Source: Methylocystaceae bacterium (GTDB taxonomy: Bacteria; Pseudomonadota; Alphaproteobacteria; Rhodospirillales; Terasakiellaceae). Taken from it: 46,993 nucleotides of DNA. The position numbers were made by a program, and so were the translations under genes. Below, piece by piece: positions 1 to 46,993 of the stretch. Each line of letters opens with the position of its first letter. Position 1 is the stretch's first letter. A model generated the notes under the pieces. That model was not told the DNA's origin, ran no database searches, and worked only from the letters and a program-made list of their open reading frames with translations. The stretch is taken from assembly GCA_013373265.1 (NCBI GenBank), contig JABXIC010000002.1, positions 1-46,993 of the forward strand, written 5' to 3'.

Positions 1-2115
1 CGTCGTGATGATCTTCGCCGCAGCAGAATAAGCCCGCTGTGTTGTGATCATAGATGTAAATTCAGCACCCAAGTCAACGGTTGAGGCTTCTAGGGAAGAT
101 TGGTTAACCGAACCAGAACCCGCAGAACCGGCTTCGCGCACGGTTGGCTGACCAGAGGCATCTGTTTCAATCCAGACGTTGCCGGATAAACTGTTCATGC
201 CGTTCGGGTTTACCATGGTGGCAACCGGGATCATGAAGACCGGACGTGTCACACCGTTATCGAACAAGGCGGTGACAACACCATCTTCACCAATGGTGAC
301 ACCAGCAAAGTTACCGAATGAGGCACCGTTTTGCGAAATATAGTTGATTTGATAGGTGTCCCCAAACTGAGTCATCCCATCAGCAACGTTATAGTTACCT
401 AACGAGACAGAAAGCGCAGGGCCCTCTGATCCATCCATATCTTCTGCACCGTTTGCCCAATCAATTTTATATTGGATCTTAGGATCAGAAGCTGTGGCTT
501 CGTCGGTATTCATAAATTTATCTGGTGTACCGTCACCATTGAAGGTCACAGTATAGTTACTTGCAGTGGTCCAAGCAGCAGCTGAATCTAATTTTTCAAC
601 AGTATAAGCTTCATTTTGAATAACTGATGTTACACCACCGGTTGTTAAGTTTGTCATGTCAACTGAAATGTCAAAACTCTGACTGCCGTTATGGAACACA
701 ACGGAATCTTGCCCCCCAATTTTTTCGGCCCAGCTGTCTGGTGGCGATTTGGGTGTCCCACCATATTCATATTGTAAAATATTGCTGACACGCTTAGCGA
801 GCTGATCCATCACTTGGGAAAGTGAACGACCATTCACGTTAATAGATAAGCTCGTTGTAGCTGCTGGTGTTGCTGTTGCAAGGGTTAAAGCACTGGTTTC
901 AGAAAATGTAACGGCGTTTAGTGGGGCAGCCGCTTGTGCGGGGTCATTAAATGTAATCGTCCCACCAGAAACTGAGAACCAATCGCCCGTTCCTAAGACT
1001 GTATCTCCAACTGTATTCAATGCTGTATTCAAGTTACTGATCGTTGCATTGATTGTCGCACCAATTGTGACGGCTGTGGCACCTGAAGTAGAAACACTTC
1101 CATCATTATCAAACTCGAAAACATATGAAGTACCGCCAACATCCATGGTGAATGTCTCGCCATCAGCAGGATTTGTACCGCCAAATGTTAGGGTTTGTAC
1201 TTTCGTTGAGGTGGTATCAGAACCAGAAAAGTTAATGGTATAGGCAGTGCCATCGACGTTCATGGTCATGGATGTACCTGTGTCGGGAACGGATGTAAAA
1301 TCCATTCGGCCCAATGACATGTAGTTGTTGCGTGCAGAATTTTGATCTTCAACAACAATAGAGGCAGCTCCTCTGGGGGGGACAACGCTGAGGTCCCATG
1401 CGTTTGAGGCACGTTTGGTCCATGAGTGGTTGATGTTATGTGGCGCACCCAAGGAGTCATAAATCAGAATGTCTGTTTTATGTGTTTTTCCTACATCTGC
1501 AGAAGAAGGCAGGTTGGCACCCATAGCAATGGATGTTGTTGCGACGGCTGTTCCGCCAATGGTTTTAAGGTTCAACGGGCGCAGGTTTGTATTATCAACG
1601 ATGTTGTCATTGATATAAACCGTATCGCCAGCGGAATTTTTATATGACTTCATGTAGATGTCATCACCAACTGTTTTTTGTACAGCTTGGTTTGACCCGT
1701 CCCATGTTTGTAACGGCCAACCTTGAAGGTAGTAACCTGATGTATTTTGCAGGTAACCTTCTTTATCCACTTTAAAAGAACCGGCACGTGAATACGCGTA
1801 AATATCACCTGTGGAAGGGTTGCCCGCTGAGTTTACGATGAAAAAACCGCCACCAGAGATCGAAATGTCTGTTGCAGAAGTTGTTGATTGTAACAAACCT
1901 TGCACATCAACGCCTTGGCGTGGCTTGGATTGTACACCACCGGCAGAATATTGGGTCAAAGAAGCTTGTTTGGTCACAAGCGTTTGAAAATTCACTTGAG
2001 TCGATTTGTAACCAACGGTGTTTACGTTGGTTACGTTATCAGCGATCGCGCCCATGGCACTTGATTGTGCTTGAAGGCCTGAAACGCCTGAGAATAATGC
2101 TCCATATAGGCTCAT
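1..2115 (-). CDS. flgE: Flagellar hook protein FlgE (C-terminus cut by window edge)
   Basis: Structural subunit of the flagellar hook, exported by the flagellar type III system and polymerised on the rod. The frame is open from an ATG at 2115, behind a good AAGGAG ribosome site, to base 1 (705 codons) with no stop, so only the last residues are missing. The N-terminus begins MSLYGALFSGVSGLQAQSSA and carries the rod/hook family signature (DNVTNVNTVGYKS). The visible C-terminus has the matching motif (EFTSMITTQRAYSAAAK). The length is large for FlgE (E. coli about 400 residues); the excess is a Thr/Gly/Ala-rich central region (roughly residues 260-470), expected to be surface-exposed hook domains. 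It lies downstream of fliK and flgD in the same direction, so it is probably transcribed from the sigma-54 promoter before fliK. A second, different hook-type gene lies at 44170-45915. Confidence 0.93.
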   Translation of the reverse strand, partial: MSLYGALFSGVSGLQAQSSAMGAIADNVTNVNTVGYKSTQVNFQTLVTKQASLTQYSAGGVQSKPRQGVDVQGLLQSTTSATDISISGGGFFIVNSAGNPSTGDIYAYSRAGSFKVDKEGYLQNTSGYYLQGWPLQTWDGSNQAVQKTVGDDIYMKSYKNSAGDTVYINDNIVDNTNLRPLNLKTIGGTAVATTSIAMGANLPSSADVGKTHKTDILIYDSLGAPHNINHSWTKRASNAWDLSVVPPRGAASIVVEDQNSARNNYMSLGRMDFTSVPDTGTSMTMNVDGTAYTINFSGSDTTSTKVQTLTFGGTNPADGETFTMDVGGTSYVFEFDNDGSVSTSGATAVTIGATINATISNLNTALNTVGDTVLGTGDWFSVSGGTITFNDPAQAAAPLNAVTFSETSALTLATATPAATTSLSINVNGRSLSQVMDQLAKRVSNILQYEYGGTPKSPPDSWAEKIGGQDSVVFHNGSQSFDISVDMTNLTTGGVTSVIQNEAYTVEKLDSAAAWTTASNYTVTFNGDGTPDKFMNTDEATASDPKIQYKIDWANGAEDMDGSEGPALSVSLGNYNVADGMTQFGDTYQINYISQNGASFGNFAGVTIGEDGVVTALFDNGVTRPVFMIPVATMVNPNGMNSLSGNVWIETDASGQPTVREAGSAGSGSVNQSSLEASTVDLGAEFTSMITTQRAYSAAAKIITT

Positions 2116-2234
2116 CGGTATATCTCCTTGCGAGTGATTTTAGCTATTCTCGCTTTGTTGTTTTAGAGTTCCCATTCTAGGTACCCCGGTTCTCTAGGTT
2201 TTGAAGCTTTTGCTTCTTTTGGTATTCTAATTCA

Positions 2235-3272
2235 TTAAGCGGCTTCTTCACTTGGCTTTGCTTCAGCAGCAGCCGTCGCGGCTGCTTTCGCGGCTGCTTT
2301 TGCTGCATTTGCTGTTGCGGCAGCCGTTGAAGCAGCTTGTTCAGCCTCGCTTGCTACGGCTGAACTTGTTGCATCCTTAGCAAGTTGAGCAGCTTCTTCT
2401 GCTTCTGCTGCGGCTTCTGTCGCTTTCGTGGCTGCTTCATTCGCTTTAACAGCTTCGGCTTCAGCCTCAGGAATTGGGTTATCAAGTGCGGCTGCATCTG
2501 CTTCTGCCGCAGAAGCAACAGCCGCTTCAGCATCCGCCTTGGCGGACTTGGCATAACCGGCGGCAGCAAGCGCGGAGGCAGCAATGGCGTCAACTTCAGA
2601 GAGTTGCAGCGCTTTCTCTTTCAAGGTCAGAACTTTGTCCAAACCAATTTCTTGGTTGTTGATCATCAGGACAGGGTCTTTACCGGCGTAAGAGACACCC
2701 GTGACAACACCAACACTTGTGGTAATAACATCAACAGGTTTGCCTGCGGCATCTTGTGCAACAACGCTGAGTTTGTAGATGCCATCCGGAACTTTATTGC
2801 CGGAAAGATCAATGCCATCCCAAACAACACCGTGTTTGCCTTGAGTAATATTGCCTTTGGCACTCATGACGGTGTTACCGTTTTTATCCTGGATGTTGAT
2901 CAATGTACCTGCACTGTCATCCAGAAGAATATAGTTGAACTCGGCTTGACCACCGTAAACTTGAACGTTGGGGCTTTCTGCTTCAATGAAGTGGCCGACA
3001 TAACTTGCAACACTTGATAATTGCGAGTTTTCTTGCGCGGCGATCAATGTCTCCAGATTGGCATTTTGAGAGATTTGTTGCTCGACGCTGGCAAATTGAA
3101 CAAGCTGTGACGTGAACTCGGTTGAATCCATGGGATCAAGCGGATCCTGGTGCTGCAATTGTGTTGTCAGCAAGGTCATGAAATTATCAAGGTCATCAGC
3201 AAGTTTTTGTCTGTCCTGCGCAGCTTTACCCGTGGTCGCAGCGGCGCCAATTCCTGAAATTGCATCAGCCAT
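2235..3272 (-). CDS. flgD: Hook assembly scaffold/cap protein FlgD with long Ala-rich tail
   Basis: FlgD caps the growing hook and is needed for FlgE polymerisation. The N-terminal third has the FlgD signature (NFMTLLTTQLQHQDPLDPMD, then EFTSQLVQFASVEQQ), followed by the tudor/FnIII-like FLG4 region with the DGIYKLSVVAQDAAG stretch (about residues 100-215). The protein is 345 residues, while FlgD is usually 220-240. The surplus is a C-terminal segment from about residue 227 to the end made almost entirely of Ala, Glu, Lys, Ser and Thr, with no recognised domain and probable helical or coiled-coil character. It sits between fliK (30 bases upstream) and flgE (about 120 bases downstream) in one minus-strand operon. 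The long antisense frames here are composition shadows of the alanine codons. Identity is secure; the role of the tail is unknown. Confidence 0.95.
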   Translation of the reverse strand: MADAISGIGAAATTGKAAQDRQKLADDLDNFMTLLTTQLQHQDPLDPMDSTEFTSQLVQFASVEQQISQNANLETLIAAQENSQLSSVASYVGHFIEAESPNVQVYGGQAEFNYILLDDSAGTLINIQDKNGNTVMSAKGNITQGKHGVVWDGIDLSGNKVPDGIYKLSVVAQDAAGKPVDVITTSVGVVTGVSYAGKDPVLMINNQEIGLDKVLTLKEKALQLSEVDAIAASALAAAGYAKSAKADAEAAVASAAEADAAALDNPIPEAEAEAVKANEAATKATEAAAEAEEAAQLAKDATSSAVASEAEQAASTAAATANAAKAAAKAAATAAAEAKPSEEAA

Positions 3273-3301
3273 AGTTCTAAATCCTTCTCAAAACTTTCTT
3301 G

Positions 3302-5062
3302 TTACGCGCTTAAGTCCACGCCGCCATAAGCAGCACGGAGTTGTGCACGCATCTCTAGTTCTTCTTGCTGTGTTTGTTGAACGTCTTCGCCACGCATAAC
3401 GGTCAAATCTTCCGATCCGGTTGGGCCTGAAAAATTGTTACCATTGTCGGCCTGGCGTTCTTGATTTTGTCCTTGGCGCAAGTTGAAGTTCATGTCACCC
3501 ATATCCAATCCAGCATCACGCATAGCTTTCTGCAATTCTTTGGCATCATTTTTCAACATGTCGAGTGTTTCTGGGCGATCAGCCGTGATCGTTGCCGTCA
3601 TTTTGCCTGCATGTAAATCAAGCTGAACATCAATGCGACCTAAGTCTGCAGGTTTCAGCTGGATCGTGATTTTGTCGGCACCGGCTTGAATAGCTTTGGT
3701 TATTTCAACTGAAATATGTTCAGGGCGTGCCGTCGTATGCACATGCGCGTTTGCTTGATGTGCAGGTTTCGCATTCGCAGCTTGTTGTGCTTGTGAGGTT
3801 GTTTGTGTTTGGGTTGTAGCATTCACTTGTGTGGTTTCAGACCCGGTTGTTGGGGCCATTGTTGTGCTTGCTTTACCCGCGGCAACCTGCATATTTTTTG
3901 TATCACTCACCATACTCGCCATTTTTTGATCTTGTGTGTTTTGCGTCTGTGCATTCACAAGAGCGGCTTGCTCGTTATTAAGAGCTGCTGCTTGTGCGTT
4001 TTGGTTTTGTGGGGCGTTGTTGACACCATTATTTGCACCTTTGGCATTTGCTGCAACGGCTGCGGCATTGGATAAAGAACCAGAAGGTTGCGACGCGGTT
4101 GTTTGCGTTCCATCAGTGACTTCAACTTGGATGTCGACTTTTTGGTTGGGGCCAATCTTTTTTGACAAGTCTGCCGCTTGTTGTTGCACGTTGGATTGTG
4201 TCTGTGTTTGCCCTTGCGTTTGTGTTGCATCTTGCGTGTTAAGCGCAGTGCCTTGTTGGGCCAAGTTATTTTGTGCTTGTTGCTGTTGTTTTTGAGCAAG
4301 CCCTTGCTGTGTGCCTTGGCTTTGTTGTTTGCCTGTTTGTTCATCCGTTGCCAAAGGTGTTATTGTTTTATCACCCGTGGTCTGAACATTGAGAACTTCT
4401 TCGCCTGCATCTTGCGTAACGGTGCCTTGATTTGTGTTTTGTTGTGCTGCGGCGGCTGCAATGATGGCAGGGTCTGTTGCCGATTGTGCTGCAGCTGCGG
4501 CGGCTTGACCTAGGTCGTTACTGGCGGCTTCATTGGCGACTTCGTCAGCTTTTGAAGTGTCCGCATCTGTGTTGTCACTTGTTTCAACAGTGTCTTTGTC
4601 ATTTGTATCATCGGATGATTTAGACTCTTTTTGTGGTGTGTCTTTGTCATCAGAACGTTGATCTTTTGAAGTGTCCGATGCATCTTGACGATCGTTGTCT
4701 GAGCGATCTGTGCTTGTGTCTTTATCTTTTGCATAAGACTCATCTTTAGGGTGTTCACGCACTTTATCGTCGTCACGACTATCGGCTACTTTTTTGTCTC
4801 GTTTAGCGACATAAGGCTTATCATCATGTGGCTTGTCATAACTTTTATCTTTAGGTTGATCGCGCACGACATCTTGCGATTTTTTTGTCGAGGACATCGC
4901 CAATGAATTGTTTAAGTTACTGCTTGAAAACGAAAGTTGATCAGCAAAGGCTGGCGTATTGGTTTTCTTGTCTGTGGCTTTACTATTTGTATTTTTTTGG
5001 GCCTGAAGAAGGGCAAGCGTCTGTGCGGTGTCAACTTTTGTGTTTTGTTCGATAAAGGCCAT
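3302..5062 (-). CDS. fliK: Flagellar hook-length control protein FliK
   Basis: FliK measures hook length and switches the export gate from hook to filament substrates. Three zones are visible in the 586 residues: a Ser/Asn-rich N-terminus, a very hydrophilic Asp/Lys/Ser-rich stretch (about 60-170) followed by a long Gln/Asn/Thr/Ala-rich low-complexity linker (about 190-430), and a conserved C-terminal Flg_hook domain (about 450-540) with the typical KITIQLKPADLGRIDVQL block. The last residues are Gln/Glu-rich. High sequence divergence outside the C-terminal domain is normal for this family. It is the first gene of the fliK-flgD-flgE operon, with a strong sigma-54 promoter 42 bases upstream of its start codon. 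Many opposite-strand frames here are shadows of the repetitive codons. Confidence 0.93.
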   Translation of the reverse strand: MAFIEQNTKVDTAQTLALLQAQKNTNSKATDKKTNTPAFADQLSFSSSNLNNSLAMSSTKKSQDVVRDQPKDKSYDKPHDDKPYVAKRDKKVADSRDDDKVREHPKDESYAKDKDTSTDRSDNDRQDASDTSKDQRSDDKDTPQKESKSSDDTNDKDTVETSDNTDADTSKADEVANEAASNDLGQAAAAAAQSATDPAIIAAAAAQQNTNQGTVTQDAGEEVLNVQTTGDKTITPLATDEQTGKQQSQGTQQGLAQKQQQQAQNNLAQQGTALNTQDATQTQGQTQTQSNVQQQAADLSKKIGPNQKVDIQVEVTDGTQTTASQPSGSLSNAAAVAANAKGANNGVNNAPQNQNAQAAALNNEQAALVNAQTQNTQDQKMASMVSDTKNMQVAAGKASTTMAPTTGSETTQVNATTQTQTTSQAQQAANAKPAHQANAHVHTTARPEHISVEITKAIQAGADKITIQLKPADLGRIDVQLDLHAGKMTATITADRPETLDMLKNDAKELQKAMRDAGLDMGDMNFNLRQGQNQERQADNGNNFSGPTGSEDLTVMRGEDVQQTQQEELEMRAQLRAAYGGVDLSA

Positions 5063-5103
5063 GATGTTTCCTTCGCATATACCTAAAGGGTTGCTAACGT
5101 AAA

Positions 5104-5119
5104 TGCAAAGGGTGTGCCA
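5104..5119 (-). promoter_or_regulatory. Sigma-54 (RpoN) -24/-12 promoter before fliK
   Basis: On the minus strand the sequence reads TGGCAC-ACCCT-TTGCA, an exact match to the sigma-54 consensus (TGGCAC, five bases, TTGC). The -24 GG and -12 GC are correctly spaced, and the element ends about 42 bases before the fliK start, which allows a short leader. Sigma-54 with a FlbD-type activator controls class II/III flagellar genes in alphaproteobacteria, so this probably drives fliK-flgD-flgE. Confidence 0.85.
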
Positions 5120-5195
5120 GTTCTTATTTATGACTTAATATACTGATTTTAAAAGATAATATTTCTAGGACTGGCCTGGTGTTTGAAATCAAATA

Positions 5196-5237
5196 TAAAA
5201 AAGGCATTTGTTTCCTAGAAGAGGGAAAAAAATGCCT
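5196..5237 (-). terminator. Rho-independent terminator downstream of the 5277-6398 gene
   Basis: Arms at 5203-5215 and 5224-5236 are complementary at 12 of 13 positions (GGCATTTGTTTCC against GGAAAAAAATGCC) around an 8-base loop. Read on the minus strand, the stem is followed by a run of six T. It lies 40 bases beyond the stop of the gene at 5277-6398 and upstream of the fliK promoter, separating the two transcription units. Confidence 0.8.
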
Positions 5238-5276
5238 AGATGGTTTGGCTCAGGGTAATTAAATGCGCGATGTTTT

Positions 5277-6398
5277 TTAGACTTGAACGTTCATGAGTCG
5301 CATGGTGAGGGGGTCATTCGCAAGATTGGGAAAGAGATTCTTGTATGAATTCCTAACCACCAAGGCTTGAGCGAGAGAGCTTTGAACGGATTGATATTGA
5401 TACATCATCTCTGACTGTTTTTTTGAAATGGCTTCAGCGGCTTCGGCTTGAATGGAGATGCGCTCTTCACGCACACCATGGAGGCGGTTTGATGCAATTT
5501 TATCATAATAGTCTAAAGTCGTTTCAACCAGAGAGTAGCGTGAAATTTCAACTTTCACAGATTCTTTGGCAGCATTTAAGTCACTTAGCGCACGTTCACG
5601 GCCTGCTGATGTGCTTAAGTTATCATAAAGCCATGCATTTAAAACACTAAGTCCTTCTCGTTTGAGAGTCCCTGTAAAGCTTTGGGGGGAAACGCCGTTT
5701 GCCCCTGTTGTGAAGTTAACGGTAGGGTCAGAGAAGCTATCCAGCTGAAGGCCTTGATCGTAAATCATGGAAGATTTACCTTCACCTTCTGTATGGGGGT
5801 AATCGGTATAGACTTTTAAAAGCTGAGTTTTTTGATCAGGGTACCATTTGTTCCCGTTAGAATCCTCAATGTGGTAATTTGTTCTTAAGTCATTTCCGTA
5901 GACTTGCGCACTTGTACCATTATAGCTAATGGGATAGCGGATAGAGGCGGAATCTGATGCTAATAGATTGTCCGATGTTCTTGTGTTTTTGATCAGATCA
6001 TCAAGGCCGCGAAAATAAGAGTCGTGGGCGGCAGCATATCCTCCTGGTTTAAAAGCGGCATCGGGGTCATCGGAGGATTGTTGTGCTTTATTAATATTGA
6101 TGATCATGCGATCAAGACGGTCCAGCATACCAGTAAGGCGCTTGCTCGTATTCTGAATGGTGTCTAAGCCTTCACTTAGATCGTTCAGGTATCGTGAAAT
6201 ACTTTCTTCTTCTAAGTCTTTGCTATTGAGGTTTGATGCATAGGAATCATTAATACGATCGACTTCAGTCTGAACCCGAGTCTGGAAGTTATTTTGTAAT
6301 TGCTTATTCAATTGATTGGTGGAGACATCTTTTTGCACATTAAATATGCTTAGTTGCCCACCTGCAGCCGCTGATAGCGGCCCGAAAATATCAACCAT
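5277..6398 (-). CDS. Unrecognised protein of flagellar locus, possibly a flagellin-fold or hook-associated export substrate
   Basis: I cannot assign this 373-residue protein to a known family. What can be seen: no Sec signal or membrane segment; a helical, polar N-terminal region (about 1-110) rich in Gln, Asn, Asp and Leu; a central Gly/Ser/Tyr/Thr-rich, probably beta-structured region (about 125-250); and a long helical C-terminal region (about 255-365) with Gln/Ser-rich heptad-like spacing. Helical ends around a variable core, no cleavable signal, and a position beside fliK resemble flagellins, FlgL or other type III export substrates, but this is inference from layout only. The gene is a single unit with its own housekeeping-type promoter (6453-6481) and terminator (5196-5237). 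The start ATG at 6398 follows an AGGAACC-like ribosome site. Confidence 0.6.
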   Translation of the reverse strand: MVDIFGPLSAAAGGQLSIFNVQKDVSTNQLNKQLQNNFQTRVQTEVDRINDSYASNLNSKDLEEESISRYLNDLSEGLDTIQNTSKRLTGMLDRLDRMIININKAQQSSDDPDAAFKPGGYAAAHDSYFRGLDDLIKNTRTSDNLLASDSASIRYPISYNGTSAQVYGNDLRTNYHIEDSNGNKWYPDQKTQLLKVYTDYPHTEGEGKSSMIYDQGLQLDSFSDPTVNFTTGANGVSPQSFTGTLKREGLSVLNAWLYDNLSTSAGRERALSDLNAAKESVKVEISRYSLVETTLDYYDKIASNRLHGVREERISIQAEAAEAISKKQSEMMYQYQSVQSSLAQALVVRNSYKNLFPNLANDPLTMRLMNVQV

Positions 6399-6452
6399 TT
6401 CTAGGTTCCTCTGCCTAACGTTTATTAGACTGCTAATTCTCCAGCAAAGTGC

Positions 6453-6481
6453 ATAATAAAATATAATACTATTAAAGTCAA
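6453..6481 (-). promoter_or_regulatory. Sigma-70 type promoter for the 5277-6398 gene
   Basis: On the minus strand, TTGACT (6481-6476) and TATTAT (6458-6453) are separated by exactly 17 bases, a good housekeeping -35/-10 pair. It lies about 55 bases before the start codon at 6398, between it and the stop of the acetyltransferase gene. No sigma-54 element was seen here, unlike the neighbouring hook operon. Confidence 0.6.
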
Positions 6482-6503
6482 TTTTCTTTTGGGCTGGGAA
6501 ATA

Positions 6504-7148
6504 TTAGCTTCTGAGAAGTCTTATAGTGTTTATGCAAGCCGCGATATCATCATGGGGGAGTTGGGCGATGGCGATTTCAGGTAAAGTCCACCATTTTGTT
6601 TCCAATAGTCCTTCTATAGTTTCTTCATCGAAGCGATAGTTAATGATTTTGGCGGGGTTGCCTGCGACGATTGCATATGGGGGAACGTCTTTAGTAACAA
6701 CTGAGCCAGCACCGATAATGGCCCCGTGCCCTATTTTGCGACCTTGTAAAATAATAGCATTTGCTCCAATCCATACATCGCACCCAATAATGGTGTAGGG
6801 CGGAATGTCTTGGTGTGTGCGGGGTGGCCTTGGGGCTGAACCTGTACTAAGGCTGTGCATGGGATGGTTGGAGCCGCCAATGAAGACGATTCTTGAAATG
6901 GAGCAATATCGACCAATTATCGTTCTTGGGCCGAGCATTCCTCCTAATAGATTGTAAGTGCCTCTTCCGATAAATAAATCAGGTATATCTTTGACTGCAT
7001 TGATTAAATTGTCAGCGAGGTTGTTTTCCATGAAGGAGTTAAGGTTTTCGTCAAAGTGGGTTATGTTAAGGTCCCAGTTGTCATTTGCCCATCCAGCGGA
7101 TCGAAACATAAAGTCGAGTTGGCGTATGGCTTGATCTTGCTGTGTCAT
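6504..7148 (-). CDS. CatB-like hexapeptide-repeat O-acetyltransferase
   Basis: Predicted acyl-CoA-dependent acetyltransferase with a left-handed beta-helix fold (xenobiotic acetyltransferase/CatB group). The repeat region includes [20 protein letters not shown], which supplies the catalytic-type His, followed by [42 protein letters not shown] split over consecutive coils, the classical end of such helices. About 75 N-terminal residues are unrelated to the family core. I place the start at the ATG at 7148; a TTG six codons upstream is possible. It reads away from the flagellin gene, sharing a 230-base divergent intergenic region. In this context it may acetylate a flagellar or surface sugar, but the acceptor cannot be read from the sequence. 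Confidence 0.85.
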
Positions 7149-7320
7149 TATATAAGGTCCAATCAAAAAAATACGGTTTGTTCTTAATCTGTGTTGGTGT
7201 ATGTGTTTACTTCTGAAGTATTACGCGTTTATGCCTAAAGTATACTGTAAATTGATTGTTTTTTTGACTGTATAAAACATATTTACTTCTCGATATGAAT
7301 GTGCTAATTTTTCGACTGTA

Positions 7321-7335
7321 AACGCAGTATGCGTT
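7321..7335 (+). promoter_or_regulatory. Inverted repeat in the flagellin 5' leader
   Basis: AACGCA-GTA-TGCGTT forms a perfect 6-base inverted repeat ending 46 bases before the flagellin start codon. A GAGCTC palindrome follows about 20 bases later, then the ribosome site GGAG. In Caulobacter FlbT destabilises flagellin mRNA through its 5' untranslated region, and flbT is the next gene here, so a leader hairpin as FlbT target is plausible. It could also be a DNA operator. No convincing sigma-54 or sigma-28 promoter was found for this gene. Confidence 0.4.
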
Positions 7336-7381
7336 AAATCTTCGTCAATCGTGACGAGCTCTATAGAAATGGAGAATTATT

Positions 7382-8293
7382 ATGGCTGATATCGCACTTT
7401 CCAGCTCAGTACGTTCGAACCTTTTAGCTTTGCAAACGACTTCTGGCTTCATTGGTCAGACGCAAGGTCGTTTGTCTACTGGTCTTGCAGTTTCAAGCCC
7501 TGTAGATGATGCTGTTAAGTATTTCCAAGCTAAATCACTTAGTAACCGCGCAGCAGATTTGCTGGAGCGTAAAGATGCTGTGGACCAAGGTGTTAACGCC
7601 TTGAAAACATCTCTGACCGCAACAGAAGCGATGGAAGATCTCGTTAAGCAAATGAAGGGTGTTATTGATAGTGCCCGTTCTGCTGATAAAACTCAGCGTA
7701 CGGCCTATACAGTACAGTTCGAAGAACTGGCAAAACAAATTGGTAAGCTCGTTGATGACGCATCTTACCAAGGTTTGAATTTGCTCAACTCTACTGCTTC
7801 TAAACTGTCTGTCCGCTTTAGTGACAAGTCCGATTCTAAACTTGAAGTAAACGGTGTTAACTTTAAAACATCTGCTTTCTTTAAAACAGAAGGGGGCGGA
7901 AAAGCTTCTGCGGCTACTCAAGCGACTCTTTTGAGTCAAATTGGGTTTGTAGGTGGTACGGGTTTCGAATCTTATCTGGTGACAGATGCAACTCAGCTGG
8001 CGTCTTTTAACGCGCACGCTGATAAAGCTATCAACGCACTTGATAAAACAATTTCGAACCTTCGTTCTGAATCAGCAAAAATTGCTGGTAACGTTGCTAT
8101 TTTGCAAGTTCGTTCGGATTTCACGAAAGAATACGCAAACGTATTGGAAGAAGGCGCTGGTCAATTGACCCTTGCCGATCTGAATGCTGAAGGGGCTAAC
8201 TTATTGGCTCTTCAAACTCGTCAACAGATGGGTATTCAGGCTCTGTCATTTGCCGGTCAATCCGAGCAAGCTGTATTGGGCCTATTCAGATAA
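7382..8293 (+). CDS. fliC: Flagellin
   Basis: Filament subunit, 303 residues, close to the short alphaproteobacterial flagellins (about 270-300). The N-terminal D0/D1 segment shows the family pattern (RSNLLALQ, then RLSTGLAVSSPVDDAVKYFQA), and the C-terminal D1/D0 segment ends with the expected NLLALQTRQQMGIQALS block. The central region (about 145-205) is short, so the filament would expose little beyond D1; its Ser/Thr-rich stretches are the candidate O-glycosylation sites for the Maf enzyme downstream. The ATG at 7382 follows GGAG at 7371-7374. A strong terminator follows the stop, so flbT and flaF may depend on readthrough or a separate promoter. Only one flagellin gene lies in the window. 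Confidence 0.96.
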   Translation: MADIALSSSVRSNLLALQTTSGFIGQTQGRLSTGLAVSSPVDDAVKYFQAKSLSNRAADLLERKDAVDQGVNALKTSLTATEAMEDLVKQMKGVIDSARSADKTQRTAYTVQFEELAKQIGKLVDDASYQGLNLLNSTASKLSVRFSDKSDSKLEVNGVNFKTSAFFKTEGGGKASAATQATLLSQIGFVGGTGFESYLVTDATQLASFNAHADKAINALDKTISNLRSESAKIAGNVAILQVRSDFTKEYANVLEEGAGQLTLADLNAEGANLLALQTRQQMGIQALSFAGQSEQAVLGLFR

Positions 8294-8310
8294 GCTCGCA
8301 GTCTAATGGA

Positions 8311-8350
8311 AAAGTCGGGGGAGGAATTTCTTCTCCGGCTTTTTCTTTTC
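8311..8350 (+). terminator. Rho-independent terminator after flagellin
   Basis: AAAGTCGGGGGAGG and its partner CTTCTCCGGCTTT form a long stem with several G-U pairs around a short AATT-type loop, followed by TTTTTCTTTTCTT. It begins 17 bases after the flagellin stop. This would cap a highly expressed flagellin mRNA and separate it from flbT. Confidence 0.8.
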
Positions 8351-8396
8351 TTGTATCGTATATCATAGCCAACTTCTTTTTGATCAGGGGGGTAAT

Positions 8397-8807
8397 ATGC
8401 CACTTAAGATAAACCTTAAAAAAGGTCAGAAAATCATACTGAATGGGGCGGTGATAGAAAATACGAACCCGCGTTCCATTAGTTTCGCCTTAATGAATGA
8501 AGCTTCGATATTACGTGATAGTGATGTTCTATCCGCAGAGGATGCTTGTACGCCAGCCAGTCGTATTTACTTTAATGTTCAATGTCTGTATCTTTTTCCT
8601 GATGATAAGGAAAAATATTCTCAAAATGTTAACCAGTTGCTGAAAGACTATGATGACGCAGCTGCTTCAGGGAAACCGATTACATATGCAATTCGTGATT
8701 TTCTACTGCAAGGTGAATATTATGCAGCACTGAGGCAGGCTCGAGAATTGATCGAACATGAAAGTAAGGTGTTAGGTAATGTACAAGAACCAGTTGCAGA
8801 GTTATGA
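8397..8807 (+). CDS. flbT: Flagellin mRNA regulator FlbT
   Basis: FlbT represses flagellin synthesis after transcription, coupling filament production to completion of the hook; in Caulobacter it acts on the 5' leader of the flagellin mRNA. The 136 residues start with the family pattern (MPLKINLKKGQKIILNGAVI, then ILRDSDVLSAEDACTPASR) and continue with the YLFPDD and LLQGEYYAALRQARELIEHE segments typical of FlbT. It overlaps flaF by 29 bases, which suggests translational coupling. The order flagellin-flbT-flaF and its location directly before the glycosylation genes support a filament-control module. Confidence 0.93.
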   Translation: MPLKINLKKGQKIILNGAVIENTNPRSISFALMNEASILRDSDVLSAEDACTPASRIYFNVQCLYLFPDDKEKYSQNVNQLLKDYDDAAASGKPITYAIRDFLLQGEYYAALRQARELIEHESKVLGNVQEPVAEL

Positions 8808-9231
8808 CAGGATGCCTGTGGAGGGTAACCCTACACAAAGTGAAGCTTGGGCTTTGCTTCAAGCTGCCTTGAAAATGCGTGATGCCGTTAGTAGCGGAGA
8901 AGAAGCTGAAATGAAAGCTGCGGTTCGTCTCAACTTAAGATTATGGACAATCTTTCAAGCAGATTTACTTTCTCCACAGTGCCAAGTTCCTGCTGAAATA
9001 CGCCAAAATATGCTTACACTGGCAAATTTTATTGATAAACGCTCAATTGATTTTATGAGCGAGCCTATCGCAAAAAATATCGACGTTCTTATTAATATAA
9101 ATAGAGAAATCGCTGGTGGTCTTCATGAGGGCGCTCGCAATAATCCGGTGCAAGAAGAAAATTCAGGTCCGCAAGAGGATGCAGAAGTTAGTTCAGCCCC
9201 TCCTGTAGATCTATCCGATTTAGAAGCCTAA
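8779..9231 (+). CDS. flaF: Flagellin assembly/export regulator FlaF
   Basis: FlaF is the positive partner of FlbT in alphaproteobacteria, needed for flagellin synthesis or secretion. The core (about residues 15-110) matches the family: SEAWALLQAALKMRDA, NLRLWTIFQADL, then NMLTLANFIDKRSIDFM and a final INREIAGGL. The last 30 residues are acidic and Pro/Ser-rich, beyond the usual end of about 115 residues. I use the ATG at 8779, inside flbT, because residues such as QLQSYDRM align with the usual FlaF N-terminus; an ATG at 8812 is the alternative. A ribosome-site-like AAGG lies upstream. Confidence 0.88.
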   Translation: MYKNQLQSYDRMPVEGNPTQSEAWALLQAALKMRDAVSSGEEAEMKAAVRLNLRLWTIFQADLLSPQCQVPAEIRQNMLTLANFIDKRSIDFMSEPIAKNIDVLININREIAGGLHEGARNNPVQEENSGPQEDAEVSSAPPVDLSDLEA

Positions 9232-9258
9232 TTTATGAATTTATATTGAGAGATAGGC

Positions 9259-11130
9259 ATGAGTAATATTGAAGCCTTGGTTCAATCGTCACAATGGGAC
9301 GATGTTGAAATTGTATTAGCAGAAAAAAGTGAGAGCGGACAACTGACGCCGCGAGACCTGTTTTTACGTTCATTGGCAGCGTTTGGAAAAGAGGAATATT
9401 TCAACGCGTATACGTTTGCATCACAAGCGTTTGAAATGAAAGAAGATATTGCGGAGCTAACGGAATTCCTGGCGGCACTTTGCGTTATTGTTGGGCTTGT
9501 AAAAGAATCATATTTTTATCGTAAAATGTTATCTTTTATGGAAAGAGATGACAGTCTATCTTCGATAATACCTGATGGGGTTATTCCTGATTATACAAAC
9601 TGCTTATCTAAAATTGAGGATAATCCTCTTTTAAGGCTTGGCATTAATTGTGAATTGCATTCTGAATGGGAAAAGGCAGAACATTGGTATCGTGAGCATT
9701 TAGCATTCTACCCACACGAGAAAAATGGGTATTATGCTATGATTCGATGCTTATTCAGCCAAGAGCGTTTTCGTGGCGCTTGCGATGTTTTAAAAGGTGC
9801 GCGGTCACTTTTTCCTGAAGATGCATCCTTTGCAAGTTTAATGGGGGATGCCTTAACCAATTTAGGTCGATTTGATGAGGCCGAGGCGTGCTATCGATGG
9901 GCAATTGAAAGCGCACCTTTTGATGAAAAAGTGCATGCACGCTTTATACGGGGAGTTTTGAAAAACCCGCGTCATACTTTTAACTATTGTCTTCAAGAAA
10001 TGAATTTGTGGATTGAACGGCATGTGCAAATGATTGATGGTGCTATGCCTCCTGCTGAGCTTGGAGATCGTCAATTTTTACGTGTTGGTTTTTTGATGTC
10101 AGGGGTTGATTGTACCCGGGTTGGTCCTGAAATTGGGAATGTCTTCAGTTGGCACGATCAAGACAAATTTCAATTTATCGGATATGGCGATGGGGATATT
10201 AGTAACCCTGTAAATAGATATTATAAAACTGCATTTTCTCAATGGCGTAATGTGTCGGAAACAGATGCCATGACATTGCGTAATATGGTTGTGGCAGATG
10301 GCATAGACATTCTGATTGATATGGGAGGGGTTTCTTCTACAGAGAATATGCGTTGTTTCGGCTCTCGTCTCGCACCGGTACAAATGCTTTGGGCTGAGTC
10401 TAATATATCTGCCGTATTGCCAGAGATTGATTTTGTTGTTTCAGACCGTTGCCAAGAAAAATTAAAGAGTAAGCATTTACAATCGAAAAGTTCGGTGACT
10501 TTTTCTGCTCACAGAAAAGTACTTGAAAATGAAATTGTGCGCGATGATGATGTTTTTTACTTTGTTGCGGATGCCTCATTTACAGAACTAAGTTGCGATA
10601 CAATCAGTCTGTGGGCAAGAGTTTTGGTCGCAAACCCTGAGACGAAGCTGTTGTTACGAAGCCACGACTTTTTTGCAGAAGACAATAGCCGTGCACTTAT
10701 TGAGTTGTTTGGTGTGTTTGGTATTGCACATCGAATTGAACTTGTTCAAGAAAGTGATCGACGTGCTTTCTTTGCACAAGGTGATGTTGCCTTATTGCCT
10801 GCTCAAGGTGATGCTGGCGAAGTGGTCCTGGATGCTTTGGTTATGGGGGTTCCCATTTTATCCTGTACTGAAAAAGATGTTCATTTAAAAGCGAGCACGG
10901 ATGTTTTATTGGCACTTGATGGTACGGAAAAGATGGTGTTTGACACGGTACAAGCCTTTGTTGAAGGGACGAGTGAATGGGTTGCCAATGCTGATGAACG
11001 TCAAAAACTAAAAGAAGAGCTGAGTCAAACCTTGGACGGATCGGCCTTTTTCAATGCGCAAAATAGAATGTCTGATTTTGAGGAAATGCTACAAGATGCA
11101 TGGAAACTCAAATGTATGAATAAGGTTTAA
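9259..11130 (+). CDS. TPR-containing, OGT/SPINDLY-like (GT41) glycosyltransferase
   Basis: A 623-residue protein with an N-terminal helical TPR-like superhelix (about 1-245; clear repeat near ASLMGDALTNLGRFDEAEAC) and a C-terminal GT-B-like region related to O-GlcNAc transferase (GT41). OGT-type landmarks are RQFLRVGFLMS at about 275, a DILIDMGG segment followed by LAPVQMLWAE near 350-380, DFVVSDR, and GEVVLDALVMGVPILS near 525. The catalytic-loop segment is divergent: the usual GYT/GHT is replaced by GGV. In Caulobacter, FlbA is a related TPR protein linked to flagellin modification. It lies 27 bases after flaF and 2 bases before maf. It probably takes part in flagellin glycosylation as a transferase or a substrate-presenting partner. 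Confidence 0.75.
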   Translation: MSNIEALVQSSQWDDVEIVLAEKSESGQLTPRDLFLRSLAAFGKEEYFNAYTFASQAFEMKEDIAELTEFLAALCVIVGLVKESYFYRKMLSFMERDDSLSSIIPDGVIPDYTNCLSKIEDNPLLRLGINCELHSEWEKAEHWYREHLAFYPHEKNGYYAMIRCLFSQERFRGACDVLKGARSLFPEDASFASLMGDALTNLGRFDEAEACYRWAIESAPFDEKVHARFIRGVLKNPRHTFNYCLQEMNLWIERHVQMIDGAMPPAELGDRQFLRVGFLMSGVDCTRVGPEIGNVFSWHDQDKFQFIGYGDGDISNPVNRYYKTAFSQWRNVSETDAMTLRNMVVADGIDILIDMGGVSSTENMRCFGSRLAPVQMLWAESNISAVLPEIDFVVSDRCQEKLKSKHLQSKSSVTFSAHRKVLENEIVRDDDVFYFVADASFTELSCDTISLWARVLVANPETKLLLRSHDFFAEDNSRALIELFGVFGIAHRIELVQESDRRAFFAQGDVALLPAQGDAGEVVLDALVMGVPILSCTEKDVHLKASTDVLLALDGTEKMVFDTVQAFVEGTSEWVANADERQKLKEELSQTLDGSAFFNAQNRMSDFEEMLQDAWKLKCMNKV

Positions 11131-11132
11131 AA

Positions 11133-13139
11133 ATGCAAGAAGAAAGTGTCTTGGACTCAGGCGTTGATTTTTTGAGAGAGAAAAACTTATCGTTTTTTAG
11201 ACAACTCAATCCTGATTTATATAAGAGAATTGAGGCACATGGTGAAACAGTATCCGAAATCTCTTATTCGGATGGAAAACCTGATAATGTTCTGATCAAT
11301 GGGACACCTCTATATGGTGGGTCAAGCAAGACGTTTTGCGAGAAGCAACTGGCTGATTTTTGGAAAAATCCGGAGCGGGTTATTTTTGCAGACACCCGTC
11401 ATTGCAATCCAAGTCCGGTATCTCAGGGGATGATGGAAAAAGCGAATGAAAGGTTTTTTCATCAGAATGAAAAATTTGCTTTGCAAAAAGCGCCCCTCGT
11501 TGATGTGGGGTTTTGTTTTCTCTTTGGCTTTGGGTTAGGGGAATGTCTCCCAGAATTGATTGAAAAAACAGTTGCAAGAAATATTTTTATTCTCGAACCA
11601 ATCTTTGAGTTCTTTATTCAATCTTTGTTGATTTTGGACTGGGAAGATTTATATGAACGCTCAGAACAAAACGGTATAACACTTCATTTCTTCTTTGAAG
11701 ACAAGCCCATGGTTGCGGTTGAAGCCATGGAAACAAAAATATTGGATATTGGAAACACTTTTATAGATGGAACTTATTTCCTGATTCATTACCCATCTTG
11801 GGAAATCCAAGAAGCATACAAACTTTTTAGAGAACGCTTCAAAAGTTATTATAATTCATCAGGCTTTTTTGAAGATGAACTCATTATGATGCGTAACAGT
11901 TACGTAAACTTATCGTTTACAGATTTTAGATTAATTAAACGAAAGCCTTACCTGAACCAAGATTATCCTGTCTTTGTCTTGGCGGCAGGACCATCGCTTG
12001 AATTTGATCTGGAAAATATTAAAAAAATAAGAGATCAAATCATTCTCGTTTCCAGTGGCACGACAATTCATATTCTGTTGAAAGAAGGGTTGAGGCCTGA
12101 TTTCCATGCTGAACTTGAAAACGTGGAAGCTGTTTATACCTTATTGGAACCGAAACATAAACAATATGGTTTTGAAGGGATTACATTGTTAGGGAGTTCT
12201 ACACTCGATCCTAAGGTGGCCCCCTTATTTGATGAAGTCTATTATTTTGCGCGTGGTGTTGTAAGCCCTACAACTGTCTTTTTAAAAGACATTGGGCCAC
12301 TCGCCGAAGCGGCGCCGATGGCAGCCAATACGGCTGTTTCTACGATTGCGATGCTTGGATTTCGTAATATTTATTTAGTAGGTGTAGATTGTGGACGATA
12401 CCTCGGTGCGAAACATCATGCTTCCGGTTCGATATATGAAGAAACTGGTGTTTTCGATGGTATCGAAAAAAATATGGATTTCAGCATTAAAGTGCCTGGA
12501 AATTTTGGTGGTGAAGTTTCGACGACAATTTTCTTGGATATGTCTCGGCGGTTAATTACATCTATTGCGCGACGTTTGGATATTAATTTATTTAACTGTA
12601 GTCATGGTGCGCGCATTGATTTGGCTAAACCTATTTCATCAGGTGCTATTAAGTTATCCAATCCTGAAAACCAACAATCGCATATTAAGCAAACTTTGAG
12701 AGATCAATCTAAGCTCTATCGTAACGGTGAGTTCATAGATCATGCCGCTTTGCAAAAAAACGTAGATAATATTCCCTTATTTAAAAGTAGGCTCGCAAAT
12801 CTGATAGAAAAAATGCGCGACGCAAAGGCTTCGTTCTATGATTTTGATCAAGCCTTTGAGGCTTTCTGGGATGATAACTTTGATGATCTATCTGGCTTGC
12901 TGGTTATTATGAGTGGTTCTTTTTCTTCTATGATACGCTTAGGTGCTTTTATGGGGGTTCGTATCATTGATCAAAAGGGGCTGAATGAATTTTGGCAAGT
13001 ATTCTTGGGTTGTTTTGAGGAGCAATCTATTTGGATGGTCGATCAGCTTTATGATTTTTATTCAGAAATGGTAGCAGGGAAGAAGGATATCTCTATACCT
13101 GAATCTTATGTTTTGAGCTCATTGGAAACAAATACATAA
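11133..13139 (+). CDS. maf: Maf-type motility accessory factor, flagellin nonulosonic-acid glycosyltransferase
   Basis: Maf proteins (MAF_flag10/DUF115) transfer pseudaminic or legionaminic acid to Ser/Thr of flagellin before export. The 668 residues include the central domain (about 275-470) with the nucleotide-binding signature YPVFVLAAGPSLEFDLENI, the SSGTTIHILLKEGLRPDFHA block, and MAANTAVSTIAMLGFRNIYL followed by VGVDCGRY. N- and C-terminal helical regions match the family length of 600-700. It follows the TPR glycosyltransferase directly and precedes pseB. Together with pseI, pseG and pseF in the opposite array, this makes a CMP-pseudaminic-acid donor the most likely substrate. Only one maf gene is present in the window. 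Confidence 0.93.
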   Translation: MQEESVLDSGVDFLREKNLSFFRQLNPDLYKRIEAHGETVSEISYSDGKPDNVLINGTPLYGGSSKTFCEKQLADFWKNPERVIFADTRHCNPSPVSQGMMEKANERFFHQNEKFALQKAPLVDVGFCFLFGFGLGECLPELIEKTVARNIFILEPIFEFFIQSLLILDWEDLYERSEQNGITLHFFFEDKPMVAVEAMETKILDIGNTFIDGTYFLIHYPSWEIQEAYKLFRERFKSYYNSSGFFEDELIMMRNSYVNLSFTDFRLIKRKPYLNQDYPVFVLAAGPSLEFDLENIKKIRDQIILVSSGTTIHILLKEGLRPDFHAELENVEAVYTLLEPKHKQYGFEGITLLGSSTLDPKVAPLFDEVYYFARGVVSPTTVFLKDIGPLAEAAPMAANTAVSTIAMLGFRNIYLVGVDCGRYLGAKHHASGSIYEETGVFDGIEKNMDFSIKVPGNFGGEVSTTIFLDMSRRLITSIARRLDINLFNCSHGARIDLAKPISSGAIKLSNPENQQSHIKQTLRDQSKLYRNGEFIDHAALQKNVDNIPLFKSRLANLIEKMRDAKASFYDFDQAFEAFWDDNFDDLSGLLVIMSGSFSSMIRLGAFMGVRIIDQKGLNEFWQVFLGCFEEQSIWMVDQLYDFYSEMVAGKKDISIPESYVLSSLETNT

Positions 13140-13159
13140 TAATCCTGAAAACGGAGGAA

Positions 13160-14194
13160 ATAAATGCGACAGTTAAGGGTAATTTTTCGGTTTTTAATGG
13201 CGCTTCTGTTGTCGTCACCGGGGGGACGGGGTCTTTTGGGAATGCATTTGTTGAGGCTTTACTCGTGAATGCCAATCCCAAGCGTCTTATTGTGTATTCA
13301 CGTGATGAATTAAAACAATATGAGATGGAACAAAAGTTTGCTAAGTATAAGAATGCTAGTGCTCTACGTTTCTTTATTGGCGATGTACGTGATGTTGACC
13401 GTCTTAAACTGGCTTTCCGTAAAGTCGATTATGTTGTGCATGCAGCTGCACTAAAACAAGTTCCTGCAGCAGAATACAACCCGACAGAATGTATTCGCAC
13501 GAATATTATGGGGGCAGAAAATGTGGTTCGGGCTGCGATTGAATGTGATGTTGAACGGGTCGTGGCTCTTTCTACAGATAAAGCGGCAAACCCTATAAAC
13601 CTCTATGGAGCAACAAAGTTAGCTTCAGATAAAGTCTTTGTGGCGGCAAATAACCTGTCTGGCGGGGAGGGGACACGATTTTCAATCGTTCGTTATGGGA
13701 ATGTCGTCGGGTCCCGGGGGAGTGTAATTCCTTTTTTTCAAAAACTGGCATCCCAAGGGGTTAAAGAATTTCCCATTACGGATATGGAAATGACAAGGTT
13801 TTGGATTACACTTTCGCAAAGTGTGAATTTAGTGGTGCAAATCTTTAATTCTATGACAGGCGGCGAGATTATTGTTCCCAAGATTCCAAGTATGAAAATA
13901 ACAGACCTTGCAACTACGTTTGTTCCAGATGCAAGCTTTAAAGAGATCGGAATACGTCCTGGTGAGAAATTACATGAAATTATGATTTCTTTAGACGATG
14001 CACGACAAACCATTGAGATGGAAGATTATTATGTCATTAAGCCTACTTTTGTTTTTTGGAACAAAATAGGGGGGAGCGCTTATGAAAATGGAAAGCCTGT
14101 GGTTAAGGGGTTCCAATATTCAAGTGATTTAAATACGGAATGGCTGGATGGTTCTGGTTTGATGAAGATGATCAAGAAAAGTGAAGTTTTCTAA
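13160..14194 (+). CDS. pseB: UDP-N-acetylglucosamine 4,6-dehydratase (inverting) PseB; start codon abnormal
   Basis: First enzyme of pseudaminic acid synthesis, making the 4-keto-L-altro sugar from UDP-GlcNAc. The frame encodes the NAD motif VVVTGGTGSFG (13213-13245), HAAALKQVPAAEYNP, STDKAANPINLYGATK (catalytic YxxxK), RYGNVVGSRGSVIPFF and GIRPGEKLHE, all typical of PseB. The problem is the start. The first standard start in frame is GTG at 13265, which would remove the NAD-binding motif. No ATG, GTG or TTG exists in this frame between the stop at 13100 and 13265. An ATA at 13160 would give INATVKGNF. The properly spaced ATG at 13164 (six bases after GGAGG) is one base out of frame; one extra T in the T5 run near 13181 would join them. 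Either a frameshift or sequencing error, or a non-standard start. I give the extent from the ATA. Confidence 0.85.
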   Translation: MNATVKGNFSVFNGASVVVTGGTGSFGNAFVEALLVNANPKRLIVYSRDELKQYEMEQKFAKYKNASALRFFIGDVRDVDRLKLAFRKVDYVVHAAALKQVPAAEYNPTECIRTNIMGAENVVRAAIECDVERVVALSTDKAANPINLYGATKLASDKVFVAANNLSGGEGTRFSIVRYGNVVGSRGSVIPFFQKLASQGVKEFPITDMEMTRFWITLSQSVNLVVQIFNSMTGGEIIVPKIPSMKITDLATTFVPDASFKEIGIRPGEKLHEIMISLDDARQTIEMEDYYVIKPTFVFWNKIGGSAYENGKPVVKGFQYSSDLNTEWLDGSGLMKMIKKSEVF

Positions 14195-14271
14195 GGCCCG
14201 TATGTTTATCATTTGGCAAGAAACGTCACTTTGTGACTCGAATCATTAATGAGAAGATAGTAGCTCCTAGC

Positions 14272-15270
14272 ATGCAAAATAACTTGCGACTTTCTATTGT
14301 TGTACCAACCTATAATCGTGCCGAACATCTTGATTTTTTTTTAAAAACTCATATCCCTGTGGTGCGGAAATATAATATTCAGATTTGTATTTCTGACAAT
14401 GCGTCAACAGATCATACCTCTGATGTGATCCAGAAATGGACCAAAATTTACCCCCATATTAAATATTCAACTCAAGTTGAAACAATTCATGTTGATGGAA
14501 ATGTTCAAGCGGCATTACAACTCTCTGAAACAGAATATACATGGCTGATGGGTGATTCATATGAAATCCCCGCATTCTCGTTAGATATTCTTATGAGTAG
14601 CTTGCCGGATGGTGATGACTATTATGATTTTATTGTGCTGAATTTAGTAGGTCGGTTAAAAGAAATTGAAGAGAGAATTTATACTGATCACAATGAGGTG
14701 TTAAAAGATATTGGGTGGATGATGACTTGTATAAGTTGTTCTATATATCACAAAAGATCTATCCAAAAACTGGCATTTGGTAAGTATAAAGAGACTGAAT
14801 TTGGTCATTTGGGAATGATTCTTGATTACTTATCTTCTGAAAAATTTAAACTCTTGTGGGCGCAAAAAGTAGCGGTTGTTACTTTGAAAACACCTGTGCG
14901 GAAAGCGGGGTGGGGGCCTTATTTCTTATCAAATATATTTGTTAAGTGGCCTCAATTGATTGACTGTTTACCCGACTCTTACACAGCTGAGAGCAAAAAA
15001 AAACTCCTTCGTTCATTTCCGGTTAAAGCTAAATTACTTGGTTGGAGAAATATTTTAGCGGTACGTTCTCAGGGAGTTTTAAATAGAGAACAGTATGACC
15101 AGTATAAAAACTGTTTTGACAGAGTTGCCCCAAGTTATTTTAGATATTATGCGTTTTTGTTAACTTATATACCGCAAGACATATGCCGTTTTGCTGTTTT
15201 GATTATTGAATGGTGTCGGCGGAAGAGCTTTCAACTGAAGAAACGCATTCATCCTAATTCAATAATTTAA
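14272..15270 (+). CDS. Family 2 glycosyltransferase
   Basis: GT-A fold glycosyltransferase. The N-terminus has the family signature RLSIVVPTYNRAEHL, then CISDNASTDHTSDVI and the DxD-like region near LMGDSYEI, where the canonical DDD is reduced to GDS. The C-terminal half has no recognised domain; the final 40 residues are aromatic then basic (YYAFLLTYIPQDICRFAVLI, then KKRIHPNSII) and may contact the membrane. The start is uncertain: the ATG at 14272 fits family N-termini, and a GTG at 14233 in the same frame would add 13 residues. It is the last gene of the plus-strand arm and converges with the Nudix gene, 36 bases away. Base use is AT-rich like the opposing array. Sugar and acceptor are unknown. 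Confidence 0.8.
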   Translation: MQNNLRLSIVVPTYNRAEHLDFFLKTHIPVVRKYNIQICISDNASTDHTSDVIQKWTKIYPHIKYSTQVETIHVDGNVQAALQLSETEYTWLMGDSYEIPAFSLDILMSSLPDGDDYYDFIVLNLVGRLKEIEERIYTDHNEVLKDIGWMMTCISCSIYHKRSIQKLAFGKYKETEFGHLGMILDYLSSEKFKLLWAQKVAVVTLKTPVRKAGWGPYFLSNIFVKWPQLIDCLPDSYTAESKKKLLRSFPVKAKLLGWRNILAVRSQGVLNREQYDQYKNCFDRVAPSYFRYYAFLLTYIPQDICRFAVLIIEWCRRKSFQLKKRIHPNSII

Positions 15271-15306
15271 ATACGTTTTGGCATCATTGATTAGCGAGTT
15301 ACGAAT

Positions 15307-15825
15307 TCAGGACCTGGGCGCCTTGAAAAGGTCACTATAAATTTCTTTTTGGACATCTAAAAAATCATCTGGCATCTGGCTATGCCATGCCCATTGATCG
15401 TTTTGTGGGTGTTCTGGGTTGAATTTATTTTGACTATCAAGTTCAGATGTAAGTTTGCAGTTAAAGAGAAGTGAAATAAAGTGTCCTCTGGTATTACGTG
15501 TTTCGTTGATGGTAGAGCTGATCATAAGAGGGGTATTATGATGAGTCAGTGTTGCATTTAGTTCTTTCTTCGCAACAGCGTGGATGCGTGTCTCAAATTT
15601 TTCTTTGAACCGCACTATACCGCCTGGAATATGCCAGCCTGAGCCATAAAATTGATCAGAACGCCAAGTCAGTAAAATGTTGTCTTCATCATTTTTAATG
15701 AGAAGGTCAACATTCACAAGTGGTGTTAATTCGCTAACTAGTAAAAATATATCTTCTTTTAATCCTAGGTTAGGGCTTATTGCTTGGCCTTTAATTGTTG
15801 TTATCGCTTCATTTAAGTTAGGCAT
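15307..15825 (-). CDS. Nudix hydrolase, GDP-mannose mannosyl hydrolase-like
   Basis: Nudix-fold protein of about 172 residues. The region VDLLIKNDEDNILLTWRSDQ, then GSGWHIPGGIVRFKEKFE and KKELNATL, follows the GDP-mannose mannosyl hydrolase (Gmm) pattern, in which the RE..EE part of the usual Nudix box is altered; here too it is AV..KE. Such enzymes cleave GDP-sugars and are common at the edges of surface-sugar clusters. The ATG at 15825 overlaps the end of the radical SAM gene by 8 bases; a longer frame from 15876 overlaps it by 59 bases and is less likely. It is the last gene of the minus-strand array. No GDP-sugar synthesis genes are in the window, so its true substrate is open. Confidence 0.8.
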   Translation of the reverse strand: MPNLNEAITTIKGQAISPNLGLKEDIFLLVSELTPLVNVDLLIKNDEDNILLTWRSDQFYGSGWHIPGGIVRFKEKFETRIHAVAKKELNATLTHHNTPLMISSTINETRNTRGHFISLLFNCKLTSELDSQNKFNPEHPQNDQWAWHSQMPDDFLDVQKEIYSDLFKAPRS

Positions 15826-17524
15826 AATGTCGTTCCAATTGAGGGAGTTCTCTTGCACGGATAACAGAGTTTTCATCGTGAGGTGTTAAGTTAAAACGAT
15901 CAAAGTGTTTTCTCCAAACAGGGTCGTTTTCATATGATGCAATTGCATTAGTTAGATATTGCTTAGCGATGTCGTGATGACCTAATCGTTTATGACAGAT
16001 ACTTGCATAAAAATATGCAATCCCATGATCTTCCTTAGCTCGTATGGCGGTTTCAAAACCGATTAGGGCAAGTGCATATTCTTCAAGTATAAAATCAGTA
16101 TTATGGATGAAATTGACATCTAAATTGATATCATAGGTAATCATTTGAATGTATTGAGCGCTGAAGTCTTCAGTTTCAACGACGGCCTTTCTAAAATCAC
16201 ATCCGATATCTGCAGAGTTGATGTAGTTTTTTTCAATACAGATATCATGCATTTCGGCCCCAACAAGAGGCGTAGCAACTGAAAGAATTTTCCAGTTTGC
16301 GTTGAGCTTTCTTAAGAATAGACGTGTATCTTCGATGTCATCCTTTGTTTCACCGGGCATCCCAATTAAAATGTTAACGTTGGTATAGATATCGAGGTCT
16401 CGACAATCATTTGCAACGCGCTCAGCAATTTCGAGCTTTAAAGGTTTACGCATGATTTCTTTAAGGACGCGAGCACTGCCAGATTCAACAGGTAAAACTA
16501 ATTGATCAGCCCCTGCATTCTTGAATGCAATTAACATATCTCTGTCTAATGAAAACAAAGTTAGACCATTTTGGAAAACGGCTTTGACTTGAAGTTCTGA
16601 AACGTAATTTGCAATGGCTTTAGCTCTTGTCGTATCAGCCATAAAATGATCATCTTGGAATACGAAAATTTTTGCATCATATGTATCTTTTAAGCGTTTT
16701 AAATCCTCGCGCACACGTTCCATACTATAATAGCGCATGGTGCGGCCATGTACCTTATGAGAGGCACAAAAAGTACATCTGAAAGGGCACCCCCTGGAAG
16801 TCATAATATGAAAATTATCAATTTTATCTTTGATTGACCCATAGGCCATGATGGCAGGGTTTGCACCATACTTTTCCATTTTGCACATGTCATAATCATA
16901 AAATGGAATGACGTCTAAATCTTCAATGAAGTCATGAGAGAACATGTATTTTTCATCAATTTTCTTTTGGGTGATCCAACTTGGATGAGAATTAATAAGT
17001 TCTTCATGGTCATCAGCATCAATTAAAGCTGTAAAGGGAAGCTCTCCTTCGCCATAACATAATGCATCAAATGCACTGGATGCTTTGAATAAATGTTCAT
17101 ACATGCTTGTTGGAACACTTCCTCCCGCAAGAATTAAAGAGTCGGGGAAGTATTTTCTACAACTGGCTGCGATATCTAAAATATTGAAATATGAAGAAGA
17201 AAAAAGTGCTGAAAGCGCAATGATGTCGGGTTTTATATGCAGGTTATTTTGGAAGAAGTCTGCATAATATTCAGTTGGAGTTGCGAAATCATATGTGTCG
17301 ATTTCGTTTAACTCGATGTTGAAATCGATTAAGTGTGTTTCAATATTTTTTTTGCAATATTTTTTCATATAGGCACTTAAGGAGAGTGCACCTAAAGGCA
17401 TGTCGGTGACAAGACTGCCATAAAATTTGCCGTCTTTTTTTCTTATCTGTTTTGCATTTGTTAATGGGTTTAAAAAATCTTCAAATGAGAGATGGGGGGG
17501 AATAATAAATAATATTTTTGTCAT
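15818..17524 (-). CDS. B12-binding-type radical SAM protein with C-terminal TPR-like tail
   Basis: Domains in order: N-terminal Rossmann-like cobalamin-binding-type domain (about 1-190, starting KILFIIPPHL and including ALSALFSSSYFNI and LILAGGSVPTSMYEH with CYGEGELPF); a radical SAM barrel with the cluster motif CPFRCTFC (about 245-252) followed by VFQDDHFM and LPVESGSARVLKEIMRKPL; and a C-terminal helical region (about 470-555) resembling a TPR pair (AYFYASICHKRLGHHDIAKQ). As usual in this class, no DxHxxG cobalamin-ligating motif is seen. Relatives methylate unreactive carbons or catalyse other radical steps; the substrate cannot be told here. It follows the FkbM gene after 148 bases and overlaps the Nudix gene by 8 bases. 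A sugar- or lipid-modifying role is inferred from context. Confidence 0.82.
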   Translation of the reverse strand: MTKILFIIPPHLSFEDFLNPLTNAKQIRKKDGKFYGSLVTDMPLGALSLSAYMKKYCKKNIETHLIDFNIELNEIDTYDFATPTEYYADFFQNNLHIKPDIIALSALFSSSYFNILDIAASCRKYFPDSLILAGGSVPTSMYEHLFKASSAFDALCYGEGELPFTALIDADDHEELINSHPSWITQKKIDEKYMFSHDFIEDLDVIPFYDYDMCKMEKYGANPAIMAYGSIKDKIDNFHIMTSRGCPFRCTFCASHKVHGRTMRYYSMERVREDLKRLKDTYDAKIFVFQDDHFMADTTRAKAIANYVSELQVKAVFQNGLTLFSLDRDMLIAFKNAGADQLVLPVESGSARVLKEIMRKPLKLEIAERVANDCRDLDIYTNVNILIGMPGETKDDIEDTRLFLRKLNANWKILSVATPLVGAEMHDICIEKNYINSADIGCDFRKAVVETEDFSAQYIQMITYDINLDVNFIHNTDFILEEYALALIGFETAIRAKEDHGIAYFYASICHKRLGHHDIAKQYLTNAIASYENDPVWRKHFDRFNLTPHDENSVIRARELPQLERHYA

Positions 17525-17672
17525 TTCAGATCCTTTACTGATATCGGGTATTTCGACGATTATATTTCTAGAAACAATATTTTAATTAGCAAAAGTCTTC
17601 TCGAATTTTCTGTAAAGCTGAGTGTTTCTTTATAAAATATGGTGCGTCAAAATGGATTTACAGTTTTTCATT

Positions 17673-18596
17673 TTATTTTGAGTGAATTGAAATGATTTTT
17701 TGGTGCTTTTCTTTATGCAAAAAGAAATAATTTGTAGCTTCGGTTTCATCCGTAATGTTTTGAAACTCTGTAAAAAGGCCATTTTCATAAGCAAAACATC
17801 TGTAGTCAATAGAAGTTAAAAGCTGAATAATATCATTTGGGTGATAACTAAATTTGGCAGACCATTTACGAAGCATTTCTGTAAAAATGAAGGGTGTATC
17901 TCTTTCTATCGTCTTCATTGCGCCTTGAAAAACAAGAAGTTCAGAACCTTCTACATCGCATTTAACCATATCGATTACCGCGTTCTTTTCAGTACAGAAA
18001 TTATCAAGCGTTTGTAACTGACATAGGACGGTGTTTGAGTCTTTACGTTCTTGTATATTTTTCATCGATGAACTACCAGTTTCTTTAACATTCCAAAAAA
18101 ATTCTTTTTTTCCATTTTCATTTGAGAGTGCGATATTGTTCAAGATCGCCTTATCACATTGGTTTAATGCAACATGCCGGGATAGAAAATCGAATGTGCG
18201 TGGAATTGGCTCGAATGAATAAACTGTTTTAACATTTTCTAAGATACTGAAATTAAGAGTATACCAACCGATATTTGCACCAATATCAAAGATTGTCTCA
18301 CTTTGTCGTGCCAGTTCGAAAATGAGACCACGTTCAACAGGGTCAAAAGATTTGAAGTTAATGATTTCGATGGGAATGAAACGAGAGTCAAAAGGATCAA
18401 GATAGAGCTTAAGCCCCGTTTCTTTTATAGTCACAAAGATGTTTTCATTATCAATTGTGATAGATGCAATATCTGAATCTTTAATGTAATCCAAGTATTC
18501 AAAAAGAATTTGGTGTTTTTTGTGCATCTTTTCAATGTAGTTGTGTTTGTCTAGCTTTTGTGAGGCATATAATTGATATAATTGATTTAAATTCAT
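17673..18596 (-). CDS. FkbM-family SAM-dependent methyltransferase
   Basis: A 307-residue protein with the FkbM signature: SAM motif I ETIFDIGANIGWYTLNFSIL (about residues 97-116), VYSFEPIPRTFDFLSRHVALN (motif II), then a TLDNFCTEKNAVIDMVKCDVEGSELLVFQGA block (about 195-225) in which VKCDVEGSE is characteristic. FkbM proteins O-methylate hydroxyl groups of sugars and natural products and are common in glycan clusters. The N-terminal 90 residues are helical and unrelated. It lies 29 bases after an SDR gene and 148 bases before the radical SAM gene, in the same direction. It could cap a hydroxyl on the flagellar glycan. Confidence 0.88.
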   Translation of the reverse strand: MNLNQLYQLYASQKLDKHNYIEKMHKKHQILFEYLDYIKDSDIASITIDNENIFVTIKETGLKLYLDPFDSRFIPIEIINFKSFDPVERGLIFELARQSETIFDIGANIGWYTLNFSILENVKTVYSFEPIPRTFDFLSRHVALNQCDKAILNNIALSNENGKKEFFWNVKETGSSSMKNIQERKDSNTVLCQLQTLDNFCTEKNAVIDMVKCDVEGSELLVFQGAMKTIERDTPFIFTEMLRKWSAKFSYHPNDIIQLLTSIDYRCFAYENGLFTEFQNITDETEATNYFFLHKEKHQKIISIHSK

Positions 18597-18625
18597 TGTG
18601 AATATTTACCAGATGAGATGTGAAA

Positions 18626-19675
18626 TTACATACATTCGCAACTTTCAACCACCCTTTTGAAGCCTTCTGCAATCGGGAAGGTGAGTTTCCACCCTAATGC
18701 TTTGATTTTAGAGATGTCGACAGTTGTGCGAGAAAAGTTCATTCTTAGATACTCTTTTGACGGATCACAAGCCATGATGACCTTTAGTTTTCTTTCAGGG
18801 AAAACTGTATAGGTGAGATATTCGGCTAGTTCTTTTATGCTTATTTCATGTTCCGTTGCTACGTTATAGGCTTCACCATCTTTACCATTTAACATAACAG
18901 TAAAAAAGCCCAGTGTAGCATCGGCAATATAGCAAAAGTTTCGAATAGCGGTACCATTACTATATAAGATGATATCCTGTTTTTTCACGATACAAGAGAT
19001 AAAATCTTCAAAAGAGCGTCCACCTTCTAATTCTAGCCCGGGGCCATACGTGATTGCAGGTCTCACAACTCTAATCGGGACCCCCTTTTGGTACATCCAT
19101 GCACTACACAACATCTCGCCCATGCGCTTGCTTTCTAGGTAGCAGGATGAAATATCCATTGAGTCTAAAGAACCGAAACAGTCTTCTTTGATTGGATAGT
19201 CATTTTCATTTACGAAACCGTAAACGCCAGACGTACTAAAATAGAGGAACCCTTCAACATGATTTTTATGAGCGAGGTCTAATAAATTTTTGGTGCCGAT
19301 GACATTTGGCAATATTGTTTCGATAGGGTTTTCTTTAAAGACCTTTGGGGTGGCAAAACTTGCCGCATGAATAATGAAATCGATCTTATCTTCGATATAA
19401 ATGGGATGGCAGACATCCTGTTCGATCAAATGGAGAAGGGGGCTTTTTAAAGCGTGTTTGAACTTCGTTTTTGCTTTATTAAGCGTTCTGACCAAGCCAA
19501 TAATTTTTATGTTGAAGTTTTTATTTTCATTCAGGTAAAGAAGGGTTTCAACCATGTATGAAGGTAAGAAACCCGCAGCACCCGAGACGAGAACAGTCTT
19601 GTTTTTTAAGCGTTCCCACGCTATGGGTTGGTCTGTCATAAATTTCAGGTCTTCGGTGACGATTGAGTTTCTCAT
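18626..19675 (-). CDS. NAD-dependent epimerase/dehydratase (extended SDR)
   Basis: Extended short-chain dehydrogenase. The nucleotide-binding loop is LVSGAAGFLPSYMVETLL, a GxxGFxxS variant in which Pro replaces the third Gly, as in some UDP-glucuronate decarboxylase-like proteins. The catalytic YLESK (YxxxK) follows FSTSGVYG. The later RPAITYGPGLELEGGRSF and YNVATE segments are typical sugar-nucleotide epimerase features. The start is taken as ATG 19675, just after the previous stop; a TTG start at 19696 would overlap the upstream gene by 17 bases. It lies between another SDR (4 bases upstream) and the FkbM gene. It most likely epimerises, reduces or dehydrates a nucleotide sugar; the substrate is not evident. 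Confidence 0.85.
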   Translation of the reverse strand: MRNSIVTEDLKFMTDQPIAWERLKNKTVLVSGAAGFLPSYMVETLLYLNENKNFNIKIIGLVRTLNKAKTKFKHALKSPLLHLIEQDVCHPIYIEDKIDFIIHAASFATPKVFKENPIETILPNVIGTKNLLDLAHKNHVEGFLYFSTSGVYGFVNENDYPIKEDCFGSLDSMDISSCYLESKRMGEMLCSAWMYQKGVPIRVVRPAITYGPGLELEGGRSFEDFISCIVKKQDIILYSNGTAIRNFCYIADATLGFFTVMLNGKDGEAYNVATEHEISIKELAEYLTYTVFPERKLKVIMACDPSKEYLRMNFSRTTVDISKIKALGWKLTFPIAEGFKRVVESCECM

Positions 19676-19679
19676 GTCA

Positions 19680-20615
19680 TTACGCTTTATGATCAAAGTA
19701 GTTGTTTTTGAGCTTCTTGGCGTATTCTAAGTATGCATCTTTTTGGAGAGCGGTTTTATCTAATAAATCGATGTTGGCTTTATAATGGTTATATAAATCT
19801 AAAATTGAGTTTTTATATTCGGAAAATTTGAAGTGTGGTAATTCTGCGCAGAGGCGTTCATTGTTACCGGAATAGTGAACCCCGAGACCTTCGTTTAAGA
19901 CATGGATCGGACTTTGATAATCGCTTATTTTGTTAATAATATTGACGATGGTAATGAGGTCGATCGATTTTGTTGGTGTGACGTTATAAGAAGAATATTT
20001 TGTTTTGTTCTGTGCAAAAAATTTCACGATCTCACAGAAATCATTGATGTAAATATAATCATAACTGACATTTTTATTAATCGTAATGGGCATATGTAAT
20101 AAATTTTTGGCAATAGCGTTCGAAATGAATTTATATCTATGATCTTCATATTTACCGAAAATTCCAAAGATACGTAATGTGATTAAAGACGTGTCTGCAC
20201 TGTTTTCAATGTATTTAGATATCAGATATTTCGAGAAGCTATGGCTGTCATCTGGGATATGGGTATCAAAGAATGTTTCTTGCATTTTTTCATGCCAATA
20301 TAGCCTTGAATATTCAGATCCACTGCCAAAATTTATCAATTTAGTTTGAGTCTTTTTGTGCTTTAAGAGATTGAAAAACATGCGAAGGTTTTTCTCGCAT
20401 ACGTCGGCACAATACTCTGTGCCTTGGCGTAATGTTGTGGCGGAATGTACGATTACATCAATGGGATGGTGTTTCAGGTATTCTTGAACGGCTTGAGAGT
20501 CAGTAAGGTCAAGTTCTTCCAAGTCAGGGCTATAGACATGAAAAAGATCATTCGTAAATGATTCAACAAGATTTTTCCCAACAAAACCGCCAGCACCTGT
20601 AATTAATATATTCAT
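19680..20615 (-). CDS. SDR-type sugar epimerase/reductase with catalytic Tyr replaced by His
   Basis: Extended SDR, 311 residues, beginning MNILITGAGGFVGKNLVESF (GxxGxxG). It is a clear paralog of the SDR at 24866-25735: both have FGKYED/YGKYED, ISNAIAKNL/LSNNICRAL, YIYINDF/FIYVNDF, and the same spacing. Where the paralog has the catalytic YGLSK, this protein has HSFSK: the codon at 20243-20241 is CAT, one base from TAT. The catalytic Lys is kept. It may be inactive, use another acid/base, or be a binding protein. It follows the TPP-enzyme gene by 19 bases, the place where a reductase such as YerF would act in yersiniose synthesis. Family assignment is firm, function is not. Confidence 0.83.
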   Translation of the reverse strand: MNILITGAGGFVGKNLVESFTNDLFHVYSPDLEELDLTDSQAVQEYLKHHPIDVIVHSATTLRQGTEYCADVCEKNLRMFFNLLKHKKTQTKLINFGSGSEYSRLYWHEKMQETFFDTHIPDDSHSFSKYLISKYIENSADTSLITLRIFGIFGKYEDHRYKFISNAIAKNLLHMPITINKNVSYDYIYINDFCEIVKFFAQNKTKYSSYNVTPTKSIDLITIVNIINKISDYQSPIHVLNEGLGVHYSGNNERLCAELPHFKFSEYKNSILDLYNHYKANIDLLDKTALQKDAYLEYAKKLKNNYFDHKA

Positions 20616-20634
20616 TATCGTTTTATACCTGAAA

Positions 20635-22422
20635 TTAATTCAACATATTTTTTTTGAGCTCTTCTTCTGACAAAAAAGGAGCCATATCTTCTAATGAGGG
20701 AGATATGATCGTTCCATCAGGAAGTTGTTTCGAAGAGAGTTTGGGCGCGAAAGGCATCTTTTCATCGACCATAATTTCACAAATAGCCGGACCTTTTTCG
20801 GTCATCGTCCTTTCAATAGCTGGGATCATTTCACTATGTTGAGAACAGCGGACGTAGGGCATATTAAAAGCAAGAGCAATTTTCTCAAAATCAGGGAAGG
20901 TCACGCCTGACATTGGGCTTGCTCCCACTTCATTTCCATTGAAAAAGTTGTGGTGGGTTTGGTTGATGGAAGAATAACCCTGATTGTTAATGATGAAAAT
21001 TTTAATGGGCATGTTATTACCTGCAATGGTTTGCAATTCTTGTAAATTCATCATAATGCTTCCATCTCCGGCAAGGCAGGCAATAGGTGCTCCTTTGGAC
21101 CCTTTATAAGCACCTATGGCTGCGGGAAGGTCGTATCCCATTGCAGCACTGCCGGAATTGGTCCAAAGTCGTTGTCCTTGCTTTAAATAGGCTGCTTGGA
21201 AACCAACAACACAAGCCGAACCATTTGCCGTTACTACGATTTGGTCATTGGGCAGTTGTTTAAAGAGTGTATCAATAAAGCAGTAGAGATTGATTTTGGG
21301 ATTAGCCCAGTATTCATCCAAAGTCACAGGATAGTTTTTCTGACGTTCTTTACACCAAGCCATCCAATCGTCATGTGATTTTTCGGGTGCGTTATAAGTG
21401 TGTTCGTTTAATTTAACGAGTAAGTCGGCTAAATCTGCATGAATGCAGATTTCTGCTTTGATGCTTGGTTTTTGCATTTCAACGTCATCTATATCTATCC
21501 AGATTTTATCTGCTTTAGAGGCAAAGGAGGCCCAGTTGTAACTGACCTGACGGATGTTTAAGCGGCTTCCTAAAATAATGAGGAGGTCGGCATTTTGCAC
21601 GACAAAGTTACCTGCACGATCACCAACGGTTCCCGGTCGCCCGACATAATTAGGGTGATCATTCCACACAGCGTCATGGGCATTCCATCCCGTTACAACC
21701 GGTATTTTTACTTTGTTTAAGAATTGTAAAAACTGGTCATGTTGTCCACTTAAACGGACACCGGCTCCCGCAAAAACAACGGGGCGTTTCGCTTTTGCGA
21801 TCTGATCTAAAATGGTTTGGGCTGCATGATTTAAATCTGTTTTCTTCCATGTTTGAGGCAGTTCGGATGGATCAAACTTTTCCAGTTCATCTGGGTTGAT
21901 TTGTGCGGCTTGAATGTCTATGGGAATATCAATCCAACAGGGGCCGGGTCGCCCTGAAATGGCGAGGTGAAATGCTTTCTCCAGATGGTAGCGAATGGAG
22001 TTCGGGTCTGTAATCATTACGCTATACTTTGTAATGGAGGAGACCATTTTAATGATTTCGATCTCTTGGTCACCATATTGACGCAGATTCAGACCCGTGC
22101 TTTGAACAGTTGTCTCATATTTAACCTGCCCTGAAATGACAAGCATCCCAAGTGAGTCTGTCCAGGCGCCATGGATACCTGTTAGAGTGTTGGTTCCTCC
22201 CGGTCCGGTCGTTACATTGACGATGGCAGGACGGTTGGTTAGACGATAGTATGATTCAGCAGCGATTGCACAGGCTTGTTCATGATGATTAAATATACAA
22301 TTCAGGTTCGGATGATTGCCAAGAGATTGATTTAGGTGCATCGCCCCGCCACCTGTTATCATAAAGACCTGTTCAATACCCAGTTCAAAGATTTTTTGTG
22401 CGACATAATCAGAAAGTTTCAT
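20635..22422 (-). CDS. Thiamine-diphosphate-dependent enzyme, acetolactate-synthase-like (YerE-type candidate)
   Basis: A 595-residue enzyme with the three-domain layout of acetohydroxyacid synthases: an N-terminal PYR domain with the activating Glu in FNHHEQACAIAAESYYR (Glu near residue 48), a central domain (about 190-330), and a C-terminal PP domain with the TPP motif LAGDGSIMMNLQELQTI ending in the INNQGY stretch. It is unlikely to be amino-acid biosynthetic, because no small subunit follows and it sits among nucleotide-sugar genes. With rfbF, rfbG and rfbH in the same array, YerE is the best analogue: it adds a two-carbon unit from pyruvate to C4 of CDP-4-keto-3,6-dideoxyglucose. It overlaps the C-methyltransferase by 4 bases (ATGA) and is followed by an SDR. 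Enzyme class is firm, substrate inferred. Confidence 0.82.
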   Translation of the reverse strand: MKLSDYVAQKIFELGIEQVFMITGGGAMHLNQSLGNHPNLNCIFNHHEQACAIAAESYYRLTNRPAIVNVTTGPGGTNTLTGIHGAWTDSLGMLVISGQVKYETTVQSTGLNLRQYGDQEIEIIKMVSSITKYSVMITDPNSIRYHLEKAFHLAISGRPGPCWIDIPIDIQAAQINPDELEKFDPSELPQTWKKTDLNHAAQTILDQIAKAKRPVVFAGAGVRLSGQHDQFLQFLNKVKIPVVTGWNAHDAVWNDHPNYVGRPGTVGDRAGNFVVQNADLLIILGSRLNIRQVSYNWASFASKADKIWIDIDDVEMQKPSIKAEICIHADLADLLVKLNEHTYNAPEKSHDDWMAWCKERQKNYPVTLDEYWANPKINLYCFIDTLFKQLPNDQIVVTANGSACVVGFQAAYLKQGQRLWTNSGSAAMGYDLPAAIGAYKGSKGAPIACLAGDGSIMMNLQELQTIAGNNMPIKIFIINNQGYSSINQTHHNFFNGNEVGASPMSGVTFPDFEKIALAFNMPYVRCSQHSEMIPAIERTMTEKGPAICEIMVDEKMPFAPKLSSKQLPDGTIISPSLEDMAPFLSEEELKKNMLN

Positions 22423-23573
22423 TGGTTTGACTCCGCTGCAATCAAGTGATTACCTTTAAGAAGGTAAGCGTCAATATGTCGATCAAAAGCTTGAACGGTT
22501 TTAAGGACTTCCTCAGGATAGATACCAGGAACCATGATGATAACAGCATGGACATCAGAGTGTTCTAATTCCTGAGGGGAGACGATTTTACTGAACATCA
22601 CAGGGCTGTATTTGCCTTGCTTGAAGTCCGCGGAATCAACAATAAATTCAATTTTGTTAATTTGACTGATCGATAGGAGGGCAAGTGTGCGATGCCCGGC
22701 GCCCCAGACAGCAATTTTTTTACCTTGGTCCACATATTGATCAACAAGTTTATTCAGGTTGATTTTCAGTTCGTTTATTTCAGTTATGTAATGGGAAATG
22801 TCTAGAATTTTACGCTTTTTGACAACGGCAAGGATGTCATTATCATTGTTGATTAATGTGCAGTTTAACACATCAAAACCATTGCTTTCAAAGGCAAGAG
22901 TGAGTGTTTTTTGCGTAAAATAGACGAGATGATCAGCAACAAATTCATACAGGCATTTGGACGCCAGTAAATATTCTAAATTCGGAACAGTGACATAGCC
23001 AATGGCATTATCTGTTGTGACTCGATCAATGGCTTCAATAAAGCTTTTGGGGTTGGGTTGATGTTCAAGATAATTAAAAGAGAAAAAAACATCCGCTTTC
23101 GTTTTTGGCTTGTAATCATTGATGTAGTCACAGATGATTTTTCGGCCTTTTTTTTGCCCCACAGCAACAGAAGCAGGTGAAAATTCCAAACCGATAGGGG
23201 TGAGACCTGCTTCTGATACAACATCTAGCATGTCTCCTTTCGCGCAACCGATTTCTAGCGCGGTTTTACCTTCCAACTGATACGCCTGAACGAAGTCTAT
23301 CATTTCTTTAAGGCGTGCTTGTTTGGCATGGGGGGATAAAGAGGCAGCGGTAATAACTTCTTTATAATAAGGAACGGGTTCACCTCTAAGTTGGACTAAT
23401 CCACATGAACGACATTGGTAGACATCCAGTACGATTCCAGTGTCAGAGGAGAACTCTTTGGGTTCTGGATAAAATTGCGCGGCTTTGGGGAATGGTTGCA
23501 TGCTGATGATGGGCTTATCCTTAATGGAGGCAGCACATAGCCTACAGGAATTGAGAGTATTTTTTTTTGTCAT
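22419..23573 (-). CDS. Nucleotide-sugar C-methyltransferase (zinc-ribbon, SAM domain, C-terminal Rossmann domain)
   Basis: A 384-residue protein with the three-part layout of sugar C-methyltransferases such as TylC3: an N-terminal zinc-binding region with CRLC (residues 10-13) and CRSC (near 54-57); a class I SAM domain with GKTALEIGCAKGDMLDVV; and a C-terminal domain (about 275-384) with KIAVWGAGHRTLALLSI and FIVDSADFKQGKYSP. Such enzymes methylate C3 (or C5) of 4-keto-6-deoxy nucleotide sugars, producing tertiary branched sugars. The RfbG product in this array would be a suitable type of substrate. It lies 3 bases after a radical SAM gene and overlaps the TPP-enzyme gene by 4 bases. Family is well supported; the position of methylation is inferred. 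Confidence 0.87.
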   Translation of the reverse strand: MTKKNTLNSCRLCAASIKDKPIISMQPFPKAAQFYPEPKEFSSDTGIVLDVYQCRSCGLVQLRGEPVPYYKEVITAASLSPHAKQARLKEMIDFVQAYQLEGKTALEIGCAKGDMLDVVSEAGLTPIGLEFSPASVAVGQKKGRKIICDYINDYKPKTKADVFFSFNYLEHQPNPKSFIEAIDRVTTDNAIGYVTVPNLEYLLASKCLYEFVADHLVYFTQKTLTLAFESNGFDVLNCTLINNDNDILAVVKKRKILDISHYITEINELKINLNKLVDQYVDQGKKIAVWGAGHRTLALLSISQINKIEFIVDSADFKQGKYSPVMFSKIVSPQELEHSDVHAVIIMVPGIYPEEVLKTVQAFDRHIDAYLLKGNHLIAAESNQ

Positions 23574-23576
23574 AAT

Positions 23577-24860
23577 CTAATTTTTAATATCCTTGCTGAC
23601 TTTTGTCGCGGCAACTTTTTTCCAACCAGATTGATTGAAGCCCATATTGTAGGCTGGTAATCCATAATGCATGCATTCAGCACAAATGGATGCTTTGTCC
23701 TTTTCTCGTTTGATGTCTGAGAGGTCGCTCTTCAAGTAATCTTTAGCGACAATGGTATCTGCTTTGTAAAAAGTCGTACAGCAGACAGGAACGCTCAGAT
23801 CCCAATTGATATTTGTTTGGTTTTCTTTAAATGGACATGTTGAGGATCTGAAATCTTTTGTGACTTCGATACCTTCATCAATATCAACCAGTAGAATTTT
23901 TTGCAGTTCCTCAGTTTGGGGGTCGATGATGCCATTGCAGTGATCAAGACATCTTTCCAGCGGCATGATGAGTGAATATGTTGCAGAAAGAGAGAAACCT
24001 AATTCGTCGCAAAGCTCTTGCATTTTTTGTAAATTTTTCTGATTGTTGTTTGTATAAAGATGGTAATTCACGTCAACGAATGTGTTAGACTCATATTTCT
24101 CTATATAATATTTGAGGCGATAGAGGTTCGATTTGACGAGATTGATATCGCCGCCTGTATGGGTTTCATTATAAGTTTCAGGATAAAACCCAGATAGGGA
24201 CACTTTAAAAAATTCGGGTGAGGCCTGAATAACCCTTTTGAGTTGGTCATCAGATTTTATTGATAAGTTACTTGATATCGCTGCCGCAATACCATTTTTA
24301 TGAAGATGCTTGATGATGTCTGGTAATTTAGGATGGAGGAGTGGTTCTCCCCAGCTATAAAGACTGACATGAGTGAGGACTTCAACTTCGCTTTTGATCT
24401 TTTCAATAACACGCGTGAAGTCTTCAAAAGCCATCATGCCTCGTGGGGGCTTTGCTCCAGTAATGCCATGCGCGCAGGTTGGACATTCCAGATTACATGT
24501 GCCGACCACATCAATTGTATAAAATGAGTCACAATAATCAGAATAAAGCATATAGTCATTTTTTGAAAAGTTCATTTTTGTCAAAGACTGAATGATCTCT
24601 TCTTCTTTGATCGAGACAGCAACAACAATCAGTAAATTTGTGTTTTCTTGTTGTTGTTTTTTAAGGCGATCAGGATGGTAAACGGGTATAGAGTTTAGGG
24701 TTTTGTTTGTAAAAGCGGGGTCTGAATCAACAAAGTTAATAACATTCAAATCATTTGCTCTTGAAAAGCGCAGGAAACCCATACCAGTCATTCGGGCTCC
24801 CCAAATAACGATGTCTCTGCCTTGCAATGTTTGAATGAGTTGCTGCTTTGAATGAAGCAT
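23577..24860 (-). CDS. Radical SAM/SPASM protein with N-terminal Rossmann-like domain
   Basis: A 427-residue two-part protein. Residues about 1-105 form a Rossmann-like domain (GRDIVIWGARMTGMGFLRFS, NFVDSDPAFTNKTLNSIPVY) that resembles the C-terminal domain of the neighbouring C-methyltransferase. The radical SAM part starts at about 118 with CNLECPTC, then MMAFEDF and LYSWGEPLLHP. Cysteines near the C-terminus (CPFKENQTN, SVPVCCTTFY, ASICAECMHYG) form a SPASM-like auxiliary iron-sulfur site. SPASM enzymes modify peptides, and some act on sugars or aminoglycosides (dehydrogenation or epimerisation). In this array a carbohydrate substrate is more likely than a peptide, as no precursor peptide gene was seen. 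It is packed 5 bases after an SDR and 3 bases before the C-methyltransferase. Confidence 0.83.
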   Translation of the reverse strand: MLHSKQQLIQTLQGRDIVIWGARMTGMGFLRFSRANDLNVINFVDSDPAFTNKTLNSIPVYHPDRLKKQQQENTNLLIVVAVSIKEEEIIQSLTKMNFSKNDYMLYSDYCDSFYTIDVVGTCNLECPTCAHGITGAKPPRGMMAFEDFTRVIEKIKSEVEVLTHVSLYSWGEPLLHPKLPDIIKHLHKNGIAAAISSNLSIKSDDQLKRVIQASPEFFKVSLSGFYPETYNETHTGGDINLVKSNLYRLKYYIEKYESNTFVDVNYHLYTNNNQKNLQKMQELCDELGFSLSATYSLIMPLERCLDHCNGIIDPQTEELQKILLVDIDEGIEVTKDFRSSTCPFKENQTNINWDLSVPVCCTTFYKADTIVAKDYLKSDLSDIKREKDKASICAECMHYGLPAYNMGFNQSGWKKVAATKVSKDIKN

Positions 24861-24865
24861 AGTGC

Positions 24866-25735
24866 TTATTCAGCCTCTCTTAGTTGAGTACAAATTTGCT
24901 CAATATTTGGATGGTTTTTGTACCAGTCGTAAAGTTCCTGTACAGCGGTTTCCAATTTTGTAAACTCAACGGGACCAAACTCAGATATGAGACGGCTATT
25001 ATCCGCAGAATAATCTGGATTGAGGCCCTCTTGTTTGATTAACACACTTTCGTCTTTGTCATGTGTGTTTGCAATGACCTGAGCAATTTCAGATAATCGG
25101 ATTGGAGAACCCGTACATACGTTATAATTGCGCTGCGCTGTCTCATTATTGATGAACAGCTCAAGAATTTTGAGAAAGTCATTCACATAAATAAAATCAA
25201 AGAACATGTCACGGTTAATGGAAATGCCCATGCCTGCGAGTGCACGACAAATGTTATTGGATAAAAAGCGTCGTGTATAATCTTCATATTTTCCGTAAAT
25301 GCCAAGCACACGCATATTTACAAGGTTGCGAGGTTTACTTTCGATGTCATTTGATATGACAAATTTTGAAAGACCGTATGTATCAGATGGAATATGTTTT
25401 CTGAAATAATCTTCTTTCATCATGGGTTGATAGTTTTTCATATCATATTCAGCGGCGGAACCGATGCTGATAAGTTTTCCAAAATGATCTGAGCAACGTT
25501 CCAAGTTGAAATACATAATAAGGTTTTCATCAAGGGATTTGATGTTGACCGCACTCAATACAACCACATGAGGTGTGGTTTTTTTCATATAGCTTTCGAC
25601 GGCCTGTGTGTCGAGCAGGTTAAGCTCTTGCCGTTTAGGGGAGTATATATCGTAAACATCAGGGGAGAGGTATTCAACGATGTTTCGTCCGATAAAGCCA
25701 TTTGAACCTAAGACTAAGATTTTCTTTTTAGACAT
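24866..25735 (-). CDS. NAD-dependent sugar epimerase/reductase (extended SDR)
   Basis: A 289-residue extended SDR with nucleotide-binding loop LVLGSNGFIGRNIVEYL, SIGSAAEYD, and intact catalytic YGLSK. It resembles small reductases or epimerases such as those ending dTDP- or CDP-sugar pathways, and is paralogous to the protein at 19680-20615, which lost the catalytic Tyr. The start ATG abuts the stop of the upstream radical SAM gene with no spacer (TAAATG), suggesting coupled translation. The two paralogs bracket a block made of a radical SAM, a C-methyltransferase and a TPP enzyme, so they may act on successive intermediates of one branched sugar. Exact substrate unknown. Confidence 0.85.
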   Translation of the reverse strand: MSKKKILVLGSNGFIGRNIVEYLSPDVYDIYSPKRQELNLLDTQAVESYMKKTTPHVVVLSAVNIKSLDENLIMYFNLERCSDHFGKLISIGSAAEYDMKNYQPMMKEDYFRKHIPSDTYGLSKFVISNDIESKPRNLVNMRVLGIYGKYEDYTRRFLSNNICRALAGMGISINRDMFFDFIYVNDFLKILELFINNETAQRNYNVCTGSPIRLSEIAQVIANTHDKDESVLIKQEGLNPDYSADNSRLISEFGPVEFTKLETAVQELYDWYKNHPNIEQICTQLREAE

Positions 25736-26836
25736 TTACTTTTGTATCCATGGGTTGTTTTCAAGTGTCGCATCATCGGGAACGCCCAAGGCTTCAAGAA
25801 CCTGTTCTTTGTGAGGGTCGAGATCTTCATCGACACAAACCATTGGGGCAGAGCAATTGTTGCAAAAATTAATTTCACTTCGCGCATCTTTTAACATGGC
25901 GATACGCAGTTGTTTCAAAGAGTCACCATCCCATATTTCTTTGACGCTTTGTTCATTGACATTGCCGATGACGACTTTTCTTGGCCAATCAAGTGTACAT
26001 GGACTTGTTGTGCCATCACAGTTGAAGTGAAGATACATAAAGGTAAATGGGCAGATGTTTTTATATTTTTTGATTTTTTGATCATACATACCCGTTTCAT
26101 CGACTTCATTTTGTTTGTCGGCCTGTGTTTCAGCCCATTGAGGGACAATTTTTTCTATGTAAATTTCATCGCAGATATTGCCAAAGGTATGGAAGAAATA
26201 TTGGCGTTCCTCCTCACTGAGGACGTGAATAGTATCGTCATTTTGATCAAGTGAATTGGTTCGATCTGCAATTTTAATATAGATTTTACAATCATCGCGC
26301 CGATTATATAAGTCGGTGATGCCTGCAATCATTTGATCCATATCTTGTCGTACGCCAGCAACTTGCATGTATCTTTCAGATGTTAGTCCCTCTAAAGAAA
26401 GATTAATGCGCTGAATGCCTGCGTCAATCAGTGCTCTGTTAAGCTCCGGGGTTAGCTTTGATCCATTAGTGAACAGTTCTATAATTTCTGCGACATCTTT
26501 ATTCCTTGCATAAGAAATCATGGCCGGGAGGTCAGGATTCATTGTCGGTTCACCATGGTTACCGATTTTTATTTTTTTTATTTTTTCATCAAATTTTTCT
26601 AGGTCATCAACGATCTTTTCAAAGGTTTCAATAGACATCATGCCTCTTTTAAGGCCGACTTCTTTCATTGCTTTATTATCGGCTTGAAAGCAAAAACTAC
26701 ATTTGAAATTACACAGGCTGCAGACATCAATATGTACTGAAAATGGTGTACTTAAAGGGACACGGTCTTCAAGAGGAACTTTTTTGGCAGAATAAATTCT
26801 GGGCTGGACGACTGCAGATATTTCATTTTTTTTCAT
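25736..26836 (-). CDS. Radical SAM/SPASM-domain protein
   Basis: A 366-residue radical SAM protein. The cluster motif is CNFKCSFC (Cys42, 46, 49), with MMSIETFEKIV, the GNHGEPTMNPDLP loop and NLSLEGLTSERYMQVAGVR. The C-terminal SPASM region has cysteines in ICPFTFMYLHFNCDGTTSPC, with DWPRKVVIGNVNEQSVKEIW between, and ends FCNNCSAPMVC. This layout is shared with enzymes annotated as surface-polysaccharide-associated radical SAM proteins as well as peptide-maturing ones; no peptide substrate gene is adjacent. It lies 15 bases after the HAD phosphatase gene. It probably performs an oxidation, epimerisation or dehydration on a sugar or its attached acyl group; this is inference from context. Confidence 0.85.
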   Translation of the reverse strand: MKKNEISAVVQPRIYSAKKVPLEDRVPLSTPFSVHIDVCSLCNFKCSFCFQADNKAMKEVGLKRGMMSIETFEKIVDDLEKFDEKIKKIKIGNHGEPTMNPDLPAMISYARNKDVAEIIELFTNGSKLTPELNRALIDAGIQRINLSLEGLTSERYMQVAGVRQDMDQMIAGITDLYNRRDDCKIYIKIADRTNSLDQNDDTIHVLSEEERQYFFHTFGNICDEIYIEKIVPQWAETQADKQNEVDETGMYDQKIKKYKNICPFTFMYLHFNCDGTTSPCTLDWPRKVVIGNVNEQSVKEIWDGDSLKQLRIAMLKDARSEINFCNNCSAPMVCVDEDLDPHKEQVLEALGVPDDATLENNPWIQK

Positions 26837-26851
26837 CGCGTTATCCTACTT

Positions 26852-27520
26852 TTATGTATTAGTTTTTAAAGTGTTTACAGAAAAAATATTAAAATCAAGC
26901 AGTTCACTTATATGTGTGATCGATGCATAGATTTGATTGGAAACGATCCCATCATTATAACCAGACTTGAAAAAAATAAATGGTATATTTGTAGCTTGGC
27001 AGGTTCTTTGGTCAACTGTGCTATCACCTACTAAAATTGTGTTTTTCGCAGTCGTTTCAAGTTGTGTTAATGCCGCATTTACGGGTTCAGGGTTGGGTTT
27101 TAGTTTCATTGAAGGCGTTTGAGAAATGACACTGTCAAAGTACGGGATAATGCCTGTGTCTTTCAGGACTTTATTGCATAGGTTTTCTGGTTTGTTTGTA
27201 CATATGCCGAGTTTGAGATTACGTTTTTTTAGCTCGTTCAGCGTGTTTTTGACCATGGGGTAAAGAGAGCTTTCAGGTGTCGTTATATTTTTGTATTTCA
27301 AACGAAACTCATTAATGAGATCTGCCGTACGTTCCTCACAAAAATCAAGCGCGCATTCAATGAGCGCAGGAGCACCGTGACTAATTTTTTCACGAAAGAA
27401 AGATATGTTCAGGGGTGGGTAACCACGTTCTGAACGCATTTGATTTAAAATCAATGCGGTTTCTTGGGCGCTATCAACTAATGTGCCATCTAGATCAAAA
27501 AGTATGGTAGTGATATCCAA
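26852..27520 (-). CDS. HAD-superfamily phosphatase, phosphoglycolate-phosphatase-like
   Basis: A 222-residue HAD hydrolase with all four motifs: FDLDGTLVDSA (motif I, nucleophile Asp10), CTNKPE (motif II Thr), KPNPEP (motif III Lys) and GDSTVDQRTCQAT (motif IV). The helical cap between motifs I and II fits the Gph/PGP subgroup. It would remove phosphate from a small sugar- or acid-phosphate. The gene follows the HpcH/HpaI-like gene by 1 base and precedes a radical SAM gene by 15, so it probably serves the same pathway, perhaps dephosphorylating an aldol product. Confidence 0.88.
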   Translation of the reverse strand: MDITTILFDLDGTLVDSAQETALILNQMRSERGYPPLNISFFREKISHGAPALIECALDFCEERTADLINEFRLKYKNITTPESSLYPMVKNTLNELKKRNLKLGICTNKPENLCNKVLKDTGIIPYFDSVISQTPSMKLKPNPEPVNAALTQLETTAKNTILVGDSTVDQRTCQATNIPFIFFKSGYNDGIVSNQIYASITHISELLDFNIFSVNTLKTNT

Positions 27521-27521
27521 G

Positions 27522-28328
27522 TTAAAGCACCTTTGCCTCTAATTCGTTGCACCGTGTTTGAAGCATTTGAATGCGGCTATCATCTTCGTTGGCGATGTTT
27601 TGGTAATAACTCTGTTTGTTTTGTAACCAAAGAAGTTCAAAGCGCACAGCATCGCATAAACCTTTTTCGATATTTTTTAATGATAATGCATCGGCATCCC
27701 AAACAATTTTGCGCGTTTCAAAACGGGTGAGATGAATGTCGTGAATTTGGCTTAAAGCAGGTAGGGCTTCAATTGAGACACCGCCACCAACAACCAATGT
27801 AAGGTTATGTTCTTTACACTTTTCTGCGATGTGAAAGGAATATTCTTGAACCGCAGGGGTATTGATATCGTCTCGTGACATGTTGTTTGATCCCGTGAAG
27901 TCGACACGTCCAAAAACCACTCCTAAACTTGACTTTTCACTGGCCGCTAATGCTGCGATATCATCCAGCTGATGATAGGCGGTTATGGTTTCGAGGTTAA
28001 ATAAGAATTCCATATCCGTCATTTCTTCAGAGGAGTAGATTTTATTTCGGGCAGCAATATATTTGCTCAGCGCATAAGGCGTTTCAATCATCGGGGCAAT
28101 AATATGTTCAACACCAAATTGTTTGGCTTCGATCAGATCTCGAATAGCTTCACAACCGCCAATTTTCAGGGCAACATCAAGGTCTGCACGGCGGGTAATT
28201 TCTAGCAGGCGCAAAAACTCGTCAATTCGTGTCCCTTCGGCTTCGAATTCAGCTTTGACGCTTACATAGCCGTAATGTTCCTTTCCTCGCTTCAAAATTT
28301 CGAGCATTTCTTTTTCGTATCTATTCAT
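27522..28328 (-). CDS. HpcH/HpaI aldolase/citrate-lyase-like protein
   Basis: A 268-residue protein resembling the TIM-barrel HpcH/HpaI aldolase/citrate lyase superfamily: KIGGCEAIRDLIEAKQFGVE, the IIAPMIETPYALSKYIAARN block with the metal-binding Glu, a second acidic segment MEFLFNLETITAYHQ, and VVFGRVDFTGS. Members cleave or form carbon bonds of 2-oxo acids or acyl-CoA. The C-terminal 35 residues are a helical extension with coiled-coil character. Placed with a HAD phosphatase directly downstream, it suggests a small aldol-phosphate pathway, for example making a hydroxy-acid substituent, but that is inference. It follows rfbH after a 132-base AT-rich gap in which I see no clear promoter or hairpin. 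Confidence 0.75.
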   Translation of the reverse strand: MNRYEKEMLEILKRGKEHYGYVSVKAEFEAEGTRIDEFLRLLEITRRADLDVALKIGGCEAIRDLIEAKQFGVEHIIAPMIETPYALSKYIAARNKIYSSEEMTDMEFLFNLETITAYHQLDDIAALAASEKSSLGVVFGRVDFTGSNNMSRDDINTPAVQEYSFHIAEKCKEHNLTLVVGGGVSIEALPALSQIHDIHLTRFETRKIVWDADALSLKNIEKGLCDAVRFELLWLQNKQSYYQNIANEDDSRIQMLQTRCNELEAKVL

Positions 28329-28460
28329 TATTTTCTGCCTGCTATAGTATTTTTTTGCTGTCTTTGAATATATAGTACATGCCTTTAGTAATTACTCATA
28401 TTTATGTGCGAATTCTGGTGAAATATGAGACTGTATTTGTTCTATATAGATTTTTCATTG

Positions 28461-29849
28461 TCAGCTTTCCTTATAATCAATGCCGAGAGTTTCTTTGATT
28501 GTTGAAATTATGTAATCAAGCATATCAGTATGGAGTGAAGGTTGAACCCCGACCCAGAAAGAATTATTCATCACAATATCGGTGTTTTTTAATGAACCGC
28601 TGACACGGAATTTTTGGTTGGACATATAGGGTTGTTTTGTTAGATTGCCGGCGAATAACAAACGTGATCCGATCTTACGTTCATCCAGTTTTTTGATCAT
28701 TTCAACGCGGCTGACAGGGGCATTGTCTTTGAGCGTCAATGGAAAGCCAAACCAAGATGGGTCGGAATTTGGTGTATTTTCAGGAAGAATAAGAAATTCT
28801 TGGCAAGATTTTAAACCAGCTTTTAAATAGTTAAAGTTTCTTTTGCGCAAGCTGATAAATTCTTCTAGGCGTTCCAATTGCGCAAGGCCACAGGCGGCTT
28901 GCATATCTGTGATTTTGAGATTGTACCCAACATGGCTGTAGATATATTTATGATCATAGCCTTCAGGTAAATCACCAAGCTTCCAGCAGAAACGTTTTTG
29001 ACATGTGTTATCTTCGCCTGGTGCGCAAAAACAATCACGGCCCCAATCTCTAAAAGATTCTATAATCGGTTTTAACAGACCATTATTCGTATATACGGCG
29101 CCACCTTCGCCCATTGTAATATGGTGCGCGGGATAAAAACTTAAGGTGCCAATATCTCCAAATGTGCCAACAAGGCGAGGAACGCCTGCTTTAATGGGAT
29201 ATTTGCGATCACGTTTTATGGGTTTTGTTGGAGTGTATGTTGTTCCTAGTGCATCACATGTATCTTCAATCACCCAAAGGTCGTGTGTTTGGGCAATTGT
29301 CATAATTTTGTCTAGGTCAAAAGGATTGCCTAATGTATGAGCAAGCATAATGGCTTTTGTTTTGTCGCTGACGGCGGCTTCAATTAAATGGGGGTCAATG
29401 TTGTATGTCGGGATGTGGACATCTACAAAAACGGGAATAAGGCCATACTGCAAAAGTGGGTTTACACTTGTGGGGAAGCCTGCAGCAACGCAGATGACTT
29501 CATCACCTGGTTTTAAAGCTTTTTCTGTTAATTTGGGCGAGGTTAGGGCGGCTACGGATAATAGGTTGGCAGACGAACCAGAGTTTGTTGTCAGAGCATG
29601 TTTTACAGATAGATAACTGGCCAGTTTTTTTTCAAAAGAAGCATTGAATCGTCCGGTGGTGAGCCAACCATCTAAGGAGGCTTCGACAAGGTGTTGTAGT
29701 TCGTTCACGCCGATCATTTTACCAGAGGGCGCAATGATGGTTTCGCCAGCTTTAAAGGGGGGAATTTGCGCATTTTCTGCTGCATATTCAGCTACAAGCT
29801 GGCTGATTTTTTTCCGAATTTCTTTTTGTTTTTGCGTGTCTTGGTTCAC
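28461..29849 (-). CDS. rfbH: CDP-4-keto-6-deoxyglucose 3-dehydrase (E1), RfbH
   Basis: PMP- and [2Fe-2S]-dependent dehydrase that removes the C3 hydroxyl of CDP-4-keto-6-deoxyglucose. It keeps the diagnostic [16 protein letters not shown], where His replaces the Lys that binds PLP in ordinary aminotransferases, and the iron-sulfur cysteines (DTCDALG, then [11 protein letters not shown]). The order [32 protein letters not shown] and [20 protein letters not shown] is near-identical to Salmonella RfbH. I choose the GTG at 29849, two bases after the rfbG stop; a longer frame from 29915 overlaps rfbG by 65 bases. About 25 residues longer than the Salmonella protein at the N-terminus. No RfbI/AscD-type reductase (E3), which completes the reaction, is in the window. 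Confidence 0.95.
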
Positions 29850-29850
29850 G

Positions 29851-30903
29851 TTACTTTCCCAACTTTTCAAGATATTCAGTAATTTGCTTTTGGCTGAAAG
29901 TGCGTATGTTCTCATGGTTTAAATACGCAAGTTGCCAGTCTATGACTTTGTTTAAAGTCGTAGACAAATCCCATATGGGTTGCCAGTTTAGTTCTTTATA
30001 TGCTTTTGTGCTATCTAAGCGTAAGTTCTGTGCTTCATGAAAGTCTGCTCTGGCTGGGTCAAGCTTGAAAATTACTTCTTCGCCCCAATTTTTACTTATG
30101 TATTTCACAATCCAGTGGACAGATTTTGCTTCTTGTTCCGCAGGTCCAAAATTCCAACCTTGTGCATAAGGCATCCCTTTTTCATATAAGGCTTGGGCAA
30201 GGCTAAGATAGCCGATGAGAGGTTCGAAAACATGCTGCCAAGGGCGAATTGAGTTTGGATTACGGATATAAATTGTTTCTTTTTTGGTAATGGCGCGAAA
30301 CATATCTGGAATTAATCGATCTTTTGCCCAATCTCCGCCCCCAATAACGTTTCCTGCTCGCGCACTGGCAATGGGTAAACTATAAGATCTTTTGTAGGAT
30401 GAACCAATCAGTTCAGCACAACCTTTGCTGCTGCTATAGGGGTCAATGCCGCCCATTGCGTCATCTTCATGGTATGGGGTACTGCGTTCTTTGTTTTCAT
30501 AACATTTGTCAGATGTGACATTGACAACGGATTTAATCGAGGGGGTTTCTCTTACCGCTTCACACAAATGCACGAGGCCCATCACATTTGTTGAATATGT
30601 TTCAAGCGGATGGTCATAAGAATGACGTACTAAAGATTGGGCGGCCAAATGAATGAGAATATCAGGATTGGTTTGTTGAATTGCTTTTTTAATTTGTTCT
30701 TGGTCGCGGATGTCACCTCTTAAAGAAGTCATACCCTTTGCGACATGTGCAATTTTAAAAAGGTTTGGAGTTGTCGGTGCCGGCAGAGAAAAGCCCGTCA
30801 CATTCGCGCCTAACTCCTGTAGTATGAGTGAAAGCCAACTGCCTTTAAAGCCAGTGTGACCAGTCATAAATACGTTTTTGCCTTTCCAGAACGAATACTT
30901 CAT
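29851..30903 (-). CDS. rfbG: CDP-glucose 4,6-dehydratase RfbG
   Basis: Converts CDP-glucose to CDP-4-keto-6-deoxyglucose. Extended SDR with [20 protein letters not shown] at the N-terminus, [32 protein letters not shown], the catalytic PYSSSK (YxxxK) and [20 protein letters not shown], all characteristic of RfbG. 350 residues, normal length. The ATG at 30903 shares one base with the rfbF stop (TGATG), a better start than the ATG at 30918, which overlaps rfbF by 16 bases. It acts between RfbF and RfbH; the three genes are in pathway order. Confidence 0.95.
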
Positions 30904-31673
30904 CACCAAACCTTCCAAGGCGCCTTATTTGTTGCCCATAGTTCTTCTAAATATTTTTGATCGCGTAAGGTGTCCATCGGTTGCCAGAAACCTTTGTGCA
31001 CAAATGCAGCAACTTTTTTTTCTTTAGATAAACGTTCAATTGGTTCTGCTTCCCAAATCGTTTGATCGCCTTCCAAATAATCAAAGACTTCGGGGGAAAG
31101 CACAAAGAAACCACCATTGATTTCAGCACCATCTCTTTGAGGCTTTTCTTGGAAGGAACGAACTAGGTGTCCATCAATATCTAATGCACCGAACCGACCT
31201 GGGGGCGTTGTCGCTGCAAGTGTGACCTTCACGTTTTTTTCTTTATGGAAGGCAATTGTATCTGTGATGTTGATATCGCTTACACCATCGCCATAGGTGA
31301 AACAGAATAGATCTTCATCTTTTACATATTTTTGAATACGTTTCAGTCGTCCACCTGTCATGGTTCCTTCGCCCGTATCAACAAGCGTGACACGCCAAGG
31401 TTCTGCAGCTCGATGGTGAACCTCCATGTTATTGGAGCGCATGTCAAAGGTCACGTCTGACATATGAAGGAAATAGTTCGCGAAATATTCCTTGATGACA
31501 TAGCCCTTGTAACCACAACAAATAATGAAATCATTAATGCCGTAAGCTGAGTATATTTTCATGATATGCCATAAAATTGGCTTTCCACCGATTTCAATCA
31601 TGGGCTTAGGTTTTAGGTGAGTTTCTTCAGCAATACGCGAACCTAGACCACCTGCAAGAATAACAGCTTTCAT
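30903..31673 (-). CDS. rfbF: Glucose-1-phosphate cytidylyltransferase RfbF
   Basis: Forms CDP-glucose from glucose-1-phosphate and CTP, entry to CDP-3,6-dideoxyhexoses. The N-terminal motif MKAVILAGGLGSRIAEETHL, then KPKPMIEIGGKPILWHIMKI and IICCGYKGYVIKEYF, is specific for this enzyme rather than for the dTDP- or UDP-forming ones. Further family features are FTYGDGVSDINI and VTLAATTPPGRFG, and the ending GFWQPMDTLRDQKYLEELW. Start at ATG 31673, preceded by AAAGGA at seven bases; an in-frame upstream start at 31709 adds 12 residues with no family match. 256 residues, normal. A 60-base gap separates it from the upstream ligase gene. Confidence 0.95.
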   Translation of the reverse strand: MKAVILAGGLGSRIAEETHLKPKPMIEIGGKPILWHIMKIYSAYGINDFIICCGYKGYVIKEYFANYFLHMSDVTFDMRSNNMEVHHRAAEPWRVTLVDTGEGTMTGGRLKRIQKYVKDEDLFCFTYGDGVSDINITDTIAFHKEKNVKVTLAATTPPGRFGALDIDGHLVRSFQEKPQRDGAEINGGFFVLSPEVFDYLEGDQTIWEAEPIERLSKEKKVAAFVHKGFWQPMDTLRDQKYLEELWATNKAPWKVW

Positions 31674-31733
31674 TTTTGTATTCCTTTCAGATTTTCTATG
31701 GTTAAACAATAAAGTATTTTCTTAAACAATATA

Positions 31734-33251
31734 TTACTCTCCATACTTGAAAATACGCAGAGGAAGTGTCCAGTCTTTATTGAGCGGATTATAAATTTTG
31801 CGTAACTCTATTTTAGATATTTTTCCAGACGGGGTGAGGGGGAGGCGATCTGTGAAAAAATATTTTAAAGGTTGTTGGAATGTTGCTAGGTTAGCATTTG
31901 CAAGCTTCCGCAATTCCTGTTCAACATTATTATTATCCTGTGGAATGCAGATCGCGATAACGACTTCACCTAACAAAGTGTCTTTTACACCAATGACCGC
32001 TACTTCTTTGATTGCAGGATGGGAGAGCAGGATTTTCTCGATATCTAGGGGATAGATGTTGATGCCACCAGAGATGATCACATCCTTTTTGCGACTGACA
32101 TAAGATAGAAAACCTTCTTGATCTATACTCCCGAGATCGCCAGTTAAGAAATATTGAGATGCATGTGAGGATTGCGTTAATGCGTCTTGCTTGTAATAAC
32201 CTTCAAATGCCAAAGGAGATTTAACGGCAATTTCGCCAATTTCACCGATTGGTATTTCGTTTAAGTCATCATTTAAAATCTTAATGCTGACATCTTTGCA
32301 GGGTAATCCGACGGTACTAAATTTAGCAGTTGCATGTTCAGGAGCGAGCTTACTTGCGACAGCAACTTCTGTCGCACCATAAATTTCGTGAAAGTTACAG
32401 CCAGCCTTTTCAAAAAGATGTTTTTTGAATTCGGCATCTATGGGAGCCGATGACGTTACGATGGTTTTTAGCGAACTTAACTTGTGTGTATTTCTAAAGA
32501 GAGCGTCTTTTAGGGCATAGAGATGTGAAGAAACACAAATGATAAAACTAACTTTGTGTTTTTCAACAAGGTTTATCCATTCATTTGGTGTGAATTCAGA
32601 GAGATAAACGACTGTCGCACCTAATAATAACGGTACAAAGATCAGGCGTTGTCCCATTGAATGAAAATATGGGGATGCGCACAGTACGACATCATTGTCG
32701 CTTAAATTGTATAAATCCCATGTTTGTTGTGCACGTTTGACTTTGACTTCTTGCGAAACAACAATTGGTTTTGGGGTCCCTGTTGAGCCGGATGATAATG
32801 TAATTAAGTAATCCGTTTCATGGGACCAAGAGGAGGTGGATTGGGGGAGAGGGGTGTGTTTCGAGTTTAGTTCTTCTGTCGAAATATAAATATATTTGTT
32901 TGGAGCGCAGGCGCTTATTTTAGACGAAAAAATAGGTTCATAGATAACAATATTAACATCGCAAGATTGCCAGCCGTTTTCCATTTGAGCAGGTAACATC
33001 TGTTTATTGGTTGGTATGCAAGCTCCATCAAGTTTTGCAATCGCAAGAGAGAGCGTAATATTGAAGAAAGGGTCATCAAAAAGAAGAGCGATGCGTGGGC
33101 GTTTAGAATATCTGCTAGATATGAAGTCAGCCCAAAGGTCGGCTTGTTCTAAAATATGGGCGTAACTGTACGAAACACCTTGAGAGATCAAGGCAGTTTT
33201 TACTGCAAAGTGAAGAGCTTGAGTTTTGAAGGTTTCGTATAGATAAGCCAT
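31734..33251 (-). CDS. AMP-forming acyl-CoA/acyl-ACP ligase-like enzyme
   Basis: ANL-superfamily adenylating enzyme of 505 residues. The AMP-binding loop is LITLSSGSTGTPKPIVVSQ, with YGATEVA, the LTGDLGSIDQEGFLSYVSR hinge region and the C-terminal LTPSGKISKIELRK whose Lys is the adenylation lysine. Activates a carboxylic acid as acyl-AMP and passes it to a thiol. The dedicated acyl carrier protein gene ends one base before this ATG (33251), so that ACP is the likely acceptor. A longer frame from 33320 would overlap the ACP gene by 68 bases and is rejected. In this array it probably activates an acid for transfer onto a sugar amine or hydroxyl. The acid cannot be read from the sequence. Confidence 0.87.
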   Translation of the reverse strand: MAYLYETFKTQALHFAVKTALISQGVSYSYAHILEQADLWADFISSRYSKRPRIALLFDDPFFNITLSLAIAKLDGACIPTNKQMLPAQMENGWQSCDVNIVIYEPIFSSKISACAPNKYIYISTEELNSKHTPLPQSTSSWSHETDYLITLSSGSTGTPKPIVVSQEVKVKRAQQTWDLYNLSDNDVVLCASPYFHSMGQRLIFVPLLLGATVVYLSEFTPNEWINLVEKHKVSFIICVSSHLYALKDALFRNTHKLSSLKTIVTSSAPIDAEFKKHLFEKAGCNFHEIYGATEVAVASKLAPEHATAKFSTVGLPCKDVSIKILNDDLNEIPIGEIGEIAVKSPLAFEGYYKQDALTQSSHASQYFLTGDLGSIDQEGFLSYVSRKKDVIISGGINIYPLDIEKILLSHPAIKEVAVIGVKDTLLGEVVIAICIPQDNNNVEQELRKLANANLATFQQPLKYFFTDRLPLTPSGKISKIELRKIYNPLNKDWTLPLRIFKYGE

Positions 33252-33252
33252 A

Positions 33253-33498
33253 TTAGGGTGACATTTTCGTTTTAATGTGAAGTGAAAGTTGTCCAATAAT
33301 GTGGAGTTCGGGTCGTGCAAAATCTTGAGGCGTGAATTTAATGTTATAGACGCTTTCTAAAGTGATAAATAAATTCAGAATAGCGTAAGAATCTAATAAA
33401 CCTGTTTCAATAAAGTTTGTATCTTCATTAAGCCCTTCTGCATTGTGTGATGCATTTTCGGTGATGTAATTGATGATGAAATCCTGAATTTCGTTCAT
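33253..33498 (-). CDS. Acyl carrier protein
   Basis: A small acidic helical protein of 81 residues. The attachment site for 4'-phosphopantetheine is the Ser in GLLDSYAILNLF (about residue 37), where Tyr replaces the usual Leu after DS. Preceded by NFIETG and followed by the LESVYNIKFTPQDF recognition helix, as in peptidyl and acyl carrier proteins of specialised pathways. Not the fatty-acid synthase AcpP, which is located elsewhere in such genomes and has the conserved DSLD. Situated 10 bases after pseI and 1 base before the ligase, it probably carries an acyl group for sugar modification. Confidence 0.85.
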   Translation of the reverse strand: MNEIQDFIINYITENASHNAEGLNEDTNFIETGLLDSYAILNLFITLESVYNIKFTPQDFARPELHIIGQLSLHIKTKMSP

Positions 33499-33507
33499 GA
33501 TGATACT

Positions 33508-34560
33508 CTATTCAATAATGTTCCATGTGAGCCGGTCTCCTATATTTAAATCACATGTAGCGCTACGGCCTAACACGATTGATTTAAATTTGGGTTCCAG
33601 TCCATATCCCGGGCGAACGGATTTGATGTTATGTTCTGTAAAAACTTCTCCCTTTTTGAGGGGGGCGCTAATGTATAAAGAGCGTCGCCCATTTTTATTT
33701 TTTTTGGCTTCGGGCGTAAGTTCATAGCAGACTTGCCCAATGGCTTTTTCCACTTGTCGAATTTCAGTGATCATGTTTTGAAATTCTGTAATGGTGAGGG
33801 AGAAGAAGTCATCAACCGTTTTTTCGCCATCATCTAATTTGATGTGTTTTTCAATGACCGTTGCGCCTAAGGCTACTGCAGCAATTGAAACGCCGATACC
33901 GATAGTGTGGTCTGATAACCCCGCTTGGCAACCAAATGTTTCCATCAAATTAGGTATTGTTTTTAAATTCACTTCTTCTGGCGGTGTCGGGTAAGCGGTT
34001 GTGCATTTCAATAAAATAATATCGGTGCAGCCATTTGTCTTAAGGCATTCGATTGCATCATAAATATCGCCAATATTTGCAAGTCCTGTTGAGACGATCA
34101 CAGGTTTACCAGTTTTTGCGACTTTTTCTAACAAGCCCATATCAACAATTTCAGGAGAAGCAATTTTATAGGCTTTAACAGGGTATTTCTCTAGCTCATC
34201 AACAGAGGTCTCATCAAAGACGGAACCAAACAGTTCAACACCTCTTTTCCCTGCTTCTTCAAACAGTGTTGGAAACCATTCCCATGGTGTATGTGCATAC
34301 TCATAAAGCTCATATAAGTTATTATATGCAGCCCATGCATTATCTGTTGCGATGGCAAAATCATCATTATTTGTCTTTAAAGTGATCGTATCCGGGCGAT
34401 AGGCTTGTAGTTTTATGGCGTCAGCACCCGTGTCACAAGCAGCATGAAATAAGGCAACACATTTTTGTAAATCCCCACCATGATTACCGGATAATTCTGC
34501 AATGATATATGTTGGTTCATTGTGCCCTACACGTTTATTTCCAATGGATATAGGTTTCAT
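33508..34560 (-). CDS. pseI: Pseudaminic acid synthase PseI
   Basis: Condenses 2,4-diacetamido-2,4,6-trideoxy-L-altrose with phosphoenolpyruvate to pseudaminic acid. NeuB-family barrel with EPTYIIAELSGNHGGDL, DAIKLQAYRPDTITL, FDETSVDELE, KIASPEIVDMGLLEK, LLKCTTAYPTPPEEVNL, GLSDHTIGIGVSIAAVALGA and VIEKHIKLD, followed by a C-terminal SAF (antifreeze-like) domain (about 290-350). Closer to PseI than to NeuB in the wording of several motifs, though legionaminic synthase cannot be fully excluded from sequence reading alone. The presence of PseB, PseG and PseF supports pseudaminic acid. Start overlaps the oxidoreductase stop by 4 bases (ATGA). 350 residues, normal. Confidence 0.92.
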   Translation of the reverse strand: MKPISIGNKRVGHNEPTYIIAELSGNHGGDLQKCVALFHAACDTGADAIKLQAYRPDTITLKTNNDDFAIATDNAWAAYNNLYELYEYAHTPWEWFPTLFEEAGKRGVELFGSVFDETSVDELEKYPVKAYKIASPEIVDMGLLEKVAKTGKPVIVSTGLANIGDIYDAIECLKTNGCTDIILLKCTTAYPTPPEEVNLKTIPNLMETFGCQAGLSDHTIGIGVSIAAVALGATVIEKHIKLDDGEKTVDDFFSLTITEFQNMITEIRQVEKAIGQVCYELTPEAKKNKNGRRSLYISAPLKKGEVFTEHNIKSVRPGYGLEPKFKSIVLGRSATCDLNIGDRLTWNIIE

Positions 34561-35702
34561 CGTTTTTCACCACCAGATAGATTAATCCATGTTTTGTCTT
34601 GGTTCGATTGACTTGCCGAGGCTAGCAATTCAAGCCCGTTATTGGCATGTTCCCATCCATATACATATGGGGAAGTGTGACAACCTTTTTTACGAAATTC
34701 CAGTAATGCATCGGCTATATCAGCATATAAATTTCCAAAGGCTTCAATAAAACCTGTGGGATGTCCGGGTTTGAAGCGTTCGCGAATTTCATTGGGGTAG
34801 AGACAGTTCCCACGGTCATATGTCAGTCGGGATGAATCTTTGTTAAAAATGTGAAGCCGCTCAGGTTCTTCTTGAAACCATTCAGCACTGGCAGCGTCTC
34901 CAAAAAGGCGAAGCCTAAGTCCATTACGATGCCCAAGAGCCGATTTGCTGACCCATATGGAAGCGCGAAAGTCGTTTTCATATTTGACCCACATATAAGC
35001 ATCATCCACGATGCCATTAAAAATACTGTCATTGTGAAAGTCGGCATTTACACTTACAGGTGCTAATTCAGTTAAAAAACTCGTGAGATGCTGTACATGA
35101 ACAGCCAAATCTAGCAGTAGTGTTGGAATCTCTCCATCGATAAGACGCCATTTCTGTGGGCGCATTTTTTCTTCGGGTTGGATGAAACCATCAGAAGGCA
35201 TTTCAATCTGGATTTGTTTTAAGGTGCCAAGGCTGCCTTCTTGGACATGGTGGCGTAAAACTCTTAGCATTGGATAGCCACTATAATTAAATGTGACGGC
35301 CAGAAAACCTTTGGTTCGAAGAAGAGTGTCTTTTATTTTTTTTGATTGTTTAAGAGTTGCGACCATTGCCTTTTCGCAAATAACAGCTATGCCGGCATCT
35401 AGAAGGGCGCATACAATTTCATGATGCTCCGGTGTGGGTGTCAAAACGACGATGGCATCTAGATTGTGTTTTTCGTGAAGGATATAATCTTTCCAATTTG
35501 AGTAAAGTTTATGATCCTGTATTTTCCAAGCCTGAGCAGTCGCTTGATTTTTTTGTTCGTCGCGACTGAAACAGCCAGAGACGACAGCCCAACGGCTATC
35601 CAGTTGGCTTGCTGTCCAGTGGGCGTATCCGACTGCGGATGTCAGAGAGCCTCCAATAAAGCCAAGTTTTAAGGTTTTATGTTGGTCCGATGGGGGCGTC
35701 AT
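34557..35702 (-). CDS. Gfo/Idh/MocA-family oxidoreductase
   Basis: NAD(P)-dependent oxidoreductase of 381 residues. N-terminal Rossmann domain starts LKLGFIGGSLTSAVGYAHW, then AIVVLTPTPEHHEIVCALL and AVICEKAM, where the family EKP is changed to EKA. The C-terminal alpha/beta domain contains LLLDLAVHVQHL, with the Asp/His pair usual in sugar-dehydrogenase members. Related enzymes oxidise C3 of nucleotide sugars or inositols. Overlaps of 4 bases with pseG upstream and pseI downstream place it inside the Pse operon core, so it probably modifies a nonulosonic acid or its precursor, for instance by redox at one carbon. Not one of the six standard Pse enzymes. Confidence 0.85.
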   Translation of the reverse strand: MTPPSDQHKTLKLGFIGGSLTSAVGYAHWTASQLDSRWAVVSGCFSRDEQKNQATAQAWKIQDHKLYSNWKDYILHEKHNLDAIVVLTPTPEHHEIVCALLDAGIAVICEKAMVATLKQSKKIKDTLLRTKGFLAVTFNYSGYPMLRVLRHHVQEGSLGTLKQIQIEMPSDGFIQPEEKMRPQKWRLIDGEIPTLLLDLAVHVQHLTSFLTELAPVSVNADFHNDSIFNGIVDDAYMWVKYENDFRASIWVSKSALGHRNGLRLRLFGDAASAEWFQEEPERLHIFNKDSSRLTYDRGNCLYPNEIRERFKPGHPTGFIEAFGNLYADIADALLEFRKKGCHTSPYVYGWEHANNGLELLASASQSNQDKTWINLSGGEKR

Positions 35703-37336
35703 AAGTAGCTCTTTTTTTGCAGTTGATCTGTAGCAAGAGGCTCACGCATGACAAAGTGAAATTTATCATGTTCGGCATCTGAGAAGAAATGAGCAATTGC
35801 TTTACTATAGGGATGTTCAAGTGTGACTTCTTGAAAACCAAGAGATCTATTCATGAGCTGGACAAATTTATTTTCTTTGTGAATAACGGCAACCCAAGGA
35901 ATGTCGGGATAGTGTGTATCACAGTGATCTAATTGCCAATTCAAAGCGATGATCGCATCTTGAAATGCAATTTCAGGGGTGCAGATGAACCATCCACCAA
36001 TTAGGAAGTCAAGGCCTTCATATGATTTCTTTTCATGCCAGATATAAAGACAAGGATCATTGTTCTTATTTATAAGATAAGACTGCCTTTTAGCGTTAAA
36101 CCACCAATTATAATGTTGTAAAAAAGGTATTTTTTCGTCGGAAATCATATTTTGACAGTTTGCATCAAGATTGCGACAGACAAGGTAGTGGTTGAGATCT
36201 TGATCTCTGACAGGTCTAATTGTGTGCTCAATTGAGAGGTCTTTTTCATCTTTTGAGATGGTCTTTTGGGCATAGAAAGAAGGTGTATGAGGTTGTTGTC
36301 TCGTCAATAAGAAGTTCACAATTCTTTTTGCACCTAAACCATCTATGGGAATACGCGCGGATGTGATCAGCCTATGAATACGGGTATAGTTTTGTTGCAC
36401 CATTTTGATAAATTGGGGAAGGTCGGTCAATTCGCGATTTGACCAATTGTTTGAATGGAAAAAATGTCCAATATCTTCAAGCCATTTCAATTCATTATTT
36501 TGATTTTGGGCAAGGGGAAATGTTAAGGCCGGGATATGTAAAGAAATCAACTGATATATGATCCCACCGATGGCTCCGATATATAAATCAGTTTCGCATA
36601 AATCTTGAAAAAGATTGTTTTTTCCAATGATGGGGGTGATACAGGGGTCTGACCTGTAGCGTTCAACAAAATCATTTGAATGGCTGGATAAGGGACCAAC
36701 GACGGGGCGTAACTCTATAGGAAAATCAAAAGTATTCTGATGTTCAAGAATAATATCGATTATGGATTCTAATGATTTAAGGTCAGATCCTCCACCCAAA
36801 GCAAGCAAAATTGTAAAGGGGGCGGTTGTGTTCTTGCAAACCTCTTTTCGATAGTCGCTGCTTAAAATCACATAGTCCGGGCCAAGAAGTTTTGTTGTCT
36901 CTGGGGGGGCAAGGCGATCATATTGTGTCAACGTTTCATCGCCTCGCCAGCGTATATCGATAAGAGCATCGCATTGGTGGGGGCGCAGAATATCGTCAAT
37001 TGAACATATGTTTAGATTGGCTTGTTTAACGATACCTTCCCATGTTGCACCAATGCGATAGTCATCGACAATAACCCATGATGGCTTTGTCGACTTGATA
37101 GCCTTCAAGAAAAGATTGGCATCTTTTTCTTCATTAATTTGTTCTTGTATTGTGTCATAGAGCGTAAGTGTTTCCATCTCAGAAAGAAATGAGATGATGT
37201 TTTCTTCTATACAATCAAGAATGAAAATACAATGAACGCCGTTTTGTGTCAGTTCTTTTGCAAGTTCCACAGAACGGACCAAGTGGCCTATGCCACAGAG
37301 ATTGCCTGCATTCGTTCTGAATATGACATTGTTCAT
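35699..37336 (-). CDS. pseG: PseG nucleotidase fused to a GNAT (PseH-like) acetyltransferase
   Basis: A 545-residue fusion. Residues about 1-340 match PseG, the UDP-sugar hydrolase that releases the altrose sugar before PseI: IFRTNAGNLCGIGHLVRSVELA, with catalytic-type His18 in GIGH; IVDDYRIG; ILLALGGGSD; and TDLYIGAIGGIIYQLISLHIP followed by NELKWLEDIGH. The RxD of other PseG proteins reads RTN here. Residues about 370-540 form a GNAT-like domain beginning IRPVRDQDLNHYLVCRN and ending VQLMNRSLGFQEV, resembling PseH, which N-acylates C4. Fusion of consecutive-step enzymes is seen in other bacteria. Overlaps pseF and the oxidoreductase by 4 bases each. Acyl donor could be acetyl-CoA or the ACP encoded in the array. 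Confidence 0.88.
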   Translation of the reverse strand: MNNVIFRTNAGNLCGIGHLVRSVELAKELTQNGVHCIFILDCIEENIISFLSEMETLTLYDTIQEQINEEKDANLFLKAIKSTKPSWVIVDDYRIGATWEGIVKQANLNICSIDDILRPHQCDALIDIRWRGDETLTQYDRLAPPETTKLLGPDYVILSSDYRKEVCKNTTAPFTILLALGGGSDLKSLESIIDIILEHQNTFDFPIELRPVVGPLSSHSNDFVERYRSDPCITPIIGKNNLFQDLCETDLYIGAIGGIIYQLISLHIPALTFPLAQNQNNELKWLEDIGHFFHSNNWSNRELTDLPQFIKMVQQNYTRIHRLITSARIPIDGLGAKRIVNFLLTRQQPHTPSFYAQKTISKDEKDLSIEHTIRPVRDQDLNHYLVCRNLDANCQNMISDEKIPFLQHYNWWFNAKRQSYLINKNNDPCLYIWHEKKSYEGLDFLIGGWFICTPEIAFQDAIIALNWQLDHCDTHYPDIPWVAVIHKENKFVQLMNRSLGFQEVTLEHPYSKAIAHFFSDAEHDKFHFVMREPLATDQLQKKSYL

Positions 37337-38040
37337 TTGGTTGCTATCCCATCGGTATTTAAGACATGGAACATGGCTTCAGCCTTAATCCAGTCATCCA
37401 GTTCATCAATGTCTTGCACTTGATAAGAAGGGAGAATATATGGGACGGCAAGGTCGGAAAACATCCGCTCTCTTCTCAGAAATGCTTCTGAATTACCCCA
37501 GTAGAATTGCCCTGCATCATGATAAGCTTTTTCCAAATCTTGAGAGCGGGTATTGAAGTGCTCAGGTTGGAACATTTCAATACAACCCGTTGGGTTGATC
37601 TTAATGGCACGTTGGATAGGAAACGGAAATTGAGTAACGCCAAAACAAAAATGTTTTGTCGCGTCATTCTTTAATTGCGTAAATGCATTTTTGATCACGT
37701 CACTTTGTATGAAGGGCGATGTTGCATATAAAATGCAGGTAAAGTCAGGCATTTGCTTATTCTTGCCCAACCAAGTCAGCGCATGATTAATGACATCCAG
37801 CGTAGGGGTATAGTCATCTGCCAATTCAGCAGGACGCATGAAAGGAACTTCAGCTCCAAATTTCTGGGCGACTTCTGCAATTTCAAAATCATCAGTGGAA
37901 ACGATGATATGATCAAAACATTTACTTTTTAGTGCTGTTTCGATTGAATAGGCGATAATAGGTTTCCCGCAAAAATCTTTAATGTTTTTGCGTGGAATCC
38001 TTTTGCTACCACCCCTTGCAGGGATAATACAAACTTGTAT
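37333..38040 (-). CDS. pseF: Pseudaminic acid cytidylyltransferase PseF, apparent ATA start
   Basis: Activates pseudaminic acid as CMP-pseudaminic acid, the donor for Maf. Reading from 38040 gives IQVCIIPARGGSKRIPRKNI, then DFCGKPIIAYSIETAL, IIVSTDDFEIAEVAQKFGAEVPFMRPAELADD, and AFTQLKNDATKHFCFGVTQFPFPIQRA, the full nucleotidyltransferase pattern at 235 residues, the normal length. No ATG, GTG or TTG occurs in frame between the stop TGA (4 codons upstream) and ATG 37839, which would delete 67 conserved residues including the CTP-binding motif. The ATA at 38040-38038 sits exactly where homologs start, seven bases after GAGG. Either genuine ATA initiation, a start-loss mutation, or a base error. 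It leads the minus-strand array. Confidence 0.88.
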   Translation of the reverse strand: MQVCIIPARGGSKRIPRKNIKDFCGKPIIAYSIETALKSKCFDHIIVSTDDFEIAEVAQKFGAEVPFMRPAELADDYTPTLDVINHALTWLGKNKQMPDFTCILYATSPFIQSDVIKNAFTQLKNDATKHFCFGVTQFPFPIQRAIKINPTGCIEMFQPEHFNTRSQDLEKAYHDAGQFYWGNSEAFLRRERMFSDLAVPYILPSYQVQDIDELDDWIKAEAMFHVLNTDGIATK

Positions 38041-38045
38041 GACTT

Positions 38046-38106
38046 CACCTCATATAAAATGGTTTCTACCAATAAATGACGGTTGAAGTGTTTCTACACC
38101 TCATAT
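38046..38106 (-). repeat. Short direct repeat and possible -10 upstream of pseF
   Basis: The 123-base gap between flgL and pseF contains CACCTCATAT twice (38046-38055 and 38097-38106), each followed or preceded by GTTTCTAC (38062-38069, 38090-38097), so about 50 bases look like an old tandem duplication covering the ribosome site GAGGTG. On the minus strand TATAAT lies at 38119-38114, a possible -10, but with no good -35. No sigma-54 element was found, so expression of the array may be housekeeping. Confidence 0.5.
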
Positions 38107-38163
38107 CAATAAGATTATAATTCGAAATGAACAAAAAAGATAGTTTTTGTTTCTGCCTTGTAT

Positions 38164-39690
38164 TTACAGGAATTGCGCCAAACCTAATTTTTGAGTCCTT
38201 GATAAAACTTGGTATGATGCTTGTAAAGCACGATCAATATCGAGAAGTTCTGTTGTTGCTTGCAGCCTGTCGATATTTTCAATTTTGCCTGTATTATTCA
38301 AGAGAAAGGTAATGGATGTGGTTTCGCGTTCAATTGAGGTTTTAATTTGAGAGCGATAGAAGCTTGTTTCAAAGCGTACCTGTTCAATGCTGGAAACATC
38401 CTCGGGACCATAAGGCGGGGTGCCATCTGTTGGGAAATCAAGCGCTGAGTCAAGCAACCAGATCGCCTCGTCCGCGCGGTCCGTATTTTGATCAAGCCCA
38501 CCGGCTGTCCCGAATTCACCTTGTGCAATAATAGAAAGGGCGCGTATCGCTTTGTCAAAGGCGGGGTCTAGGGCAGTCGTGTCTAAGTCAATTGAACGGT
38601 TTTCATCAATGCGATGGGAGGTGATCATCGTGTCACCATTGTAGTAACTGGATACGTTTAATGTACCAGCATTGGGCCCCGTCGCTGTTGCTGTTTTTTC
38701 AGAAACGGTGAGTGAACTTCCATCAGCACTTACGGCGGTGACGGATACTCTCATGGTATTGTTACCAGAACCAGAAGCAATTTCTATGGTTGCGGGAACT
38801 TCAACATTGGAAAATGTTCCTGCTCCACCTGCTGCCGTAATGGTCGTTCCAGAATAGGTCATTGTATCCGAGATGATAAGAGGCTCGTCTGCCCCTCTTT
38901 TAATCGTAAAAGTATCAGCAGAAACTTCGTCTGTTAGGTCTTTACGGGCAACGCGAATATAGCCTGTCGTTGTGTCAACAGCACTGATGGTCCAATCACC
39001 ATCATTGCCCGTCCCGCCAGCAAGAGTAATATCGGCGCCGACGGCAAATTTTGAATAATCGGCAGCTGCAAAACCAGCAATCTGGATTTCACTATATTGA
39101 TTGTTGCCTGATCCACCATTGGTGAATGTGAAGCTGTCACTTATGCCAAATTTTAGAATATTGGCAGCGCGTGTTTCAGGGAATTTTGACGTGTCACCAT
39201 TCCACTTTTGTTGGAAAGCTTGAAGGTTATCTTGTAATTTTAGATCGACGGGCGATTGGGATGTCCGTGAACCTGAAAATAAATAGCGTCCGGCAACCGA
39301 TTCATTCAAGAAACCTTGAATATCTCTCAAGGCTTGATAAGCAAACTTTTGGACTTGTTCAACTTGTTCAGCACTTCTGGTTTCACCGGATGCATAATCG
39401 GAAAGCATATCTTTCATATTACTTATGGTGTCTTCAATGCCAACCAATGCAATGTCGGTTGATTGTAAACGTAAATCTACAACTTCATTATTTGTGTTAA
39501 AGCGTCTGGATTGTTCAACGAGATGTTCAAGCTGTACTAATCGAGACGATGAATCAGGTATACCGGAGTAGGTTTGTGTAATTTTTTCCGTCGCTGTTGC
39601 AATCTCAGCTTTGTGCAAATCATTTTGCAGTTTGAAGAGATGGGAGTTTAAATATTGTGAATGGGCGAAATTCGAAACTCGAGTGACCAT
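38164..39690 (-). CDS. flgL: Hook-filament junction protein FlgL (HAP3), large
   Basis: FlgL joins hook to filament. N-terminal helices (RVSNFAHSQYLNSHLFKLQN, then SRLVQLEHLVEQSRRFN) and the C-terminal helix with LLDIDRALQASYQVLSRTQK are the flagellin-like termini; GRYLFSGSRTSQSPVDL near 140 is a FlgL signature. At 508 residues it is well above the usual 300. The surplus (about residues 175-345) is a Gly/Thr/Ser-rich beta-type insertion with segments such as FTNGGSGNNQYSEIQIAGF and WTISAVDTTTGYIRVARKDL, likely a surface domain. It lies 12 bases after flgK. No clear terminator was found before pseF, which continues in the same direction. Confidence 0.92.
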   Translation of the reverse strand: MVTRVSNFAHSQYLNSHLFKLQNDLHKAEIATATEKITQTYSGIPDSSSRLVQLEHLVEQSRRFNTNNEVVDLRLQSTDIALVGIEDTISNMKDMLSDYASGETRSAEQVEQVQKFAYQALRDIQGFLNESVAGRYLFSGSRTSQSPVDLKLQDNLQAFQQKWNGDTSKFPETRAANILKFGISDSFTFTNGGSGNNQYSEIQIAGFAAADYSKFAVGADITLAGGTGNDGDWTISAVDTTTGYIRVARKDLTDEVSADTFTIKRGADEPLIISDTMTYSGTTITAAGGAGTFSNVEVPATIEIASGSGNNTMRVSVTAVSADGSSLTVSEKTATATGPNAGTLNVSSYYNGDTMITSHRIDENRSIDLDTTALDPAFDKAIRALSIIAQGEFGTAGGLDQNTDRADEAIWLLDSALDFPTDGTPPYGPEDVSSIEQVRFETSFYRSQIKTSIERETTSITFLLNNTGKIENIDRLQATTELLDIDRALQASYQVLSRTQKLGLAQFL

Positions 39691-39701
39691 CTTCTTATCT
39701 C

Positions 39702-41861
39702 CTATCTAACTGCATTTTCTAAAGTTTCAAACATACTTTGAATAACACTGATGACACGTGCCGAAGCAGAATAAGCCTGTTCATATAAAATTAATTGTGA
39801 CATCTCTTCATCCAAGTTTACACCTTTTTGTGAATCATTGCGATTGGTAAGATTATCTACCAGAGATTCCTGCACTATCGTATCTGAATCATTGTTTGCA
39901 GCATTTGAAGAGTTCAATGATAATATTGACGATGCATATTGGTGTATTGTTTCCGTCACATCACTTAAGCCACCTGCTTTTTTGAAGTCCGTGGATGAAT
40001 TGAACGCATTTGCCATATCCGAAGATGTCTTGTTGTCCCCGGCACTGACATAATATTCTCCACCGGTCCCCAATGAGGCATCCCAACGCACCACGCCCCG
40101 CGCGATATTGCCTGGGTTGGATTGAATTGTACTGCGAACGACCATAGAGGAAGCCATACGGACGTTAGATACTTCAAACCCAGTATTGCTTGCAAAGCTT
40201 CCAAAGTCCTGTGTGATCAGCATATTATTTCCATCTTCGTTGGTTATGCGGAGACGTTGTCCGTCGCCTTCGGAAATAACAGTTGCTCGAACCCCAATAT
40301 TTGCGCCGTTAATAGCTGATGCAATATTATCGAGTGAGCCCGAAATCGGAACTGAACCGAGAGAGGTCAAGCTTCCTGTTGAGTTGTCATAAAAGGATAA
40401 TGAGCTGCCACTTTCTGAATAATTTGATGAAATGACATTTGTATCCCAAATGTTTTGCCCCATATCTTCTGTGAAGAGGTCATTTAAACCAAAGAAACTT
40501 GAAAACCCTGATTCAGTGCTGGTTACAGATGTCCCGTTGCCATAAAAATTAATGGATGCATCTGCTTGATCATCACCGGCGGCTGTTCCGGTTTGGTCAC
40601 GAAAGGCGAGATGTTTTGACGTATCAGATAGAGAAATTTGAAGTTTTCCATCAACAAATGTTGCTGTCCCGCCACCTGCATTTGCATCTAACCAGCTATC
40701 AATGGTTGAAGCGACTTGATCGAGGGTATAGGGACCTGCGCCGTGGTCTGCAGTCAATTGTGTTGAAAGTGAAGCGTTTGCAACTTGATTACCGCTGCTA
40801 TCCATAATAACCATGCGCGTGTCACCACTTGCAAAGTCTATTTGTTGTGCAGAAGAGTCCAGAAAAGCTCTGGAACCTTGCATGGATGTTGAGCCCGGGA
40901 AGGCGACACCACGGTTATGAACTTGATTGAGCGTATCTTTTAATGTGGCAGCCAATTCATCTAATTGCGACTGCAGACTGGAAAGGTGATCATCTCGCAT
41001 GTCGATGAGACCTTTAAGTTTCCCCCCTTGCAAATCATCGGTGATATCATTTGAAGATACAGCCAGTCCGACATAAATACCTGAAAAATCACCTTCTTCA
41101 TGAGTGGTCACCGCGCTTACGCTGGCACCGAGGTTGTGTGTAAGGCCTGAAGACTCTTCGTCAACAAGAACAGCACCACCTTTGGTGAAGATAGAAATTT
41201 CGCCATTACTTCTCGGAAAGTACGTGATGTCCATGATTTCCGAGAGTTTATTCAATGTCAGGTCACGTTTGTCTTCAAGGGCAGAGGTATCGTTACCTGC
41301 AACATCGTTTCGAACGATTTTGTGGTTCAAATCTGCAATTTCTGCAAGGTATTGTCCTGCTTCAATCACGGCTTGATGGATTTCATCATCGGCCTGTTTG
41401 CGCAGACTTTGGATAGTATTAGACATATCTTGCAATTGTTGCGTCGTATTTTGTGCCCAACGGATGACCTCACTTTGCTCTAATGAGCGTTCAGGCGTGA
41501 CGGAGAGTTGTTCCAATGCCGTACTGAGGGAGGAAATGGTATGTGCGATGGAGGTGTTATCACCGGGCGCGCCAAACAGTTCTTGCATGCGGGCATAGAA
41601 GGTTTGTTGTGCTTTTGTTTTGTACAATTGCATTGTTTCATCGCGCATATCGCGTTGAAGTTCTTCGTCAACGGAACGCGAAACTCCGCTGACCGTTACC
41701 CCTGAGCCAACGCCTGCTAAAATATTTGTTTCTAAGTCGACAATCTTGCGCGAATACCCTTTGGTATTTGCATTTGCAACGTTGTCAGAAATTGTTCCTA
41801 ATGCTGTCTGGGTCGCTAACAACCCGCCGGCAGCAGTGTGTAAAGCAAGTGTGAGGCTCAT
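39702..41861 (-). CDS. flgK: Hook-associated protein FlgK (HAP1)
   Basis: First hook-filament junction protein. Starts MSLTLALHTAAGGLLATQTA with the rod/hook motif ISDNVANANTKGYSRKIVD, followed by SVDEELQRDMRDE; the C-terminus has the family LDEEMSQLILYEQAYSASAR block. 719 residues, in the upper normal range. The central region is rich in Ser, Asp and Gly with no other domain recognised. The ATG at 41861 has an AAGGAG ribosome site eight bases upstream. Gene order flgI-flgJ-(flgN-like)-flgK-flgL is a usual flagellar operon arrangement. Confidence 0.95.
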   Translation of the reverse strand: MSLTLALHTAAGGLLATQTALGTISDNVANANTKGYSRKIVDLETNILAGVGSGVTVSGVSRSVDEELQRDMRDETMQLYKTKAQQTFYARMQELFGAPGDNTSIAHTISSLSTALEQLSVTPERSLEQSEVIRWAQNTTQQLQDMSNTIQSLRKQADDEIHQAVIEAGQYLAEIADLNHKIVRNDVAGNDTSALEDKRDLTLNKLSEIMDITYFPRSNGEISIFTKGGAVLVDEESSGLTHNLGASVSAVTTHEEGDFSGIYVGLAVSSNDITDDLQGGKLKGLIDMRDDHLSSLQSQLDELAATLKDTLNQVHNRGVAFPGSTSMQGSRAFLDSSAQQIDFASGDTRMVIMDSSGNQVANASLSTQLTADHGAGPYTLDQVASTIDSWLDANAGGGTATFVDGKLQISLSDTSKHLAFRDQTGTAAGDDQADASINFYGNGTSVTSTESGFSSFFGLNDLFTEDMGQNIWDTNVISSNYSESGSSLSFYDNSTGSLTSLGSVPISGSLDNIASAINGANIGVRATVISEGDGQRLRITNEDGNNMLITQDFGSFASNTGFEVSNVRMASSMVVRSTIQSNPGNIARGVVRWDASLGTGGEYYVSAGDNKTSSDMANAFNSSTDFKKAGGLSDVTETIHQYASSILSLNSSNAANNDSDTIVQESLVDNLTNRNDSQKGVNLDEEMSQLILYEQAYSASARVISVIQSMFETLENAVR

Positions 41862-41890
41862 AATTGGTCTCCTTGAATTCTACAAGGCCT

Positions 41891-42322
41891 TTATAAAGTT
41901 TCATTTAATGAAAGAGGCGTTGCGGTTTCTCCGCGTGGTCCTATATTCGCATCATCTGAATACGCCCCGGAATGGGGCGTGATTTTTTTCGCAACTTCAG
42001 CAAATTTCGTAATAATTCGCTGGCTTATTTGCATCTGCATTTTAAGTAAAGCAGAGTTCTTTTGTACCAGTTCATCTAGTTCCTGGCTCAATTCTTTGAG
42101 TTCGTCACGCAGGTCTTCATTAACGGATTTATAACCCTCGCGATCTTTTGCAATTGCACGGGTGTGACGCTCATAAAAGCGACTCAGTTTATCTTTTTCT
42201 TCGAGGGTTGCTTTCATGGCATATGCATTTTTGTCTTCGAGTGCTGTATTTTCGATCGTCAGGATTTCACACATGCGTTTGCATACATAAATCAGATCAT
42301 TAACGCGTTCGTTCATATCCAT
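41891..42322 (-). CDS. FlgN-like flagellar export chaperone (probable)
   Basis: A 143-residue, almost entirely helical protein with long heptad-patterned segments (NEDLRDELKELSQELDELVQ, then KNSALLKMQMQISQRII) and a flexible C-terminal tail. Size, helical content and position directly before flgK match FlgN, the chaperone for FlgK and FlgL. Sequence conservation in FlgN is low, so the call rests mainly on context. It starts 2 bases after flgJ with an AAGGAAA ribosome site and ends 29 bases before flgK. An alternative is a general flagellar coiled-coil protein of unknown role. Confidence 0.65.
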   Translation of the reverse strand: MDMNERVNDLIYVCKRMCEILTIENTALEDKNAYAMKATLEEKDKLSRFYERHTRAIAKDREGYKSVNEDLRDELKELSQELDELVQKNSALLKMQMQISQRIITKFAEVAKKITPHSGAYSDDANIGPRGETATPLSLNETL

Positions 42323-42324
42323 GG

Positions 42325-42723
42325 TTATTTTCCTTCTTGTGCACGAAGCAGTTGTTTTTGTACTTCATCGGCCAACCCAATGCCGCCGGAGTGAGCGATT
42401 GATTTGCCATACTCAGAGACCAGCATGGATTGCCACATTTTTTCTGCATGACCACCACCAAAAGGACCATCGGTTTCGAGACCTTCAAACATGGGTTGAA
42501 GCATTTGGCTTAAAAACTGTGCTTCAAAGTCTTCGGCTGTTTCACGGATTTTACGTTTTTGCAGGGCATCCGTAAATGACGGGTCTTTGAGTTGGCTAGA
42601 AGTCAAGGCCGCAAAATTATTCTGCCCATCGTTTGTTTTCTTGTTTGTAGCAGAAAGCACGGTTTTGGATTGTGCTTGTTGCAGGGCCAACTGGCCTTGG
42701 TTGATGATGCTTAAGTCACTCAT
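42325..42723 (-). CDS. flgJ: Rod-binding protein FlgJ (muramidase domain absent)
   Basis: FlgJ caps the rod during assembly. This 132-residue protein has only the rod-binding half, with AEDFEAQFLSQMLQPMFEGL and the FGGGHAEKMWQSMLVSEYGKSIAHSGGIGLAD block. The C-terminal peptidoglycan hydrolase half of enterobacterial FlgJ is missing, as is normal in alphaproteobacteria, where a separate enzyme (for example SltF) does the work. Its ATG shares one base with the flgI stop (TAATG), indicating translational coupling. Confidence 0.92.
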   Translation of the reverse strand: MSDLSIINQGQLALQQAQSKTVLSATNKKTNDGQNNFAALTSSQLKDPSFTDALQKRKIRETAEDFEAQFLSQMLQPMFEGLETDGPFGGGHAEKMWQSMLVSEYGKSIAHSGGIGLADEVQKQLLRAQEGK

Positions 42724-43889
42724 TACATCACCTCAATTTGGGCTTGTAGGGCACCAGCAGATTTGATGGCTTGTAAAATGGTAATCAAGTCACGCGGGCC
42801 AATACCCAGTGAGTTTAAGCCATTCACGAGTTCTTGCAAGGAAACGCCATCGTCAAGGACAGACATTTTTTTATCGGCACCTTCATCGATTTGTGTGTTG
42901 GTGCGATCAACCGTGGTGGTTGTGCCGACTTCTGCAAAGGGGCCGGGTTGTGAAACCTGTTGGGCTTCTGTAATGCGGATTGTCAGATTACCTTGTGCAA
43001 TTGCAACGGTCGAGATACGGACATTTTCACCCATGACAATGGTGCCCGTTGTTTCGTCAATAACGACACGGGCCATTTGATCTGGCTCAACACGCAATTG
43101 TTCAATATCTGTTAGAAGATTGACCACGTTCCCATTGTAGCTATTGGGAATATCCATATGCACGGTGCCGGGATCTGTCGGGCGTGAGGTGTCGGAGCCC
43201 AAAAAGGCATTGATGGCTTGCGAAATTCGACGGGCTGTTGTGAAATCAGGGTTGCGCAAAGAGATTTTGACGCTGCCCATTTCAGCCATTTCGAAATTCA
43301 ATTCACGTTCAATAATAGCGCCATTGGCGATGCGGCCTGAAGTTGGCACACCTTTGGTCACTGTTTCTGCGGCGCCACCGGCTGAAAAACCGCCTACGGC
43401 CAATTGGCCTTGCGCAACGGCATAAACTTCACCATCGGCACCGATGAGAGGGGTTACCAATAAGGTGCCGCCTAACAGGCTATCTGAATCACCCAGCGCA
43501 CTGACGGTTACATCAACACGTGACCCCTGGCGAGCAAAAGGTTTTAACGAAGCTGTGACCATCACTGCAGCGGTGTTTTTACTATCAAGGCCGGCTTCGG
43601 TTGATTTTACACCAAGGCGTTCCAGCATAGACATTAAGCTTTGTTTGGTGAAATGCCCATCTTCAAGATTATCGCCCGTGCCGTTGAGGCCGACGACCAG
43701 TCCGTATCCGACAAGCATGTTTTCGCGCACACCTTCAAAGGTGACGATATCTTTAATTCGGGATGAAGCATTTGCTTCAGAAGCACTTAACAAAAGACTG
43801 AACGCCACCAACAGGGCAAAACCGAGCTTGATGGTTGTGTCTTTTGCGCTCTTAAGCGCTTGGTTGGTTCTCTTTGTGACGGCAGTCAT
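42723..43889 (-). CDS. flgI: Flagellar P-ring protein FlgI
   Basis: Builds the periplasmic P-ring around the rod. It has a Sec signal (basic MTAVTKRTNQALKSAKDTT, hydrophobic LGFALLVAFSLLLSA, cleavage near ANA-SS). The mature start SRIKDIVTFEGVRENMLVGY is followed by GLVVGLNGTGDN, GSRVDVTVSALGDSDSL and the ending NGLNSLGIGPRDLITILQAI, with GALQAQIEV at the C-terminus, all typical. 388 residues, normal. A sigma-54 promoter lies 74-89 bases upstream. flgH, usually near, is not in this window. The operon likely continues through flgJ, the flgN-like gene, flgK and flgL. Confidence 0.96.
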   Translation of the reverse strand: MTAVTKRTNQALKSAKDTTIKLGFALLVAFSLLLSASEANASSRIKDIVTFEGVRENMLVGYGLVVGLNGTGDNLEDGHFTKQSLMSMLERLGVKSTEAGLDSKNTAAVMVTASLKPFARQGSRVDVTVSALGDSDSLLGGTLLVTPLIGADGEVYAVAQGQLAVGGFSAGGAAETVTKGVPTSGRIANGAIIERELNFEMAEMGSVKISLRNPDFTTARRISQAINAFLGSDTSRPTDPGTVHMDIPNSYNGNVVNLLTDIEQLRVEPDQMARVVIDETTGTIVMGENVRISTVAIAQGNLTIRITEAQQVSQPGPFAEVGTTTTVDRTNTQIDEGADKKMSVLDDGVSLQELVNGLNSLGIGPRDLITILQAIKSAGALQAQIEVM

Positions 43890-43962
43890 GGTCTTCTCTT
43901 CCTAAAAGCCGTTTCATACTTAGATTTTAATATATAAGTTATTTTTACTTATTAATTAGTAA

Positions 43963-43978
43963 AGCAAAGATGATGCCA
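43963..43978 (-). promoter_or_regulatory. Sigma-54 -24/-12 promoter before flgI
   Basis: Minus strand reads TGGCAT-CATCT-TTGCT, one mismatch from the TGGCAC-N5-TTGCW consensus. GG and GC have correct spacing. It ends 74 bases upstream of the flgI start. Likely drives flgI-flgJ-flgN-like-flgK-flgL. Confidence 0.8.
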
Positions 43979-44110
43979 GTGTTTCCTCAATATATAAAAC
44001 CATAAAAAACAATGTGTTATGTGGAATTACTCTTTACGCAATCAGCTGTTTAAGCTGCAAGATAAGCCGTGTAGGGAAAAAAATGCCGGGTGTTGCGTGT
44101 ATAAAAGTTA

Positions 44111-44141
44111 AACGGCCGATCTTGTATAAGGATCGGCCGTT
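44111..44141 (-). terminator. Hairpin terminator after the second hook-type gene
   Basis: A perfect 11-base inverted repeat, AACGGCCGATC and GATCGGCCGTT, with a 9-base loop. On the minus strand it is followed by TAACTTTTAT. It starts 28 bases beyond the stop of the 44170-45915 gene and separates it from the flgI promoter. The T tract is interrupted, so termination may be partial. Confidence 0.75.
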
Positions 44142-44169
44142 CACTGAGATTAAGAAAAGAGGTTTAAAG

Positions 44170-45915
44170 CTAACGTTTAAGATCACGTGCAACCTGACTC
44201 ATTTCGTCGATGCTCTGAAACACGGTGGACCCCATATTGTAGGCTTTTTGTGTTAAAATCATCGAGGTGAATTCGTCCGCGATATCCACATTTGAGATTT
44301 CACGCGCATTGGGGGAGAATTGTCCCGCCCCTTGGCCGCCCGCAACTCGAATAACGGGGGGACCCGAGGTCCCGGATATTTTGTAGACATTACCATTGAC
44401 AGGATCTAGCGAGTTGGGGTTTGTGAATGTTGCAAGTGGTAATTTGTAAATTGGACGTGTGGTCGCATCTGAAAAATGACCGATCATTTCACCGCTGGCG
44501 TTGAAGCTGACATGATCAAGCCGGGCGTTTGATCGCCCATTGAAATCATAACTACCTTCAATCAAGGTGCCGGATGCATAATTGGTGACCTTTTGCATGT
44601 CCAAGGTGAATGTCGGGGCATTTGTGGCGATCCCGGCGATGGTCAGATTGAGGGGGGATTGCAATTTCCCGCTTCCATCAAAAGTGACAGTCATGATTTT
44701 TGGTGTGCTATCGCCGGATGCGCTATCAATATCTAACGCGACACCATCTTCCAGGACTTCGAGTGAATATTTATTTTTTTGGGCCGACGCGACAGTTCCG
44801 TCATTGGCGAGGCTGACTTGGTTGATTGCTCCGACGATGCCAGCTCCGGTTGGTTGCGTCATACTGGATAAATCAAAAGTAAAAGCTTCATCAAAATCCG
44901 CTGTGCCTTGCAGCGAAAAAGATGTTGGAGTGCTCGTTATGGCACCAGTGGTGGGGTCAAAAGTAACGGTTAATGAATCAGTGCTTCCATTACCTGAAGT
45001 ATTTATGTCCAGGGCCGTAGTCCCTTCCATAACTTGTAGTTTCCATTCATCGGCTGTTGTAGTCGACCTTGTCCAGACAACATTAAAATCCTTTTCATAG
45101 CCACGATTGTTATAGGCTGTGACCGTATTTGTCGCTGTAAAAGCAGAATATGGATCAGATGGAGGGAGGGCGGGAGTAGTGCGTTCCCCGTCAGTAATGG
45201 ATGGAAGTTCCCATGCGGGTGTCATGGTTTGGGTATGGCTACCCAACACAATATTTGTCCAGCGCAATTGGTATGATTTGGAAGCACCTTCTGCGTCAAA
45301 GGTCTTGATAAAGGTCGATTCTTGATAACCGACAGCAGCATTGGAAGGGACGTTTAATCCAATTTCAGCTGTTGTGGTTGCTTCCCCATTCGAGGTGAAG
45401 GTTTCAGGGTCAATCCGCATAGGACCGAGGGAGGCTTCATCTGTTGGGAATGTTTTTTGGTCTGCGTTTACAGGCCAGCCTTGTACGTAATATCCATTTT
45501 TATCAACGACATAACCTTCGCGTGTTGTAATGGTGTTCCCGTTAATGGTTGTTGTTGATACGACATCCCCTAAAGCCATGCCAAGCATACCGTCACGCCC
45601 ATAGTAGGTGGAGCCGGAACCGTCCAGTTCAGAATTTAAAACAAAGAAACCATTACCATTGATCGCAACATCAAGGTTGCTGTCGCTGCCAAGAATTTGT
45701 CCTTGTTGATCAATATGGCTTCTGGTTATGCCTCTGACGCCACCGATATCATGGTTGTTACCATATGTTTGTGCTAACAACGTATAGAAGTTTGTTTCAC
45801 TTCTTTTATAGCCGCCAGTGTTTACGTTGGCGACATTCATACCGATGACTTCCATGGCCTTGCTTTGGGCCATCATCGCAGCGACGGGGGCTGCGAACTG
45901 TCCAAGCAAACTCAT
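44170..45915 (-). CDS. Second FlgE-type hook/hook-basal-body protein
   Basis: A 581-residue protein of the FlgE/FlgF/FlgG family distinct from FlgE at 1-2115. N-terminus MSLLGQFAAPVAAMMAQSKA and VIGMNVANVNTGGYKRSETN; DVAINGNGFFVLNSEL; C-terminus EFTSMILTQKAYNMGSTVFQ and IDEMSQVARDLKR. The DGREGYVVD/GYYVQGWPVNADQ-like region matches hook proteins. Two similar modules (about residues 288-360 and 380-447) follow each other: each has a short LxVxE..xALDI start, a VTFD strand and a FTxDL/FTLDM end, suggesting internal duplication. It has a separate sigma-54 promoter and terminator, so is a single-gene unit between fliX and flgI. May serve as an alternative hook, or another rod/hook-junction component. 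Confidence 0.85.
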   Translation of the reverse strand: MSLLGQFAAPVAAMMAQSKAMEVIGMNVANVNTGGYKRSETNFYTLLAQTYGNNHDIGGVRGITRSHIDQQGQILGSDSNLDVAINGNGFFVLNSELDGSGSTYYGRDGMLGMALGDVVSTTTINGNTITTREGYVVDKNGYYVQGWPVNADQKTFPTDEASLGPMRIDPETFTSNGEATTTAEIGLNVPSNAAVGYQESTFIKTFDAEGASKSYQLRWTNIVLGSHTQTMTPAWELPSITDGERTTPALPPSDPYSAFTATNTVTAYNNRGYEKDFNVVWTRSTTTADEWKLQVMEGTTALDINTSGNGSTDSLTVTFDPTTGAITSTPTSFSLQGTADFDEAFTFDLSSMTQPTGAGIVGAINQVSLANDGTVASAQKNKYSLEVLEDGVALDIDSASGDSTPKIMTVTFDGSGKLQSPLNLTIAGIATNAPTFTLDMQKVTNYASGTLIEGSYDFNGRSNARLDHVSFNASGEMIGHFSDATTRPIYKLPLATFTNPNSLDPVNGNVYKISGTSGPPVIRVAGGQGAGQFSPNAREISNVDIADEFTSMILTQKAYNMGSTVFQSIDEMSQVARDLKR

Positions 45916-45972
45916 TTCGGGCCTCTTTTCATTTCTGTTTTCACATTGGGTGCAATGACCCGATAAGTAAAA

Positions 45973-45988
45973 AGCAAGAGCCGTGCCA
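45973..45988 (-). promoter_or_regulatory. Sigma-54 -24/-12 promoter before the second hook-type gene
   Basis: Minus strand reads TGGCAC-GGCTC-TTGCT, an exact consensus match. Start of transcription would fall near 45962, about 45 bases before the ATG at 45915. The divergent fliX gene lies on the other side of the same 256-base intergenic region. Confidence 0.88.
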
Positions 45989-46120
45989 TATGGAAAGTTA
46001 GGAAAAACAAGGTATTAACTAATTGATAGAAGTTCCATCGCAATGAATATTGTGCCTAGGGGGCAATTTCTTCCTAGTCATTAAGACCTAGACCGGATTC
46101 ACTATCATTTTGATGGTTTT

Positions 46121-46134
46121 CCAGTATATACTGG
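46121..46134. promoter_or_regulatory. Perfect 14-base palindrome upstream of fliX
   Basis: CCAGTATATACTGG is its own reverse complement and lies 38 bases before the fliX start, in the intergenic region shared with the divergent hook-type gene. A dimeric regulator could bind here. It partly resembles LexA boxes of other groups (CTGT...ACAG), but the flanks do not match and the alphaproteobacterial LexA site is different. Confidence 0.4.
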
Positions 46135-46171
46135 TGTTGCTTAACTCTAACTTTTAAGTATGGATGAAATT

Positions 46172-46612
46172 ATGAAAATCTCCAATAGCGGCCCAGCCAA
46201 AGGGGTGTCAAAATCCTCGAAGAAGACGAAAACATCGAAGTCTGGCGGGAGTGATTTTGCGTCACATCTCGGTAAAACTCATGGGAATGACGGACATTCT
46301 GAGGTTATGGAGACAATGTCGGTTGCTTCGATGGATTCTATCCTTTCTCTGCAAGAGGTGGGAAGTTCCACTGATGAAGAAAATCGCAGAGCTTTATACC
46401 AACGTGGCGAAGATATATTGGACCGCCTTGGTGAAATTCAGCGTGAAATTTTAAGTGGGGGTATTTCGGTGGAACGCTTACAGAATCTAGCGAAATTACT
46501 TAGGGCGCGACGTCAAACAGTGGATGATCCGCAACTCCAAGGTATTATGGATGAAATAGAACTGCGTGCAGAAGTTGAAATTGCCAAATGGGGCCGTTCT
46601 CGCTCATCTTAA
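46172..46612 (+). CDS. fliX: Flagellar assembly regulator FliX
   Basis: FliX in Caulobacter couples completion of the early basal body to activation of the sigma-54 activator FlbD. The start MKISNSGPAKG and the C-terminal helical block (ALYQRGEDILDRLGEIQREI, then LQNLAKLLRARRQTVDDPQ and IELRAEVEIAK) match the family. The Lys/Ser-rich region after the first 10 residues is variable. I choose ATG 46172, four codons inside a longer frame starting at 46160, because FliX proteins start MKI. Divergent from a sigma-54 controlled hook gene, upstream of dksA. About 146 residues, normal. Confidence 0.9.
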   Translation: MKISNSGPAKGVSKSSKKTKTSKSGGSDFASHLGKTHGNDGHSEVMETMSVASMDSILSLQEVGSSTDEENRRALYQRGEDILDRLGEIQREILSGGISVERLQNLAKLLRARRQTVDDPQLQGIMDEIELRAEVEIAKWGRSRSS

Positions 46613-46690
46613 TTTAGGTTTTATACTCTTTATTTAAGCTGTTGATATTCCATTGAAAAAATAAACTTGGCCCTTTTGAACGAAAAAATC

Positions 46691-46719
46691 TTGCGATACG
46701 GGACGACACTCCTTATATT
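46691..46719 (+). promoter_or_regulatory. Sigma-70 type promoter for dksA
   Basis: TTGCGA (46691-46696), 17 bases, then TATATT (46714-46719). It lies about 48 bases before the dksA ATG; a small inverted repeat ATTGC-TCAT-GCAAT (46738-46751) follows in the leader. Confidence 0.5.
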
Positions 46720-46766
46720 GCGGCGCAAATTAAGCGTATTGCTCATGCAATAAGGGAAAATGGGGA

Positions 46767-46993
46767 ATGACCGTCATACTGGCTCATGACTATAAACCTT
46801 CTGAAGATGAAGAGTTTATGAATAAAGACATGCAAGAGTACTTTCGTCAAAAGCTCTTGGCATGGAAAGAAGAATTAATCCGTGAATCAAATGAGACGCT
46901 AGAGCATCTCCAACACGAAAATAACCAAGCACCAGATTTGGCGGATCGTGCCTCTATGGAAACGGATCGTGCCTTGGAATTGCGCACCCGTGA
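46767..46993 (+). CDS. dksA: RNA polymerase-binding regulator DksA (3' end beyond window)
   Basis: DksA binds the secondary channel of RNA polymerase and mediates the ppGpp response. The visible 75 codons encode the N-terminal region and first coiled-coil helix: HDYKPSEDEEFMNKDMQEYF, then RQKLLAWKEELIRESNETLE and PDLADRASMETDRALELRTR, which match alphaproteobacterial DksA well. The coiled-coil tip Asp region (DLADRAS) is present; the zinc finger should follow beyond the window. The ATG at 46767 is preceded by GGGGA. fliX-dksA neighbourhood is common in alphaproteobacteria. Confidence 0.95.
   Translation, partial: MTVILAHDYKPSEDEEFMNKDMQEYFRQKLLAWKEELIRESNETLEHLQHENNQAPDLADRASMETDRALELRTR

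Follow-up and report, generated by a model that had tools for sequence, protein, structure and literature searches.

Radical SAM chemistry on sugars is known mainly from antibiotic pathways. BtrN, an enzyme of such a pathway, acts on an aminocyclitol and belongs with the "twitch" enzymes, which carry a four-cysteine auxiliary set behind a CX3CX2C radical SAM core. AprD4, a radical SAM diol dehydratase, and TokK, a B12-binding methyltransferase, combine a radical SAM core with a B12-binding-like N-terminal domain.

The RfbF, RfbG and RfbH families make CDP-4-keto-3,6-dideoxyglucose, and 4-hydroxy-2-oxo acids are the product class of HpcH/HpaI aldolases. The pathways to yersiniose, erwiniose and caryophyllose rely on an RfbF/G/H supply, a thiamine diphosphate (ThDP)-dependent ligase of the YerE/JanthE kind and SDR reductases. 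According to the passages of PMC12247030 drawn on here, YerE-like enzymes use CDP-4-keto-3,6-dideoxyglucose, while ErwE and MMAR_2332 prefer 4-hydroxy-2-oxo acids. These passages name no radical SAM enzyme, and the YerE-like clusters are compared here by their description rather than by their gene content.

Twitch-like radical SAM genes are also abundant in some glycan loci. A locus on the Brachyspira plasmid pBHWA1 has seven annotated radical SAM/SPASM genes, and a plasmid of Deltaproteobacteria bacterium Smac51 has six resembling the second twitch enzyme described below, in both cases among rfb, SDR and glycosyltransferase genes. A search of the open-access literature found no paper joining radical SAM enzymes to flagellin glycosylation beyond incidental mentions. 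This agrees with the sequence-only reading, in which such a density of these enzymes was not a known part of that process.

The window analysed here is a stretch of 46,993 nucleotides from a Methylocystaceae bacterium (contig JABXIC010000002.1). Its relevant features are as follows, with counts of homologues referring to the eight other loci at which the same cassette was found:

7382-15270, plus strand: flagellin, FlbT, FlaF, TPR/GT41-like protein, Maf, PseB (TIGR03589, 482.6 bits) and GT2, assigned with Pfam
15307-15876, minus strand: Nudix hydrolase (PF00293; 7/8 other loci)
15818-17524, minus strand: B12-binding-domain radical SAM protein with a C-terminal TPR-like tail, 568 aa (PF04055, 75 bits; PF02310, 45 bits); accessory
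17673-18596, minus strand: FkbM-family methyltransferase (PF05050, 73 bits; 4/8)
18626-19696, minus strand: SDR1, NAD-dependent epimerase/dehydratase (PF01370; 4/8)
19680-20615, minus strand: SDR2, NAD-dependent epimerase/reductase (PF01370; 4/8)
20635-22422, minus strand: ThDP-dependent carboligase, YerE/JanthE-like (best solved relative JanthE, 8rph; 8/8)
22419-23573, minus strand: sugar C-methyltransferase with zinc-binding N-domain, Methyltransf_23 core and Methyltransf_14 C-domain (PF13489, PF08484; 8/8)
23577-24860, minus strand: twitch 2 (rSAM2), N-terminal Rossmann domain, radical SAM core and four-cysteine twitch, 427 aa (PF04055, 39.0 bits); core
24866-25735, minus strand: SDR3, NAD-dependent epimerase/reductase (PF01370; 8/8, always adjoining the twitch 1 gene)
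25736-26836, minus strand: twitch 1 (the "SPASM" gene), 366 aa (PF04055, 58.5 bits; PF13186, 49.9 bits); core
26852-27520, minus strand: HAD phosphatase, phosphoglycolate-phosphatase-like (PF13419)
27522-28328, minus strand: HpcH/HpaI-type class II aldolase/lyase (PF03328, E 2e-4, below the Pfam cut-off)
28461-29915, minus strand: RfbH, CDP-6-deoxy-4-hexulose 3-dehydrase (NF011936, 726 bits; cut-off 423)
29851-30918, minus strand: RfbG, CDP-glucose 4,6-dehydratase (TIGR02622, 461 bits; cut-off 278)
30903-31709, minus strand: RfbF, glucose-1-phosphate cytidylyltransferase (TIGR02623, 462 bits; cut-off 300)
31734-33320, minus strand: acyl-CoA-synthetase-like adenylating enzyme (PF00501)
33253-33498, minus strand: small acyl/peptidyl carrier protein of 81 aa, an ORF found in a gap (PF00550, 20.0 bits; cut-off 20.8)
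33508-37839, minus strand: pseI (TIGR03586), Gfo/Idh/MocA, pseG with an extension (TIGR03590) and pseF (TIGR03584)

The segment at 7382-15270 comprises flagellin and its likely glycosylation machinery. The cassette is flanked by flagellar genes, Maf and PseB on one side and by PseF, PseG and PseI on the other. The latter side includes a block that sister species also have next to their pse genes. The start of the listed pseF ORF is too far in, the frame being open further upstream, and that of the Nudix hydrolase probably lies downstream of its overlap with the B12-type gene. Flagellin, candidate transferases (Maf and the TPR/GT41-like protein) and nonulosonic-acid genes thus do occur together, as expected of the flagellar glycan array that had been proposed from the sequence.

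The three radical SAM genes lie among nucleotide-sugar genes at the coordinates first described, all on the minus strand, and each exceeds its Pfam cut-off. Their description as one B12-type and two SPASM-type enzymes holds for the former only. The Pfam SPASM model matches twitch 1 and not twitch 2, and both proteins carry a four-cysteine pattern like that of BtrN: C262-X17-C280...C325-X2-C328 in twitch 1 (invariant in 12/12 sequences) and C342-X17-C360...C393-X2-C396 in twitch 2 (8/8). The CX3CX2C motif is equally constant (11/11 and 8/8). Of the full SPASM set, which binds two auxiliary clusters, twitch 1 has only a fifth cysteine, C334, in addition to these four, and twitch 2 only C361. By their cysteine patterns, both belong with single-cluster twitch proteins rather than with full SPASM enzymes.

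The best solved relative of twitch 1 is BtrN (1.5e-20 by profile), with which its C-terminal cysteines align. The cassette twitch genes differ from BtrN in sitting with CDP-sugar genes, and twitch 2 differs further in its additional N-terminal Rossmann domain, which resembles that of 3nkl (Z 12.6, rmsd 2.8 over 105) in a structure model with a pLDDT of 77.6. DesII and BlsE ranked first in a Foldseek search with twitch 2. For the B12-type enzyme, the best solved relative is AprD4 (1.2e-21), followed by MgmA and TokK; AprD4 has one more residue in the aligned stretch than the CX3CX2C spacing of the cassette enzyme, and the TPR-like tail also sets the latter apart from AprD4 and TokK. The closest solved relatives of all three, by profile or fold, thus act on sugars or cyclitols. 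The fold search with twitch 2 did not separate sugar-acting from peptide-acting enzymes, and the structure of twitch 1 beyond the common core was set aside, the model being poor (pLDDT 58). A tungsten-cofactor maturase (TIGR04317) was the top NCBIfam match of both twitch proteins, but this assignment was rejected, the scores of 85 and 65 bits being far short of the cut-off (380). The B12-type enzyme reached no curated equivalog.

The density of these genes had been taken as a novelty, but the pBHWA1 and Smac51 loci have as many or more, in gene sets that differ from that of the window, with enzymes roughly 24-36% identical to its own; no HpcH-type aldolase, YerE-like ligase or rfbH was seen among the pBHWA1 features. 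The genome has 24 radical SAM domains, three of them in the window, and if 24 genes are placed at random, three fall within 11 kb with P = 0.043. A second, similar trio is found in another glycan region of the same genome (contig C127). Density by itself is therefore only marginally unusual and weak as evidence.

It is conserved synteny, not density, that is the real signal, and the neighborhood is not a matter of chance. Twitch 1 homologues (61-78% identity) were found in eight other sampled genomes, among them alpha-, beta- and gammaproteobacteria and MAGs, always with the ThDP ligase, the sugar C-methyltransferase, an SDR and the HpcH-type aldolase. Twitch 2 (47-71% identity in seven of these loci) nearly always accompanies twitch 1, not being seen on one truncated contig, and rfbF/G/H mostly do. 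The cassette genes overlap or abut. Twitch 1, twitch 2, SDR3, the C-methyltransferase, the ThDP enzyme and the B12-type enzyme share a pattern of distances between loci (r 0.52-0.87, Mantel p <= 0.025), with which RfbF and RfbG do not co-vary. The radical SAM genes are thus part of a rare, horizontally mobile sugar cassette of 13-15 genes, and the proposal that they belong with nucleotide-sugar genes rather than with a peptide precursor is borne out by a linkage kept in nine loci of distant bacteria. The three are not one set of equals, however. The twitch pair forms the core, while the B12-type enzyme (46-79% identity in five other cassette loci) is an accessory member: no homologue was found in the genomes of three cassette-bearing hosts, Pseudoalteromonas neustonica, a partial SCGC gamma SAG and G417.

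RfbF, RfbG and RfbH each exceed curated cut-offs, which makes the gene set for CDP-4-keto-3,6-dideoxyglucose complete. The ThDP enzyme scores 407.5 bits against JanthE and 227.3 bits against the next best, acetolactate synthase, and its HHEQ and GDGS motifs are retained in full-length homologues. The aldolase keeps its IAPM-E and GRVD metal-site motifs in 10/10 homologues, although the Pfam match itself is below the cut-off. Four other loci have a HAD protein of another type in place of this phosphatase (NagD-type Pfam match in L010, similar ORFs in L032-L034). The first reading had overlooked this context of rfbF/G/H, YerE-like ligase, aldolase and C-methyltransferase, which points to a C-branched deoxysugar; as a whole, its interpretation is partly supported.

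On balance, we favor a pathway of the kind that makes erwiniose and caryophyllose, leading to a CDP-activated deoxysugar branched at C-4, to which the two twitch enzymes and an optional B12-type enzyme have been added. What is observed is the gene content with its synteny and co-variation, the motifs and the position of the locus, and from these we infer the tailoring reactions, their order and the acceptor. RfbF, RfbG and RfbH would supply CDP-4-keto-3,6-dideoxyglucose. The aldolase, with the HAD phosphatase, may join pyruvate and a (phospho)aldehyde into a hydroxylated 2-oxo acid, possibly the donor class that ErwE prefers (PMC12247030). The ThDP enzyme, as a homologue of YerE, ErwE and JanthE, would decarboxylate the 2-oxo acid and add the residue to the C-4 ketone. 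The aldolase may make its product for something other than the ThDP enzyme, because Novosphingobium humi has the same aldolase with rfbF-rfbG in an export locus on a plasmid on which no ThDP homologue was found, in a search that had no positive control there. A search of plasmids with the ThDP enzyme gave no match at 1e-130.

Beyond this point, the cassette would depart from YerE-type pathways through its twitch pair, C-methyltransferase and optional B12-type enzyme. The twitch pair may attack unactivated carbons, either in the sugar or in its branch. The likeliest reactions would be those of BtrN-type enzymes, in which an alcohol is oxidized to a ketone or a center is inverted. Such a ketone would be what the C-methyltransferase, placing a methyl on the adjoining carbon, and SDR3 need. 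The SDRs would reduce or epimerize ketones, and FkbM would probably O-methylate. The B12-type enzyme could add a C-methylation or a dehydration; it has the B12-binding Pfam domain, though its best solved relative is a dehydratase and not a methyltransferase. The finished CDP-sugar would pass to flagellin through the neighboring Maf, TPR/GT41-like or GT2 enzymes.

The destination of the sugar can be questioned. It might be made for lipopolysaccharide or exopolysaccharide, the flagellar position being incidental, since lipopolysaccharide is where the known YerE-type sugars occur (PMC12247030) and the aldolase is found in an export locus as well. Several cassette loci are not near flagellar genes: six of the nine have none in view, though three of these six are on short contigs, and in two an ALTTAQ-repeat protein takes their place. 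This alternative is nonetheless rather unlikely. Magnetovibrio (M. blakemorei) and P. neustonica also have the cassette within a region of flagellar and pseudaminic-acid genes, which makes three genomes of two classes with such a setting, including Maf or flagellin-assembly genes. Two sister species have other sugar genes in the same flagellar slot, and no polysaccharide polymerase or export gene was seen in the window's cassette. Here, the sugar is probably destined for flagellin glycosylation.

The substrate might also not be a sugar. Direct modification of flagellin or another protein by the radical SAM enzymes, for example by C-methylation or cross-linking, with incidental sugar neighbors, would fit the tie of the peptide-acting anSME and SuiB with DesII and BlsE when the fold of twitch 2 is compared, the ability of B12-type enzymes to methylate proteins, and MgmA as second solved relative. 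We consider it improbable: in nine loci the cassette keeps its C-branching ligase and its CDP-sugar genes while the neighboring protein varies (flagellin, ALTTAQ-repeat protein or none in view), no curated RiPP maturase model in NCBIfam reaches its cut-off, all matches being far below, and a check of short ORFs in the locus gaps yielded no precursor-peptide candidate apart from the 81-aa carrier protein, in keeping with the earlier claim that none lies nearby. About as improbable is an unusual acyl group built by the radical SAM enzymes on that carrier protein, which adjoins rfbF together with the adenylating gene. These two genes (31734-33498) would be a better source of a possible acyl substituent than the radical SAM enzymes. 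The adenylating gene adjoins PseI in M. blakemorei, G341 and G340, lies near it in P. neustonica, and stays in the pse block of M. blakemorei and sister species with or without twitch genes; the cassette loci outside flagellar regions showed no such gene. It probably belongs to the pseudaminic-acid branch.

The C-branched deoxysugar pathway suggests, tentatively, a kind of flagellin sugar not described before: a long- or C-branched deoxysugar, activated by CDP, with a carbon skeleton or oxidation pattern set by two dedicated twitch enzymes, from a cassette that may move between bacteria and serve different surface proteins (flagellin, ALTTAQ-repeat proteins). The conserved gene set gives a predicted substrate class for each enzyme, and among the natural hosts, those that have the B12-type enzyme can be compared with those that lack it. 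If true, radical SAM sugar chemistry would reach into the making of nucleotide sugars for an organelle of the bacterial surface. YerE-type C-branching, associated until now with lipopolysaccharide, would then enter protein glycosylation.

Three radical SAM genes lie together on the minus strand of the window, as the sequence-only reading had claimed, and each scores above its Pfam curated cut-off:

15818-17524, minus strand, B12-type enzyme: B12-binding domain and radical SAM domain (Pfam)
23577-24860, minus strand, twitch 2: radical SAM domain (Pfam)
25736-26836, minus strand, twitch 1: radical SAM domain and SPASM-family match (Pfam)

All three are part of a cassette of sugar genes. Leftwards from position 31709, it encodes RfbF, RfbG and RfbH (each above its own NCBIfam cut-off), an HpcH/HpaI-type aldolase, an HAD phosphatase, twitch 1, SDR3, twitch 2, a C-methyltransferase, a ThDP enzyme, SDR2, SDR1, FkbM, the B12-type enzyme and a Nudix protein. 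The flagellar setting proposed for this array is present on both sides. One flank (7382-14194) carries flagellin, FlbT, FlaF, a TPR/GT41-like protein, Maf and then PseB, while the other carries PseI, PseG and PseF, followed by genes that adjoin the pse genes in sister species as well. The pseF gene (37333-38140, minus strand) is listed too short when common start codons are used; since the frame is open upstream and includes the usual N-terminal motif, pseF probably begins at a rare start codon and is complete.

Twitch 1 resembles BtrN, its closest profile match (1.5e-20), ahead of MoaA, DesII and others. In all 12 twitch 1 sequences compared, the auxiliary cysteines C262-X17-C280 and C325-X2-C328 are unchanged, and the final three of the four line up with those of BtrN, an enzyme that carries out the two-electron oxidation of an aminocyclitol alcohol (PMC9012708). 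Twitch 2 has a corresponding set (C342-X17-C360 and C393-X2-C396, present in 8/8). Both proteins had been described as SPASM-type, and the gene at 25736-26836 does have a SPASM-family match, but the cysteine pattern of both is that of the one-cluster twitch, defined as a shortened SPASM domain that has a single auxiliary cluster (PMC9012708). The N-terminal Rossmann domain of twitch 2 resembles that of the UDP-D-quinovosamine 4-dehydrogenase in PDB 3nkl (E 3e-8; Z 12.6, rmsd 2.8 over 105 residues). The B12-type enzyme is nearest to AprD4 (1.2e-21), followed by MgmA and TokK, and its reaction may be either a dehydration or a methylation.

Comparison with sugar-acting family members favors a sugar substrate over a peptide in part only. 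BtrN is the top match of twitch 1, and Foldseek places DesII and BlsE first for the predicted fold of twitch 2 (pLDDT 77.6), but in a second fold comparison the latter two tie with the peptide-acting anSME and SuiB, so the fold of twitch 2 cannot settle its substrate. The genomic evidence agrees with the earlier statement that no peptide precursor is nearby. The cassette genes overlap or sit 0-30 bases apart, except for gaps of 148 and 132 bases, and the small ORFs in the gaps are not precursor-like. None of the RiPP models reaches its cut-off against the radical SAM proteins. The sole real small gene, overlooked by a 100-aa ORF list, is the following:

33253-33498, minus strand: carrier protein of 81 aa, between an acyl-CoA-synthetase-like gene and pseI

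It and its synthetase-like neighbor may together attach an acyl or amino-acyl group to pseudaminic acid.

The density of radical SAM genes had been considered unprecedented in flagellin glycosylation. Taken alone, this density is not convincing, since random placement of the 24 radical SAM domains in the genome would put three within 11 kb somewhere with a probability of 0.043, and a second trio (two B12-type, one SPASM-type) is found among other sugar genes on contig C127 of the same genome (2811-15154). The claim must also be narrowed because other glycan loci hold as many or more. On Brachyspira hyodysenteriae plasmid pBHWA1 (NC_012226.1), the annotation places seven radical SAM/SPASM genes among rfbF, rfbC, SDR and glycosyltransferase genes, and five of the seven are 30-34% identical to twitch 1. 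Some of these genes correlate with virulence in strain comparisons (PMC4267127). A plasmid of Deltaproteobacteria bacterium Smac51 (CP026658.1) likewise joins six twitch 2-like proteins (27-32% identity, annotated hypothetical) with B12-type-like and perosamine synthetase genes. What stands is that the open-access literature searched holds no report of radical SAM enzymes in flagellin glycosylation.

Convincing evidence beyond chance comes from the conserved neighborhood. When twitch 1 was searched against 84,980 species genomes, close relatives (62-78% identity) turned up in five: Pseudoalteromonas neustonica, Magnetovibrio blakemorei, a gammaproteobacterial single cell and two MAGs, one betaproteobacterial and one unplaced. 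Three further relatives (61-65%) came from 398 sampled proteobacterial genomes. All eight of these loci have SDR3, the C-methyltransferase, the ThDP enzyme and the aldolase beside twitch 1; seven also have twitch 2, the exception being a 16.8-kb contig, and six have RfbH. The spread is patchy: among the 196 genomes of P. neustonica's family one has the gene, and none of five congeners has a relative at this level. The B12-type enzyme is dispensable for the cassette, since it is absent at E 1e-40 from the genomes of P. neustonica and another cassette host (G417) and from the partial single-cell genome. In one MAG, the ThDP gene is split across two overlapping frames (L010:5462-7281), which points to a frameshift in the assembly or to a disrupted gene.

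The single-cell locus (L008:227-4708) has an aldolase/SDR fusion, an MTA phosphorylase, an apt-like ORF and mtnA directly upstream of rfbF, with mtnA and rfbF overlapping by 4 bases; in the remaining hosts, mtnA homologues are distant or on separate contigs. Radical SAM enzymes release 5'-deoxyadenosine as a by-product, and these genes could jointly recycle it and release acetaldehyde, a possible aldolase substrate.

The P. neustonica cassette has flagellins, FliS and Maf to one side of it, and beyond its other end are PseI, PseG, PseB and additional flagellar genes. The cassette of M. blakemorei lies with FlaF, FlbT and a pse block. In two congeners (L069-L071 in G341; L072-L073 in G340), the same flagellar/pse slot differs: one carries RfbF/G/H with FkbM and a B12-type enzyme of 43% identity there, and the other a different gene set. 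Because its glycan genes differ in this way, the slot has the appearance of a variable flagellin-glycan locus. No flagellar gene is visible in the six other loci, of which three are on short contigs. Two of the six have GT41- or GT61-type glycosyltransferases and a repeat protein near the cassette that may be an alternative glycosylated surface protein:

L009:82-1449: ALTTAQ-repeat protein, non-flagellar locus
L048:2700-4514: ALTTAQ-repeat protein, non-flagellar locus

Pairwise-identity matrices of twitch 1, twitch 2, SDR3, the C-methyltransferase, the ThDP enzyme and the B12-type enzyme are mutually correlated (r 0.52-0.87, Mantel p 0.001-0.025; five to nine sequences, uncorrected for shared descent). 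RfbF and RfbG, in contrast, do not track these genes (r -0.18 to 0.41, no p < 0.05), and RfbH does so only in part. The pattern points to joint inheritance of the tailoring genes and to an exchangeable part of the CDP-sugar supply.

HpcH/HpaI aldolases join pyruvate and an aldehyde into 4-hydroxy-2-oxo acids. The cassette aldolase falls below the Pfam cut-off, and its IAPM-E and GRVD motifs are kept in 10 of 10 homologues. On a Novosphingobium humi plasmid (L059:12037-14807), RfbF, RfbG and the same aldolase are encoded consecutively next to a polysaccharide export gene, and no ThDP homologue was found on that plasmid; the aldolase may serve CDP-sugar pathways in another way. The ThDP enzyme of the cassette scores 407.5 bits to JanthE versus 227 to acetolactate synthase. 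According to PMC12247030, the related YerE joins the two-carbon unit of pyruvate onto CDP-3,6-dideoxy-4-keto-D-glucose. ErwE favors longer donors of the hydroxy-2-oxo acid type (4-hydroxy-2-oxobutanoate, -pentanoate or -hexanoate, for instance), and MMAR_2332, from the caryophyllose pathway, resembles ErwE.

From these substrate ranges, the likeness of the ThDP enzyme and the aldolase chemistry, the simplest assembly would have the aldolase and phosphatase supply the donor and RfbF/G/H the acceptor. The ThDP enzyme would then put on the C-4 branch, with tailoring by the SDRs, the C-methyltransferase, FkbM and the radical enzymes. A twitch dehydrogenase would provide the C-methyltransferase or SDR3 with a further ketone to act on, in a presumed order. 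The initial interpretation of the array as sugar-acting is supported in part and made more specific. The putative YerE-type branched-sugar pathway with radical SAM tailoring, located in flagellin-glycan loci, is a variant on a known theme. Its unreported part, within the open-access literature searched, is the involvement of radical SAM enzymes in flagellin glycosylation, in this case together with YerE-type branching.
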